DNA of 54,296 nt, from contig SLNH01000218.1 of NCBI GenBank assembly GCA_007133195.1, positions 1 to 54,296 on the forward strand, in the 5' to 3' direction. The notes under the pieces were generated by a model. The model made no database searches. It was not told where the DNA came from and was given only the letters and a program-made list of their open reading frames with translations. Positions 1 to 54,296 of the stretch are shown one piece after another. Source of the DNA: Nannocystineae bacterium. GTDB taxonomy: Bacteria > Myxococcota_A > Polyangia > Haliangiales > Haliangiaceae. Numbering within the stretch: position 1 is the first letter of the stretch; every line of letters starts with the position of its first letter. The translations under genes were made by a program, and so were the position numbers.

Positions 1-971
<971 letters not shown>

Positions 972-1100
972 GGCTTTCGAGACTACACGAACCGCTCCGC
1001 CGACCGCCGCAGCTCGCCGCGCCGAGATCGAAGGCATCCCAAAACGAGCGCGGCCGGGCCGCTTGACGCCGCCAGGCGCGTCGGTTAGTTTGCCCCTTCC

Positions 1101-1116
1101 TGATAACAGCTTATCA
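1101..1116. promoter_or_regulatory. Zur/Fur-type palindromic operator
   Basis: TGATAACAGCTTATCA is a perfect 6-4-6 inverted repeat (TGATAA/TTATCA). It ends five bases before the ATG of the Fur-family gene. The arms resemble known Fur/Zur boxes of the TGATAAT-N-ATTATCA kind. Autoregulation is inferred from position. The site occupies the place where a Shine-Dalgarno would be, so the transcript may be leaderless or very short-leadered. Confidence 0.6.
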
Positions 1117-1121
1117 ATATC

Positions 1122-1499
1122 ATGTCAGCGCCGAGGAGAGATACCCGCCAACGCCGCGCGGTTCGCGAGGTCTTCGAGGCGAGCGAACGCCCGCTCGGCC
1201 CGCAGGAGGTCCTCGCCCTCGCCGCCGAGCGGGTTCCTGGCCTCGGTATCGCCACCGTCTATCGGTCCATCCGCGCGCTCGTCGACGACGGATGGCTTCA
1301 ACCCGTGCGCTTTCCCGGCGAGTCGCCCCGCTACGAGCGGGCCGGAAAGCACCATCACCACCACTTTCACTGCCGCACGTGCGACGGCTTCTTCGACGTC
1401 GCCGGCTGCCCGCCCGACGTCACGCGCCTCGCGCCGCCCGGCTTCGTGCTCGAGCAACATGAAATCGTGCTTCGCGGCGTGTGCGCGGCATGCGGCTGA
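1122..1499 (+). CDS. Fur-family metal-responsive repressor (Zur-like)
   Basis: A 125-residue Fur-superfamily DNA-binding repressor. The winged-helix part spans about 1-75 ([18 protein letters not shown] is the recognition segment). The C-terminal metal-binding part has an unusual run of five histidines followed by FHC (77-84) and two CxxC pairs (C84/C87 and C121/C124) that make the structural zinc site. The length is short for Fur (usually about 140) and fits Zur or PerR-like members. The next gene encodes a MerC-like membrane protein, a pairing consistent with zinc or mercury-type metal handling. No Shine-Dalgarno is visible before the ATG; a palindromic operator sits there instead. Zur is my preferred reading, but the metal cannot be proved from sequence. 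Confidence 0.85.
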
Positions 1500-1555
1500 G
1501 TCGCTTCGTAGTTCGAGCTCCTACCTCCCTCCCCGTCACCGCGCCGAGCCACACG

Positions 1556-2062
1556 ATGCAATCCTCGCTCGCTGAAATCGCCGATACGCCGCCGGCCGCG
1601 CTCGGTCAGGCTGCCCCGGCGCTAGAAGACGCCGATGCCGCCCCGGCGCTCGCCCCCGCCCCCGAAGCCAACTCGCTGGCCGGCAAGCGCCGCTCGGACA
1701 CCGCAGGCATGGCGCTCGCCGCGCTCTGTGCGGTCCACTGCGTCGCGACTCCGCTGATCGCGCTGTTGCCGATGGGCGCGCTGTTCACGTCGACCGCCGC
1801 CGAGTGGCTGCTACCGGCGTTTGCCGTCGTCATCGCCCTCGCGGTGATCGCGCAGGACACCCGGGCCGTTCACCGCCGGCGCGCGCCCGCGATCGCCCTC
1901 GGCATCGCCGCCCTGCTCATCGCCACCGGGCACGCGTTCGACCACCACCTCGCGGGAACGGTGGTCGCCGTCACCGGCAGCCTCGGCCTGGCGGCAGCGC
2001 TCGTGCTCAATGTTCGGGCGCGCCGAAGCGCCGGCGGGTGTCGACTCGCCGACCGCCCCTAA
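1556..2062 (+). CDS. MerC-domain membrane protein
   Basis: A 168-residue integral membrane protein with four hydrophobic segments after an Ala/Pro-rich N-terminal tail of about 45 residues. The diagnostic feature is CAVHCVATPL at residues 58-67, the MerC metal-binding CxxxC-type motif at the start of the first helix. MerC proteins are inner-membrane metal carriers first known from mercury resistance; chromosomal homologues beside Zur genes are often thought to move zinc. It follows the Fur-family gene by 56 bases on the same strand and is probably co-transcribed. An in-frame upstream ATG at 1481 lies inside the repressor gene and gives no membrane-like sequence, so the ATG at 1556 is preferred. 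Confidence 0.75.
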   Translation: MQSSLAEIADTPPAALGQAAPALEDADAAPALAPAPEANSLAGKRRSDTAGMALAALCAVHCVATPLIALLPMGALFTSTAAEWLLPAFAVVIALAVIAQDTRAVHRRRAPAIALGIAALLIATGHAFDHHLAGTVVAVTGSLGLAAALVLNVRARRSAGGCRLADRP

Positions 2063-2116
2063 TCCGGCGCGGCCGCAGCTCGACGCCGAGCGCTGGGCAA
2101 CTTTGACGAGCTTGGC

Positions 2117-3334
2117 TCACGCGCTGCGGCGGCGGGGCTTGTTCGGATCGGGCCGTTCGATGACTACCGCGATGCCCTGCCCTCCGCCGATGCACACGGT
2201 GCAAAGCGCGTAGCGCCCGCCACGGCGACGCAGCTCGTAGAGCGCGGAGAGCACCAGCCGGGTGCCGGTGGCCGCCATCGGATGGCCGAGGGCGATGGCC
2301 CCGCCGTTGACGTTGACGCGATCGTCATCGACGCCGAGCTCGTCCCGAATCGCCAAGTACTGCACGGTGAACGAGTCGTTGAGCTCAATGAGATCGATGT
2401 CGTCGAAGCTGAGCTCGGCCCGCTCGAGCGCGCGGCGGCAGGCCTGCACGGGCCCGAGGCCCATGAGCACGGGCTCGACGCCCACGCTCGCCCAGCTCAC
2501 CACCCGACCGAGGGGCGTGAGCCCGCGCGCGGCGGCGACCTCGCCCGTCGTCATCACGACCGCCGCGGCCGCGTCGTTCAACCCGCACGAGTTGCCCGCA
2601 GTGACCACGCCGTCGCGCTCGAACAGCCCCGGCAACGCGGCGAGGCCTTCGAGCGTCGTCTCGGGCCGCGGGCTCTCGTCGGTATCGACACGGATCTCGC
2701 CGCGGCGAGACGGGATCGTCACGGGGGCGATCTCCTCGGCGTAGATCCCGCGCTCTTGCGCGGCAGCGGCCCGCTTTTGCCCCGCTGCCGCCGCCTCGTC
2801 GGCCGCGCGCCGCGAAACGCCGCGCTCGCGAGCCAGGTGTTCGACGGTCTCGCCGATCGCACAGCCTGCCTTCGGATCGTAAAGCGCGCTGAACAGCGTG
2901 TCGTCGACGTCACTCTTGATCATCTTCCAGCCGGTGCGTACGCCGCGCATGGCGTAGGGGGCCATGCTCATATTCTCGGCGCCGCCGGCCAAGACCATCG
3001 TCGCCTCGCCGAGCGCCAGCGCGCGGCCCGCGTGAGTGAGGGCCTCGATGCCCGATCCGCACGCCGTGTTGACGACGACCGCGGGTGCCTCGATCGGAGC
3101 CCCCGCGTCGAGTCCGACGTGCCGGGCGAGATAGACCGCGTCTTTGGACGTTTGAAGGACGTTTCCGAACGCGATGGCATCGATCGTCGCGGAGTCGACC
3201 GCGCTGCGCTCGATCGCGGCGCGGGCTGCCGCGGCGCCTAGCTCGGTGGCGCTCAGGGAGCTCAAGCGGCCCAAAAACGAGCCGACCGGGGTGCGGGCGC
3301 CTTCGAGGATGACGATATCTTGGCCTGGAATCAT
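2117..3334 (-). CDS. Acetyl-CoA C-acyltransferase (thiolase)
   Basis: A 405-residue degradative-type thiolase that cleaves 3-oxoacyl-CoA with CoA to release acetyl-CoA. The nucleophilic cysteine is C92 in NTACGSG. The C-terminal active-site motifs GHPMAATG (His) and CIGGGQG (Cys) are both present. The usual ELNEAFA loop reads ELNDSFT here, a conservative departure. Its ATG overlaps the last four bases of paaN, so the two are translationally coupled. In this operon it would perform the last step of a ring- or chain-degradation route, like PaaJ/3-oxoadipyl-CoA thiolase, but acetyl-CoA acetyltransferase activity cannot be excluded from the sequence. Confidence 0.92.
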   Translation of the reverse strand: MIPGQDIVILEGARTPVGSFLGRLSSLSATELGAAAARAAIERSAVDSATIDAIAFGNVLQTSKDAVYLARHVGLDAGAPIEAPAVVVNTACGSGIEALTHAGRALALGEATMVLAGGAENMSMAPYAMRGVRTGWKMIKSDVDDTLFSALYDPKAGCAIGETVEHLARERGVSRRAADEAAAAGQKRAAAAQERGIYAEEIAPVTIPSRRGEIRVDTDESPRPETTLEGLAALPGLFERDGVVTAGNSCGLNDAAAAVVMTTGEVAAARGLTPLGRVVSWASVGVEPVLMGLGPVQACRRALERAELSFDDIDLIELNDSFTVQYLAIRDELGVDDDRVNVNGGAIALGHPMAATGTRLVLSALYELRRRGGRYALCTVCIGGGQGIAVVIERPDPNKPRRRSA

Positions 3335-5031
3335 GATTCTACTCGGGTGGGAGGCAGTTCAGTTTTGGACTGGACGATGCGAAACCGATCGGCGACGAAG
3401 GCGAGATCCGTGAGGCAGGCGTTGCCCGCCGGGTTGAGCCCGGTCACGTGGTAATCGCTATACGCCGCGGTGAAATTCATCGGGCGCTGCCCGATCAGGT
3501 TGATGCCCACCGACGCGCCCGCCGCCCAGAACGTCTCCTGCACGCGCTGGGCGTACTCCTCGTCCGTGGTGTAGGCGTACGAGGCGATCGCGCCGCAGGT
3601 GCGGGCGTCCTCGGCGGCGCGGGCGAGCGCGTGATCGCGATCCTCGGCCTCGATGACGAAGCCCACCGGCCCAAAGTGCTCTCGGCGGTAGATCGCGTCG
3701 GCCCCGTCGGCCGCGACGATCAGCGGGGTGAGCGTGCGCGCTTTGGGAAACTCGGGGTGCGCATAGGCTCCGTGTCTGCGCAATACGCGGGCGTCGCCGA
3801 CCTGTTCCGCGAGGGCGTCGATGGTCGCGATGAGCCTGGGGTTTTGCACGGCGCCGGCCACCGCCGCGGCGCGTGCGGGATCGCCAAGCAGAGCGTCTAT
3901 CGTCTCGATCAGGCGCGCCGCGAACGCGTGCGCGTCGATCCGTCCTTTGTCGGTTTCGACGCCGCCCCGTGGCACGAAGATATTTTGCGGCGAGGTGCAC
4001 ATCTGACCCGAGAACAGCGCCACGCCCTGCGCGATCGCGCTCAGCGTGCCCTCGAGATCGCGGGTGGAGTCGACGATCACGGCGTTACACCCCGAGGTCT
4101 CGGTGTAAACCCGCGCGTGGCGCACATGCTCCTCGAGCCAGGCGCCAAACTCCTGGCTGCCGGTAAAGTCGACGATCGCCACCTCGCCGCGCGCAACGAG
4201 CTGCTTGGTGAGCGGCGCGTCGGGCTCGTCGGCAGCAAGCGTGACGAGATTCGGATCGAAGCCGGCCTCGGCGATCACCTCCCGCGCGATCTCGACCGCC
4301 ATGGCCATCGGCAAGATGCCGCCCGACTGCGGCTTGATCACCACCGGGTTCGCCGTGGCGAGGTTCGCAAAGATCGCCGGATAAGCGTTGAACGCCGGGT
4401 AGGACCCGCAGGCCACCACGGCTGCGAGCCCTCGGGGCATGAGCCGATAGCGCTTTTCGAGGCGCACGGGGCCAGCGCCGAAGGACCGCTCGAACTGCGC
4501 CGACTCGGGCACATCCTTCATCGCCTTGTACGCGTAGGCCAGCGCCTCGAGGCCGCGATCGAGGGAGTTCGCCCCGCTGCCGGCGAACGCCATCGTAAAC
4601 GCCTGGCCGGCGGTGTGCATCGTCGCGTAGCCGTTGGCGAAGACATCGGCCGCCAGGCGATCGAGAATCTCGAGGCACGTCCCCACGCGCGTGTCGATCG
4701 ACGCCGCCTGCCAAGGCACCTGGGCGGCCTTCGCCGCCGCGACGAGCGCGTCGAGCCCGGTTTCGGGGTCAATCGCGGGGTAATCGATGCCGAGCGGCTC
4801 GCCGGTATACGGAGACACTTCGGCCCCGAGCCGCCCGCGCTCGCCGGGCATCGTCAGTGGAAACGATCTGCCGAGCATCCCCTCGAAGCGAAGGCGCCCC
4901 CGCTCGCGCGCTCCGGCCGGATGGTGCTTGCGGCTCGGAGACTCGGTAAAGGGCGTCCAGGCGCCCCGCGTAGCGGCCGCGTCGAGTGCGCCGTCGAGCG
5001 TCGCGCGGTGTTTGTCGAAAAATGCTGTCAT
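3331..5031 (-). CDS. paaN: PaaN-type aldehyde dehydrogenase
   Basis: A 566-residue aldehyde dehydrogenase of the PaaN (phenylacetic acid degradation) branch that lacks the hydratase domain of PaaZ. The catalytic cysteine lies in SGQMCTSPQN and the general base Glu in YTETSGCNAV; FTGSQEFG is the nucleotide-binding turn. The long N-terminal region before the dehydrogenase core (about 100 residues, with SRKHHPAG and SPYTGEPLGIDYP) is typical of this branch. A strong GGAGGAG Shine-Dalgarno precedes the ATG. The gene lies between a lipocalin-like gene (24 bases upstream) and a thiolase (4-base overlap). The substrate is not known; an aromatic or ring-opened aldehyde, perhaps produced by the dioxygenase at the head of the operon, is an inference. 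Confidence 0.88.
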   Translation of the reverse strand: MTAFFDKHRATLDGALDAAATRGAWTPFTESPSRKHHPAGARERGRLRFEGMLGRSFPLTMPGERGRLGAEVSPYTGEPLGIDYPAIDPETGLDALVAAAKAAQVPWQAASIDTRVGTCLEILDRLAADVFANGYATMHTAGQAFTMAFAGSGANSLDRGLEALAYAYKAMKDVPESAQFERSFGAGPVRLEKRYRLMPRGLAAVVACGSYPAFNAYPAIFANLATANPVVIKPQSGGILPMAMAVEIAREVIAEAGFDPNLVTLAADEPDAPLTKQLVARGEVAIVDFTGSQEFGAWLEEHVRHARVYTETSGCNAVIVDSTRDLEGTLSAIAQGVALFSGQMCTSPQNIFVPRGGVETDKGRIDAHAFAARLIETIDALLGDPARAAAVAGAVQNPRLIATIDALAEQVGDARVLRRHGAYAHPEFPKARTLTPLIVAADGADAIYRREHFGPVGFVIEAEDRDHALARAAEDARTCGAIASYAYTTDEEYAQRVQETFWAAGASVGINLIGQRPMNFTAAYSDYHVTGLNPAGNACLTDLAFVADRFRIVQSKTELPPTRVES

Positions 5032-5055
5032 CGCATACTCCTCCGCGTCTTCTGT

Positions 5056-5508
5056 TCACCGCCGGACGCGCCGCCACTCGAGCTCGTATCGCCGGATCAC
5101 CCCGGAGCGCGCTTCGATTTCGTAAGAAAGCGTCAGGAGCTCGCCGCGCAGCGAGACCGAGCGGGTTTGTGATCTCCCGACGAGTTCCGGTACGGAGGCG
5201 ATCTGCACGTGGTGGGTGACCCTGCCCCGATCGAGCGTCCACCGGCCGGCGTAGGCCAAAAAACTGTCGTAGGCGGCGGCCTTGCTCGCCTCGCTGGCCT
5301 CGGTATAGGCCTCGAGGCGAGTCACGGCGAGCGCCTCGCGATCGGCCCGCGCCAGCATCGCCGACATCCTCCCGCAGGGCGCGTACAAAAGCTGCCCCAA
5401 ACCGTCGGGGCCGAAGGGATGGGTCGGCGAACGCCCGTCGGAGTAGCGGATCTCGAAACAGCGAAGCTCGTAGGCGCCTGCGAGCTCCTCGGCCGTCGGC
5501 TCGCTCAA
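5056..5508 (-). CDS. Lipocalin-like domain protein
   Basis: A 150-residue protein matching the lipocalin-like (Lipocalin_5) family: AGAYELRCFEIRYSDGRSPTHPFGPDGLGQLLYAPCGRMSA, interrupted here only by residue choices, then FLAYAGRW and VTHHVQIASVPELVG. These small beta-barrel proteins occur beside catabolic enzymes; some bind hydrophobic ligands, most are uncharacterised. The start is a TTG at 5508 that overlaps the TGA of the dioxygenase gene (TTGA), with GAGGAA eight bases upstream. Larger readings starting further upstream run inside the dioxygenase gene and are rejected. Coupling on both sides marks it as a true member of the operon. Confidence 0.72.
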   Translation of the reverse strand: MSEPTAEELAGAYELRCFEIRYSDGRSPTHPFGPDGLGQLLYAPCGRMSAMLARADREALAVTRLEAYTEASEASKAAAYDSFLAYAGRWTLDRGRVTHHVQIASVPELVGRSQTRSVSLRGELLTLSYEIEARSGVIRRYELEWRRVRR

Positions 5509-7013
5509 CCGAGTTCCTCGCCCGGCACCCAGGTGGCGTGAAAGCCCGCTGGCACCCGCTGCGGAATACGCACGGTGGCGATCGGTCCGTCTGTGATCGC
5601 CTGCGCGTGAAAGATCTGACAGGTGCTCGACCAGTCGCGGGTATCGGTGACGAATGTGACGAGATAACCGTCGTCCTCGGCCTTGGCCCCCGCGCGCGGG
5701 CAGAACGGCGCTTCGCTGCCGAACACGCCCTCGCCGTAGTCCCAGCGCTCGTGGGCGCCGGTCTTGAGGTCGTATTTGACCAGGCTGTGAAACGCCGCGG
5801 GGATCTCCTCGGGGATATGCTGGAGATATGCGTAGCGGTTGTCCAGGCCCAGCACCGACGGGGCGATCATCGGAAACTCGGTGTTGAAGTCGTCGAGCGC
5901 GCCTTCGCGCACCTCGCCGGTCGCGAGGTTCAGGCGCCACTGATAGAGGTTTGCCTGCAGCTTAAGGCCGGCCAACATCGCCGCGATCTTCCCGTCGGCC
6001 GGATCCGGCCGCAGCGTGGGATCGCTCGTTCGGCAGCCGGTCATCACGACCCAATCGCCCTCTTCGTAGCAGTTGACGACGTGCAGCATGTAGCACGGCT
6101 CACATTCGAACCACCGCACGTCCGCGTCGTCGCCAAAGCGCGGGATCACGCCGTACCGCGTCGGCACCTCCGGGTGAAACAGCGGTACGCGCTTGCCGGT
6201 CTTTTCGAACAGCTCCTTACTCATGAACACGGGGAAGTCGTGGAGGATCGAGTAATTCGGCGTCACCCCGATGTCGTGGGGGCGCCTGGGACCGGGGAGG
6301 CCGATGTCGACGTGATGAAAACGCCCGGCCTCCGTGTACACCCCGTACTGCATATAGGGCGGCTGGTCGCTATAGCTGAAAAAGACGAAGTCGCCGGTGG
6401 CCGGATCGACCCGAGAATGCGCCGAGATCCGCCCCGTGAGGTTGCCGGCGAGATCTTCGATCCCCTCGGTCTCGAGAGTCTCGAAATTCAGCGCGTAGGG
6501 CTGGCCCGATTCGTACCAAAGCGCCAAGAGCCGCCCTCGGTAATGCAGAAGGTCGGTATTGGCCGTGTCCTTGAGCGGCCCCCGCGGCAGCGAAAAGTCG
6601 AAGGGCCCGAGCACGCCGGGCCAGATGCTCTCCTGCGCGCGGCGCTCATCTTCGAAGCAATAGGTTCGGATGTAGCGGTTGCGATAGCGGGCCTCCCCGT
6701 TCTCGAACCAAATCCCGTGGACCATCCCGTCGCCGTCGAACCAGTGATAGCGGTTCTTCGGGGCGTGGGCGGAGTTCGGTCCGTTGCGATAATACGCGCC
6801 GTAGAGATCGCGCGGGATCTCACCCTGAACCTCCAGCTTCTCCGCCGAAATTTCGCTGGTAATCGGCGCGAACAGGCCGTGGAGGTAGGGGTTGTCGATC
6901 TCGTCGATCCACGGTGGGGCGTCCGTGGGTCGTTTGCCTGCGGGTGAGAGTGTCTTGTCATGTCGCCGCGTAATCGGGAGCTCATTCATAGGTGCCGGTA
7001 GGATGACATGCAT
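5505..7013 (-). CDS. Carotenoid/stilbene cleavage dioxygenase family protein
   Basis: A 502-residue non-haem iron oxygenase of the carotenoid cleavage dioxygenase (RPE65/lignostilbene dioxygenase) family, which splits a conjugated C=C bond with O2 to give two carbonyl products. All four iron-ligand histidines can be found: SAHSRVD, the second His of the HDIGVTPNYSILHDF block, YMLHVVN and the C-terminal GFHATWVPG. The length is normal. The start is either the ATG at 7013 or the ATG at 6989 eight codons later; neither has a clear ribosome site. It is the first gene of an operon with a lipocalin-like protein, PaaN and a thiolase. Apocarotenoid, stilbene or phenylpropanoid cleavage are all possible. 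Confidence 0.9.
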   Translation of the reverse strand: MHVILPAPMNELPITRRHDKTLSPAGKRPTDAPPWIDEIDNPYLHGLFAPITSEISAEKLEVQGEIPRDLYGAYYRNGPNSAHAPKNRYHWFDGDGMVHGIWFENGEARYRNRYIRTYCFEDERRAQESIWPGVLGPFDFSLPRGPLKDTANTDLLHYRGRLLALWYESGQPYALNFETLETEGIEDLAGNLTGRISAHSRVDPATGDFVFFSYSDQPPYMQYGVYTEAGRFHHVDIGLPGPRRPHDIGVTPNYSILHDFPVFMSKELFEKTGKRVPLFHPEVPTRYGVIPRFGDDADVRWFECEPCYMLHVVNCYEEGDWVVMTGCRTSDPTLRPDPADGKIAAMLAGLKLQANLYQWRLNLATGEVREGALDDFNTEFPMIAPSVLGLDNRYAYLQHIPEEIPAAFHSLVKYDLKTGAHERWDYGEGVFGSEAPFCPRAGAKAEDDGYLVTFVTDTRDWSSTCQIFHAQAITDGPIATVRIPQRVPAGFHATWVPGEELG

Positions 7014-7180
7014 CCACGCGCGCGAAAACGCGAACTCGGCCGATTGCGGTCGAAAAGCTCGACCAAATCACGATAATGGGCGTAGCAGGTCCTCGACGCG
7101 AGCTCTCGTTTCGCCCCGACAGGCGACGCCCAAGGATCGGCGAGCGCAAGCTCGTGGTAAGGCCGTGGCCGCTTAAGGAG

Positions 7181-8086
7181 CTAGTGCCTCGAAACCCCGG
7201 CTGGGCGGCGCCAATCGCCCGAGGCGATTCGCGGCCGGGCGCGCACATTCTCGCCGCCTAGGAGGTAGGCTTCGGCCAGATCACCGGTTGCGAGTTCGAC
7301 TTTCGTCCGGCGGTAGTGGTGAGGGTGCCCCTCGAGCCCGTCGAGGGCCGCGAGCTCGCCGGCGCTTACCACGTACACTTCGCCTGCGATCGCCGTCCTA
7401 CCGCCGGGCACGAGCGCCGGATAGCTGCCGAGGTGAGCGAGCTCGAAATCCGGCGTCGTCCTCGCTTCCCCGAGACAGCGCGCGTTGGCCAAAAGCGCGT
7501 GGTTGCGCTCTCCGCGCAAGAGCGTGCCGTAGACGAAGACCCTCCACTCGCTCGCGCAAAGTGCGAGCTCCAGGGCGTGGAAGCTCACCCGGGGACGGTC
7601 GGCGAACTGCGCGCACAGGCCGCTGAAGGTAAAGGGTTCGATAGATGCGAGCAGCCTGGCGTTGTCCTCCGAGGCGGTCACCGTCGCCGTGACGGCGCCC
7701 GAGGCCCGGGCGGCCTCGAGCCGCGCGCGGTTGAGCGCGGTCGCCAGGCCACGGCGGCGCGCGCGACGCGCGACCACGAGCTTGGCGACGTTGGCGATCG
7801 GTGACGGCAGGTCGCGCCCCGCGTCGAGCCACACATAGCCATCGGGGCTGTCGGCGAGGCGAGGATGGAGCGTGAGCCGCGCCGCCGCCACGATCTCCTC
7901 CCGGTCTGTGACGACCCAATGTCGTGCGCTCCCGTCGAAGCCATCGAGCCATACGCCGTCGCGAAACTGATCCTCGGCGATCGATCCCTCCTGCCGCCAG
8001 ACCCCGACGCGCAAACGACCGATTCGCTCGAGCCACTCGTCGCGGGCTGGGACTGGGAGCTCGCGGATCTCGAACGGCAGCGACAT
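7181..8086 (-). CDS. GNAT acetyltransferase fused to gamma-glutamylcyclotransferase-like domain
   Basis: A 301-residue two-domain protein. Residues 1-175 form a GNAT N-acetyltransferase fold: VAAARLTLHP, then the acetyl-CoA-binding stretch VAKLVVARRARRRGLATAL. From about residue 180 the chain becomes a gamma-glutamylcyclotransferase/AIG2-like domain, with VFVYGTLLRGERNH at its start, LAHLGSYPALVPGG, and the expected catalytic Glu in LDGLEGHPHHYRR. The fusion reads through without an internal stop. The first domain would acetylate an amine, the second release 5-oxoproline from a gamma-glutamyl amine, so both act on amine or peptide substrates. No partner gene indicates the substrate. Confidence 0.85.
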   Translation of the reverse strand: MSLPFEIRELPVPARDEWLERIGRLRVGVWRQEGSIAEDQFRDGVWLDGFDGSARHWVVTDREEIVAAARLTLHPRLADSPDGYVWLDAGRDLPSPIANVAKLVVARRARRRGLATALNRARLEAARASGAVTATVTASEDNARLLASIEPFTFSGLCAQFADRPRVSFHALELALCASEWRVFVYGTLLRGERNHALLANARCLGEARTTPDFELAHLGSYPALVPGGRTAIAGEVYVVSAGELAALDGLEGHPHHYRRTKVELATGDLAEAYLLGGENVRARPRIASGDWRRPAGVSRH

Positions 8087-8238
8087 CCGCCTAGTCTACC
8101 GGTATGCTTCTCCGCCCGCGAACCACGCCGACGCCCGTTCCACACACTGCAAGCAAGGCAGCCGCCGCCGAGCGGCGTGCTAGGCCGCTCGATGCCGATC
8201 CGGTTTTGGGGCGTGGGAGCTATCCGCCGACGGCGAGC

Positions 8239-8352
8239 GTTGATGTTGAAGTTTTAATCTTCCCGGACGACAACCACTGGATTCTCACACCCAGGAACAC
8301 GCGCCAGTGGTACGAGCAGGTGCGCGCCCTCCTCGGCCGACACCTCGGCGAC
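8239..8352 (+). pseudogene. Relic of S9-family peptidase C-terminus
   Basis: One frame reads VLIFPDDNHWILTPRN and then TRQWYEQVRALLGRHLGD. This is the conserved C-terminal end of prolyl-oligopeptidase-family (S9) peptidases, including the catalytic His of the DENHW-type motif. No S9 sequence precedes it: the frame upstream is unlike any peptidase and abuts the divergent GNAT gene at 8086. It carries no start of its own and runs on without a stop to 8559 in a meaningless frame. I read it as a leftover of a gene lost by deletion or rearrangement. Confidence 0.65.
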
Positions 8353-8396
8353 ACGACGCCCGATCGGGGCAGCCCCAACCCAAACGAGTCACGATC

Positions 8397-8864
8397 ATGC
8401 CGCGCTTCGAAAAGCGTTCGCCGATGCCTGCCTCGGCGGACGACCTCTACGCCTGGCACATGGCGCCCGGCGCCCTCGAGAAGCTCCTCCCGCCCTGGCA
8501 GAAGGTCCGAATCGTCGAGGGCCCCGGGCAGCTCGAGGAGGGGGCCATCGTCGTCATGAAGGTCTACGTCGGGTTCGTCGGCCTGCGCTGGGAGGCGCTG
8601 CACCGCGACTTCATCGCGGGCCGACAGTTCGTCGATGAGCAACGCAAGGGACCGTTCCGCCGCTGGGTGCACACGCATCGTTTCGAGCCGCAAGACGACG
8701 GGACGAGCGTTTTGTGCGACCTCATCGACTACGAGCCGCCGCTGTTTCCGCTCGGTCGGATCGGAACCCTCGCGATTCGCCGCATGCTCACGCGGATGTT
8801 CGAGTTTCGCCATCGCGCCACGTACGACGCCATGACCGCAAAGGCCCCATTACCCTCCTCGTGA
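8397..8864 (+). CDS. SRPBCC (START-like) ligand-binding protein
   Basis: A 155-residue SRPBCC-superfamily protein: an N-terminal RFEKRSPMPASADDLYAWH strand and helix, PGALEKLLPPW, GLRWEALHRDF, RRWVHTHRFEP and a C-terminal helix ending in FRHRATYDAM. Such proteins bind hydrophobic ligands in a helix-grip cavity; in this ligand-binding sub-group they often stand beside oxidoreductase or photolyase genes, which is not the case here. The ATG at 8397 is chosen because homology begins there; earlier starts extend into the S9 relic region. No good Shine-Dalgarno is visible. It is convergent with the aldolase gene at 8906. The ligand is unknown. Confidence 0.75.
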   Translation: MPRFEKRSPMPASADDLYAWHMAPGALEKLLPPWQKVRIVEGPGQLEEGAIVVMKVYVGFVGLRWEALHRDFIAGRQFVDEQRKGPFRRWVHTHRFEPQDDGTSVLCDLIDYEPPLFPLGRIGTLAIRRMLTRMFEFRHRATYDAMTAKAPLPSS

Positions 8865-8905
8865 TTTGGCTCCCTCCTCCGTGAGCTCGATCCTCGGCGG
8901 GCGGA

Positions 8906-9691
8906 TCATCCGAGCAGGCGATGCTTGATGTCGGTGGCGACCGACGCGCTCCGTTCGATGAGCATCCAGTCGAAGCCGATAATCAAGCCCTGGTAGCCCC
9001 GCTTCAAGCAGTCGTCGGCCTGCTCGACCGACCCCGCGAGCCCCCCCATGGGCACGCCGGACCGCCGAATGGCCTCTTCCACGACCTCGACCTTCTCTTG
9101 CACCTCGGGGTGTAGGCCTTGGGTGGGGCTGGCCACCCGGCCCATGCTCGTCGTCAGGTCGTGGCGCGATACCACGAACATGTCCACATCCGGCACGCGG
9201 AGGATCTCTTCGATGTTGGCGATGGCCTCAGGTCGCTCGACTTGGATAATGGTGAACACCTCGTCGTTTGCGATCTCCACGTAGTCGCTCTGCGGCATCC
9301 CCCAGCGATACTGGGTCATGAAGGGCCCCCATCCGCGATCTCCTCTCGGCGGGTAGTACATCGAACGCACTGCTGCCTCGGCGTCTTCGGCGGTCGCCAC
9401 GAGCGGAAACATGATGCCGAGCGCCCCGGCGTCGAGCACAGGCTTGACGATCCAGTGCACGTTCCAAGGGACGCGCACCATCGGGATCGCGTTAGTTCCG
9501 GCGGTGGCCGCGATCATCGCGTGCAGGGAGCTGATGTCGATGACCCCGTGCTCCATGTCGAAAATGAGCACATCGACCCCCGAGCGGGCCCACAGCTGAG
9601 CATGAGCGACGCTGGGCATCGTTACCACCATCATGGTGATTGATCCCCCTTCCGATAGCCGTTGTTTCGCGGTGTTCAGAGCAACAGGCAT
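8906..9691 (-). CDS. HpcH/HpaI-family class II aldolase
   Basis: A 261-residue metal-dependent pyruvate aldolase of the HpcH/HpaI (2,4-dihydroxyhept-2-enedioate aldolase/citrate lyase beta) family, which makes or breaks C-C bonds with pyruvate enolate. Expected residues are present: His in FDMEHGVID, Arg in MVRVPWN, the metal-binding Glu in IIQVERPEA and Asp in PDVDMFVVSRHDL. The ATG at 9691 is preferred over the TTG just before it because a GGAGG lies seven bases upstream. The gene is divergent from an operon that starts with a second pyruvate-aldolase-type protein (RraA-like) across a 540-base gap, which suggests a shared pathway. Natural substrate unknown. Confidence 0.88.
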   Translation of the reverse strand: MPVALNTAKQRLSEGGSITMMVVTMPSVAHAQLWARSGVDVLIFDMEHGVIDISSLHAMIAATAGTNAIPMVRVPWNVHWIVKPVLDAGALGIMFPLVATAEDAEAAVRSMYYPPRGDRGWGPFMTQYRWGMPQSDYVEIANDEVFTIIQVERPEAIANIEEILRVPDVDMFVVSRHDLTTSMGRVASPTQGLHPEVQEKVEVVEEAIRRSGVPMGGLAGSVEQADDCLKRGYQGLIIGFDWMLIERSASVATDIKHRLLG

Positions 9692-10235
9692 CAAGGTCCT
9701 CCGTAGACATCGTTGAGGTCGCCGAGGTAGAGGTCACGCGACCGAGCTTCTGGACTCGCGGGGGCCCTCACCAAAGGACATCGCGACCAAGGGCCACGCG
9801 ACGAACAGCGGCTCTTGTACCCGACCGGCTCCCGCCACCACAAGCCCTCTCCGGTCATGCGCAGTCGCGCGCGTCGCGCAGGTTACATTTCGAATTAACA
9901 ATGTTCCAAACCAGCCGCGGCGGGCGACCGCGCGCGAAGAACCTGTTGTTTGCGAAACTCGTTGTTGAAAATCGAGCGCTTACGCGAGGGCTCGAAAGGG
10001 CGTCGCGCGATTTTCCAAACCGGGAGCGTTAGAGCCATCACCTGTCTTTGTCCTTGGTTGAACGCCCGCGAACTGTGCGTGAGAAGGAGTTGCAAGTTAG
10101 ACTTCTGTCTTGGCTTTTTCCACTTACTCGTGTTACCAGGGCGTGAGTTCGTCTGGGAGTGAGGTTTTGTTAGCGTGAGGAGCCGGCCCACGTAGAGCCA
10201 TGACGGAGGGCCCGCGTGTTCGAAAGGGGGGGGCG
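9692..10235. other. Divergent intergenic region, AT-richer than surroundings
   Basis: About 540 bases without a convincing gene between the divergent aldolase genes. Roughly 9885-10180 is visibly richer in A and T than the rest of the window (for example ATTTCGAATTAACAATG and GGCTTTTTCC) and probably holds the two promoters. I could not assign clear -35/-10 pairs. Confidence 0.4.
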
Positions 10236-10925
10236 ATGTCCAGCTCGGATGCGGAGAGGATCGTCCGGGACCGTGAAATCAACACGAGCACCTTGGCCGA
10301 CGTGCTCGACGGACTCGGACGGTACGGCGCGTTGACCTCGCGGCTTACGCGGAAATCCGGAAGGCGTAAAACCCTCGTCGGCCGGGCGTACACCGTAAGC
10401 TGGGCGCCGGTTCGAAAGCGGCACGACATCACGCAGCCGATGGTGTCGACCTGGCAGCAGGTCAGGCCGTTTCTCGTCCCTGAGCTGCGCGAGGCCCGCG
10501 GGCGCGTGTACGTCGCGGGTGGCGGCGAGCTGGTGACGGAAGCCGCGCTCGCCGGCGGACTCAGCGCGACCTATTTCCAGGAGCTCGGTTTCGAGGGGCT
10601 CGTGCTGGGCGGCGCCGTGCGCGATCCGCGAGCGCTCGAGGCGCTCGAGATCCCGGTGGTCGCTTCGAATGTGGTGCCGACCGATACGCAGGGCTCGTAC
10701 CGCGTGGTGGAGTGCGGCACCCGCTGCATCATCGAGAACGTCGCTATCGACACCGGCGACTGGATCGTAAGTGACGACGGCGGGACTGTCGTGATACCGG
10801 ACCAGATCTTCGCCGAGGTCGTGCAGAAGGCGCAGAGCATCGATGAGCTGGAGGACGGCGTGGTGAGTCGGCTCAAGCGCGGCGAGCGGCTTCCGGATAT
10901 CATCGACGAGATCGGGCGGATCTGA
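10236..10925 (+). CDS. RraA-family aldolase-like protein
   Basis: A 229-residue RraA-superfamily protein, related to 4-hydroxy-4-methyl-2-oxoglutarate/oxaloacetate aldolases. It has the NTSTLADVLDGLG start, a GRVYVAGGGELV strand, the substrate- and metal-binding GGAVRDPRALE motif and the C-terminal SDDGGTVVIP. With the GGxxRD motif intact, an enzyme is more likely than an RNase E regulator. The ATG at 10236 follows an AGGGGGGG ribosome site; an ATG at 10200 is possible. It heads a four-gene operon: chorismate mutase starts one base after its stop. In this context it could cleave or form a pyruvate-derived bond in a prephenate-derived intermediate; that is inference. Confidence 0.85.
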   Translation: MSSSDAERIVRDREINTSTLADVLDGLGRYGALTSRLTRKSGRRKTLVGRAYTVSWAPVRKRHDITQPMVSTWQQVRPFLVPELREARGRVYVAGGGELVTEAALAGGLSATYFQELGFEGLVLGGAVRDPRALEALEIPVVASNVVPTDTQGSYRVVECGTRCIIENVAIDTGDWIVSDDGGTVVIPDQIFAEVVQKAQSIDELEDGVVSRLKRGERLPDIIDEIGRI

Positions 10926-10926
10926 G

Positions 10927-11295
10927 GTGGGACGCGCATCCGCGAAGCCGCCGGGCGCTCCTGCGAGTGGCACCGCGCGCCGATCGACCGCGTCTCGCGA
11001 CGACCTCGAGCGACTCCGTCGGCTCGTGCGGGAAGCGGACGATCGGCTCATCGAAGTCGCCGCCGAAAGGATAAACCTGTGCCTCGAGATCGGCCGTTTC
11101 AAGGCGTTTCGGGGCATTCGAACCCGCGATCGCGGAGTCGAGCGCCGGGTGCGCGCGAACGCGCGGCAAGCGGCGGCGAGCCGAGGCCTCGATCCCGACA
11201 TGGGTGAAGCGCTGGTAGCGCTCTTGATCGAATATTCGGTGGTGGCGCAGTCGAACGCGGCCGAGTCGCTCACGGGCGCGGGATCGGAGACGTGA
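10927..11295 (+). CDS. AroQ-fold chorismate mutase / isochorismate-pyruvate lyase-like protein
   Basis: A 122-residue all-helical AroQ-type protein with a 20-residue basic N-terminal tail. Counterparts of E. coli chorismate mutase residues are visible: Arg in LRRLVREADDR, Arg in AAERINL, Lys in GRFKAFRG, Asp in RTRDRG, Glu in VERRV and Gln in SVVAQ. The usual DxxRE motif reads DRGVE, so the Arg equivalent to R51 is Val. That VExxV pattern is seen in the isochorismate-pyruvate lyase branch, so either activity is possible. The GTG start lies one base after the RraA stop. In this operon it probably supplies prephenate to the BacA-like protein two genes downstream. Confidence 0.8.
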   Translation: MGRASAKPPGAPASGTARRSTASRDDLERLRRLVREADDRLIEVAAERINLCLEIGRFKAFRGIRTRDRGVERRVRANARQAAASRGLDPDMGEALVALLIEYSVVAQSNAAESLTGAGSET

Positions 11296-11314
11296 AGCGG
11301 GGAGGAACGCGAAC

Positions 11315-11635
11315 GTGACTGCATACATGATAGGTGACGTGTGTGAGATCTTCGATCTCGAGACCTTTCGAAGCTATAACCGAGCAGTTCCGGACACGAT
11401 CCTCCAGTATGGAGGACGGTTCGTCGTGCGTGGTGGTGAGACGGAGGTGGTGGAGGGAGACTGGCAGCCGGGGCGGGTCGTGGTCCTCGCGTTCGAGGAC
11501 ATGGCGGCTCTCAGGCGGTGGTACAACTCACCCGAGTACGGCGCAGTGCGACCGAGGCGCCAGTCATCGGCGAAGAGCAACATTGTGTTCGTGGAGGGAG
11601 CCCGCGACGCCATGGGCACCGGAGGCGTCGCGTGA
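11315..11635 (+). CDS. DUF1330-family small protein
   Basis: A 106-residue protein of the DUF1330 family (dimeric alpha-beta barrel fold): AYMIGDVCEIFDLETFRSYN, ILQYGGRFVVRGGETEVVEG, and VVLAFEDMAALRRWYNSPEY, which is the family signature. The biochemical role of the family is unknown; similar ferredoxin-like barrels act as monooxygenases or isomerase-like accessory proteins in biosynthetic clusters. The GTG start has GGAGGA upstream. The TGA stop overlaps the GTG of the next gene (GTGA), so translation is coupled to the BacA-like protein. Confidence 0.82.
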   Translation: MTAYMIGDVCEIFDLETFRSYNRAVPDTILQYGGRFVVRGGETEVVEGDWQPGRVVVLAFEDMAALRRWYNSPEYGAVRPRRQSSAKSNIVFVEGARDAMGTGGVA

Positions 11636-12810
11636 CTTTGGCGCGGCTGTTCGAGGGCCGCGTGTTCGCGAAGCCGGGGATCTCTTCCGGCCCCGCCTTT
11701 GGCGAGGCGGTAGCCAGGAGCGGAAGGCCCGTCGTCTGTTTCGTCCAGGCGGCGGAAGCCGCCGCCGCCCACGACTACCTCGACATCATCGGCTGCCCAA
11801 ACCGAGAGATCGTCACGCTCGACAGGGTAGAGGATTTGTCGGGGCTGGAAGCCAGCGACGGTCCCGACGCGATTCCGCTCGTCGTGCTCCCCGCCGTGGA
11901 GCCCGGGCTCAAGGATGTTTTTTTCCGCCACCCCCGTATGCTGCTGTTCGCCGATCACCTCTATCGGCCCGCAGGTGGCGGAGCGACGTGCTTGTGGACC
12001 ATCGGCACGACGAGGTCGGCGGTGGAGAGGCTGGCGCCGTACGTGCGCTGGCAGGAGCCGCGCCGCGCGCGCGCCGCGCGCAGGGCGGTCGCGCAGGCGC
12101 ATTTCGGTCCCAGCTACGTCGATGACGGCCTCACGTGGTCCGCCCTCGCCTCTTCCTCGGTGTCCGCCGTCCCGGTCCACGGGCTGGGGCCACTCGGCAC
12201 CAACATCGCGCGCGCTTGTGAACGCTTCGTGGCCAACGCCGGTCTCGGCACGAAGTCCACGGTGACCATCCACGGTCGCGGGGTGGAGCCGCTCGAGTAC
12301 GCGGCGCTCGCGGCCTCGCAAGTGCAGCCGAGCGTTCTCCCGCTCCACGTCGAATGCGCGGTCTTTTACGATCTCAAGGCCCTCTTCGAACAGCGGCGAG
12401 CCGAGTCGGTGTTCGCCGCGCATCTGTATATGGAGCTCGATTCGATGCAGCTCGCGATTCGCCCCGGAGCGAGGGCCCCTGGTCCGCTCTCGAATTTACG
12501 GGTGGCCTCTCATCCCTCACCCAGCGGGCTCGCCGCTCCACTTCTCCTCGAGGGAGCGGAGCTCGTCACCGCCTCGTCGAACGCCGACGCTGCCGAGCGC
12601 GTCCGGGGCGGCTCCGCAGACGTGTGCGTCACGACCGAGTCGGGCAGGCGGCGTGCGGGGCTGGACACGGTGCACGTCTTTGGCTCGCCGACGATGCTGT
12701 TCACCATCGGAACGCCGCTCGGACGAGAGGCGCTGGCACAGCACGCGGCAGCCGCAAATTCAGCCGCCTATCCCAACCGCGGGCTTACAAGCCATCAGAT
12801 CGAGTGGTAA
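11632..12810 (+). CDS. Two-domain protein with BacA-like (prephenate decarboxylase) C-terminal domain
   Basis: A 392-residue protein. Its C-terminal half resembles the prephenate dehydratase/BacA fold: GLGPLGTNIARACERF near residue 185 recalls BacA's GPEGT motif, MQLAIRP recalls YGLAVRP, ASHPSPSGL near 294 matches the SHPSP motif, and SSNADAAERVRGGSADVCVTTES followed by FGSPTMLFTIG mirrors BacA's last third. BacA decarboxylates prephenate without aromatisation on the way to anticapsin/bacilysin. The first ~170 residues (ARLFEGRVFAKPGISSGP onward) belong to no family I recognise. The GTG start overlaps the DUF1330 stop. Alternatives are a diverged prephenate dehydratase or a non-catalytic homologue. 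The neighbouring chorismate mutase supports a prephenate substrate. Confidence 0.55.
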   Translation: MTLARLFEGRVFAKPGISSGPAFGEAVARSGRPVVCFVQAAEAAAAHDYLDIIGCPNREIVTLDRVEDLSGLEASDGPDAIPLVVLPAVEPGLKDVFFRHPRMLLFADHLYRPAGGGATCLWTIGTTRSAVERLAPYVRWQEPRRARAARRAVAQAHFGPSYVDDGLTWSALASSSVSAVPVHGLGPLGTNIARACERFVANAGLGTKSTVTIHGRGVEPLEYAALAASQVQPSVLPLHVECAVFYDLKALFEQRRAESVFAAHLYMELDSMQLAIRPGARAPGPLSNLRVASHPSPSGLAAPLLLEGAELVTASSNADAAERVRGGSADVCVTTESGRRRAGLDTVHVFGSPTMLFTIGTPLGREALAQHAAAANSAAYPNRGLTSHQIEW

Positions 12811-12894
12811 GCCGTCAGGCCGGCTTCCCGGGCTCGTCGCGCCGCACGGCCTAGCCACATGCAAAGCGGCGCATGCGCGGGGTATCCTCCGCGC

Positions 12895-13737
12895 GTGCGC
12901 CCCGAAGCTCCATCCGATCCCGCCCTGCGGTTCCTCGACCTTCCCACCGGACGCGTCGCGTACACTGACGAGGGCGAGGGCCCCTGCCTGGTCGCCATCC
13001 ACGGCATCCCCGGCTCGCTGCGCGATTTCCGCTGGCTCGCGCGCGCGCTCTCCTCCGAGATTCGGTTCGTCCGGCTCGACATGCCCGGCTTCGGACACAC
13101 CGAGCACGACGATCCGCCCACGAGCTGGTCGGAGCTGGCGCGCTGGGCGCTCGAAGCGGCATACACCATCGCCGGTGGCCCCTTCTCCCTGTTGGGCCAT
13201 TCGATGGGTGCTCCTCAGGCGAGCCTCATCGCTTCGCTGGCGCCCGACGCGGTCCACAAGCTCGCGCTCGTGGCCCCCGTGGGGCTGCGGCCGCACCGGG
13301 CTTACCGCAGGTCGCCGCCGTTCACCTGGATGAACGCCGCTTTGCATAGCCAGCGGTTCGGCCGCGTGTCGCTCGCGCTCATTCGGGCCGCCTTCGTCCG
13401 CCTCGGCTTTCCGCGCTCGACACCCGATCGCGACATCCTGCGGAGCATCGCCGTCGTCGCCGAGATTCCCTTCGAGGATCACCGCCGCGCGATCGAGACG
13501 ATGAGCATCCCCGTATTGGCGGCATACGCCGACGACGATCCCCTCGTGGAGCCCGCCATCCCGCGCGAGCTGCTGGCAGCCTGCCCGAGCGGAAGACGAC
13601 TTCACTTCGACACCGGCGGGCACAACCTGCAAAAGACGCGCGCCATCGAGCTCGCAGACGCCCTGCGCGCCTTCCTCACGGATGGCCCCGGTGAAGCCAA
13701 GGGCGAGGAGCCCCTCGCGAAGTATTCCTCTCGCTAA
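12895..13737 (+). CDS. Alpha/beta hydrolase
   Basis: A 280-residue alpha/beta-hydrolase with an intact catalytic triad: nucleophile Ser in LLGHSMGAPQ, Asp in YADDDPLVE and His in TGGHNLQKT. The oxyanion region is AIHGIPGSLRDF and the strand after it RFVRLDMPGFGHTE. The helical cap lies between about residues 125 and 210. Substrate unknown: esterase, epoxide hydrolase or C-C hydrolase types all fit. The start is a GTG at 12895; an ATG at 12859 in the same frame is the alternative and adds twelve residues without family similarity. It follows the BacA-like gene by 84 bases on the same strand, so it may or may not belong to that operon. Confidence 0.85.
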   Translation: MRPEAPSDPALRFLDLPTGRVAYTDEGEGPCLVAIHGIPGSLRDFRWLARALSSEIRFVRLDMPGFGHTEHDDPPTSWSELARWALEAAYTIAGGPFSLLGHSMGAPQASLIASLAPDAVHKLALVAPVGLRPHRAYRRSPPFTWMNAALHSQRFGRVSLALIRAAFVRLGFPRSTPDRDILRSIAVVAEIPFEDHRRAIETMSIPVLAAYADDDPLVEPAIPRELLAACPSGRRLHFDTGGHNLQKTRAIELADALRAFLTDGPGEAKGEEPLAKYSSR

Positions 13738-13918
13738 GAACCTCGCGAGCACACTTGGGTTACCTTGGGGCGAGGCCGCCGAACCCCGTGCTTGGCCGAG
13801 CTTTATCGAAAAATGAGCTGCCTCTCGTCGCCTCAGGCACGCCGCGCGCAGCGGCCCTGCCCCCGCTGCCCTGCAGATTTTTTGCGGCCGCGGAACAGGC
13901 CGGCGTACACTTGCCTAC

Positions 13919-14344
13919 ATGACAACCGCACACACGAAACGCGCGATCCGGCAGCGGGCGCAGCCGCGCGTCCCGGTCGAGACGTTTTGCACCGCGATCG
14001 GCGACGAGCCCGACACCCACGCCATCGCCGTGGACCTCTCGCCCCGAGGCCTCCGCATCCAGCGTCCCGTGAGCGGCCGCATGCCGCGGACCGTACAGCT
14101 CGAGCTCGAGATTCCCGGCATCGACGAGCTTCTGTGGGCAGTCGGCGAGGTCCGCTACGATCGTCTCGTCAGCCGGACGTCGATGCCGGCGCGCGGCCTC
14201 TCTGATCTGGCGCGGATGTGCGGCATCCGTATCCTCGCCGCGGCGAGCTATCACCGGCGCCTTCTGCGCGAGTACGTCATCGACACCGTCCGCGCTCTGG
14301 ACGATCCGCACGGCGCGGCCCCGGCGCGGCTCGCGCATCCCTAG
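13919..14344 (+). CDS. PilZ-domain c-di-GMP-binding protein
   Basis: A 141-residue single PilZ-domain protein. The c-di-GMP-binding motifs are both intact: RAQPR (RxxxR) at residues 13-17 and DLSPRGLRIQ (DxSxxG) about 22 residues later. The C-terminal part, MCGIRILAAASYHRRLLREYV, completes the barrel and the last helix. Such stand-alone proteins relay c-di-GMP signals to motility, secretion or polysaccharide machinery; no partner is adjacent. No Shine-Dalgarno precedes the ATG. Its TAG stop shares the palindrome CTAG with the stop of the convergent antiporter gene, so the two coding regions overlap by four bases. Confidence 0.85.
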   Translation: MTTAHTKRAIRQRAQPRVPVETFCTAIGDEPDTHAIAVDLSPRGLRIQRPVSGRMPRTVQLELEIPGIDELLWAVGEVRYDRLVSRTSMPARGLSDLARMCGIRILAAASYHRRLLREYVIDTVRALDDPHGAAPARLAHP

Positions 14345-15849
14345 CGTGCGCCTCGGTCGGCGTGTTCTGAGTTTCTGGGGCGACCCGGTTCACGCGCGTC
14401 GCCCGCCTGGCCTTGGTGCCGTCCCGCCGTCCGGCTCGTTCGCCTGTCCCCGAAGCGATCGAACAGCGGACCGGTCATGATCGTGGTAACCAGAGCCATT
14501 AAAACGGCCCCCACCTGCATCACCGGGCTCAGCACCTCCAACCGGATGCCGATCAGCGCCACCACGAGCGGCAGCAGCCCCCGGCAGTTCAGCAGAATCC
14601 CCAGCGCGTTAGCTTCCGCCCAGCGAAGCCCCACGGTTCGCGCCAGCACGGCGCTGGCGGGCCACTTGGCGACGACGCTGGCGACGATGAACACCCCCAG
14701 CGCGCCGAGCGAAGCGACCGTGAGCGTCGTGAAGTCGGTGTTGAGCCCACTGAATGCCAAGAAGATCGGCAGTAAGACGATCGCGGTGACGTCGAATAGC
14801 CTCGGCGCGATGTCGCGCATGATGCCCTGGCGTGCCGGCATCGCCATCCCGGCCAGAAAGCCGCCGACGATGACGCTCAGCCCGAGGATGTGCGCGATCC
14901 ATCCGGACACCAGGACCACGACGACGATGACCGCAAACAGGTGAGGCGTAAAAGCCCGTCCTACGCCGGGTGACTCGCTTTCGTGTAGCTCGGCCCCGGT
15001 CCCGTGGTCGCCGATCGGGCCGCGCTCGCGTGCCTGCGTCCGGTAGCCGCGCCCGAGCGGCACCAATAGCCGCGGCACAACGAAGATCATCGCCGCGAGG
15101 TAAAGCGCGATCGACAGCAGCTCGTGGCCTAGCTCGGCCGCGCTCGCCTCGCGCGCGATGGCGCTGGCGACCGCGACGAGCACGAACATCAGCACCGTCA
15201 CCACCGCGGCGGCGGCGACGCCTATAACGCCCATTTGGCTGGTCGCAAGCCCTTTTTCCTGAAGTATGCGCACCATCACGGGAAAGGCGGTCACCGAGAT
15301 CAGCGCCCCGATGAACACGTTGAACGACAGCGCCGAGGGCTCGCTGGCGCCCACGAACGTGTCGGTGAACAGCAGCGGCTGCAGCAGGAACGCCACGCCG
15401 AGCGGCACCGCCACGGCGCCGACGCCCACGATGGTGACCGCCGTGCCCCTGCCGCGCAGGCGCGAGACGTCGAACTCGAGGCCGGCCAGGAACATGAGCA
15501 AAAGCAGCGCTAGTTGACCGAGCGCCGCGAGGACGACGCGCGCCTGTGGGGGGAACAGGCAGGTGGTCACGCTCGGTTCGAGGCCAGACCCCGCCAGCGC
15601 CGCCTCACAGCTCAGAAAATCAGGCGGACGGTCCAGTCCCATCAGCGTGGGACCTAGCAGCGTGGGTCCTAAAAGGAGCCCCGCCACGATCTCGCCGACG
15701 ACGGCGGGCTGGCCGAGCCGGCGCGCCGCGATGCCGCACAGGCGCGCGACCACGAGGATGATCGCCACGTTGATCAAGACGAAGCCCACCACCTGGTGTG
15801 AGCTCAGGGCGCCCGGGTGCGCCACGAGGTCGCTGGCTTCTGTCCCCAT
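14341..15849 (-). CDS. Kef/CPA2-type cation:proton antiporter
   Basis: A 502-residue inner-membrane protein of the CPA2 (KefB/NapA/GerN) family with about twelve hydrophobic segments between residues 20 and 455. Family features include GQPAVVGEIVAGLLLGP in the first repeat, LFLAGLEFD-like AGLEFDVSRLRG, and SFNVFIGALISVTAFPV before the discontinuous helix. A soluble loop near residues 265-295 is rich in charged residues. There is no RCK/TrkA-N regulatory domain; the C-terminal tail of about 45 residues is basic and Gly/Arg-rich. Likely role: H+-coupled Na+ or K+ exchange. Ion specificity is not readable. It ends convergent with, and overlapping, the PilZ gene. Confidence 0.9.
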   Translation of the reverse strand: MGTEASDLVAHPGALSSHQVVGFVLINVAIILVVARLCGIAARRLGQPAVVGEIVAGLLLGPTLLGPTLMGLDRPPDFLSCEAALAGSGLEPSVTTCLFPPQARVVLAALGQLALLLLMFLAGLEFDVSRLRGRGTAVTIVGVGAVAVPLGVAFLLQPLLFTDTFVGASEPSALSFNVFIGALISVTAFPVMVRILQEKGLATSQMGVIGVAAAAVVTVLMFVLVAVASAIAREASAAELGHELLSIALYLAAMIFVVPRLLVPLGRGYRTQARERGPIGDHGTGAELHESESPGVGRAFTPHLFAVIVVVVLVSGWIAHILGLSVIVGGFLAGMAMPARQGIMRDIAPRLFDVTAIVLLPIFLAFSGLNTDFTTLTVASLGALGVFIVASVVAKWPASAVLARTVGLRWAEANALGILLNCRGLLPLVVALIGIRLEVLSPVMQVGAVLMALVTTIMTGPLFDRFGDRRTSRTAGRHQGQAGDAREPGRPRNSEHADRGAR

Positions 15850-15976
15850 CGTTCGTTACCGAATCGGCCTGTCCAGGGTCCAAAAATTCAACTCCCGGTG
15901 CCGCGGGACGTCAGCGCGCATAGCAACCGTGGCTGAGTCGATGCTCGCTCCGCATCGCGAGCGCAGAGCGGGCGCG

Positions 15977-17596
15977 CTAGTCGGTAATGACGACGTCGCC
16001 CAGGGGCACCTCACCCTGCGAGGACAGCCCGATCGACAGTTCGTGGGACGTCGCCGCGGCATCCCCGTGCCCCCTCACGAAGTAGCGGTCCTCGATGATC
16101 TCGCCCGGCTCCCACAGCGTGGTGGGATACGACCAGTCGCCGGGATGGTGATCGCGATACGTGTCGCTGTTGGCCCACACGGGGCCATCCTCACCGTCCG
16201 GGCGGAGGCGCACGGTCATGAGGTAGGACTCGTCGATCGGTTGATCCGTCTTCCAGTAGGTGGTCACGAAGAATCCGTGGCCGCGCCGAGCGGACTGTGG
16301 CAGCGGGCGAGCGCCGATGAGCGTGGCCCCGCTCGAAAACCGGTGGCCGATCTCGAGGAGGTCACTCGGCGGCGCGTCTACGACGCTCGCCGGCTCGATT
16401 TCACCCTTTTCTGGCACAGCTTGAAACGGGGGCGGGCCCACTTGAGACGGGCGAGCCGGCGGCGGCGGGTGTTCCCAGGGCGGATCGAGCAAAACCGCGC
16501 CGTCTATGAGCGTAAACCTCGGATCGAACTCTTGGCTGAGCTCCACGAATCGATTCAAGAGCTCGTCGGTCGTCTCGCCGTCGGCTCGCTCGGTGCGGGT
16601 GTGGTGAAGCCGGATGGGAATGGGCTCGACCGCCTCGACGCCGCGAGGGCTCAGCTCGAGCCGAAACAGCGCCGACTTGTGGGTCCAGCCGTCGCCGTCG
16701 TAATCGAGCATGAGGTTCCCGCCATCGTAGATCACGGGCCTGCCGTCGATGATCTCCATGCCCTGAACGGCGTGGGCGCTGTGACCGAGGATCCCGTCTA
16801 CACCCGCATCTCGTATCAGGCCTGCGGCGAGCTCGCGGCGGGCCTCCGTGGGCCGTGGGGCCAAATTCGGCCCCCAGTGCGCCGTGAACAGGACCACGTC
16901 GGCGTACTCGCGTGCCCGCGCTGCCTCGTCTGCGACCACGGACACGAAGTGATCCGGATCCCCTTCATCGAGAAACAGAGTACCCGCGCCGTCGCCCGCG
17001 GCAAACTCCGGCGTCGTGGTGTCGGCTCCGAGGAGCGCGACGACGACGTCACCCGCCTCGAAGAGCCTGTAACGTGCAGCGTCGTGGCGATCTTCACCGA
17101 TGCCCACATAGCCGATGCCCGCGCGGGTTAGAATCTGCATCTGTTCGGCGATCGCCTCGCCGCCATAGTCTCCGGAATGGTTGTTTCCGCCGGTGATCAC
17201 ATCGACACCCGCCTCGGTGAGCACCCGCACCAAATCCGGCCTCCCTCGAAACAAATACGAGTTTCGCTCTCCCTGCTTGGGCGTCGCTCGTCCCCGCGAG
17301 CTCACGACCGCCTCCAAGTTCACGAGCCCCAGATCCGCCTCGTCGAACACGTCGGCCACCGACACAAGCGGCTTGCCGTAGCCGTCTTGATCGACGCGAG
17401 TGTGCGCGAATCTCGCCAAGAACACATCGCCCCCGAACGCGAGCACCCCCATCCTGTCGTCGTGGGGCGCGGCGTCACCGACTGGCTCGATGGGCGGCGA
17501 CCCACATGCGATCGCCGCGAACGTCACTACCGTCGCGGCCGCGCGCACCGCACCCGCCCTCGATCCATGCTTCTTGCACGCCGCTGCCATGACCAT
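15977..17596 (-). CDS. CapA-family (poly-gamma-glutamate synthesis type) lipoprotein
   Basis: A 539-residue lipoprotein. The signal peptide has a KKH n-region and ends at a lipobox FAAIAC. A CapA/PGA_cap metallophosphatase-like domain covers about residues 45-330: LAFGGDVFLAR, LVNLEAVVS, GGNNHSGDYG, FTAHWGPN, and GHSAHAVQGMEI followed by YDGGNLMLDY. After a proline-rich linker (HPPPPARPSQVGPPP) comes a C-terminal beta-rich domain of about 170 residues of unknown family. CapA proteins occur in poly-gamma-glutamate capsule loci, but many orphan copies exist in bacteria without capsule genes; no capB/capC is nearby. The ATG at 17596 is preferred to a GTG at 17644, whose purine-rich stretch sits too close. 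Confidence 0.85.
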   Translation of the reverse strand: MVMAAACKKHGSRAGAVRAAATVVTFAAIACGSPPIEPVGDAAPHDDRMGVLAFGGDVFLARFAHTRVDQDGYGKPLVSVADVFDEADLGLVNLEAVVSSRGRATPKQGERNSYLFRGRPDLVRVLTEAGVDVITGGNNHSGDYGGEAIAEQMQILTRAGIGYVGIGEDRHDAARYRLFEAGDVVVALLGADTTTPEFAAGDGAGTLFLDEGDPDHFVSVVADEAARAREYADVVLFTAHWGPNLAPRPTEARRELAAGLIRDAGVDGILGHSAHAVQGMEIIDGRPVIYDGGNLMLDYDGDGWTHKSALFRLELSPRGVEAVEPIPIRLHHTRTERADGETTDELLNRFVELSQEFDPRFTLIDGAVLLDPPWEHPPPPARPSQVGPPPFQAVPEKGEIEPASVVDAPPSDLLEIGHRFSSGATLIGARPLPQSARRGHGFFVTTYWKTDQPIDESYLMTVRLRPDGEDGPVWANSDTYRDHHPGDWSYPTTLWEPGEIIEDRYFVRGHGDAAATSHELSIGLSSQGEVPLGDVVITD

Positions 17597-17671
17597 CCGG
17601 TTCTCGCGACTCCCGCCCGGGCGAAAGTCCGCTTTTGCAGACACCTCCGGGGGTCCCCTCCGGGCTCACGC

Positions 17672-18097
17672 CTAGCCGTTTATCTCACAGACGGCCCCTT
17701 GGTCCTCATGGACACAGTCGACCTCGGCGCTGGCAGCCCCGTCCACGTTGATCTCGCAGTCACCGAAGCACGTAACGTGGCACGTGGACGTGCCCGGGCA
17801 GGAGACGACCGCGCCATCTCCGACTTCGACGGTGCAGCTCGTCGTTCCCGGACAGGTGACCAGGCAGTCTTCACCGCAAGCCAGACCGCAGGCCGCGTTT
17901 CCGTCGCACTCGAACTCGATGTTGTCACCGTCGATGGAACAGTCGGAGCCTCCCTCGCACACGCACAATGTTTCGCGCTCGGTTCCCTCCGTGCAAAAAC
18001 ACGCCCCCTCGGGCTCACACTCCCTCACCTCACCGCCGCCTCCGCAGGCGGCCGTCACGAAAACGGCCAGGGCCGACAGGAATAGAAATCTAGGCAT
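17672..18097 (-). CDS. Cysteine-rich secreted lipoprotein
   Basis: A 141-residue small lipoprotein: hydrophobic signal FLFLSALAVFVTAAC with the lipobox Cys at 18, then a Gly linker and an acidic body with about 20 further cysteines spaced every 4-10 residues (CFCTEG, CVCEGG, CGLACGEDC, CPGTTSC, CPGTSTC, CFGDC). The CPGTxxC unit is repeated. No enzymatic motif is seen. Multiple disulfides would stabilise an outer-membrane or surface protein; proteins of this style are frequent in Myxococcota. Function unknown. It lies 75 bases upstream of the CapA gene on the same strand and could be co-transcribed. Confidence 0.75.
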   Translation of the reverse strand: MPRFLFLSALAVFVTAACGGGGEVRECEPEGACFCTEGTERETLCVCEGGSDCSIDGDNIEFECDGNAACGLACGEDCLVTCPGTTSCTVEVGDGAVVSCPGTSTCHVTCFGDCEINVDGAASAEVDCVHEDQGAVCEING

Positions 18098-18373
18098 ATC
18101 GACTTCCTCGCGATCGTACCGCGAACGACATCATCGTCGGTCCAAACGGGCGGACGGTCAACACCGCGCTAAGGCGCGCCGAAGACCACCCGTGCTCGCC
18201 TGAACGCCGAATGAGCCGCGACCCAACCACACACACCGTCCCCGCCAGCGGCTCGCTCGAATGAAGGCTCCCACAGAGGCGCGACGGACCTGGCTCGCGC
18301 GAGCCGCCGCCAGCCGGAGGATGTCGCGCCGGACCGAGCTGCCCCGCGAGCAGAATGCCGGGCTCGGTGCGGA

Positions 18374-18934
18374 CTAAAACGCGTAGCCGAACCGAACGTA
18401 GCCGTTCGCGAACAAATTCGCGCGGCTGCTCTCGCGCGCGTTTCGAATATCGCGACCCATCCCGATAGCGGCAGCCGCGTTCAAGCGATCGCGCCAGATG
18501 AGCTGCCAGCCAACGAGGAGCTGGGGCCCGAATATCGCCTCCGCGTCGCCGTCGCCGTAGCGGCGGACGATGACCCCGGGTTCGACGAACGGACCGTCGA
18601 AGATGCCCTCCAGATAAATCGGAAGTCCCGCGCCCAGCTCGAAGCCGCGAGACTCGGTGGCGACCGGCATGTAGTAGTTCACATCGGCGCGAACTCCCAG
18701 GTGAGCAGCCACCACGACCGTCCCCGAGGCGCCGTACAGGCCGACGAGCCATCCGAGTGGGTTTGAGGCCACGTTCCACCGCGGCGGAGCTGGCTCCGCG
18801 TGACGCGCGAGCCCCGATCCGATCGCCGCGTCCTCGCACGGCCCCTCGTCGCCGCCGGCCGCCTCGCCGCGGGCTTCCGCCGCAAAAAACACCGCGAGGA
18901 GAACGAGAGCGCTGAGTCCCTTGCTGATCGCCAC
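18374..18934 (-). CDS. Putative small outer-membrane beta-barrel protein
   Basis: A 186-residue protein with a cleavable signal peptide (LSALVLLAVFFAAEARG), then alternating hydrophobic/aromatic strands (NPLGWLVGLYG, HLGVRADVNYYMPVA, GAGLPIYLEG, PGVIVRRYGDG, FGPQLLVGWQLIW, NGYVRFGYAF). The terminal residue is Phe, the usual outer-membrane insertion signal for beta-barrels. The pattern is like DUF3575-type small barrels. The sequence is too short for a porin of classical size. No neighbour indicates a role. The 275 bases between it and the cysteine-rich lipoprotein gene hold nothing I can support. Confidence 0.65.
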   Translation of the reverse strand: MAISKGLSALVLLAVFFAAEARGEAAGGDEGPCEDAAIGSGLARHAEPAPPRWNVASNPLGWLVGLYGASGTVVVAAHLGVRADVNYYMPVATESRGFELGAGLPIYLEGIFDGPFVEPGVIVRRYGDGDAEAIFGPQLLVGWQLIWRDRLNAAAAIGMGRDIRNARESSRANLFANGYVRFGYAF

Positions 18935-19094
18935 GTCGGGTGCCGCCTTTCGTGCGGACGGCGCGGCGCGCGCCTTGGCCGCACGCCGCGCACCCTAACC
19001 ACCTCGCGCGCCTCCCTCAACTTTTCGGCCCCGCTGCCTCGCCGAACCCGCGTCAGCCCGACGCCACCGGCCAGGACGCGGAGCGAACGCCTCG

Positions 19095-20087
19095 TTAGCC
19101 GAGCTTCTTCTGGACGAGCTCTCGGAGCGAGGCCTCCGGGCGAGCCCCCACGTGGCTTATCACCTCGGCGGCGCAGATCGCGCCCATGTGACCGCACTCG
19201 GCGAGCGAGCGACCCTTGCTGTAGCCGTGCAAGAACCCGGCGGCGTATAGGTCACCAGCGCCCGTGGTGTCAACCACCTTGTCTACCGCGGCGGCCGGCA
19301 CCTCCTCGGTCCCGCCTGCGTGCACGATGACGGCGCCCTTTTCGCTGCGCGTGAGCGCCGCGATCTCGCATTTCCCGCGGATCTGGCGCACGGCCTCGTC
19401 GAAGCGATCCGTCTCGAACAGCGCCATGACCTCGGTCTCGTTCGCGAACAAAATGTCGATGTGATGGTCGACCAGATCCAAAAACGACTCGCGATGCCTA
19501 TCGACGCAAAACTTGTCAGAAAGCGTCAGCGAGACCTTGCGGTCGTTTTCGTGGGCGATCCGCGCCGCCTTGACGAACGCCTCCTGCGCCTTCGGGGGAT
19601 CCCAGAGATACCCCTCCAGGTACAGCACCTTCCCTCGTTTGATCTGCTCGGGCTTGATGTCCTGCGGCCCGAGCTCGACGCAGGCGCCGAGGAAGGTGCC
19701 CATCGTGCGCTGGGCGTCCGGCGTGACGAGGACGAGGCAGCGCGCCGTTGGGGCTCTGTCGAACAGCGGCTCGGTGTCGAACTCGATCCCCACCGAGCGC
19801 ATGTCGTGGGCGAAGACATCGCCCAATTGGTCGTTCCCCACCTTCCCGATGTAGCCCCCCGAGCCGTCGAGGGACGCGATCCCGGCCATCGTATTGCCGG
19901 CGGAGCCGCCGGACATCTCGATGCACTGGCCCATCTTCGAGTAGATGTGCTCCGCCTGGCGGGCATCGACCAGCATCATCGATCCCTTCTCCAGGTTGTG
20001 CTCCTTCAAAAAGTCGTCGTCGGTCTGCGTGAGTACGTCGACAATGGCGTTGCCGATTCCGATGACGTCGAGCTCTTGCTTGCTCAT
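19095..20087 (-). CDS. PfkB-family carbohydrate/nucleoside kinase (adenosine kinase-like)
   Basis: A 330-residue ribokinase-fold kinase. The N-terminal GIGNAIVDVLTQ and SGGSAGNTMAGIASLDG motifs bind substrate; the C-terminal DTTGAGDLYAAGFLHG signature contains the catalytic Asp and anion hole. The overall sequence, including AARCLVLVTPDAQRTM-like ATARCLVLVTPD and the LYLEGYLWD stretch, is most like the adenosine-kinase-type group widespread in proteobacteria. Likely reaction: phosphorylation of adenosine or a related sugar/nucleoside by ATP. The direction and 169-base gap suggest it may follow the cyclo-ligase gene in one transcript. Confidence 0.88.
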   Translation of the reverse strand: MSKQELDVIGIGNAIVDVLTQTDDDFLKEHNLEKGSMMLVDARQAEHIYSKMGQCIEMSGGSAGNTMAGIASLDGSGGYIGKVGNDQLGDVFAHDMRSVGIEFDTEPLFDRAPTARCLVLVTPDAQRTMGTFLGACVELGPQDIKPEQIKRGKVLYLEGYLWDPPKAQEAFVKAARIAHENDRKVSLTLSDKFCVDRHRESFLDLVDHHIDILFANETEVMALFETDRFDEAVRQIRGKCEIAALTRSEKGAVIVHAGGTEEVPAAAVDKVVDTTGAGDLYAAGFLHGYSKGRSLAECGHMGAICAAEVISHVGARPEASLRELVQKKLG

Positions 20088-20256
20088 AGTGCCTCTTGTC
20101 TAGTTGGTCCAGCGCGCACTGGCGCGCGGAGTCCGCCCTCGTTTACACCACGCGGCGAATCCTCGCAACCTGCGCCCCGACACGCTGCTGCGCACGGCAA
20201 TTTCAGCTAGTTGCACCAATGTCGGGCGAGACCTTCGCGCGAACGCGCCGACGCGC

Positions 20257-20937
20257 TCACGAATCGACCAGCAGGACGCCGTTTTCGGTGACCATCCCGT
20301 GCATGGGGATATCGTGCCACTGCGGGTAGATGGTCGACACGGCAGCCCGCGAATACCCCACCCCGTACACGCGCGGTTCGTTCGTCATGGCCGCGAGCGT
20401 TCGATCATAATAGCCCCCGCCGTAGCCGAGCCGGTAGCCCGCGGAGTCGAAGCCGACGACGGCGGCGATGATGACGTCGGGCACGACATCCTGTCCCGCT
20501 GCGGGCACGGGAATGTTCCACACACCGCGATCGAGCGGCTCGCCGGGCTCCCACGAGCGAAAAGCGAGCGGGGCCCGCTTTTGGGCCACGACGGGCAGCG
20601 CGGTGCGGCCGCCGCGGGCCGTGATGCGCTCGAGAAACGAGCGCAGATCGGGCTCGCCTTTAAACGGCCAGTACGCGCTCACGGTGGCGCCGTGGACATC
20701 GCCGAGCAACTTTTCGAGGTGCGCTGCGATGCGCTCGCCGAACGCGCGCCGCTGGCCGCTTTCGAGCTCGAATCGCTCCTCGATCAGGCGCCTTCGCTCC
20801 GCTTTGCGCCAGCGCATGACGCCGGCCCGGACCAGCGGGTCCTCGCTCGCAGTCTCCGAGGACGCGGGATCCGCCTCGTGAAGGCCGCACGGCGAGGACT
20901 CGTAGGGGCGCGGTTGGTCGTCGGACGGTTTGGCCAT
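20257..20937 (-). CDS. 5-formyltetrahydrofolate cyclo-ligase
   Basis: A 226-residue enzyme that converts 5-formyl-THF to 5,10-methenyl-THF with ATP, returning a storage folate to the active pool. Family motifs are clear: RRAFGERIAAHL, SAYWPFKGEPDLR, ALPVVAQKRAPLAFR, the ATP-binding GYRLGYGGGYYDRTLA and GVGYSRA near the C-terminus. The N-terminal 35 residues precede the family core and may be disordered, or the true start may be the GTG/ATG near residue 40 (RAGVMRWRKAE). In many bacteria this gene adjoins 6S RNA; I examined the adjacent 169 bases and could not support one. Confidence 0.9.
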   Translation of the reverse strand: MAKPSDDQPRPYESSPCGLHEADPASSETASEDPLVRAGVMRWRKAERRRLIEERFELESGQRRAFGERIAAHLEKLLGDVHGATVSAYWPFKGEPDLRSFLERITARGGRTALPVVAQKRAPLAFRSWEPGEPLDRGVWNIPVPAAGQDVVPDVIIAAVVGFDSAGYRLGYGGGYYDRTLAAMTNEPRVYGVGYSRAAVSTIYPQWHDIPMHGMVTENGVLLVDS

Positions 20938-21161
20938 CGCGAGTGGAAAAATCGGTGGGCGAACGTAAAACGATCGGTAGGCGAATGAAGGTCTCTCGAT
21001 GGATCTAGCACGACCCCGCGAGATGGAAAGAAGCCGCGTCGAGGGGAGGCGCCCGGTTCGCGCTTACTCGGCAGATGTCCTCCGGCGCGCGCGCCGCGCG
21101 GTCGGCTCCCGAGGATCGCGATCGCGGCGGCGCGCGGCGTGTGCTCGGGTAGGATGTACGT

Positions 21162-21710
21162 ATGCCTGAGCTCATGCACCTTGGCTCCGCTGGTGGGGTC
21201 CCCGTCGAAGGCGCGCACATCGACGGACTGCCCTTGCCGCTGCTCGTTTATCGAGGCGCGCTCGACGCGCCTGATCCGGAGCGCGCTCGCGCCGCGGCGG
21301 AGGGGAAGGCGCGCGTGTGCGGCTGGCAGCTCGCCTGGACGAACACGGCGGGCATCGCCGCCGAGCGCCACTGCCACACCACCACCCACGAAGCCGTCTT
21401 CGTGCTGCATGGCAAAGCGACCGTCCGCTACGGCGCCGCCGGCGATACCTCCGCGGAGCTTTGGGCCGGCGACGTCGTGTTCCATCCAGCGGGCACGTTT
21501 CACCAGGGCGCGGGCGATGAGGACGGCATCGTCACAGCGGGGGCCTATCCGGTGGCTGCCGCCCCGTGGGACTGGCACACCACGGGCTTGACGCCCGACG
21601 AGTGGGCTCGCATCCGGTCCCTCGAGGAGCCGCCGCATCCGATCACCGGGGGATTGATCACCGAGATCGTACAGACGAGCACCACGACACCGCGGCGCAC
21701 ATCCTCGTAG
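21162..21710 (+). CDS. Cupin-domain protein
   Basis: A 182-residue single-cupin protein. Cupin motif 1 is AERHCHTTTHEAVFVLHGKATV with the metal-binding HxH and Glu, and motif 2 is WAGDVVFHPAGTFHQG with the last His. It resembles small ChrR-like or quercetinase-like cupins, but the reaction cannot be assigned. The ATG has TAGGA upstream. It precedes an SDR gene by 70 bases on the same strand; both may act on the same metabolite. Confidence 0.8.
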   Translation: MPELMHLGSAGGVPVEGAHIDGLPLPLLVYRGALDAPDPERARAAAEGKARVCGWQLAWTNTAGIAAERHCHTTTHEAVFVLHGKATVRYGAAGDTSAELWAGDVVFHPAGTFHQGAGDEDGIVTAGAYPVAAAPWDWHTTGLTPDEWARIRSLEEPPHPITGGLITEIVQTSTTTPRRTSS

Positions 21711-21780
21711 ATGCCGACGCACGGACGTCGCGAGTGAGCGAACGACTTGTGACGTGCGACTGGCGCGCTATGGATCGAGC

Positions 21781-22497
21781 ATGGCCAATGATGAAATTTG
21801 TGCAATCGTAGGCGTGGGGCCGGGGCTCGGCGGGTCGCTCGCGAGGCGATTCGCCAGCGAGGGCCATCGGGTAGCGCTCATGGCCCGGCGCAGAAACAAC
21901 GTCGACCCCGTCGGAGAGGCGATCGAGGGCGCCGGCGGCCGCGCCCTGTCGATCTCGTGCGACGCGGGAGATCCGAGCTCGGTCTCCGCCGCGTTCACGA
22001 CAGTCCGCTCGGAGCTCGGCGACCCGAGTGTCCTGATCTACAACGCCGGCGCCTTCGATGTGGGCGAGGTCTTGGACATCGATCCGGATACCTTCGAGCG
22101 AGCGTGGCGCGCAAACTGCTACGGAGCGTTTTTGGCGGCGAAGGAGGTGCTTCCGCGCATGCTCGAGCGAGGTCGCGGCACGATCCTACTTACCGGCGCC
22201 ACGGCGGCGCGCCGCGGCAGCGCCAAATTCTCGGCGTTCGCGGTGGGAAAGTTCGGTTTGCGCGCGCTCGCGCAGAGTTTGGCGCGCGAGTACGGTCCGC
22301 GGGGCGTCCACACGGTCCACGTGGTAATCGACGGCCAGATCGACGCGCCACAGAGCCGACGAATGTTCCCGGACCGAGGTGACGAGGCGTTCCTGGCGCC
22401 CGGCGCCATCGCCGACGTCTATTGGAACCTCCACGTCCAGCATCCCACGACGTGGACCATGGAGCTCGATCTCCGACCATCGGTCGAGCCGTTTTGA
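21781..22497 (+). CDS. Atypical SDR oxidoreductase lacking the catalytic tyrosine
   Basis: A 238-residue Rossmann-fold short-chain dehydrogenase/reductase. The nucleotide loop is GVGPGLGGSLARRF, a GxGxxG variant of the classical TGxxxGxG, and IYNAGAF stands for NNAG. The segment LTGATAARRGSAKFSAFAVGKFGLRALAQ keeps the active-site Lys of YxxxK but has Phe in place of Tyr. This substitution is shared by a known SDR subgroup (GPGLG type) whose activity is unclear. The start is the ATG at 21781; an upstream ATG at 21754 adds nine non-conserved residues. Confidence 0.85.
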   Translation: MANDEICAIVGVGPGLGGSLARRFASEGHRVALMARRRNNVDPVGEAIEGAGGRALSISCDAGDPSSVSAAFTTVRSELGDPSVLIYNAGAFDVGEVLDIDPDTFERAWRANCYGAFLAAKEVLPRMLERGRGTILLTGATAARRGSAKFSAFAVGKFGLRALAQSLAREYGPRGVHTVHVVIDGQIDAPQSRRMFPDRGDEAFLAPGAIADVYWNLHVQHPTTWTMELDLRPSVEPF

Positions 22498-22595
22498 GCG
22501 GCGGCCCCCGGCGGCCGGTGCAGTGCTTTGGCGTGGCGGCGTTCGGCGTGCCCTGGCCGCGGTGTCCGCTGGGCGTTCGTGGATCGCGCGATCGA

Positions 22596-24419
22596 CTAAA
22601 GCGATCCGACAGCCTCCTCGTAGCGCCGAAAATCTGCCTCGATCAAATCGATCGCGCCGGACCAAAACGCGGGGGCGCCGAGGTCGGCTCCGAGGTGCGT
22701 TCGGGCGACCGCCTCTGCGGTGTCGCTGCCGGTGTCCCGTAACAGCCGCTCGTAGGTCGGCAGGAACGACGCGCCCTCGCTCCGGGCGCGATGGGCGATG
22801 GCGCGGCTGAACAGGTAGCCAAACGTGTAGGGGAAATTGTAGAAGCTCACATCCACCATGTAAAAGTGGAGCTTCGACGCCCAAAACCAGGGATCGAGCT
22901 CATCGTCGGCGATCGCGTCGCCGAAGGTGGCGCGCTGCGTCTCGACCATCAGCTCGCAGAGCTCCGAGGGCGACAGCTCGCCGCCCTCGCGCTGCGCGTA
23001 GAGCGCCCGCTCGAAATCGAACCGCATGGGAATGTTCAGCAAGAACGTGGCGGCCTCCTGCATCCGGCGCTCGAGCACCGCCAGGCGAAGGCGCGGATCC
23101 GCGTCGGGGTCAGCGAGCACGGCGTCGGTGACGAGCGCCTCGGCGAAGGTCGACGCCGTCTCCGCGAGCGTCATCGGGTAGTGCCGCGCCCACGGGCGGA
23201 GGTCGCCCATGAGCCAGCCGTGAAACGCGTGCCCGAGCTCGTGGGCCAGGGTTTGCACGTCGCCGAGCGCGCCGCCGTAGGTCATGAACACGCGCGACTG
23301 CCCGATGAGGGGCGAGGTGCTGCAAAACGCGCCGGGCCGCTTTCCCGGCCTCGGACAATGGTCGATCCAGCGCTCGGCGAACGCGCGCTCGGCGAGCTCC
23401 GCGAGCGCAGGGTAGCTCGCGAACGCGCCAGTGACCCGCCGGCGCGCCTCGTCCCAGGGAATCCGCTCGCGCGCCGCCGCCGGAAGCGGCGCGAGGAGGT
23501 CCTGAAACCCGAGCTTTTCGCGGCCGAGGAGCTCGGCCTTGCGCCGCAGGTAGCGCCGCGGCACGTCCTGCCGAGCCCGCACCGCCTCGAAAAGCGCGTC
23601 GAGCGTCGAGCGCTCGATCCCCGCGTCGAACAGCGCCGGATCCAAGACGTCCTCGATCCCGCGGCGCGCCTTCAGGACGAGGCGGGTGCCGCTGATTCCG
23701 TTTAGGCAAGCCGCCACCGAACCACCGACGCTCGCCCAGGCGGCGGCGGCCCCGTCCGCGGCGGCCTTGCGCACCGACGGATCCGGATCTTCGAAACACG
23801 TTCGGGCCATGGCCACCGGCAGGCGCTCCATGTCGCCGCCGGGCTTCACGAGGTCGAAGCTGAGCCCGCCGGAAATCCGGTCGTAAAGTCGGCTCCACGC
23901 GTAGATGCCGTCTACGCCGAGGTCTGCGGACAAACGCTCGAGCTCCGCTGACATGGCCCAGGCCGCGCGGGCGCGCATGCGCGAGAGCGCGTAGCGCACC
24001 GGCGCGAGCTCTTCTCGCCCGGCCAGGGCATCGAACGCACCGGGCTCCGCCGCGGCCAGCCCCTGTCGCACGGGTACGTAGACCTTCTCGAGCTCGGCCC
24101 GAAGCCCCGCGAGCGCCCCCACCTCGCGCTTGATCGCTTCGTCGTGGGCGTCGGCGGCGCTCGCGCAGCTCAGGTACGAGCTAAGGTGCCGCGCCCGCGC
24201 AGACGCCTCCTCCAGCTTGGCCAACATCTCGGCCCACGGCTCTGCCGTGTCGACGCCCAGCGGTTCGAGCGAGTCGACCTCGTCTCGCAGCGCGCCGATG
24301 TCAGTCTCGAGCGCCTTCCAAAACGCGCAGTAGTCCGGGCCGCCGGGGGCCGAAAAGTAGGGCGTAAGATCCCAATCGGGAGCTCGGCGGCCCATCTCGG
24401 GCGGGGTGCTCGTCGGCAT
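22596..24419 (-). CDS. M3-family oligoendopeptidase
   Basis: A 607-residue zinc metallopeptidase of the M3 (thimet/oligoendopeptidase F) family, without signal peptide, so it degrades short peptides in the cytoplasm. The zinc motif HELGHAFHG is at about residues 392-400 and the third ligand Glu lies in TLAETASTFAEAL about 28 residues later. The C-terminal FYNFPYTFGYLFSRAI is a further family landmark. Length is normal for PepF-type members. The ATG at 24419 starts a polar stretch ending RRAPDWDLTPYF, typical of the family. It lies downstream of the macroglobulin gene on the same strand with a 246-base gap, probably a separate transcript. Confidence 0.92.
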   Translation of the reverse strand: MPTSTPPEMGRRAPDWDLTPYFSAPGGPDYCAFWKALETDIGALRDEVDSLEPLGVDTAEPWAEMLAKLEEASARARHLSSYLSCASAADAHDEAIKREVGALAGLRAELEKVYVPVRQGLAAAEPGAFDALAGREELAPVRYALSRMRARAAWAMSAELERLSADLGVDGIYAWSRLYDRISGGLSFDLVKPGGDMERLPVAMARTCFEDPDPSVRKAAADGAAAAWASVGGSVAACLNGISGTRLVLKARRGIEDVLDPALFDAGIERSTLDALFEAVRARQDVPRRYLRRKAELLGREKLGFQDLLAPLPAAARERIPWDEARRRVTGAFASYPALAELAERAFAERWIDHCPRPGKRPGAFCSTSPLIGQSRVFMTYGGALGDVQTLAHELGHAFHGWLMGDLRPWARHYPMTLAETASTFAEALVTDAVLADPDADPRLRLAVLERRMQEAATFLLNIPMRFDFERALYAQREGGELSPSELCELMVETQRATFGDAIADDELDPWFWASKLHFYMVDVSFYNFPYTFGYLFSRAIAHRARSEGASFLPTYERLLRDTGSDTAEAVARTHLGADLGAPAFWSGAIDLIEADFRRYEEAVGSL

Positions 24420-24665
24420 GATGAAACCCTAACGCCGCCGGCCGCTCGCGTCACCGCCGCGCGCAGTGTGTCGCCCCACTCGCCCCGCCGCCCCCGCCAA
24501 CGCCCGCTCGCGAGCAAGCGTTCGACGCGAATTCGCGTGCCGAGGCGCGCACGCGGGCGGCCTCGGAGACCGCCTCGCGCAGGCGCCCGCGGGAGTCCGA
24601 TCTTCGAGAGGGCTGCGCGCGAAGCGCTGACACGACGCGGTCTCGGCGGCTTTCTACGGGACCCG

Positions 24666-27600
24666 TCAAGGCTTGTTTGCATCGACGATCACGACCCGGT
24701 CGGTGGCGCTGCGGCCGAAGGTCTCTGGGTGATACATCTCCTCGGCCTTGGCCGGCGGCGCGATGAAGCGACCGGGGGTCGTGGCCCGCGCCACATAGCT
24801 GTAGTCGTGGACGCCGCCCCGCACGAGGGTGGAAAACGCCTCGACCCGCTCGTCGCGCATGTTTTGGTGCTCGTACCAGGTGCGGCGCCACCACCAAAAG
24901 TCGCCATCGTCTTCGCCGTCGTCGGGGACGTCCCCGGTGACCGCGAGGCGGGGATTTTGCGCCTCGAGCCCGGCGGGCAGCGGATCGACGAGCGCCACGT
25001 GGTAGCGCCGGGTGGGCGCGACCATCTTGACCTCGACCTCGACCCGGGCGCCGGCGCGAATCTCCCAGGTGCCGTCATCACGGCGGCGCACGTCGTCGGG
25101 ATCGTCTACGCCGCGATATGTGCGCTCGATGGCGAAGCCGTGATCGGCTGCCTCGAGGTCGAGATCGCGCGGGGCGTAGTTCATCCCGATCCGGTAGTAG
25201 AGCCGACCCGCACCCTGCTTGTGCAAAGTCAGCGGTAGCTCACCGCCGGCGCCCGTGAGGTGGCTCATGGGCACGGCGATCCGATGCCGATCGGTGCTCC
25301 GGCCCCGGAACTCGTGGCCGCCCGCGTAGTCTTCGCCGAGCCACGCCCGGGCCACGAAATCGGGCGTTTGGCTCTCGTAGGCGCGAAAGTAGGCATCGAG
25401 CGCCGTGAGCACGAAGCTATTTTCCTGGCTATTTTTCCACTTGCCGCGCTTGCGATGCGCGAGAAGCCCTCGGGCGAGCTTGGGCGCGAGATCCGCCTCG
25501 GGCTGATGGGCGATCATCGCCTCGAGGATCACGGCGTCGGCGCGCCGGCTCGAGTGAAGGATCAAGTGCCCCTCCTCGAGCGAGCTGTCATCGACGAAGT
25601 GGGCGGACGCAGCGGTCTCGGTCACGCGGTTTTCCAAGTAGCTGGTGATGCGATCCAGCACCGCGGCGTCGCCGGCATCCGCGGCGACCCGATAGAGCCA
25701 CCCGACGGCGATGAGGGGGAGCTCGTCCGGGCCACCGGCGCGGCCAAGCAGCGATGCGGCGCCGCTCGCGTCGGCGTCGCCGCGAAGGGCGCGCACATAC
25801 AGCGCGTAGGCGATGATCACCCGGCGCGTTTGTTCGGTATACCAGCGCGGAATGTGCCGCTCGATGTCTTCGAGGTAGCGCGCGCTCCGCTCGAGCACGG
25901 CCTCGGGCACCTCGTAATCCTTGTCGGCTGCGCGTGCCAGCGCGTGCGCGACGTGTACCGAGATAAACGGAATCGCCCTGCCGCCGGGACGCCACAGCCC
26001 GAAGCCCCCGCCAGCCCTCTGCCGCGACGCGAGCTCCTCGATGTCTCGCTCCATCGCCTCATCGACCTCGTCTTGCGCGGGCAAGCCTTCGGCGTCGAAG
26101 GCATCGAGCACGTCTCTTAGCGCCGCGATGGCGATGACGCGCGAGGCGATCCGCTCCGACTGCTCGTAATCCCGGTCATAAAGATCCAAAAACGCGTCCG
26201 TGAGCGCCTGGAGCGCCGTCGAAGATGTGGTGACCTCTAGCTCCCCGAAGTCCGCGAGCGCATCGGGCGGCGCCTCGACCGGCTGGGTCACCGCACCGTC
26301 ATCGATCTCCCCGTAGGTGGCAAACGCCTCGGTGGTAGCAGGCGTCCACACCGGGAAGTCCACCTCGGCCGCGTCTGCCCACTCTCCCGACGCGGCCGCG
26401 ACCTGGACGTTCGCGGAGCCGGCCTGCTCGGCATCGGCAGGAAACCTGACCTCGACCCGCTCGTTGGCGGGCACCTCGACCTCGCGGCCCGCGGGCTCGG
26501 CGAGCGACAGGTTCGCGGCCCGAGCGGCGACGCGCACGCGCATCGCCTCGTCGGTCTGGTTTTGCACGACCACCGGCAGCTCGGCCTCATCACCGTAGTT
26601 CAAAAACCGCGGCAGGCTCGGCCGCACCATGAGCGGAAGGCGCGCCGTGATCGCGTCCTCGGCGGCGCCGAACCGGTTTTCGCCGTGCGCGGCGATGGCC
26701 ATCACCCGGTAGCGCGTGAGGTTATCGGGCATGTCGATGTCGAGCCTCACTTCTCCCCTCGGCCCCGTGCTCGCCGCCGGCGAAAACGCCGCCAGCGGGT
26801 TCAAATCGGTGCGCACGTCGATGGGCTCGGCGTCTCCGTCGCCGGCTGGCACCGCGTCGTCGTCCATGGCCATATCCGCCGGCGCGGGAGCCGCCTCCAG
26901 CGCGACCTCGGAACGCTGACGCCTAACGCCCCCGGCTTCGCCGTCGGCGGCAGCTGATGGCTCTTCGATCTCCTCGAGATCGGCGATCGCCACATGGGAC
27001 CGTAAGTGGAGGTCGCGAACCGCGGCGGGTCGCTCTCGATAAAAGGTGTCGATCGGATCGCCCATCTCGTAGCCCGTAAGCGCGAGGATCGCCTCGTCGA
27101 CGACGATCACCGCCACCTCCGCGCCCTCGACGGCCTCACCGCGATGGTCGCGCACGCGGACGTCCACCGCGGTGGAGGCGCCCGGCGCCACCTCGCCCGC
27201 GCGCGGCACGGCGTCCACGTCGAGCGCGCGCTCTTCGGTCGATACCTCCAAGTTCAATGTCCCGCTCGCGAACGCCGGACGGGGCGGCACATCGTCGCGC
27301 GGCTCGCCGTCGTCATCGAGCCGGGCGGTCTGGCCCACCGCATCGACCTGCACGTGCACGTTCGGGATGTGCGCGGACTCGATGGGGACCTCGATCGACT
27401 GGCTCGGCCCGTCTAGCTCGATCCGCTCCGCTTTCACGAGACCGCTCCGCCGCCACGTCACGAGCGCCTCCGCCGGCGAAAACGGTGCGGACACCAAAAT
27501 TTCGGCCGTGTCGCCGGGCTCGTATTCGTCGCGATCGGGGATGAGTTCGATGTCCTCTTGCTCCACGCGGCGGGCCGCCGGCCGCGCCGCGCCGCTCACC

Positions 27601-30600
27601 CACCGAGATAGGCGCGTGGCGCTCTGTCGGCCCTCGTCGTCGGTCGTGATCGCGGTGATCGCGTAGCGACCGCCGGCTTCGGTGTCGAACTCACAGCTCA
27701 CCGGCTCTTCGGCCGAGCGCACCTCGCACTCCTGCGTATCGCGCAACTCTTCGTCCCACTCACCGGCGCGAAACGTTTGCGAAACCCGCGCCGCCGTCAC
27801 GCGGATCGGGCGTCCTTCCACGACGTCGCCGTCGAGGTCGGCGACGATCGCGTCCACCTCGAGCGGCTCGCCCCGTTCGACGAAGTAGCGCTCGGTGCGC
27901 AGGCCGACGTAGTGCTCCCCCGGATGAACGAGGAAGCTCGTCTCGGACGACCACGCCTGTCGGTTGACGTCCTTCACGGTGGCCGTCGCCTCGACCGCCA
28001 TCGGCCTGGGCGGATCGATGGCGCCGAGCCCCATCGCCAGCCGGTGCTCGCCGCCGGCGTCCGTTTCGCCCTGCAAAGACTCGGTCGTCACGGCCGAGCT
28101 AGCCGCGCGTCCCCGCCACCACGGCGTCCATACGCCGAACGAAAAATCGTCGTGTCCCGGCGGCGCGTACGATCCGGGGCTCGCCTCGACCTCCCAGCGG
28201 GTCTCGGCGCCGGGAAGCGGCCCGCCGGCGTAATAGCTGGCCGTCGCCGTCGCGCGCGCGGTGTCGCCGGCGAAGTAGGGGCCCGCGTCGTCGAGCTCCG
28301 CGTCCACTTCGAACTCCGGCCGCCGAAACTCCTCGATGGCGAACTCGTGGCGATGACTGCGGCTTGTCACGCCGGGCACCCCGGGGGCCGTGAGCTCGAT
28401 GGAGGCCGAGCCGAGGTTCGGCGTCTCGGGGATCTCGAAATCGAGATCGAAGCCGCCCAAGGCTGTCGTCTCGGTCTCGCCTTCGGCGATCTCGTTTTGC
28501 CGGGCGTCCACGACTCGGTAGCGGACGCGCCGGGCCTCCGCGGCGAGGCGAACGTCCCCCGCTGGCTCGTTTTCTAGCCTACGGAGCCAGCCCTTGACGT
28601 GCACGGTCTCGCCCGGCCTGTACATGGCGCGATCGTCGAGGACGTGCCAGCGGAGCTCGTCGCCCCGGCCAGGATCCTGGAACAGTTGTGATCCACCCCA
28701 CCTGGCCGGGGTGCTCGGCAAAAACGCCACGTCGTCACCGCGCGACGCCTTCAAGTAGGTATCCCGGTCGGGGGACGCGGGAAGCCCGAGCCTCGCGATC
28801 CCGGCGTCGTCGCTCTGCGCGGCTTCCGTCTCGCCAGAGATCGACAGGTTCACCCCGGATAGCGGAGCGCCGGTGTCGAGCGAGGTCGCCCAGGCGACCA
28901 GGCCGCCCGCGTCGGAAAAGCCGTCCACGCCGATCTCCGTCGACTGCACCCAGGTGGTCACGCGCCCGCGCCGCCGGCGATCCTCACCGCGCCGTGCGGG
29001 CTCGATCACCACCACCAGGTGCCCCAGGCCGTCCTCGCCCAAATAATCGCCGAGCCCGAATCGGGTGTCGACCGGCACATCCGCGTCCCCGTCGATCGCG
29101 CGCCGTTCGCTGACCACGGGTTCGCCGGGCGGGACGGGTTTCGGATCTCCCGAACCCGGATGATAGCGCGCGATATCCTGCATGTAGTCTCGATAATCGG
29201 CCCAGTCGCCCGGCTCCACGCGGCGGATGTCGACCTCGACGGCGTCGTGGTTCACGGTTCGAAAGGTCACCTCCGGCTCCGCTGCGGGATCCGCGACCAC
29301 GAACGGGCCCACGGCGGAAGCCAGCCACGGTCGCGCCGGCCCCACATCGAACTCCTCTTGCACCTTCTCCGCCAGCGTCTGACCGTGACGATCCCGGAGG
29401 TCCTCCGAGACGGTCACCTCGTAGGTCTCCCGGCCAGCTTTATGGCCACTGATGCGAATCGTCGATCCACTGACGGTGACGTCCAGGCCCGGCGTTTCGG
29501 GCCTTACCTCGACCATGTCCTCGTCGAACGCTTCTTGATCGAGCCGGTTCGAAAACTCGAACGTGATCTGCGTGGGCGGCTCGCACGGGCCGTACCGCCC
29601 GCAGTCCGCGCGGGCGAGCTCGAGCGGGCCGTAGGTTTGGAACGAGTAGGTCTGCGCCGAGTCGGAGGTGAGCGGCCCCTCGGCCGACGGAGCGCCCTCG
29701 CGAAGGCCGTAGGACACGCGACTGTCGTAGGGCAGCGGCTCGGCGGCGCGAAACGCGATCCAGTCTTCGACGCCCCCCTCGTCGTCACCCAGGCGCCGGA
29801 GCGGCGTATCGCGCGCCTCGAGCGCGGCCTCGAGGTCTTCTCGGTCCAGCCACTCGAAATCGAGCTCCTCGCCGTCCGCCTCCACGAACGCGAAGTCGGC
29901 GAGCGCGTCGCGATCGACGCGCTGGTTTAGCTCGAGGAACATGACTTGGTCGCGCTCGTGATCGGTGCGCCCCCCGCCCCGCCCGTGCCGATGCCCGCGC
30001 GCAGGCTGGGGGTTTGGCCACGCGGAGACGACTTCGACCGGCGGCGTCTCGAACCGCCAGCTCGGCGCGTCCTCCAACCCGCTCCCGGACGCAGACCGCG
30101 TGTCCTCCGGGACCTCCACCTCGTATCGCGTCGCCATCGGCAGCCGCTCCCCGCGCGCCTCGAACAGGAGCGTCCGGGTTCCCACCCAGCGGACCTCGCC
30201 TGCGGGCTCGGGATCGATTCGCAGCGGCGCATCGGCCCGAGACAACGCCTCGTGGGAGGTCACCGCCACCATCGGTTGGTTGAAGGTGACGCTCACCTGG
30301 GGCGCAAGCGGCACCTCGCCCTTTGGCGAAAACCGCAGAACATCCAAGGGATCGTCCGGGTCGGCGGCGTCCTGCGGCGGAGGCGCAAGCTCGTCCTCCG
30401 GCGGAAACGTCCCGTCGATCGTCTCGCCCGCGCGCGGGGCTGGCGGCGACCGGTCGCGAATGGCCCAATCGCGGGTCTCGGCGGCCTCTTCGTCGAGCGC
30501 GGGGAGCCGGGCGAGCAGATCCGCCGTCTCTTCGGCGGTGAGCGCTCGCCCCGCCAGCGCCGGCGGCCGCTCGTGATCGTCCGGGGCAAAGTCGCGAGCC

Positions 30601-30791
30601 TCGGACAGCGAGACATCGAAGGCCGGCTCGTCGTCGAAGCTTACGGTCCCCAGCTCCTCCGGCTCGCGCTGTTTTTCGCGCGGCGCCTCGGGGACGGGCT
30701 CGGGGCTCCGCCCGCACACGGCGAAAAGCACGAGGGCGACCGCGGAAGCGGCCAACATGGTGACGAACAGATCTCTGCGAGCAATCGGCAT
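24666..30791 (-). CDS. Giant alpha-2-macroglobulin-family lipoprotein without thioester cysteine
   Basis: A 2,041-residue secreted lipoprotein. The signal peptide (MPIARRDLFVTMLAASAVAL) ends at the lipobox FAVC; a GAGGT site precedes this ATG, so an upstream start at 30908 is rejected. The N-terminal 600 residues contain Ig-like domains; then the macroglobulin landmark YRPGETVHVKGW (near 725), IVVDEAILALTGYEMGDP (near 1235), the A2M core around 1320-1430 (PRGEVRLDIDMPDNLTRYRV, FLNYGDEAELPV) and an alpha-helical TED-like domain. Where the thioester CxEQ is expected (near 1540), the sequence reads DYEQ. Such proteins are thought to trap proteases in the periplasm; without the thioester, trapping must be non-covalent. 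No pbpC gene is adjacent. Confidence 0.9.
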   Translation of the reverse strand: MPIARRDLFVTMLAASAVALVLFAVCGRSPEPVPEAPREKQREPEELGTVSFDDEPAFDVSLSEARDFAPDDHERPPALAGRALTAEETADLLARLPALDEEAAETRDWAIRDRSPPAPRAGETIDGTFPPEDELAPPPQDAADPDDPLDVLRFSPKGEVPLAPQVSVTFNQPMVAVTSHEALSRADAPLRIDPEPAGEVRWVGTRTLLFEARGERLPMATRYEVEVPEDTRSASGSGLEDAPSWRFETPPVEVVSAWPNPQPARGHRHGRGGGRTDHERDQVMFLELNQRVDRDALADFAFVEADGEELDFEWLDREDLEAALEARDTPLRRLGDDEGGVEDWIAFRAAEPLPYDSRVSYGLREGAPSAEGPLTSDSAQTYSFQTYGPLELARADCGRYGPCEPPTQITFEFSNRLDQEAFDEDMVEVRPETPGLDVTVSGSTIRISGHKAGRETYEVTVSEDLRDRHGQTLAEKVQEEFDVGPARPWLASAVGPFVVADPAAEPEVTFRTVNHDAVEVDIRRVEPGDWADYRDYMQDIARYHPGSGDPKPVPPGEPVVSERRAIDGDADVPVDTRFGLGDYLGEDGLGHLVVVIEPARRGEDRRRRGRVTTWVQSTEIGVDGFSDAGGLVAWATSLDTGAPLSGVNLSISGETEAAQSDDAGIARLGLPASPDRDTYLKASRGDDVAFLPSTPARWGGSQLFQDPGRGDELRWHVLDDRAMYRPGETVHVKGWLRRLENEPAGDVRLAAEARRVRYRVVDARQNEIAEGETETTALGGFDLDFEIPETPNLGSASIELTAPGVPGVTSRSHRHEFAIEEFRRPEFEVDAELDDAGPYFAGDTARATATASYYAGGPLPGAETRWEVEASPGSYAPPGHDDFSFGVWTPWWRGRAASSAVTTESLQGETDAGGEHRLAMGLGAIDPPRPMAVEATATVKDVNRQAWSSETSFLVHPGEHYVGLRTERYFVERGEPLEVDAIVADLDGDVVEGRPIRVTAARVSQTFRAGEWDEELRDTQECEVRSAEEPVSCEFDTEAGGRYAITAITTDDEGRQSATRLSRWVSGAARPAARRVEQEDIELIPDRDEYEPGDTAEILVSAPFSPAEALVTWRRSGLVKAERIELDGPSQSIEVPIESAHIPNVHVQVDAVGQTARLDDDGEPRDDVPPRPAFASGTLNLEVSTEERALDVDAVPRAGEVAPGASTAVDVRVRDHRGEAVEGAEVAVIVVDEAILALTGYEMGDPIDTFYRERPAAVRDLHLRSHVAIADLEEIEEPSAAADGEAGGVRRQRSEVALEAAPAPADMAMDDDAVPAGDGDAEPIDVRTDLNPLAAFSPAASTGPRGEVRLDIDMPDNLTRYRVMAIAAHGENRFGAAEDAITARLPLMVRPSLPRFLNYGDEAELPVVVQNQTDEAMRVRVAARAANLSLAEPAGREVEVPANERVEVRFPADAEQAGSANVQVAAASGEWADAAEVDFPVWTPATTEAFATYGEIDDGAVTQPVEAPPDALADFGELEVTTSSTALQALTDAFLDLYDRDYEQSERIASRVIAIAALRDVLDAFDAEGLPAQDEVDEAMERDIEELASRQRAGGGFGLWRPGGRAIPFISVHVAHALARAADKDYEVPEAVLERSARYLEDIERHIPRWYTEQTRRVIIAYALYVRALRGDADASGAASLLGRAGGPDELPLIAVGWLYRVAADAGDAAVLDRITSYLENRVTETAASAHFVDDSSLEEGHLILHSSRRADAVILEAMIAHQPEADLAPKLARGLLAHRKRGKWKNSQENSFVLTALDAYFRAYESQTPDFVARAWLGEDYAGGHEFRGRSTDRHRIAVPMSHLTGAGGELPLTLHKQGAGRLYYRIGMNYAPRDLDLEAADHGFAIERTYRGVDDPDDVRRRDDGTWEIRAGARVEVEVKMVAPTRRYHVALVDPLPAGLEAQNPRLAVTGDVPDDGEDDGDFWWWRRTWYEHQNMRDERVEAFSTLVRGGVHDYSYVARATTPGRFIAPPAKAEEMYHPETFGRSATDRVVIVDANKP

Positions 30792-31236
30792 CTCAACCTC
30801 GATCAGACGCACGAGCGGCGGCGAGGGTCTACGCGGGGTTCCGGACCGAAATCCCACGCTTCCTCGCAGTCTCGGTCGCGGGCGATAGCCCCCTCCCTCG
30901 CCCTGCATTGCGTGGAATTACAGGAGGTTGCCCAGGAGGCACGCGAATGTCAGGACAGGCCCTCGGCGGCCGGCCCATGGGCCCGACCGTGCGGCGGTGC
31001 CGTCGGACACAAGGTGCGAGCTCGCACGTTCGGCACGTCGCGCGCAGGGCGATCGGGAGCATACGCGCCGGGCCGGAAAAATACGAGCTGCGAACCCAAA
31101 AGCCTACCGAGATCGCCTGTCGAGCCGTGCGGCGCGCCTTCGGCCGCGGTGGTATTCTCCCCAAAGTGGCGTGCGCGCCCGCGCGCGGCGTGCCGCGGAC
31201 AACCCGAGAGCGGCGACAGGCTAACGAAAATGCTCC
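30792..31236. other. Intergenic region between divergent macroglobulin and LysM genes
   Basis: About 445 bases with no convincing gene in any frame. It should contain the macroglobulin promoter. I see no clear promoter hexamers. Confidence 0.4.
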
Positions 31237-31261
31237 GCGCTTTAGGAAGCTTCCTAAGCGC
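31237..31261. repeat. Inverted repeat 1 (TTAGGAAGCTTCCTAA palindrome)
   Basis: TTAGGAAGCTTCCTAA at 31242-31257 is a perfect 16-base palindrome with no loop; outer GCGC(T) and AGCGC extend it to 12 paired positions with one extra T. The lack of a loop suggests a dimeric-protein site rather than an RNA hairpin. Confidence 0.7.
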
Positions 31262-31285
31262 GCGCACGTACATGAACAGGCTCCA

Positions 31286-31340
31286 GTGTCCCGTATCTGC
31301 AATTCTTCTCAGAAGTCCGGTGGAGAGCAGATACGGACAC
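31286..31340. repeat. Inverted repeat 2, long-armed hairpin
   Basis: Left arm GTGTCCCGTATCTGC (31286-31300) pairs with right arm GCAGATACGGACAC (31327-31340), 14 pairs with one bulged C. The 26-base loop contains a smaller hairpin, TTCT-TCTC-AGAA. It could form in RNA as a stem with an internal branch. Confidence 0.7.
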
Positions 31341-31388
31341 GAAAGACAACAATAGACAAGTCGCATGGATAGGCGTCGTCATCGCAAG

Positions 31389-31426
31389 GATTTGCCGGCC
31401 CGCACCCCATTTGGGGCGGGCAAATC
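31389..31426. repeat. Inverted repeat 3, hairpin in LysM-gene leader
   Basis: GATTTGCC (31389-31396) pairs with GGCAAATC (31419-31426), and inner CCCC pairs with GGGG around an ATTT loop. It ends 46 bases before the LysM-gene ATG, so it probably lies in its 5' leader. No U-tract follows, so it is not a standard terminator. Confidence 0.65.
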
Positions 31427-31439
31427 CGATGAGACGAGT

Positions 31440-31452
31440 TCCTGATCCAGGA
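31440..31452. repeat. Inverted repeat 4, small hairpin near ribosome site
   Basis: TCCTG-ATC-CAGGA, five-base arms, 20 bases before the LysM-gene ATG. The right arm contains AGGA, so pairing could hide a ribosome-binding sequence. Weak on its own; noted because it follows three other repeats. Confidence 0.35.
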
Positions 31453-31472
31453 GACTAGCAAGGGGACCGGAG

Positions 31473-32516
31473 ATGGCTTTGGATATTCGCTCCGATAGGC
31501 GCTCGCGCCGCCGCGGCCAAAAGCAAGATTCCGCGGGCGACGAGCGGCGCCTGGCTCCGGGACGGCGCACGCGAACGCAGCGGGGCCAGCGGGCTCGCAA
31601 ATCCTCGGGGCGACGGAGCGGGCGGCAAGAAGGGTCCTCCTCGCCCGGGCGTGATCTCATGGACGACGCCCCGTCGCGCCCGACGCGCGCCGAGCTCCTC
31701 GGTGAGAGCGGCGGCGCCGAGGACTACGTGATCCAGCCTGGTGACACGCTCTCGGCGATCGCGCGCGAGCACGGCATATCGCTCTCCGAGCTCCTGGACG
31801 AAAATCCCCACATCGACGACCCGGATCGTATCCGAGTCGGGGATCGCGTCCGCGTGCCTGGCAAGGGCGACGACGGCGGCGGGGGAAGCCCCGCGGCGAA
31901 CGAGACGGCCGGGGATGGGACGCTGAGCCCGAGCGACAGCATGCCCGAGCTCACCGCCGCCGTCGAACAGGGCGACGCGAGCGCCGCGATCGCAGAGCTC
32001 GCGAGCGCCGGCGACGCGGGCGTGCTCGCGCTCAGGGCGGAAAGAAACGTCGAGTCCTTCCTCCAGCTCGTCGAGGGTGCGCCGCTCGGTAGCGCCGACT
32101 ACGCGCACCTGCAAACCATTGTCGACGAAACCCGGCAGCAGGGGTTCAAGACGCAACTGCTCGACCGCCGGCCGGCCCTCTTGCTCGAAGGGGAGCCCGC
32201 CGCCGACAGCCAGGAAACTGGCGGAGGCGATGCTTCGGACGGGACGCTCGAGGTCGGCTCTGCGATGCCGAAACTAAACGACGCGGTGCGCGACGGTGAT
32301 GTGACCGAGGCGCTCGAGCGCCTCGCGCGGGTGCCGAGCCGCGGCGCGGCGGCCCTGCACGGGGCAGGCAACCTGGAGGCGTTCGCCGCGCTCGTGGGCA
32401 GCGCGAACCTCAGCGAGGACGAAGCCGCCAGCTTGCGCGAGATCTACGGGGCCACCACTTACGGCAGGCTGAAGTCGCTGCTGCTCGACGCCTGCCCATG
32501 GCTCATTCTCGAATGA
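31473..32516 (+). CDS. LysM protein with duplicated 83-residue domain
   Basis: A 347-residue protein. Residues 1-70 are very basic (repeated Arg/Gly/Ser) with no signal peptide or membrane segment. A LysM domain spans 84-129 (YVIQPGDTLSAIAREHGISL to GDRVRVPG), predicting glycan or peptidoglycan binding. Then two copies of an unrecognised helical domain follow: 157-239 (MPELTAAVEQGD to LLLE) and 265-347 (MPKLNDAVRDGD to LILE). They align without gaps over exactly 83 residues, about 32 identical. The basic leader and missing secretion signal are odd for a LysM protein; similar LysM tails occur in phage-tail-like and contractile systems, but no such gene is adjacent. GGAG sits immediately before the ATG. 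Confidence 0.8.
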   Translation: MALDIRSDRRSRRRGQKQDSAGDERRLAPGRRTRTQRGQRARKSSGRRSGRQEGSSSPGRDLMDDAPSRPTRAELLGESGGAEDYVIQPGDTLSAIAREHGISLSELLDENPHIDDPDRIRVGDRVRVPGKGDDGGGGSPAANETAGDGTLSPSDSMPELTAAVEQGDASAAIAELASAGDAGVLALRAERNVESFLQLVEGAPLGSADYAHLQTIVDETRQQGFKTQLLDRRPALLLEGEPAADSQETGGGDASDGTLEVGSAMPKLNDAVRDGDVTEALERLARVPSRGAAALHGAGNLEAFAALVGSANLSEDEAASLREIYGATTYGRLKSLLLDACPWLILE

Positions 32517-32571
32517 CGGCGTCACGCGCCGCCGCCCCGCGGCGCGAGCTCACGCGCGAGGCCATGGGAAA

Positions 32572-33987
32572 TCACGCCTCGCGCCGGCCGTCGGCAGCGT
32601 CTCGTGACGACAGCGCGGCGGGGAGTCTCAACTCGAACCGGCTTCCGTTACCGACCTCGCTCTCGACCGCGATCTCGGCGCCGATGAGCTCCGCGAGCCG
32701 TTTGACCAGCGATAGGCCGAGCCCCACGCCCCCGTAGGGCTTCGACACCGCGCCCGCCCGACCGTCGCCGGCATCCGCCTGCCGAAACGCCTCGAAGATG
32801 CGCCCCTGCTCCCCCTTCGGGATCCCCACGCCGGTGTCTTCGACGGCGATCCAAACGGCGTGTTTTGCGTCGTCCCCCGGGTCGCCGCCCGCGTCCCCGG
32901 CTGGTTCGCTGTTTGGGTCGCTGCCTGCGGTGATGCGCACGCTCCCACCCTCTGGCGTGAACTTGATCGCGTTCGACAGCAAATTGACGAGAATCTGGAC
33001 GAGCTTGGCGCGGTCGGACTCGATGACCGGGAGGTCCTCCGGGAAGTCGCGCTCGATCGTGAGCGACTTGCCGCCTTTCATCCACGATGCCGTCGATGCG
33101 ACGCGATCGAGGACCTCGGCCACGGAAAACCGGCTCGTCGACAAAGCGAGCCGCCCCGACTCGGCGCGCGCGATCTCCAGCAGATCGTCGATTTGATGCA
33201 TGAGCGCCTCGGCGCTCTCGCGAATGCCGCGCAGAGCCCCGCGCTGGCGATCGCCCACCGGCCCGTAGACGTCGGCCTCGAGAACCTCCGCGAGCCCGAG
33301 GATCCCGTGAAGGGGCGTCCTCAGCTCGTGGGTCACGCTGGCCGTGAATTGAGCCTTGAGCTTATTCGCTTCGACGAGCTGATCCGCGCGGGCCTCGAGC
33401 GTGGCCTCGCGCGCGCGCAGCCTGGCCCTGGCCGCGCCTGGGAACGCCGCCGCCGCCGCCAGGATCAGCGCGGCGATGGCGAGCTCCGACGCGACGGTCT
33501 GCGCGGCCGGTGGCCCGAATTCCGGCCACGCCGACGGCGAGCTCACCCACCCGAAGAGCGCGGCGGCGACGAGACCGCCGTAGAGTGAAAACGCGGCGCC
33601 GGCGACCACCCCCGACACCGCGGGGCCCGCCAAAACCGCGACGACGGCCACCTCGATCGCGTACAACGCCAAAAGCGGGCTCGGCGGCCCGCCGGTGAGG
33701 TGGATCGCCCCGGTGAACAGGGTGAGGCTCGCCAGGGTGTTCACGGCGCACGCCGAGGCGACGAAGCGGCGACGCGTGAGCGCGAGCCACGCCACCGAGT
33801 TCGTGGCCAGCTTGGCCACGACGAGGGCGTAAAATCCCCAGCTCCACGCCATCGCGCCGACGGCCTGCGCCAGCGCCGCGAGCGCCAGTAGCACGGCGGC
33901 CACGATGTATCCCGACCACACGCCCACCAGCAGGACCGGGCGGTGTTCGTCGGCCCGCGCCGCGCCGAGAAGGGCCGGCATTCCCAT
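32572..33987 (-). CDS. Membrane-bound hybridless sensor histidine kinase
   Basis: A 471-residue sensor kinase. Six hydrophobic segments cover residues 20-190, leaving little periplasmic sequence, so the stimulus is probably sensed in the membrane. A short coiled coil (ARADQLVEANKLKAQF) leads to the HisKA box with phospho-acceptor His in VTHELRTPLHG near residue 221. The ATPase domain has N box LLSNAIKFTP, G1 VEDTGVGIP, F box FEAFRQAD and G2 YGGVGLGLSLVKRL. A Gly/Asp/Pro-rich insert (SDPNSEPAGDAGGDPGDD) precedes the G1 box. The response-regulator gene ends six bases upstream, making a two-component pair. Confidence 0.92.
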   Translation of the reverse strand: MGMPALLGAARADEHRPVLLVGVWSGYIVAAVLLALAALAQAVGAMAWSWGFYALVVAKLATNSVAWLALTRRRFVASACAVNTLASLTLFTGAIHLTGGPPSPLLALYAIEVAVVAVLAGPAVSGVVAGAAFSLYGGLVAAALFGWVSSPSAWPEFGPPAAQTVASELAIAALILAAAAAFPGAARARLRAREATLEARADQLVEANKLKAQFTASVTHELRTPLHGILGLAEVLEADVYGPVGDRQRGALRGIRESAEALMHQIDDLLEIARAESGRLALSTSRFSVAEVLDRVASTASWMKGGKSLTIERDFPEDLPVIESDRAKLVQILVNLLSNAIKFTPEGGSVRITAGSDPNSEPAGDAGGDPGDDAKHAVWIAVEDTGVGIPKGEQGRIFEAFRQADAGDGRAGAVSKPYGGVGLGLSLVKRLAELIGAEIAVESEVGNGSRFELRLPAALSSRDAADGRREA

Positions 33988-33993
33988 GTTGCC

Positions 33994-34383
33994 TCAGTCC
34001 AGGATCTCCCGAATGCGATCGACCAGATCACGAAGTCGAAACGGTTTGACCAGATAGCCTTGGATGTCTACCGGCTCCGGTTGTTGTGGATAGGCGTCCT
34101 TCCACACCGCGCTCATCATGAGCACCGGGACGCGCGCCCCGCCGGGCGCGGCGCGCAGCGAGCGCACCACGTCGAAGCCGCTTTGCCCGGGCAAAAGGAC
34201 ATCCACGATCACCACGTGCGGCTCCCGCTCGGCGAACAGCTCGAGGCCGGAGTCGCCGCTCTCGGCGACGGCGACGTCGAAGCCCTGGGCCGTCAAGTAG
34301 TCGTGGATGAGCGTGGCGTTGGTCGGGTCGTCCTCGACGACCAGCACCGTGATTTCTCGAGCCTCACTATCCGAGCTCGACAT
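33994..34383 (-). CDS. Single-domain response regulator
   Basis: A 129-residue CheY-like receiver with no output domain. Acidic pocket VVEDDP (D18, D19), phosphorylation site D61 in VIVDVLLPG, and the conserved Lys in YLVKPFRL. It precedes the histidine kinase gene by six bases and overlaps the hydrolase homologue upstream by 17 bases. It probably acts by protein contact or as a phosphotransfer intermediate; a downstream target is not in view. Confidence 0.92.
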   Translation of the reverse strand: MSSSDSEAREITVLVVEDDPTNATLIHDYLTAQGFDVAVAESGDSGLELFAEREPHVVIVDVLLPGQSGFDVVRSLRAAPGGARVPVLMMSAVWKDAYPQQPEPVDIQGYLVKPFRLRDLVDRIREILD

Positions 34384-35452
34384 CGACAGCTTCGTCCGTG
34401 GGGCCAGAAATTCGTCCGGATAGGGCGTGGGCGAGCGCGTCCTTGGCGCCGTCGCGCGCCTTCACGAAGGCATCGAGGTGAGCCAGGCAAAGGGCCCGCA
34501 CCACGCGATAGCTGCGCTCGGCCGGCACGAGCTCCGCGAACGGCGCGAGCTCGTCCGCGGTGCCCGCCAGCGCCGGGATGGGGAGCTCGCGGAACATCTC
34601 GTGCATTCGCTCGGCCTGGTCGCACACGTGGTAGTGATCCGCGTTCTTGAGCACCGCCAGCCTCGTAGGCGCGCGGATCTGTGATACGAGCTCGCGCGCG
34701 CTCGAAAGCGGCGTCACGGCGTCCCGCTCGGCCGCGATCGTCAAGACCGGAAGCACGCGACCGAACCCCTCTTCGAGCGCGCCGGCGAGCGGCGCCATCT
34801 GTGGCGCGTCGAGCGCCGGCGGCCCCGCCGTGATCGCCACCAAGATGCGCGGATCGGCGCTCGCCGCCGCCAGCACCGCTGCGCCGCCGACGCCGTGGCC
34901 GATCGCGGCGACGCGCTCGCGCTGAAGGCTGCGCGTCACCGCCCGCGCCGAGCCCCCGAAAAGCGAGTCGATGAGGGCTCGAAGCTCTGCTGGGCGCGCC
35001 GCCGCGAGGTCAGCGAGCACGGGCTCGAGGTCGGTCACCCCGCCGGACTCGACCTGGCGCGCAAGATCGAGGAGGTCCGCGGTGGTGCTGCCTTCATGGT
35101 CGGCGGCGGCGACCACGTAACCGTGACTCGCAAGGTGCGTGCACAGGAAGGTGGACTGGCGGCGATGACCGCCGAGCTCGTGCGAAAACAGCGCGAGCGG
35201 AAATGCCCCGAGACGAGGCGCCGCGTCCCGGACCGCCGCCTGCCACGTGGTCGGGGCCCCCGGGAACGGCGAAAACGCGTCACGCATGCCGGGATCGCTA
35301 TCTGCCCCGGCGTAGCGATCGCTCGCGGGATACCAAAGTTCGACTCGGAGCAGCCGGCCCTCGCGCGTCACCTCGGTGGTATGTACGCCGACGGGATGCG
35401 GCCCGCGGGCGCGCGGATCGTAAGCCATCTCGGGCGAAGGTACCCGATCCAT
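34367..35452 (-). CDS. PAF-acetylhydrolase/dienelactone-type hydrolase homologue lacking nucleophile Ser
   Basis: A 361-residue alpha/beta-hydrolase-fold protein similar to bacterial PAF-acetylhydrolase-like enzymes: VELWYPASDRY, PLALFSHELGGHRRQS, HGYVVAAADHEGS. At the nucleophile elbow (near 184) the family GHSxG reads GHGVGG: Ser is replaced by Gly (codon GGC, one base from AGC). The Asp (AERDAVTPL) and His (NADHYHV) positions appear retained. No signal peptide is seen. It overlaps the response-regulator gene by 17 bases and so shares its operon. It may be a pseudo-enzyme with a binding or sensing role in the two-component system, or use another nucleophile. Confidence 0.78.
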   Translation of the reverse strand: MDRVPSPEMAYDPRARGPHPVGVHTTEVTREGRLLRVELWYPASDRYAGADSDPGMRDAFSPFPGAPTTWQAAVRDAAPRLGAFPLALFSHELGGHRRQSTFLCTHLASHGYVVAAADHEGSTTADLLDLARQVESGGVTDLEPVLADLAAARPAELRALIDSLFGGSARAVTRSLQRERVAAIGHGVGGAAVLAAASADPRILVAITAGPPALDAPQMAPLAGALEEGFGRVLPVLTIAAERDAVTPLSSARELVSQIRAPTRLAVLKNADHYHVCDQAERMHEMFRELPIPALAGTADELAPFAELVPAERSYRVVRALCLAHLDAFVKARDGAKDALAHALSGRISGPTDEAVDVELG

Positions 35453-35621
35453 CAGCCAACGGCGAACCCGTCACCGGGCGATTACCGAAACCGGCGAAAG
35501 CGGAGCCCACGGCGGCGCGCTGCCGCCGGCCCCTGCGCGCCCGCTTGAGTCCTTGCACGCGATCGTCCATGATGCGCGGGGCGCGCGAGCGGCAATCTTC
35601 GCATAACCACGGGAAACTCCG

Positions 35622-36578
35622 ATGAAAACTCTGGTTACAGGAGCCGGCGGCCAGGTCGGCGCCGAGCTGGTGCGAAAGCTGCGCCAACGCGGCGAGACGG
35701 TCGTCCCGACCGACCGGGTCGTCCCCGAAGGAGCCGACGAAAACTACCGGGCGCTCGACGTCACGAACCGCGGCGAGCTCGACGAGCTCTTGGCGCAGGA
35801 GCAGCCAGATGTCGTCTACCACCTCGCGGCCGTGCTCAGCGCCCGGGGTGAGGAGAATCCGCAAGCCACCTACGAGGTCAACCAGACGGGGACCTACAAC
35901 GTGCTCGAGGCGTGCCGGCAGGCCGGCGTACGGCGAGTCGTGTTCACGAGCAGCATCGCCGTGTTCGGTCCCCGCGTCCCGGACCCGACCCCCGACGACG
36001 CGCCACTTTCGCCCACCACGATGTACGGCGTCACCAAGGTGGCGGGCGAGCTCCTCGGCGCCTATTACGAGCACCGCTACGGGCTGGATTTTCGAGGCGT
36101 CCGGTTTCCCGGCCTGATAAGCGCCGCCGAGCCGGGCGGCGGGACCAGCGACTACGCCCTTTACATGTACGTCGAGGGCGTGAGGCGGGGAGCGTACGAG
36201 GCCTTCTGCCGCCCCGAGACGCGGATTCCGCTCATGTACATGCCCGACGGGATCCGCGCGCTCGTCGAAATCGGACAGGCGCCCAAGTCGCGCCTCACGC
36301 GCTGCGTCTACAACATCGCCGCGTTCAGTCCCACGGCGGCCGATATCGCCCAGAGCGTCGAGCGAGCGCTTTCGCGCGTGTCGATCGCGTTTTCGCCCGA
36401 CCCCCACCGTCAGGCGATCCTCGACTCATGGCCGCGCGCGCTCGACGACGCGCCCGCGCGGCGCGACTGGGACTGGGCGCCGGCCTACGATCTCGAAGCC
36501 ATGACCGAGGAGCTCGTCTCCGAGCTGCGCGCGCGCGAGGGGGACGAGCGGCGCGGGCCGCGCGAGGCCGGCGGCTGA
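35622..36578 (+). CDS. tdh: L-threonine 3-dehydrogenase (SDR/epimerase type)
   Basis: A 318-residue extended SDR enzyme. NAD-binding VTGAGGQVGAELVRKL opens the chain; YHLAAVLSARGEENP, VFTSSIAVFG with Ser, the YGVTK catalytic pair, and RFPGLISAAEPGGGTSDYA are the signature of the non-zinc threonine dehydrogenases of the nucleotide-sugar-epimerase fold. It oxidises L-threonine to 2-amino-3-ketobutyrate. The kbl gene that consumes this product starts 21 bases downstream, which strongly supports the assignment over a sugar epimerase. Confidence 0.9.
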   Translation: MKTLVTGAGGQVGAELVRKLRQRGETVVPTDRVVPEGADENYRALDVTNRGELDELLAQEQPDVVYHLAAVLSARGEENPQATYEVNQTGTYNVLEACRQAGVRRVVFTSSIAVFGPRVPDPTPDDAPLSPTTMYGVTKVAGELLGAYYEHRYGLDFRGVRFPGLISAAEPGGGTSDYALYMYVEGVRRGAYEAFCRPETRIPLMYMPDGIRALVEIGQAPKSRLTRCVYNIAAFSPTAADIAQSVERALSRVSIAFSPDPHRQAILDSWPRALDDAPARRDWDWAPAYDLEAMTEELVSELRAREGDERRGPREAGG

Positions 36579-36599
36579 AACGAGCCGCGAGGAGGATCG

Positions 36600-37787
36600 A
36601 TGTTCGAGCAAGCCAGACAGCACTACACCGAAATTCTGGACGAGATCCGAGACGCCGGGCTGTGGAAGGAAGAGCGCGTCATCACCTCGCCTCAGGGCGC
36701 GGAGATCGCGGTGGGCGACAAGACCGTGATCAACTTTTGCGCGAACAACTACCTCGGCCTGTCGAACCATCCCAAGGTGCTCGAGGCGGCCCGCGGCGCG
36801 CTCGGCGAGCGCGGCTACGGCCTATCGAGCGTGCGCTTCATCTGCGGCACACAGGACCGGCACAAGGAGCTCGAGGACGAGATCACGCGCTTCCTCGGCA
36901 CCGAGGACACCATCCTTTACAGCTCGTGCTTCGACGCCAACGCCGGGCTGTTCGAAACCCTGCTCGGCCCGGAGGACGCCGTGATCTCGGCGGATCTCAA
37001 CCACGCCTCCGTCATCGACGGGATCCGCCTGTGCAAGGCCGGCCGACACCGCTACAAACACGACGACATGGGCGAGCTCGAGGACGCGCTGCGCAAGACG
37101 CAGTCCGCGCGCCACCGCCTCATCGCCACTGACGGCGTGTTCAGCATGGACGGCGACATCGCGAAGCTCTCCGAGATCTGTGATCTCGCCGAGCGATACG
37201 GCGCCATGGTGATGGTCGATGACAGCCACGCCACCGGCTTCCTCGGCGCCCGCGGCCGCGGCACCCACGAGTACGCCGGTTGCATGGAGCGCGTCGATAT
37301 CGTCACCTCCACGCTCGGCAAGGCGCTCGGCGGCGCGTCCGGGGGCTTTACGAGCGCGCGCAAGCCGATCGTGGAGCTTTTGCGCAACCGCTCGCGCCCG
37401 TACCTGTTTTCCAACACGCTCGCGCCGCCGATCGTCGCCGGCAGCTTGGCGGCCCTCTCGCTGCTCTCGGAATCCACCGAGCTGCGCGACAAGCTCGAGC
37501 GTAACACCCGGCGCTTTCGCCACGGCATGACCGCGGCGGGCTTCGACATCCGCCCCGGCGATCACCCCATCGTGCCGATCATGCTGGGCGACGCCAAGCT
37601 GGCCGTGGATTTCGCTGCCCGCCTCATGGACGACGGCATCTACGTCATCGGCTTCAGCTACCCGGTCGTGCCCAAGGGCAAAGCGCGGATCCGCGTGCAG
37701 CTGTCGGCGGCCCACACCGAAGACGATATCGATCGCGCGATCGCCGCGTTTCAACGCATCGGCAAAAGCCTGGACGTGGTCTCGTGA
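36600..37787 (+). CDS. kbl: Glycine C-acetyltransferase (2-amino-3-ketobutyrate CoA ligase)
   Basis: A 395-residue PLP enzyme of the alpha-oxoamine synthase family that converts 2-amino-3-ketobutyrate plus CoA to glycine and acetyl-CoA. Landmarks: [43 protein letters not shown] with the PLP-stacking/Asp residues, and the PLP Lys in [17 protein letters not shown] precedes the ATG. Second step of threonine degradation after tdh; its stop overlaps the start of the double-VOC lipoprotein gene. Confidence 0.95.
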
Positions 37788-38968
37788 CAGCCCTCATGAG
37801 TCTCTCGATAGCGAGCCGCAGGCTCGGCCCCTTCCTCGGCGGTGTGGTGCTCGCGCCGGTGATCACCGCCGGGGCCTGCGCGCGCGCGACCGACGCTTCC
37901 GAACCGAGCCCCCCGGAGGCCGAAAAACCCGAAGCCGAGCCCGAGGCCAAGGCGCCATCCGCCAAGCCCGAGACCGACCCGGCGCCCGCGGCAACCGAAG
38001 GCGCATCCCCCGTCCCCGAGGCCTTCGAGCGGGGTCCTGCTCCCCACCTCGTGGTCGCGGACGCCGCCGCCGCGATCGAATACTACGAGCGAGTGTTCGG
38101 CGCCGAAGAAGCCTACCGAGCGCTGGGCCCAGGGGGCACGGTGGTCCACGCGATGCTCCGCATCGGCGACGCCGTCTTGACCCTGTCCGAGGAGCAGCCG
38201 CAGGTGGAGCGGTTCGCCCCGACTCGCTATGAGGGCTCGCCTTTCGGCCTGCACCTTTACGTGGACGACGCAGTCGCGACGTACAGCAAAGCGCTCGAAG
38301 CGGGCGCCCGCGAAGTGGAGCCGGTGACCTACCAATTTTGGGGTGACCGTCACGGGCGGCTTCTCGGTCCGTTTGGCCACTCTTGGTCGGTCGCCACGCG
38401 GGTCTCCGAAATCCCGGCCGACGACCAGCGAGCGCTCGCGGAGCGAGCCGCGGCGGGCGAGGCGATCGAGGAGCCGGCCGACGCCGAACCCATGGCTCCG
38501 CCGCCGGGGTGGAGCGCGCTCACCCCGTCACTCGTGGTCTCGGACGTGGACGCGGCGGTGCAGTTTTACGGCGAGGCGTTCGGTGCCGAGACCCGCTCGA
38601 CGCTCAGCGCTCCGGGCGGTGAGACGATCCAGGCCGAAATCCAAATCCGCGATCAGATCGTTCTTGTCAGCGCGGGCGGGCCGGACGCAGACGAGGGTCC
38701 CGTGAGCCCACTCGAAGCGGGCGGGACGTCCGTTCAGCTTACCTATTACGTAGAAGACGCCGGGGCGACACAGGCGCGCGCCCTCGCCGCGGGTGCCGAC
38801 GAAACCCTCCCGATCACCGAGATGTTCTGGGGTGACCTGTGGAGCGAGGTCGAGGATCCGTTCGGCCACGTGTGGTCGATCGCCACCCGGACGGAAGTCG
38901 TTCCTCCCGAGGAGATCGAACGCCGTGCCCGCGAGTTGAGCGGTGATGCGGGCGCGCGCTCGCCGTGA
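37784..38968 (+). CDS. Lipoprotein with two VOC (glyoxalase-like) domains
   Basis: A 394-residue predicted lipoprotein: signal peptide to lipobox TAGAC, then a 45-residue Pro/Glu/Ala/Lys linker, then two vicinal-oxygen-chelate domains of PhnB/glyoxalase type, about 85-205 ([20 protein letters not shown] to [12 protein letters not shown]) and 242-375 ([20 protein letters not shown] to [12 protein letters not shown]). The two halves are clear duplicates. The GTG start overlaps the kbl TGA (GTGA), implying translational coupling; an ATG at 37796 would keep the signal. Why an exported metal-binding lipoprotein is coupled to threonine catabolism is unknown; removal of methylglyoxal or aminoacetone-derived aldehydes is one guess. 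Confidence 0.82.
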
Positions 38969-39020
38969 CCTCCGAGGCCGGGTGCCCGTTCGCGGGCGCC
39001 GCCCCGGAGGCGGCCGTCAA

Positions 39021-39128
39021 TTCTTGACTAAATTACTCAAGTACAGGCTGGCTGCCAGCGCCCCCTAGCAAAACTTGGCGATATCACAGGGGGTATCGTC
39101 GAAACGAATTCTAGACTAAACTACTCGG
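39021..39128 (+). promoter_or_regulatory. cysD control region with twin Rrf2-like operators
   Basis: Two near-identical direct repeats stand 88 bases apart: TTCTTGACTAAATTACTCAA (39021-39040) and TTCTAGACTAAACTACTCGG (39109-39128), 15 of 20 bases alike. Each has the partial symmetry GACTaa-n-tACTC and resembles binding sites of Rrf2-family regulators (IscR type 1, CymR). Between them CGATA-N10-TATCG (39079-39098) forms a further inverted repeat. The second copy ends 24 bases before the cysD ATG. Control by cysteine or Fe-S status is inferred. Confidence 0.6.
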
Positions 39129-39152
39129 AAATCTCATCGCGAGAGGAACCCG

Positions 39153-40013
<861 letters not shown>

Positions 40014-40028
40014 GGGATCGATCTGCAC

Positions 40029-41819
40029 ATGGCGCGCGAGACAATGAACGTGGTGATCGTCGGCCATGTCGATCACGGCAAGTCGACGCTGGTGGGCAGG
40101 CTCCTCGCCGATACGGGCGTGCTAGGCGAGGGGAAGCTCGAAAAGGTGATCGAGACCTGTAAGCGGCAGGGCAAGGTCTTCGAGTACGCGTTTTTGCTGG
40201 ACGCGCTCGAGGAGGAGCAGGGTCAGGGCATCACCATCGACGCCGCGCGCGTGTTTTTCCGCACCCCGCTTCGCGACTACATCATCATCGACGCCCCCGG
40301 ACACATCGAGTTTTTGAAGAACATGGTGACCGGGGCTGCGCGGGCCGAAGCCGCGATCCTGCTCGTCGACGCCAAGGAGGGGGTTCAAGAGAACAGCCGG
40401 CGCCATGGTTACCTCCTGTCGATGCTCGGGATCCGACAGGTGGTCGTGGCGGTCAACAAGATCGACCTCGTCGACTATGACCGCGCGACGTTCTGGTCGA
40501 TCGTCGACGAGTATCGGGATTTTTTGGGAGGCATCGGGATCGAGCCGCGCCACTTCGTCCCTGTGAGCGCGCGCGGCGGCGATATGGTCGCGGAGCGCTC
40601 GACCGCCCTAAAGTGGTTCGACGGTCCCACGGTGCTCGAGGCGCTCGACGGGTTGGGGAAAAAGCCCCAGGCCGAAAATCAGCCGCTGCGGATGCCCGTG
40701 CAAGACGTCTACAAATTCAACGAGCGCGGCGACGATCGGCGCATCATCGCGGGGCGCGTGGAGGCGGGCGCGCTCCGAGCGGGCGATCGCGTGCTGTTTT
40801 CGCCGTCGAACAAGTCCTCGACGATCCGCTCGATCGAGGTCTTCAACGCCTCGCCGCCCGAGTCGGTGACCGCCGGGCAGTCCGCCGGGGTCACGCTCAC
40901 CGAACAGGTCTTCGTGAGTCGCGGCGAGATCATGAGTCACCTCGAGCGCGTCCCGAGCGTGAGCACGAAGTTCCGCGCGAACGTGTTCTGGCTCGGCCGA
41001 AACCCGATGAAAAAGGGGGCTCGGTACAAGCTCAAGCTCACGACGGCTGAAACCCACGTCGCCATCGATCAGATTCACCGCATCCTGGACGCCAGCGAGC
41101 TGGACGCGCGCATCGATAAGGATCGAATCGACCGCCACGACGTCGCGGACGTGGTGTTTCGCACGCGTCAGCCGGTCGCGTTCGATCCAGCAGACGATCT
41201 GGAGGCGACGGGACGGTTCGTCATCGTGGACGGCTACGATATCGCCGGCGGCGGCATCGTGCGCGAGCTCATCGAGGACGAGCAGGCGGAGACCCGCGAG
41301 CTCAGTCGGCAGCGAAACCTCAGCTGGGTGCGCGGCGACGTCTCGCCGGGCGAGCGGGCCGAGCTCACCGGTCATCCGGCGACCATGGTCCTGTTCACCG
41401 GCGCCGCGGGCGTCGGCAAGCACGTCGTCGCGCGCGCGCTCGAGCTCGCGCTGTTTCGCGCCGGCCACAACGCCTACCTCCTAGACGGCCAAAACGTCCG
41501 CGCCAGCGCGGGAAGCGGCATGGACAGCGTCGATGACGACGTCGACGAGGCCATGCGGCGCGTCGGCGAGGTGGCGCATATCCTTCTCGACGCCGGCGTG
41601 CTCGTGGTGTCGACCACGAATGTGATTCGGCAGCACGACCACCGCGCTCTCGCGGCCCAGATCGCCCCATTCCCGATGCTCGTCGTTCACTTGGGTGAAG
41701 ACGAGGGGCCCGAGGACGTGGATGTGAAGCTGCCTCCCCACCCCGACGCGGAGACCGCGGAAGCGCAGGTCCTCGCGGCCCTGCGCGAGCGCAACCGAGT
41801 GCGCACCGGCGGAGCCTAG
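40029..41819 (+). CDS. cysN: Sulfate adenylyltransferase GTPase subunit with degenerate APS-kinase domain
   Basis: A 596-residue fusion. The N-terminal GTPase ([24 protein letters not shown]) and beta-barrels of CysN cover about 1-430 and look intact; GTP hydrolysis drives APS formation by CysD. From about 440 an APS-kinase-like domain follows: [30 protein letters not shown]. In active kinases the P-loop ends GKS/GKT and the next motif is DGDN; here they read GKHV and DGQN, and the FSxxDRxxN motif is absent. The kinase half therefore looks inactive, unlike true CysNC. Sulfate would stop at APS unless another kinase exists, consistent with an APS reductase route. Confidence 0.93.
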
Positions 41820-41914
41820 TGCCTCGACCAGGCGTTATGATTCGATCGAGGCCCTAAGTCGATTGTGGCTTTCCGCGCGTCTGGTTGTGACGCTAAGATT
41901 GCCGAGCACACGTC

Positions 41915-42775
41915 ATGGGTTTGTCCTCGCTCCAGCTCGAAGCCTTCGTCGCCGCAGCGCGCGCGGGCAACTTCTCGCAAGCCGCGGGAGAGCTCCACAT
42001 CACCCAGTCGGCGCTCAGCCAGCGCATCAAGAGCCTGGAAGAGGAGCTCCACCAAACGCTGTTTCAGCGAATGCCGCGCGGCGTGAGGCCCACCGACGCG
42101 GGGATGCGGCTGCTTCGCTATTGTAAGGGCAGGGATCGGCTCGAGGAGGAGCTCCTCGCCGACCTCACCGGCAGCGGCGAAGCGGGGCTGGGTGGATCGC
42201 TCCGCATCGCCGCCTATTCGTCGATCGTGCGGTCTGTGCTCATGCCGACGCTCGCGCCGCTCCTGCGCGAACATCCCAAGGTCCAGCCGCATGTCCAGAA
42301 CGCCGAGATGCGCGAGCTGCCCGAGCTTTTGTTGTCGGGCTCGGTCGATTTCGTGGTGTTGGATCGCGCTTTCCCCCGCAGCGATCTCGAAATCATCAAG
42401 CTCGGCGAGGAGGAGATCGTGGTGATCGATGGGCGCGAACACCCCGCGCCGCCCGGTGTGTATCTCGATCACGATCCCGACGACCCGACCACGGCGCAGT
42501 ATTTCAACCAGCAGGCGGGTGAGGTGCCTAGCTTCCGCCGCGCGTTTCTCGACGAGGTCTACGCGCTCCTCGACGGGGTGGCGCTGGGCATGGGGCGCGC
42601 CGTGATCTCGAGACACCTCGTGGACGGAGATCCGCGCGTGGTGATCGTGGAAGACTTCAGGCCGGTGCGCGTTCCCGTGTTGCTGCACTTTTTCCGGCAG
42701 CCGTTTTACACGCAGCTCCACGAGCAGGTCGTGGCGACGCTTTGCGAGCGGGTGCCCGAGCGACTCACGCGGTAG
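41915..42775 (+). CDS. LysR-family transcriptional regulator
   Basis: A 286-residue LysR regulator. The winged HTH covers 1-62: LEAFVAAARAGNFSQAAGELHITQSALSQRIKSLEEEL, with typical Thr-Gln-Ser-Ala recognition helix, then the linker helix and a two-lobed effector domain from about 90. Sequence in the HTH and dimer linker is like the ArgP/IciA and related branches, but ligand prediction is unsafe. It starts 95 bases downstream of cysNC on the same strand and may regulate it, although no LysR box (T-N11-A) was recognised upstream of cysD. Confidence 0.9.
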   Translation: MGLSSLQLEAFVAAARAGNFSQAAGELHITQSALSQRIKSLEEELHQTLFQRMPRGVRPTDAGMRLLRYCKGRDRLEEELLADLTGSGEAGLGGSLRIAAYSSIVRSVLMPTLAPLLREHPKVQPHVQNAEMRELPELLLSGSVDFVVLDRAFPRSDLEIIKLGEEEIVVIDGREHPAPPGVYLDHDPDDPTTAQYFNQQAGEVPSFRRAFLDEVYALLDGVALGMGRAVISRHLVDGDPRVVIVEDFRPVRVPVLLHFFRQPFYTQLHEQVVATLCERVPERLTR

Positions 42776-42820
42776 GCGTAACGCCGCTCGGCGGCAAAAC
42801 GCGCTCGCCGCGCCCCCGCG

Positions 42821-44548
42821 CTACAAGTCGCCGAGTATCGGGCCCGCATCCGGGCCTAGCAAGGCGTCGCGGATCGCCGCCGGCGGCGCGCAGCCGTGGG
42901 CGAGCAGCTCGTCGTGAAAGTCCGAATCGGCGGCGGGTCCGGCGGCCGATCGCCACTCGCTGGCCATCGCTTCGATAGCCAGGCGCCCGAGCGCCTGCGA
43001 ACCATAGGTGACGTCGTAGGTGGCGCGGCGCGCCTCTCTCCGCGCCGTGGCCGGGTCGAGGAATGCTTCGGCTTGCAAGCGCTCGGCCGCCTCCGGGGCG
43101 GTCATGGCGCCGGTGTGCAGGTCGAGCGCCGTCAGCACGCGGAGGCTCCGCAAGATTGCCGAGCTTCGCAACATCACGTGCACCCGCGGCTCGCCGCTGG
43201 CCAGGCCCGCCCTCCACACCATGGACTCGGCGTAGTGGGCAAAGCCCCCCCGCGTGGTCTCCGGACACAAGGTGGCCAGAATATCGGACTGGTTGCGGGC
43301 CGACGCGGCGGCGTGGAGCGCGCGGCCTGCGCTCCCCTCGCGCGCCGCGGCCACGAGGAGATCACCAATCGACAAAACGTAGCCGTCCCGCTCCGCCTGC
43401 GGCCAGCTGGGATCCGGCGGCGAGACGTAGAGCGCCGCTGGCCAAGGCTCCTCCGCCCGTGCCGCCGGCGAGCGGCTCACGAGCTTCCGATCGCGAAGCG
43501 TCGGCGGCGCCGGCAGAGCCTGGATCTCGAGGTCGCTTGGCACCCGGGCGGCCTCGGTCTGTTCGACCAGGGCGCGCACCTCCATGTCGTGCCCCTCCGC
43601 GATGGCGTAGACCTCGTCAGCCGCGGGCCGGTTGCTCCGTTCGAAGCCCACGATTTCGGCCACCGAGGCCCCGCTGTCGATCTCCGCCGCCGCCTCCGCG
43701 AGCGCCGCGCGATGGCGCTCGAGCGCCGCCTGGGCGGCGCCGCGAATCGTCGAGAGTTCGACGTCGATCCCTTCGGCCGCAAACCGCCGCCTAAGCCCGT
43801 CCTCGCCGAGCTCGAACGTCGGCGGCGCCTCACTTAGCCGCGCGCCGAGCGCGTCGCGAAAGCTCGCGAGCGCGCCCTTGCACGCGGCCAGGCTATCTTC
43901 GAGCCCAGCCGGGGCATCGGCGAACGCGGTCGCGACGCGATCGTCGAGATAGGCGATCGACGCCTCCGCGTCGACCTGGGCGGCCCGGAGCCAGGGGCGC
44001 GGCGCGTCGGACGAGATTCTGGCAACGGCTGCGTCCAAAAACGACTCCGCGCCGTCGCAGATCGCCATCACGGCCTCCGCGCGCTCGCCGGCCGGGGCGT
44101 AGGGCACATCCGCGTAATAGCTCACGTCGAGGGCGTGCACGGCGCGGCGCGGATCGCGAGCGTGCGCCCGGAGGACCTCGAGCTCGAACAGCCCGCGCGC
44201 CGCGCGCACCAAGATCGCCTCGCGCTCGGCGCGCTGCGTGGGAGAGAGCGCCTCGCGTTCGAACGACGAAAACGCGTCCCGCGCCGCCTCGAGCCGCGCG
44301 ATCTCCTCCTGCACCGCATCGTCCGAGCGATCGGGAAGGACGCCGGCGTGCTCGTGGTGGCCGAGCGTCACCGCGAGCCCAGGCCGAAACGCGTGCTCCG
44401 CCTCCTGAAAGGCCTCTGCGCGGTCCGAAAACGACGCCGCGCGGGCGCCTCCCTCTCGCTCGCTGTGGTGAGGCACATCGGGATCGGGTGAGCTACCTCC
44501 GCACGCGGCCGCAACGACCGCGGGCGCGATCAGCGCGCCGTATTTCAT
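42821..44548 (-). CDS. DUF885-family lipoprotein with lost metal motif
   Basis: A 575-residue lipoprotein (signal MKYGALIAPAVVAAAC, lipobox AAAC). The body is largely helical and matches the DUF885 family of putative zinc carboxypeptidase-like proteins, including LYVSPPDPSW and GGFAHYAESMVWRAGL, the equivalent of the family's GWALYAE. The family's zinc motif HExxPGHH is replaced by REGSAGRALH (near 402), so two of the expected metal ligands are gone. The protein is probably not a peptidase. It is convergent with the LysR gene. Function unknown; a scaffold or inhibitor role is only a possibility. Confidence 0.75.
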   Translation of the reverse strand: MKYGALIAPAVVAAACGGSSPDPDVPHHSEREGGARAASFSDRAEAFQEAEHAFRPGLAVTLGHHEHAGVLPDRSDDAVQEEIARLEAARDAFSSFEREALSPTQRAEREAILVRAARGLFELEVLRAHARDPRRAVHALDVSYYADVPYAPAGERAEAVMAICDGAESFLDAAVARISSDAPRPWLRAAQVDAEASIAYLDDRVATAFADAPAGLEDSLAACKGALASFRDALGARLSEAPPTFELGEDGLRRRFAAEGIDVELSTIRGAAQAALERHRAALAEAAAEIDSGASVAEIVGFERSNRPAADEVYAIAEGHDMEVRALVEQTEAARVPSDLEIQALPAPPTLRDRKLVSRSPAARAEEPWPAALYVSPPDPSWPQAERDGYVLSIGDLLVAAAREGSAGRALHAAASARNQSDILATLCPETTRGGFAHYAESMVWRAGLASGEPRVHVMLRSSAILRSLRVLTALDLHTGAMTAPEAAERLQAEAFLDPATARREARRATYDVTYGSQALGRLAIEAMASEWRSAAGPAADSDFHDELLAHGCAPPAAIRDALLGPDAGPILGDL

Positions 44549-44693
44549 CGCATCACTGTATCCAGCGGCGACCGGCGACGGAAGCGCCGACGCGCGCCGA
44601 AGTCTGCGCTCGCCCTCCGCGGACTACGGACTGGCGCTCGTACGGGCGACGAACCAGACCGCCGCCGGACCATCGCAAGCCGGCGCGGCGGCG

Positions 44694-45116
44694 CTATGGG
44701 CGCGTCGGCGGCTCGGCTGCTCCGTCGCCGTCGTCCTCGGCCTGTGGCGCGCGCAGCTCGAGGGGCTCTGAGGCAGTCTCGTCCCCCAGGTGGACCTGCC
44801 CGGGGATCATGAGGCGCTGAACGTACCGGCCGCCCACGATGTGGCTGTTTACGATCTCATCGACGTCGCCCGGCGTCACGCCGCCGTACCAGACTTGCTC
44901 CGGGTAGACGACGATCGCCACCCCGTGCTCGCACTGGTCCAAGCAGCCGGCGTTGTTCGGGCGCACGAGGTCCTTGATCCGAAGCTCTCCGAGCCGCTTT
45001 TTGAAGGCCTCGCGCACCTCCACCGCTCCTTTGTGCTTACAGCACCCCTTCGGATGCGAGGGCGGGCGCTCGTTGACACAAACGAAGATGTGACGCTTAT
45101 AGCTGGGTGGCGGCAT
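44694..45116 (-). CDS. Thioredoxin-like [2Fe-2S] ferredoxin
   Basis: A 140-residue ferredoxin of the thioredoxin-like 2Fe-2S family (Aquifex Fd4/NuoE-like). Cluster ligands are C13 (FVCVNERP), C25/C26 (KGCCKHKG), C58 and C62 (NNAGCLDQCEHG). YPEQVWYGGVTPGDVDEIV completes the fold; a 45-residue acidic tail follows. These soluble electron carriers serve diverse oxidoreductases. It lies 43 bases downstream of the kynureninase-like gene on the same strand; an oxidoreductase partner is not visible. Confidence 0.9.
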   Translation of the reverse strand: MPPPSYKRHIFVCVNERPPSHPKGCCKHKGAVEVREAFKKRLGELRIKDLVRPNNAGCLDQCEHGVAIVVYPEQVWYGGVTPGDVDEIVNSHIVGGRYVQRLMIPGQVHLGDETASEPLELRAPQAEDDGDGAAEPPTRP

Positions 45117-45159
45117 TGAGAAATCCTACTTGGCCTACGCCTCGGCGTTCAATTCGCTC

Positions 45160-46323
45160 TCAAAGTCCCGTGCCGCGGCCGCTGCGGAGCGCATCGATGG
45201 CTTCGAAGAAGAGGTCGATATCCTCATCGCGGGTGTAAAAGTGAGGGGAGACGCGGATGCCCACGCCGGGCCGGTGGTCGCAGTAAAACCGGTGGCGGCC
45301 TAGCTCGCGAGCGATATCGGCAGCGCCGACGAAATCGAAGGCGACGAACCCGGCGCGCGTTTCGGGATCACGAGGCGAGTTTAGTTTGAACTCGCGTTCA
45401 TCCACGCGCTCCACCACGCGCGCCGTCTGCGCGAGGCTCTTCTCGCGAATGGCGCGCGCCCCGATCTCGCCCGTGATTTCGGCGCCGGCGCGCGCCTGAT
45501 ACAGGGCGGACACCGCCGGCGTGCCCCCCATGTAGCGCCAGATCGAGTCGGTGTAGCGCTGCTCGGGCATGGTGAACGCGAACGGCGCCTTGTGGGCAAA
45601 CCACCCCGTCACGCGCGGCTCGAACTGCGGAATCAGATCCTTGCGAACGTACAGGTACGCCGCGCCAGGCCCCCCGCAAAGGTACTTGACCGAGCCGCCG
45701 GTCGCGAACGACACCCCGAGGTCGACGACATCGACCGGGATCGTCCCCACCGACTGGTAGCAGTCGAGGATGACGTGCGCGCCGACGGACTTGGCCTTCG
45801 TCGTGATGGTCTTGACGTCTTGGATGTAAGACGAGTTGAACAGCGCGTGCGAGATCGGCACGGCGACCGTGTTCTCGTCGATGGCGTCGCACATCGCCTG
45901 CGTATCGATCGTCAGCCCGTCGCTCGACTCGACGATCTCCACCGCGGCGCCACGCCGCTCCTCCGCCTTCCACACATACGAGACCGAGGGAAACTGAAAC
46001 TCCGAGAACACGATCTTGTTTCGTTTTTCCGTGTACTCGAAGCACGAGGCGAGGAGCGCCATCACCGACGAGACGTTCTGGTGCATAACCACCGTCCCGG
46101 GCGGCGCCGATAGCAGCTTGGCGATGCGCTCGGCCGCCCGCTCCACCTCGGGGAGCCAGTCGTCCCAGGCCATGATCGACTTTTCCTGCCACGCCTCGAG
46201 GTATGCGCCCATGTACTCGGTGGCGCGCTTGGGCATGCACCCGAGCGAATGGGATACGAGGTACACCGTGCCCTCGAGGGCCGGAAATTCGTCGCGCCAC
46301 TCGCCGAGCTCGTCAGCGGTCAT
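45160..46323 (-). CDS. PLP-dependent aminotransferase class V, kynureninase-like
   Basis: A 387-residue fold-type I PLP enzyme. The start is like kynureninases (FPALEGTVYLVSHSLGCMPKRA, WDDWLPEVERAAERIAKLL). VILDCYQSVGTIPVDV carries the PLP Asp and ATGGSVKYLCGGPGAAYLYV the Schiff-base Lys, both as in kynureninase/class V enzymes; the C-terminus RHRFYCDHRPGVGIRVSPHFY is also typical. Kynureninase splits kynurenine to anthranilate and alanine. The gene just upstream, overlapping by 11 bases, is a half-length tryptophan 2,3-dioxygenase, which supports this role but may no longer feed it. Confidence 0.85.
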   Translation of the reverse strand: MTADELGEWRDEFPALEGTVYLVSHSLGCMPKRATEYMGAYLEAWQEKSIMAWDDWLPEVERAAERIAKLLSAPPGTVVMHQNVSSVMALLASCFEYTEKRNKIVFSEFQFPSVSYVWKAEERRGAAVEIVESSDGLTIDTQAMCDAIDENTVAVPISHALFNSSYIQDVKTITTKAKSVGAHVILDCYQSVGTIPVDVVDLGVSFATGGSVKYLCGGPGAAYLYVRKDLIPQFEPRVTGWFAHKAPFAFTMPEQRYTDSIWRYMGGTPAVSALYQARAGAEITGEIGARAIREKSLAQTARVVERVDEREFKLNSPRDPETRAGFVAFDFVGAADIARELGRHRFYCDHRPGVGIRVSPHFYTRDEDIDLFFEAIDALRSGRGTGL

Positions 46324-46663
46324 GCTCCGCTCCCGACTCCTGCCCGCTCCCCCGACCGAGCCCCTCGCGGATGGTCATGTAGTCCTTGGGGGCCATGGTG
46401 TCGAGCAGATCGAGCTGCCCGAGGAGGAGACGCTGCGCCCTGGTGGCGCGCCCGAGGGTCGTCGCCGCGCGGTGGACGGCGCCTTCATCCACGAGCGCGA
46501 CCGCGTGCCGCACCTCGAAGTCGATGAGCTTCATCAGGAGCTCGGCCGCCTGGTGGACGACCTGGAACTGAAGCTCGTCGTGGCAGCTGAGCTCCTCCTC
46601 CGGCTTTTGGAGCGATAGGAGCTCACCTGTGCGGATGTACCTCTCGTAGTCGGTGAGCGCCAT
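46313..46663 (-). pseudogene. Tryptophan 2,3-dioxygenase, C-terminal half missing
   Basis: A 116-residue open frame that matches only the first half of tryptophan 2,3-dioxygenase (normally about 280 residues): DYERYIRTGELLSLQKP, HDELQFQVVHQAAELLMKLI with the active-site His, LDTMAPKDYMTIREGLGRGSGQES, then GAEHDR and a stop. The haem-ligating His and the rest of the substrate site are absent. The frame ends inside the start of the kynureninase-like gene, so the missing segment appears to have been deleted at the junction. It could still be expressed as a short helical protein; activity is not expected. The ATG at 46663 is chosen over upstream codons because homology begins there. Confidence 0.75.
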
Positions 46664-46857
46664 GCCCGCTGCCTTGTAGCACAAGACCCGACGGACGAGG
46701 AAAGCGGGCCCTGGTTTGGCGCACACACCCGACCACACGTCCGGCCCGAGGGCGGCACGACGCAGCGCGCCACGAGGATCAGGGCGCCAAGGTGTTGTGA
46801 GTATGATTCATGCGTTCGGCGCAACTGCTCGACTCTAAAGAGCAAAACTGGGATTTT

Positions 46858-46906
46858 TTAGCACTCTCCACGCCGGGGTTGACAACGAGCGGTGGGTGCT
46901 TATGTA
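46858..46906 (+). promoter_or_regulatory. groESL promoter with half CIRCE element
   Basis: TTAGCACTC at 46858-46866 is an intact left half of the CIRCE operator of HrcA. After exactly nine bases the right half, normally GAGTGCTAA, reads GGGTTGACA (46876-46884), four of nine matching. That right half contains TTGACA (46879-46884), which with TATGTA (46901-46906, 16-base spacing) makes a plausible housekeeping promoter. The element lies about 120 bases before groES. Confidence 0.6.
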
Positions 46907-46981
46907 TGGCGCCACGCGGGCGCGGCTCACGAAGCGCTCGTGCCAGGCAAAGCATTCAATCCCCGAGAGGTGAGGTGAGGC

Positions 46982-47272
46982 ATGAAGATTCGTCCACTGC
47001 ATGATCGCGTCGTCGTCAAGCGCGTCGAGGAAGAAGAGAAGACCTCTGGCGGCCTGTACATCCCCGACACGGCGAGGGAAAAGCCGATCCAGGGCGATGT
47101 TCTCGCCGTGGGCGCCGGCAAGCGCGACAAGTCGGGCAACGTTGTCGCCCCCGAGGTGAAGGAGGGCGATCGGGTGCTGTTTTCGAAGTACAGCGGTACC
47201 GAGATCAAGCTCGAAGGCGAAGACCACCTGATCATGCGCGAGGACGACATCCTCGCTGTGGTCAATAAGTAG
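46982..47272 (+). CDS. groES: Co-chaperonin GroES
   Basis: A 96-residue Gro[23 protein letters not shown] with the mobile-loop [16 protein letters not shown], then [19 protein letters not shown] and EDDILAVV. It forms the heptameric lid of the GroEL folding chamber. GAGAGGTGAGG precedes the ATG. groEL follows after 51 bases in the standard operon order. Confidence 0.98.
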
Positions 47273-47323
47273 CGCGTCGTACGAACGCGACTGAATCCAA
47301 CTAGATAGCGCAGGGAGTCCAGT

Positions 47324-49000
<1,677 letters not shown>

Positions 49001-49029
49001 CTCGCGCCACCGATCGTCATGATCGCTCA

Positions 49030-49061
49030 AAGGGCCGGGGCACGCTCCCCGGCCCTTTTTT
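49030..49061 (+). terminator. Rho-independent terminator of groESL
   Basis: AGGGCCGGGG, loop CACGCT, CCCCGGCCCT, then TTTTTT: a ten-pair GC stem followed by a U-tract, placed just after groEL. Confidence 0.95.
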
Positions 49062-49100
49062 CGTGCGCGCGGCGCCGGGCAACGGCGCCGCCGAGGGAGC

Positions 49101-50426
49101 TCAGCGGGGCATGTAAAGCAGCGTCATGCCCGCCCGGTCGTAGAACCCCGTATCCGGGTCCCACGTCCAGCCAGCGCCGAAGTTCGTATAGATGTCATCT
49201 CCGAGTCTGAGCGTGATGTGGGTTTGCAGGCGATTTGCGAAGCCGCTCACCCCGAGCGCCGGCAGTCCAGCCACGCTGCGGTGCGCACCGAGATAGCGCA
49301 GCATCACCCCCACCCTCCCCGGATCCCAGCGCGCGCGGAGCGACCACCGCCACTCGCGATCGCTACGCTTCATCTCGATGCGCCCAGGCCCGTCCCACCA
49401 CTCGGGGCGACGCACCTGGCCGAGCGCCGCTTCGTATTGGACATCGTCGCCAAGGTCGCCCCGGGCGTAGGCGCGCGCCTGCACGGTCGCCTCGCGCACG
49501 GAGAGATCGCGCGCAGGATCTCGCGTGTGGGCCCACTCCATCGTCGCGTCCACGCCGGTCGCCTCCGCGCCGACAAAGTGCGGCGCATGCGGCAAGCGAT
49601 ACTCGAGGAGCCCCGCGAACAAAAGCGCGCGCCGGTGACGGATGTGATCTCTCGCCGGCTCCAAAACGAACTCGTGCCGTCGCCTCTGCGGCACAACGGC
49701 GCCGGCGTAAAGCTCACTTCGAATGCCGAAGAATCGCTCCGTGCGCGCGCTCAAGGAAAGCGTAAGCGGCGGATCGATCTGGCGAATGTCTTCGTCCGGA
49801 ACGCGTCCCTTGGCCTCGATGAGCCCGAATGAGGCGTTCAGGAACGGATCGAGCGCTCCGACGCGCAGCGTCGCCTCGCCCCGCCCCGGTACCCGACAGC
49901 GAACGATTCCCTCGAGGTCGATGTCGTCTTTTTCGAGCCGCGGGTAAATTCGAAACGCCGCGTCGACGCCGCTGCCGGCGATGTCGCGATGGCCGAAGTC
50001 CATGCGCAAGACGTCGCGCCGCGTGTGCCAGTCCTCGCGCCGCTGATAATCCAGCCAGATGTAGCCGCCCGGCCACGCGGGCATCTCAAAGCGCAGCTCC
50101 GCCTGGGTGGCGAGTTCGAGCTCATTGAGGCTCTGCACCCAGATCCGGGCGCCCGTGCGCTGCCCCGCCCAGGGACCCTCGATGTCCATCGGCAATTCGG
50201 CAGTCCGCAGATCGAGCTCATAGCGCTCGTCCATCGGCGGAAAGAACCGCTGGAGCATCGGCCCATCCGGATTCGGCCGTCCGCCGCGGTCGAAAATCCG
50301 AAGCCACAGCTCGTCCCACTCTCGAGCCAGCGTATACGCGGCGCCCTCGTCGGGTTCTGCCACGCTCCGCCCATCGAGCCCACTCGCGATCACCCCGGCG
50401 ACCGCGATTGCCACGAGCCGGCGCAC
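49101..50426 (-). CDS. Putative outer-membrane protein, unknown family
   Basis: A 441-residue exported protein: signal peptide LVAIAVAGVIASGLDGRSVA, then long alternating strands (ARIWVQSLNELELATQAELRFEM and following; GGYIWLDYQRREDW; RMDFGHRDIAG) with many Arg/Asp-flanked aromatic turns, and a final strand GFYDRAGMTLLYMPR. The pattern suggests a beta-barrel of about 16 strands or a beta-sandwich; the C-terminal residue is Arg rather than Phe, atypical for a barrel. I recognise no family. It is convergent with groESL. Confidence 0.65.
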   Translation of the reverse strand: MRRLVAIAVAGVIASGLDGRSVAEPDEGAAYTLAREWDELWLRIFDRGGRPNPDGPMLQRFFPPMDERYELDLRTAELPMDIEGPWAGQRTGARIWVQSLNELELATQAELRFEMPAWPGGYIWLDYQRREDWHTRRDVLRMDFGHRDIAGSGVDAAFRIYPRLEKDDIDLEGIVRCRVPGRGEATLRVGALDPFLNASFGLIEAKGRVPDEDIRQIDPPLTLSLSARTERFFGIRSELYAGAVVPQRRRHEFVLEPARDHIRHRRALLFAGLLEYRLPHAPHFVGAEATGVDATMEWAHTRDPARDLSVREATVQARAYARGDLGDDVQYEAALGQVRRPEWWDGPGRIEMKRSDREWRWSLRARWDPGRVGVMLRYLGAHRSVAGLPALGVSGFANRLQTHITLRLGDDIYTNFGAGWTWDPDTGFYDRAGMTLLYMPR

Positions 50427-50622
50427 TCCGCTTCGATGTCGAGCGCACCGCCCGAGCCACGAAGCTTTTGGCCTGGCCTACAGCGAACCTCCGGTGCCGG
50501 AAGCCCCCGAACGGGTCTCGGCCGTCTTCCTGCGCCTTCGCTCCTCGAAAGGCTTGTGCTTACGGGGCTCGATCGGGCTGAGCTCCGCTGTAATCAGCCC
50601 GCTCGCCGTCGGCCGCCAGCCG

Positions 50623-52005
50623 TTAGAACTGGCCGTCGCAGCTCCACGGCTGGCCCCAATCGATAGGCTGCAGGGCATTTTGCACGACCTCGTCGCCGAC
50701 GCCGAGGCCAACTTCCCGGCTGATTTGGTTGGTGAATTCGAAGTGGACGCCCTGGTAGATCCTCGAGCGACCGGCGTCGAAGGCGGCCTCGTAGACGTCG
50801 TCGTAGCAGAGGATCTCCTTGGCGTTATCGGTCTCGAAACAAAACGAGATGCGGTCGCTGCAGTAAAAGTTATCGAACACGACCGCTGACGCCGCCGAGA
50901 AAGCGGAAAACCCAGAGGTATACTCCCCGGAGCCGCCCTTGTTGCCGTAGCGCGTCTCCCAGTCGGGATCGGGATGCGTATGGGGATTCCCGTCGGTGTC
51001 GGCCTCCGTGATCGCGTCGTAGGGCCGCCAGAAGTGGTACTCGCCCTTGTCTTCCCAAATGGGGAGCACGGTGTCGGCGATCGCCATCCCCAGCTGCGCC
51101 ATGAGGCGGGCCGTGCGCGAGAGCGAATGCGTCGTGCCCTGCTGCTCGGCGAGCTGGAGCCCCGCCTGGATCCATACCCCCGTCGGCCGAATTGTCCCCG
51201 CAGGCGTGTGGTAGTGCGCCGCGAGCGCCTCGCGCTCGGGATCACCGTCGTCTTTGCCGTAAATGTAGACATCTTCCACCGCCTCTGCGTACTCGAGGCT
51301 GGTGAGCGCCGGTGGCGGCCCTTGCAGGTAGGGAGCCTTGTCGTCGATCACGAATGGATCCATGTCCGCATAGGCGCGGTTGAAGTCGGCGCGATGCTCG
51401 CCGGGCTCGTCGCCTCCCGGGATGATGTCGGGCTCTTGGCTCCCGTCGTCGGCGCGCTCGGCGACCACGGCTTGCCCGACCTCTTCACCCCATATGAGCC
51501 CGTTTTCCACGAAGGGATCCGCGACCCCACCGAGCGCCTCCAGGTCCCGAGCGCGGGCCTCGTCCAAGGCGCTTTGGTGCGCGTCGGCGAACTCCGACAA
51601 TACGGTATGCGCCGCTCCGACCGCCGCGGCCGAACGGCTGGCGAAGGCCGGAGCGCCAGCCGGCTCGACGACGGCGCTCTCGTAACCGATGCCCCAGGCG
51701 CGATCGATGCCGTTTACGCCGTCGAACATCGCCGCGGTGACCATCGCGTAGAGTCTGGCCGCTTCGGGGGTGGGGGTCTCCTCCACGCGTACGGTGTCGA
51801 GGCTGTGGTCGACCCACTCGGTGACGGGGCTTCCGCCATAGCCTCCGAGCTCGGCGCCGCGACTGTCGGCGCGCTCCTGTTCATCGGTTCCCGTGGCGTC
51901 CGGCGCACATGCCGCGGCGAGGAGCCCGGCGGCGGCGAGGGTGAGTTTTCGTGAAAACGCGCGGGGGGCGCGAAGTCGGAGCTGGTGGGTGTTCGTCGGA
52001 GACAT
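50623..52005 (-). CDS. Vanadium-dependent haloperoxidase/PAP2-family lipoprotein with altered motif 2
   Basis: A 460-residue lipoprotein (signal ending LAAAC) of the vanadium haloperoxidase/acid-phosphatase superfamily. Motif 1 (KX6RP) is KGEYHFWRP near 320; motif 3 (SRxxxGxHF) is SRIYQGVHFEFTN. Motif 2, usually PSGH, reads TSGFSAFSAA: the acid-base His is Phe (codon TTT). The metal/phosphate-binding Lys, Args and the final His are kept, so oxyanion binding is possible but peroxidase chemistry is doubtful. An ATG at 52005 with GAGGT upstream is preferred to one at 52053. A TGTAG/CTACA palindrome lies 74 bases upstream. Confidence 0.82.
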   Translation of the reverse strand: MSPTNTHQLRLRAPRAFSRKLTLAAAGLLAAACAPDATGTDEQERADSRGAELGGYGGSPVTEWVDHSLDTVRVEETPTPEAARLYAMVTAAMFDGVNGIDRAWGIGYESAVVEPAGAPAFASRSAAAVGAAHTVLSEFADAHQSALDEARARDLEALGGVADPFVENGLIWGEEVGQAVVAERADDGSQEPDIIPGGDEPGEHRADFNRAYADMDPFVIDDKAPYLQGPPPALTSLEYAEAVEDVYIYGKDDGDPEREALAAHYHTPAGTIRPTGVWIQAGLQLAEQQGTTHSLSRTARLMAQLGMAIADTVLPIWEDKGEYHFWRPYDAITEADTDGNPHTHPDPDWETRYGNKGGSGEYTSGFSAFSAASAVVFDNFYCSDRISFCFETDNAKEILCYDDVYEAAFDAGRSRIYQGVHFEFTNQISREVGLGVGDEVVQNALQPIDWGQPWSCDGQF

Positions 52006-52078
52006 GGGTAGGACCTCGCGAGGCGTGCCCTGAAGTAGATTTAGGTAAGGCACTATGGGAGGCCGCGCACACTCGTTC

Positions 52079-52094
52079 TGTAGTCTTGGCTACA
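52079..52094. promoter_or_regulatory. Candidate operator upstream of haloperoxidase homologue
   Basis: TGTAG-TCTTGG-CTACA, a 5-6-5 inverted repeat in a short AT-rich stretch 74 bases before the haloperoxidase-homologue start. The surrounding AAAATAT suggests a promoter. Regulator unknown. Confidence 0.3.
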
Positions 52095-52290
52095 AAATAT
52101 CTAATCGATCCGGATGAAGGTCCCGTCTCACGCCCCTTTCGTCCAGCGGTTGGGAATCCCCGAAGCCCGCGGCTTGGCTGGGCGTAACTCCTGGCGTCCT
52201 GGTCCCGCGCGACACCCGCGGGTGGACGAATGACCCGCGTGGCGACGCGGCTGCCGGAATAGGCGTCGGCCGGCGCTGGTCGTCGACCAA

Positions 52291-52695
52291 GTGAGCCCGC
52301 TCCAGACAGACGCTCGGCGCGAGCTGCTGCCGCCGGCGCCGTGGGCGGGACTTGTTTTCGCGGTCGTCGCGGCCGCCGCGGCGCTCGCCGTCTATGTCGA
52401 GCTGCCGAGAGTCGCGGGCGAAACGCCCGAAATCGCGCAGCCAGAGCAACCGGCTTGGCCCGCGGCCGTCGCCGCCGGCCCGGCCGACGGAGCGCCCGCC
52501 TCCGCCGCCGGGACCGACAACCCGAAACACCTCGCGACCCAGCGCCCCTCAGGCCCGAGCCAAACGCCGTGTTCGGTGGCGGCCGGCGCACGGGTCGCCG
52601 TCGCGGCCGTCACCTGCCCGCTCGACGTGGCTCCCAAAACCTCGCCCCCCACTCTCCTAACGCCGCATTCAGCGCTCGCCGGTATCGCCGGTTGA
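52291..52695 (+). CDS. Possible single-pass membrane protein
   Basis: A 134-residue open frame from a GTG. Residues 15-38 (PAPWAGLVFAVVAAAAALAV) form one membrane segment after a short charged N-terminus; the rest is Ala/Pro-rich and low-complexity with three Cys/Pro motifs but no domain. Codon use fits high-GC bias but so do the competing frames in this region. I keep it because a plausible membrane anchor follows the start; it may be spurious. Confidence 0.3.
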   Translation: MSPLQTDARRELLPPAPWAGLVFAVVAAAAALAVYVELPRVAGETPEIAQPEQPAWPAAVAAGPADGAPASAAGTDNPKHLATQRPSGPSQTPCSVAAGARVAVAAVTCPLDVAPKTSPPTLLTPHSALAGIAG

Positions 52696-52743
52696 GCCGG
52701 GTGCCTTCGCCGCAACCTGCGGCATGAGCGAAAGGAGAGATGC

Positions 52744-52962
52744 ATGTTTCCCAGCAAGCCTGCGCACCAGCGAAGTGCGTATTGCGATGAATGCCTCGCC
52801 CTCGCGGCGCAGATGATGCGCCCGATCGAACGGGTGGCGGTGCTCTGTGAGCTCGCCACGTCGCGGGATCCGGGCTGTCGCCGCATAGCCCGATTGCTGG
52901 CGCGGCGGTTTCCTCACCTGCCGTCCGCGCGCTCGATCAGACAGTATGTCGGCTCAGGGTAG
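52744..52962 (+). CDS. Small uncharacterised protein
   Basis: A 72-residue protein with a strong ribosome site (AAAGGAGAG) seven bases before the ATG, the best in this stretch. It is basic and mostly helical: RSAYCDECLALAAQMMRPIE, then DPGCRRIARLLARRFPHL. Three cysteines, two in a CxxC. No family recognised. A long GC hairpin follows 22 bases after its stop. Confidence 0.55.
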   Translation: MFPSKPAHQRSAYCDECLALAAQMMRPIERVAVLCELATSRDPGCRRIARLLARRFPHLPSARSIRQYVGSG

Positions 52963-52984
52963 AGCCTAAGACGTGCACCATCCT

Positions 52985-53025
52985 GCCCGCGCGCCGGCGG
53001 CGCATCCGGTCGCCGGCGCGCGGGC
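52985..53025 (+). terminator. Long GC-rich hairpin
   Basis: GCCCGCGCGCCGGCG pairs perfectly with CGCCGGCGCGCGGGC (15 pairs) around an 11-base loop. It lies just after the small gene ending at 52962. No U-tract follows, so termination, if any, is not of the standard kind. The remainder of the gap up to 53295 holds nothing I can support. Confidence 0.5.
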
Positions 53026-53295
53026 CCCATGCACCGCGGGCCGAACCCCCCGCTAACGCACTGCGGATCGGGCAACGTGACAAAACGCCGCGTGAGGCGC
53101 GCCGCCTTTGACCTTATTCAACTGCGGCGAGCTTCACGCGAACGTGCTTACTCGGCGTGCGCCACCGCGAGCCGAAGCCTAGGGCATCACCCGGGTCCGA
53201 GGTTTGCACTACGACGCCTATAATCGTCGTTTGCAGCCCTCGTCACGGGCCGCGGATGGCAGCGACTCGAGACGACGAACATGGAGGGTATCGAC

Positions 53296-53616
53296 ATGAT
53301 GATCGCCCGCTGGCGCATTGACGCCCGCTTTGGTCACAAACAGCAGGTTATCGACTCGCTGAAGCAGTGGATGAACGAGGTCGGTTCGCAGATCGGGTGG
53401 ACCCCCGGGAAGGTTCGGCTTCTAACCGGCTCGGTGGGCGCGCGCGAGTCGACCGTGGTCTCGGAGATTCAGGTCGAAAGCATGGCTGAGCTCGACGCGT
53501 CGTTCGCCAAGCTCGCGACCATCGAGGCGCACAAGGAGTGGGGCCGAAAGCTCGAGCCGTACATCGTGTCCGGCTCGCCGCGCTGGGAGGTGTTCCGCGT
53601 GCTCGACGGCACCTAA
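53296..53616 (+). CDS. Small alpha-beta barrel-like protein, function unknown
   Basis: A 106-residue protein. Two starts are possible; the ATG at 53296 is preferred because GGAGGG sits seven bases before it and itself overlaps the earlier ATG at 53281. The pattern (beta strand MIARWRIDARFG, helix KQQVIDSLKQWMNEV, strand KVRLLTGSVG, strand STVVSEIQVES, helix AELDASFAKLATIEAHKEWG, strand SPRWEVFRVL) fits a ferredoxin-like dimeric alpha-beta barrel, like NIPSNAP/DUF-type small proteins. No active site is recognised. Confidence 0.72.
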   Translation: MMIARWRIDARFGHKQQVIDSLKQWMNEVGSQIGWTPGKVRLLTGSVGARESTVVSEIQVESMAELDASFAKLATIEAHKEWGRKLEPYIVSGSPRWEVFRVLDGT

Positions 53617-53683
53617 AGACCGCCCTGCCGCAGTCACCGCACGAACCTCGTCGCTGCGGGGCGTGCGCGCTATTCTTATCGCG

Positions 53684-53995
53684 ATGAGTCGCGACGGCCA
53701 CACGACCGCTCGGCGCGAGACCATCCGCGACGCCCTCCGCCGAGCCCTCGCCGAGGGGCCCAAGACGCTCCGGGATCTCTCGGGGGACGTCGGCGTTTCC
53801 GAACGCGACCTGCCCGAGCACCTCGAGCATTTGGCCCGATCCTTACGAGCGAACGGCGCCCGCCTGGCGATAAATCCTGCTCACTGCCGAAAATGTGGCT
53901 TCGAGTTTCGAGAAAAAGCGCGCCTCACGCGGCCGGGGAAATGCCCTCGCTGCCGCGCCACCCGCATCGCGGCGCCGCGGGCCTCCATCGAATAA
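53684..53995 (+). CDS. Winged-HTH protein with C-terminal zinc ribbon
   Basis: A 103-residue predicted transcriptional regulator. Residues 10-60 make a winged helix (TIRDALRRALAEGPKTLRDLSGDVGVSERDLPEHLEHLARSL, broken here by normal turns), followed by a zinc ribbon with CRKCGFEF and CPRCRATR. This arrangement is known from small conserved proteins in archaea and deltaproteobacteria; targets are unknown. The ATG at 53684 fits the domain start better than a GTG at 53663. Confidence 0.78.
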   Translation: MSRDGHTTARRETIRDALRRALAEGPKTLRDLSGDVGVSERDLPEHLEHLARSLRANGARLAINPAHCRKCGFEFREKARLTRPGKCPRCRATRIAAPRASIE

Positions 53996-54178
53996 CACCC
54001 CGCCGCGAGATCGGCCGCAGGCTAACGCCAACCATGCTCGCGAACACGGACTTTTTGGGGACTGGGTGGGACCGCTCCTCCGGCACCGAGGTTTCCAATG
54101 ACCGTGCCCTCGCCAGTAGCCGGTTCTCGTGACGCACGACGCCGACTTCTCGCGCCTCTGCGAGGTCGCGCCGGACTT

Positions 54179-54211
54179 GCATGGATTCGCAATCATATTT
54201 AAGATCCATGC
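54179..54211. repeat. Inverted repeat abutting ATPase start
   Basis: GCATGGAT (54179-54186) and ATCCATGC (54204-54211) form a perfect eight-base inverted repeat around a 17-base AT-rich centre containing TATTTAA. The right arm ends at the GTG of the next gene. It could be an operator overlapping a -10 element or an RNA hairpin at the start codon. Confidence 0.5.
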
Positions 54212-54296
54212 GTGAAGCCCCGGCGCCTGGAGCCCACGCTGCGGGAGGTCGCGAGCTACTATCCCGTCGTAAGTCTGACCGGTCCCCGCCAATCCG
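54212..54296 (+). CDS. AAA ATPase (DUF4143-type), N-terminus only
   Basis: The window ends 28 codons into an open frame that begins GTG and encodes VKPRRLEPTLREVASYYPV followed by VSLTGPRQS. This is the start of the widespread AAA ATPase/DUF4143 family, in which LTGPRQSGKT is the Walker A motif; the GKT lies just past the window edge. No Shine-Dalgarno is visible, because an inverted repeat fills that position. Such ATPases are often mobile, with unknown function. Confidence 0.7.
   Translation, partial: MKPRRLEPTLREVASYYPVVSLTGPRQS

Follow-up and report, generated by a model that had tools for sequence, protein, structure and literature searches.

The window, which is the whole stretch of 54,296 nucleotides that was analysed, carries four closely spaced genes on the plus strand. 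They encode an RraA-like metal-dependent aldolase/decarboxylase of a subfamily accompanying TdaC-like genes (10236..10925; Pfam RraA-like, E=1.5e-21), an AroQ-type chorismate mutase as the presumed prephenate source (10927..11295; Pfam CM_2, E=6e-12), a small dimeric alpha-beta-barrel-type protein of the DUF1330 family (11315..11635; Pfam DUF1330, E=1e-30) and a BacA/TdaC-like protein of 392 aa (whole ORF 11632..12810; BacA/TdaC profile, 80 bits). The longest ORF of the RraA-like gene spans 10200-10925, and the ATG at 10236 is the likelier start, with AAAGGGGGGGG just before it. According to the ORF calls, the gaps between the RraA-like, CM_2, DUF1330 and BacA/TdaC-like genes are 1, 19 and -4 bases, the spacing given in the original prediction, and all five ORFs of that prediction are present, including a divergent HpcH/HpaI-type aldolase gene on the minus strand (8906..9694; Pfam HpcH_HpaI, E=8e-32), whose association is doubtful and which lies about 505 bases from the operon. 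The operon host is a soil-type bacterium, and PaaN and thiolase genes are located at 2117-5031 of the window.

The C-terminal half of the 392-aa protein belongs, on sequence grounds, to the BacA/TdaC superfamily, and a BacA/TdaC-type PDT-fold domain, presumed to be the active domain, was delimited at 12136..12708 (+) from the profile score, the predicted model and signature residues. Residues 169-359 matched the BacA+TdaC profile with 80 bits, with no listed match among 2000 shuffles of the same residues, whereas Pfam PDT (prephenate dehydratase) gave the ORF only 14.1 bits (E=0.04; cut-off 25.2). The profile search proposed in the original prediction led to the BacA/TdaC family within the same PDT fold, which is also the fold of the predicted model of this half. 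The BacA-like identity proposed earlier holds as homology to BacA-type proteins but not as a specific assignment to BacA, as the C-terminal half appears nearer to the TdaC branch by profile score (TdaC-like 65.8 bits, BacA 46.2 bits) and signature residues. All TdaC-type signatures, namely GTN, HPxP, SN, Cys-x-Thr-Thr and Met-x-Phe, are present, with HPSP at the position where TdaC-like rows have HPAP; GTN, SN and Met-x-Phe stand in place of the BacA signatures GTS, ST and Met-x-Trp. A hand-typed B. subtilis BacA sequence served as a query and supplied one of the 13 family rows; it drew genes annotated BacA among its matches, and the TdaC-only profile was made without it. In the tree, the P0001-type proteins (the 11632-12810 protein and its orthologues) grouped with TdaC-like proteins at 96/78 on a long branch, and neither the BacA grouping (p-AU 0.23) nor the PDT grouping (p-AU 0.32) was rejected. 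The Glu-Asn motif of PDT, conserved in 24 and 25 of 25 PDTs, was observed in 0 of 89 TdaC-like, BacA and P0001-type rows (0/4 of the P0001-type proteins checked), and the TRF triplet of PDT is not conserved in the P0001-type.

An internal duplication was observed in the same protein. As judged from sequence profiles, the N-terminal half (11632..12147, +) duplicates lobe I of this fold in degenerate form and has no lobe II: its profile aligned with that of the C-terminal half at an hhalign probability of 96% (E=5e-9), and the secondary structure predicted for it follows that of lobe I in the C-terminal half. The GPxGTN motif is lacking from the extra lobe. This half is real coding sequence: a Peregrinibacteria orthologue, 41% identical over the whole protein, retains it, and it has a GC3 of 0.85. 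A model of the N-terminal half alone reached a pLDDT of 38 and was set aside. The lobe-I duplicate is shared by the Peregrinibacteria P0001-type proteins of loci L020 and L129 and has collapsed in the orthologue L130; its role is probably structural or regulatory. We found no description of such a half-duplicated PDT fold.

Full-length orthologues were found in two Peregrinibacteria genomes only, next to TyrA-PDT fusions. At L020, L129 and L130, the orthologue genes overlap or adjoin TyrA and PDT genes, fused or separate, and L129 also contains AroB. As one of these genomes (G411) has no RraA of the operon's type and no detectable CM_2, the Peregrinibacteria contexts and the window share prephenate enzymes only. 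A single-sequence search with the 392-aa protein gave no relative by patterns in genome or viral contigs, and its matches elsewhere, spurious antibody and weak ones only, were discarded. When the phylum was searched with the BacA/TdaC profile, the gene itself was recovered, and the other matches were weak, at most 43 bits, in ORFs of 366-495 aa; those placed in the tree group as ordinary PDTs and were rejected as relatives.

The strongest new evidence comes from the RraA-like gene, which by sequence comparison is a member of a dedicated subfamily accompanying TdaC-like genes. Its product aligned over the full length with RraA genes beside TdaC-like genes at 42-50% identity (52% to Yersinia by BLAST) and scored 227-235 bits against such genes; the Proteus gene reached 235 bits, compared with at most 75 for the other plasmid RraA listed. 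Likewise, TdaC-adjacent partners showed 48-52% identity to the operon RraA, compared with 34 bits for other RraA of the same genome. The motifs GGAVRD and PTDTQG are conserved in the subfamily. This pairing was observed in 18 distant loci in Enterobacterales, Acinetobacter, Aeromonas, Streptomyces, Actinoplanes and others, accompanied by a cupin in all 18 and by a class-II DAHP synthase in 13, and relatives carry aminotransferase or ATP-grasp genes, which are typical of biosynthesis. The Streptomyces RraA and TdaC were considered as one fused gene, which was rejected, the adjacent ORFs being in different frames; DUF6421 as a PolF-type protein was also rejected, since the literature identifies it as the PolE family. 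The pair is rare, since among 395 genomes of one order the RraA subfamily occurs in the starting genome only. The conservation of neighbours expected earlier holds for the RraA/TdaC-like pair in distant bacteria. The operon genes are missing from the sampled relatives, while the operon-adjacent hydrolase has 40% homologues in the same family, a pattern that counts in favour of the horizontally acquired pathway proposed below. Our literature search turned up no published account of an RraA and TdaC/BacA-like pair.

Concerning the remaining genes, an ungapped comparison of AroQ with E. coli chorismate mutase, using what we take to be the active-site residues of the latter, showed seven of eight positions kept (R11, R28, K39, D48, E52, S84 and Q88); at the eighth, R51, the protein has V. 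DUF1330 also adjoins BacA-like genes in two Streptomyces clusters only (L010 and L012); as a specific BacA partner it is a weak candidate, since DUF1330 genes of the generic kind, which sit beside transhydrogenase genes, score equally. The HpcH/HpaI aldolase probably lies outside the system. No homologue was present in any TdaC-like locus, and 31 relatives gave no match at E<=1e-20; the claim of two pyruvate aldolases in one pathway is not borne out, because it rests on this neighbour.

Several known systems resemble the operon in part. TdaC, from the tropodithietic acid cluster of Phaeobacter and relatives, shares the PDT-fold signatures of the C-terminal half at 32% identity, but it is single-domain and has neither RraA nor chorismate mutase as a neighbour in the Phaeobacter locus. 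Its role has been called obscure (PMC7497051), and tropodithietic acid is made without TdaC in Janthinobacterium (PMC13163973); neither TdaC nor any TdaC-like protein has a known activity. BacA of bacilysin synthesis, a member of the same superfamily with mostly 25-29% identity over the domain, has also lost the PDT motif and likewise has a neighbourhood linked to prephenate, although it differs in its signatures and in being single-domain. BacA acts on prephenate with BacB/C/D/F/G as its partners (PMC9147277). None of this bacilysin-type set, with its BacB-like cupin, BacC/G oxidoreductases, BacF aminotransferase and BacD ligase, was recognised among the adjacent genes scanned near the operon. 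The RraA/TdaC-like/cupin clusters of Proteus, Morganella, Yersinia, Serratia, Acinetobacter, Aeromonas and Streptomyces contain the operon's RraA subfamily (42-52% identity) directly adjoining a TdaC-like gene; however, their TdaC-like protein is single-domain, they contain nothing homologous to the chorismate mutase or DUF1330 of the window, and the window is without the cupin and DAHP synthase found with other RraA pairs. Queries with cupin, aminotransferase-IV and ATP-grasp gave no match in the 54 kb window, and no published function was found for these clusters.

Chorismate mutase beside the TdaC-like gene, together with TyrA-PDT and AroB beside its orthologues, points to prephenate, in agreement with the link originally predicted. 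We tentatively read 10236-12810, at somewhat less than an even chance, as a small horizontally acquired pathway from chorismate to a non-aromatic product. What the analysis shows is the gene layout, the homologies, the internal duplication, the lost Glu-Asn motif of PDT and the conserved RraA pairing; the substrate and product are inferred. AroQ, judging from its family, would convert chorismate to prephenate, which the C-terminal domain of 11632-12810 would, by homology, bind in its PDT-type cleft without dehydration to phenylpyruvate; the most likely outcome would be BacA-like removal of the ring carboxylate without aromatisation, giving a dihydro-4-hydroxyphenylpyruvate-type compound. The RraA-like metal enzyme may then attack the pyruvyl side chain of this compound, either cleaving it in a retro-aldol-type reaction or decarboxylating it, and DUF1330 could possibly fill the isomerase or helper role held by the cupin in related clusters. 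It is rather doubtful, but worth considering, that there is an undescribed branch of the shikimate pathway in which a TdaC-type enzyme converts prephenate to a non-aromatic intermediate, whose pyruvyl side chain a dedicated RraA-type aldolase would then cleave or decarboxylate. If true, this logic would imply small cyclohexenyl metabolites of a new class, thinly scattered across Gammaproteobacteria, Alphaproteobacteria, Actinomycetota and the phylum of the window itself, and would supply the missing function of TdaC, which has been for years in the tropodithietic acid cluster without an agreed reaction. The RraA/TdaC-like/cupin/DAHP synthase set of Proteus, Morganella and Yersinia, whose carriers include well-known enterobacteria, looks like a compact metabolite pathway without an assigned function. 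As the TdaC-like gene here is translationally coupled to an operon containing chorismate mutase, and TyrA, PDT and AroB lie near its orthologues, prephenate use by the TdaC family is directly testable.

It is unlikely, although it deserves some weight, that the TdaC-like domain uses another small acid, such as a phenylacetate-derived intermediate, and that the chorismate mutase serves another need. TdaC sits in a cluster working on phenylacetyl-CoA catabolites, where it was first proposed as a dehydratase, PaaN and thiolase occur in the window (2117-5031), and the PDB holds a PDT-fold protein with a different reaction, the acylase GqqA; however, the chorismate mutase in the operon, TyrA/PDT and AroB near the orthologues, and DAHP synthase in 13 of 18 RraA-type relatives argue against it. 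That 11632-12810 is a remote ordinary prephenate dehydratase making phenylpyruvate appears improbable. The fold, the adjoining chorismate mutase and the unrejected PDT placement in the tree would fit, but the Glu-Asn motif is lost, the TRF triplet is unconserved, and the host genome has its own PDT, one ORF with a CM_2 domain (L001), just as Peregrinibacteria have a separate adjoining PDT. There is a slim chance that the double-lobed protein works as a regulator, binding prephenate or a product as its ligand and controlling the neighbouring enzymes, as its type-2 binding-protein fold (periplasmic-binding-protein-like), second partial domain and extra lobe without GPxGTN might suggest; against this, the TdaC-signature cleft residues are kept in the C-terminal half of the orthologues, and the single-domain relatives belong to compact biosynthetic clusters in which no other prephenate-using gene was recognised. 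A degradative operon, in which the RraA and HpaI aldolases would break a cyclohexenyl compound down to pyruvate, is very improbable despite both families including meta-cleavage pathway enzymes: the conserved set does not extend to HpaI, relatives carry aminotransferase or ATP-grasp genes of the biosynthetic type, and a DAHP synthase, which boosts the shikimate pathway, is present in most relatives and makes the degradative role once entertained less likely.

The product of the last operon gene (P0001; 11632-12810, plus strand; 392 aa) appears to branch off deep within the BacA/TdaC superfamily, closest to TdaC by score and signature residues. A search of plasmid records with the whole protein returned Phaeobacter TdaC as the sole kind of match, and profiles built from BacA and TdaC relatives out of these records gave 81 bits for the combined profile (best domain 80.5, residues 169-359), 65.8 bits for the TdaC-like-only profile and 46.2 bits for the BacA-only profile. 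No shuffled P0001 sequence was among the matches listed against these profiles, and the N-terminal 176 residues scored above shuffles against none of them. Pfam gave confident names to four of the five proteins; P0001 matched its prephenate dehydratase (PDT) family at E=0.04 only. At discriminating positions, P0001 and its orthologues share GTN, SN, Cys-x-Thr-Thr and Met-x-Phe with the TdaC-like rows, whereas BacA rows have GTS, ST, Ala replacing Cys, and Met-x-Trp. Glu-Asn-Ser/Thr occurred in PDT rows and in no other row of the alignment; since the TRF region was ambiguous by three columns, only the Glu-Asn motif was used as firm. A tree of 44 rows united all four P0001-type proteins in one group (100/100) adjoining the TdaC-like proteins (96/78) on a long branch, and neither grouping with PDT (p 0.324) nor with BacA (p 0.225) was rejected. 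The original prediction of a BacA-like protein thus holds for the superfamily; membership of BacA proper is not supported.

P0001 also carries an internal repeat. Its two halves are 41% identical across 34 residues, and their profiles, built with three orthologues, aligned with an hhalign probability of 96% (E=5e-9). In the AlphaFold2 model (mean pLDDT 76), the N-terminal half follows the strand-helix order of lobe I of the C-terminal half, and the lobe II segment (residues ~290-341) is absent from it. Solved structures matching the model have the type-2 binding-protein fold, the enzymes among them including prephenate dehydratases and GqqA.

Scanning genome_contigs with the alignment yielded 75 loci, picked by the TdaC-like gene alone without regard to neighbours, of which one, the Peregrinibacteria MAG locus L020, held a full-length orthologue (41% identity). 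Among 338 genomes of its class, two more carried such a gene: in L129 it is full length, in L130 it encodes 222 aa (L130:3289-3957, minus strand). The latter is a natural single-domain version, in which lobe I of the N-terminal half passes straight into the C-terminal half at the equivalent FADHxY position, as recombination collapsing the repeat would give. The full-length orthologues of L020 and L129 overlap a TyrA-PDT fusion gene by 4 bases, followed in L129 by AroB (named by eye from sequence); the L130 gene is followed by PDT and TyrA as separate genes. Neither CM_2 nor RraA of the window type was found in the L020 genome. It is mainly the prephenate enzymes common to the window and Peregrinibacteria contexts that suggest prephenate as the substrate of P0001. 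The fusions (L020:11077-12591 and L129:4872-6392, minus strand) have NATAF as the C-terminal PDT motif, where TRF is usual.

An RraA homologous to that of the window adjoins the TdaC-like gene in 18 loci, 17 from the genome_contigs scan and one plasmid-collection record: Buttiauxella, Aeromonas, Proteus, Serratia, Morganella (three), Yersinia, Providencia, Acinetobacter, Aestuariivirgaceae, Ectothiorhodospiraceae, Actinoplanes, Embleya and Streptomyces (four). A cupin is present in all 18 and a class-II DAHP synthase in 13; genes for a 2OG-Fe oxygenase and a class-IV aminotransferase occur in two, of which one has ATP-grasp too. These RraA proteins make up a distinct subfamily: the window and Proteus proteins are 48% identical (235 bits), other plasmid RraA proteins reached at most 75 bits among the matches listed, and the next RraA of the Actinoplanes genome only 34 bits. 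The subfamily was found in no further genome among 379 of the window's phylum and in 1 of 395 genomes of one order. As both genes are rare and their adjacency recurs across distant taxa, chance is not a plausible cause of the pairing. A compact cluster with cupin and class-II DAHP synthase occurs in Yersinia, Proteus, Morganella, Serratia and Aeromonas, and Acinetobacter rudis has a version without DAHP synthase (RraA/TdaC-like/cupin examples: L079:539-3750, L019:7271-10460, L042:9284-12222 and similar loci); our literature search found no published function for the four-gene cluster.

The other proposed neighbours fared less well. The five ORFs and their spacings were correct on re-reading the window sequence, and of the expected neighbour conservation the RraA part stood, but the divergent HpcH/HpaI-type gene (8906-9694, minus strand) is a generic HpaI-like aldolase with a homologue in none of the TdaC-like loci, which argues against two aldolases in one pathway. 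DUF1330 as a conserved partner is likewise not supported, since it adjoins BacA-like genes in two Streptomyces clusters only and equally similar genes occur in other surroundings. BacA-like genes in L010, L012, L014 and L015 stand with ornithine cyclodeaminase, aminotransferase, phenylacetate-CoA-ligase-like and Dabb genes, Streptomyces clusters of this type having DUF1330 and PhzF besides; one cluster of this group lies on a Pseudomonas aeruginosa plasmid. The RraA-like gene probably begins at the ATG at 10236 rather than at 10200, with AAAGGGGGGGG immediately 5' of it, and the DUF1330 gene (11315-11635) has a GTG start with GGGGAGGA 5' of it.

The gene relationships are the firm part, and the chemistry is proposed conditionally. 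The chorismate mutase (10927-11295) keeps seven of what we take to be the eight E. coli active-site positions, with R51 replaced by V in an ungapped alignment. It would convert chorismate to prephenate, the TdaC-like enzyme may then convert prephenate in a non-aromatising way, and RraA could cleave or decarboxylate the side chain. This route draws on BacA, which decarboxylates prephenate without aromatisation (PMC9147277), on a TdaC role termed obscure (PMC7497051), and on the literature search, in which no paper linked RraA to either prephenate dehydratase or DAHP synthase. The only two papers found to name an oxoglutarate aldolase together with prephenate dealt with a genome and with proteomics. 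TDA is produced without TdaC by a Janthinobacterium (PMC13163973).

TdaC-like genes also adjoin DUF6421, the PolE Fe/pterin oxidase family (PMC12614342), in L018:3502-5309, L016:6716-8507, L027, L028, L064, L071 and about 35 further loci, frequently accompanied by an ATP-grasp ligase (Bacillus, Priestia, Staphylococcus, Streptomyces, Paracidovorax and others), in what looks like a second pathway family.

The operon looks acquired and the contig that carries it native: two genomes of the same family encode 40% homologues of the hydrolase next to the operon (12859-13737), and neither the TdaC-like protein nor RraA has a counterpart in the sampled phylum. HpaI had no counterpart in 31 relatives, and the GC content of the operon is only slightly lower. 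Elsewhere in the window, on the minus strand, are a PaaN phenylacetate-degradation aldehyde dehydrogenase (above the NCBIfam cut-off) and a thiolase (2117-5031), possibly linked to phenylacetate metabolism, an RPE65-family carotenoid/lignostilbene dioxygenase (5505-7013) and a 2080-aa ORF (24666-30908).
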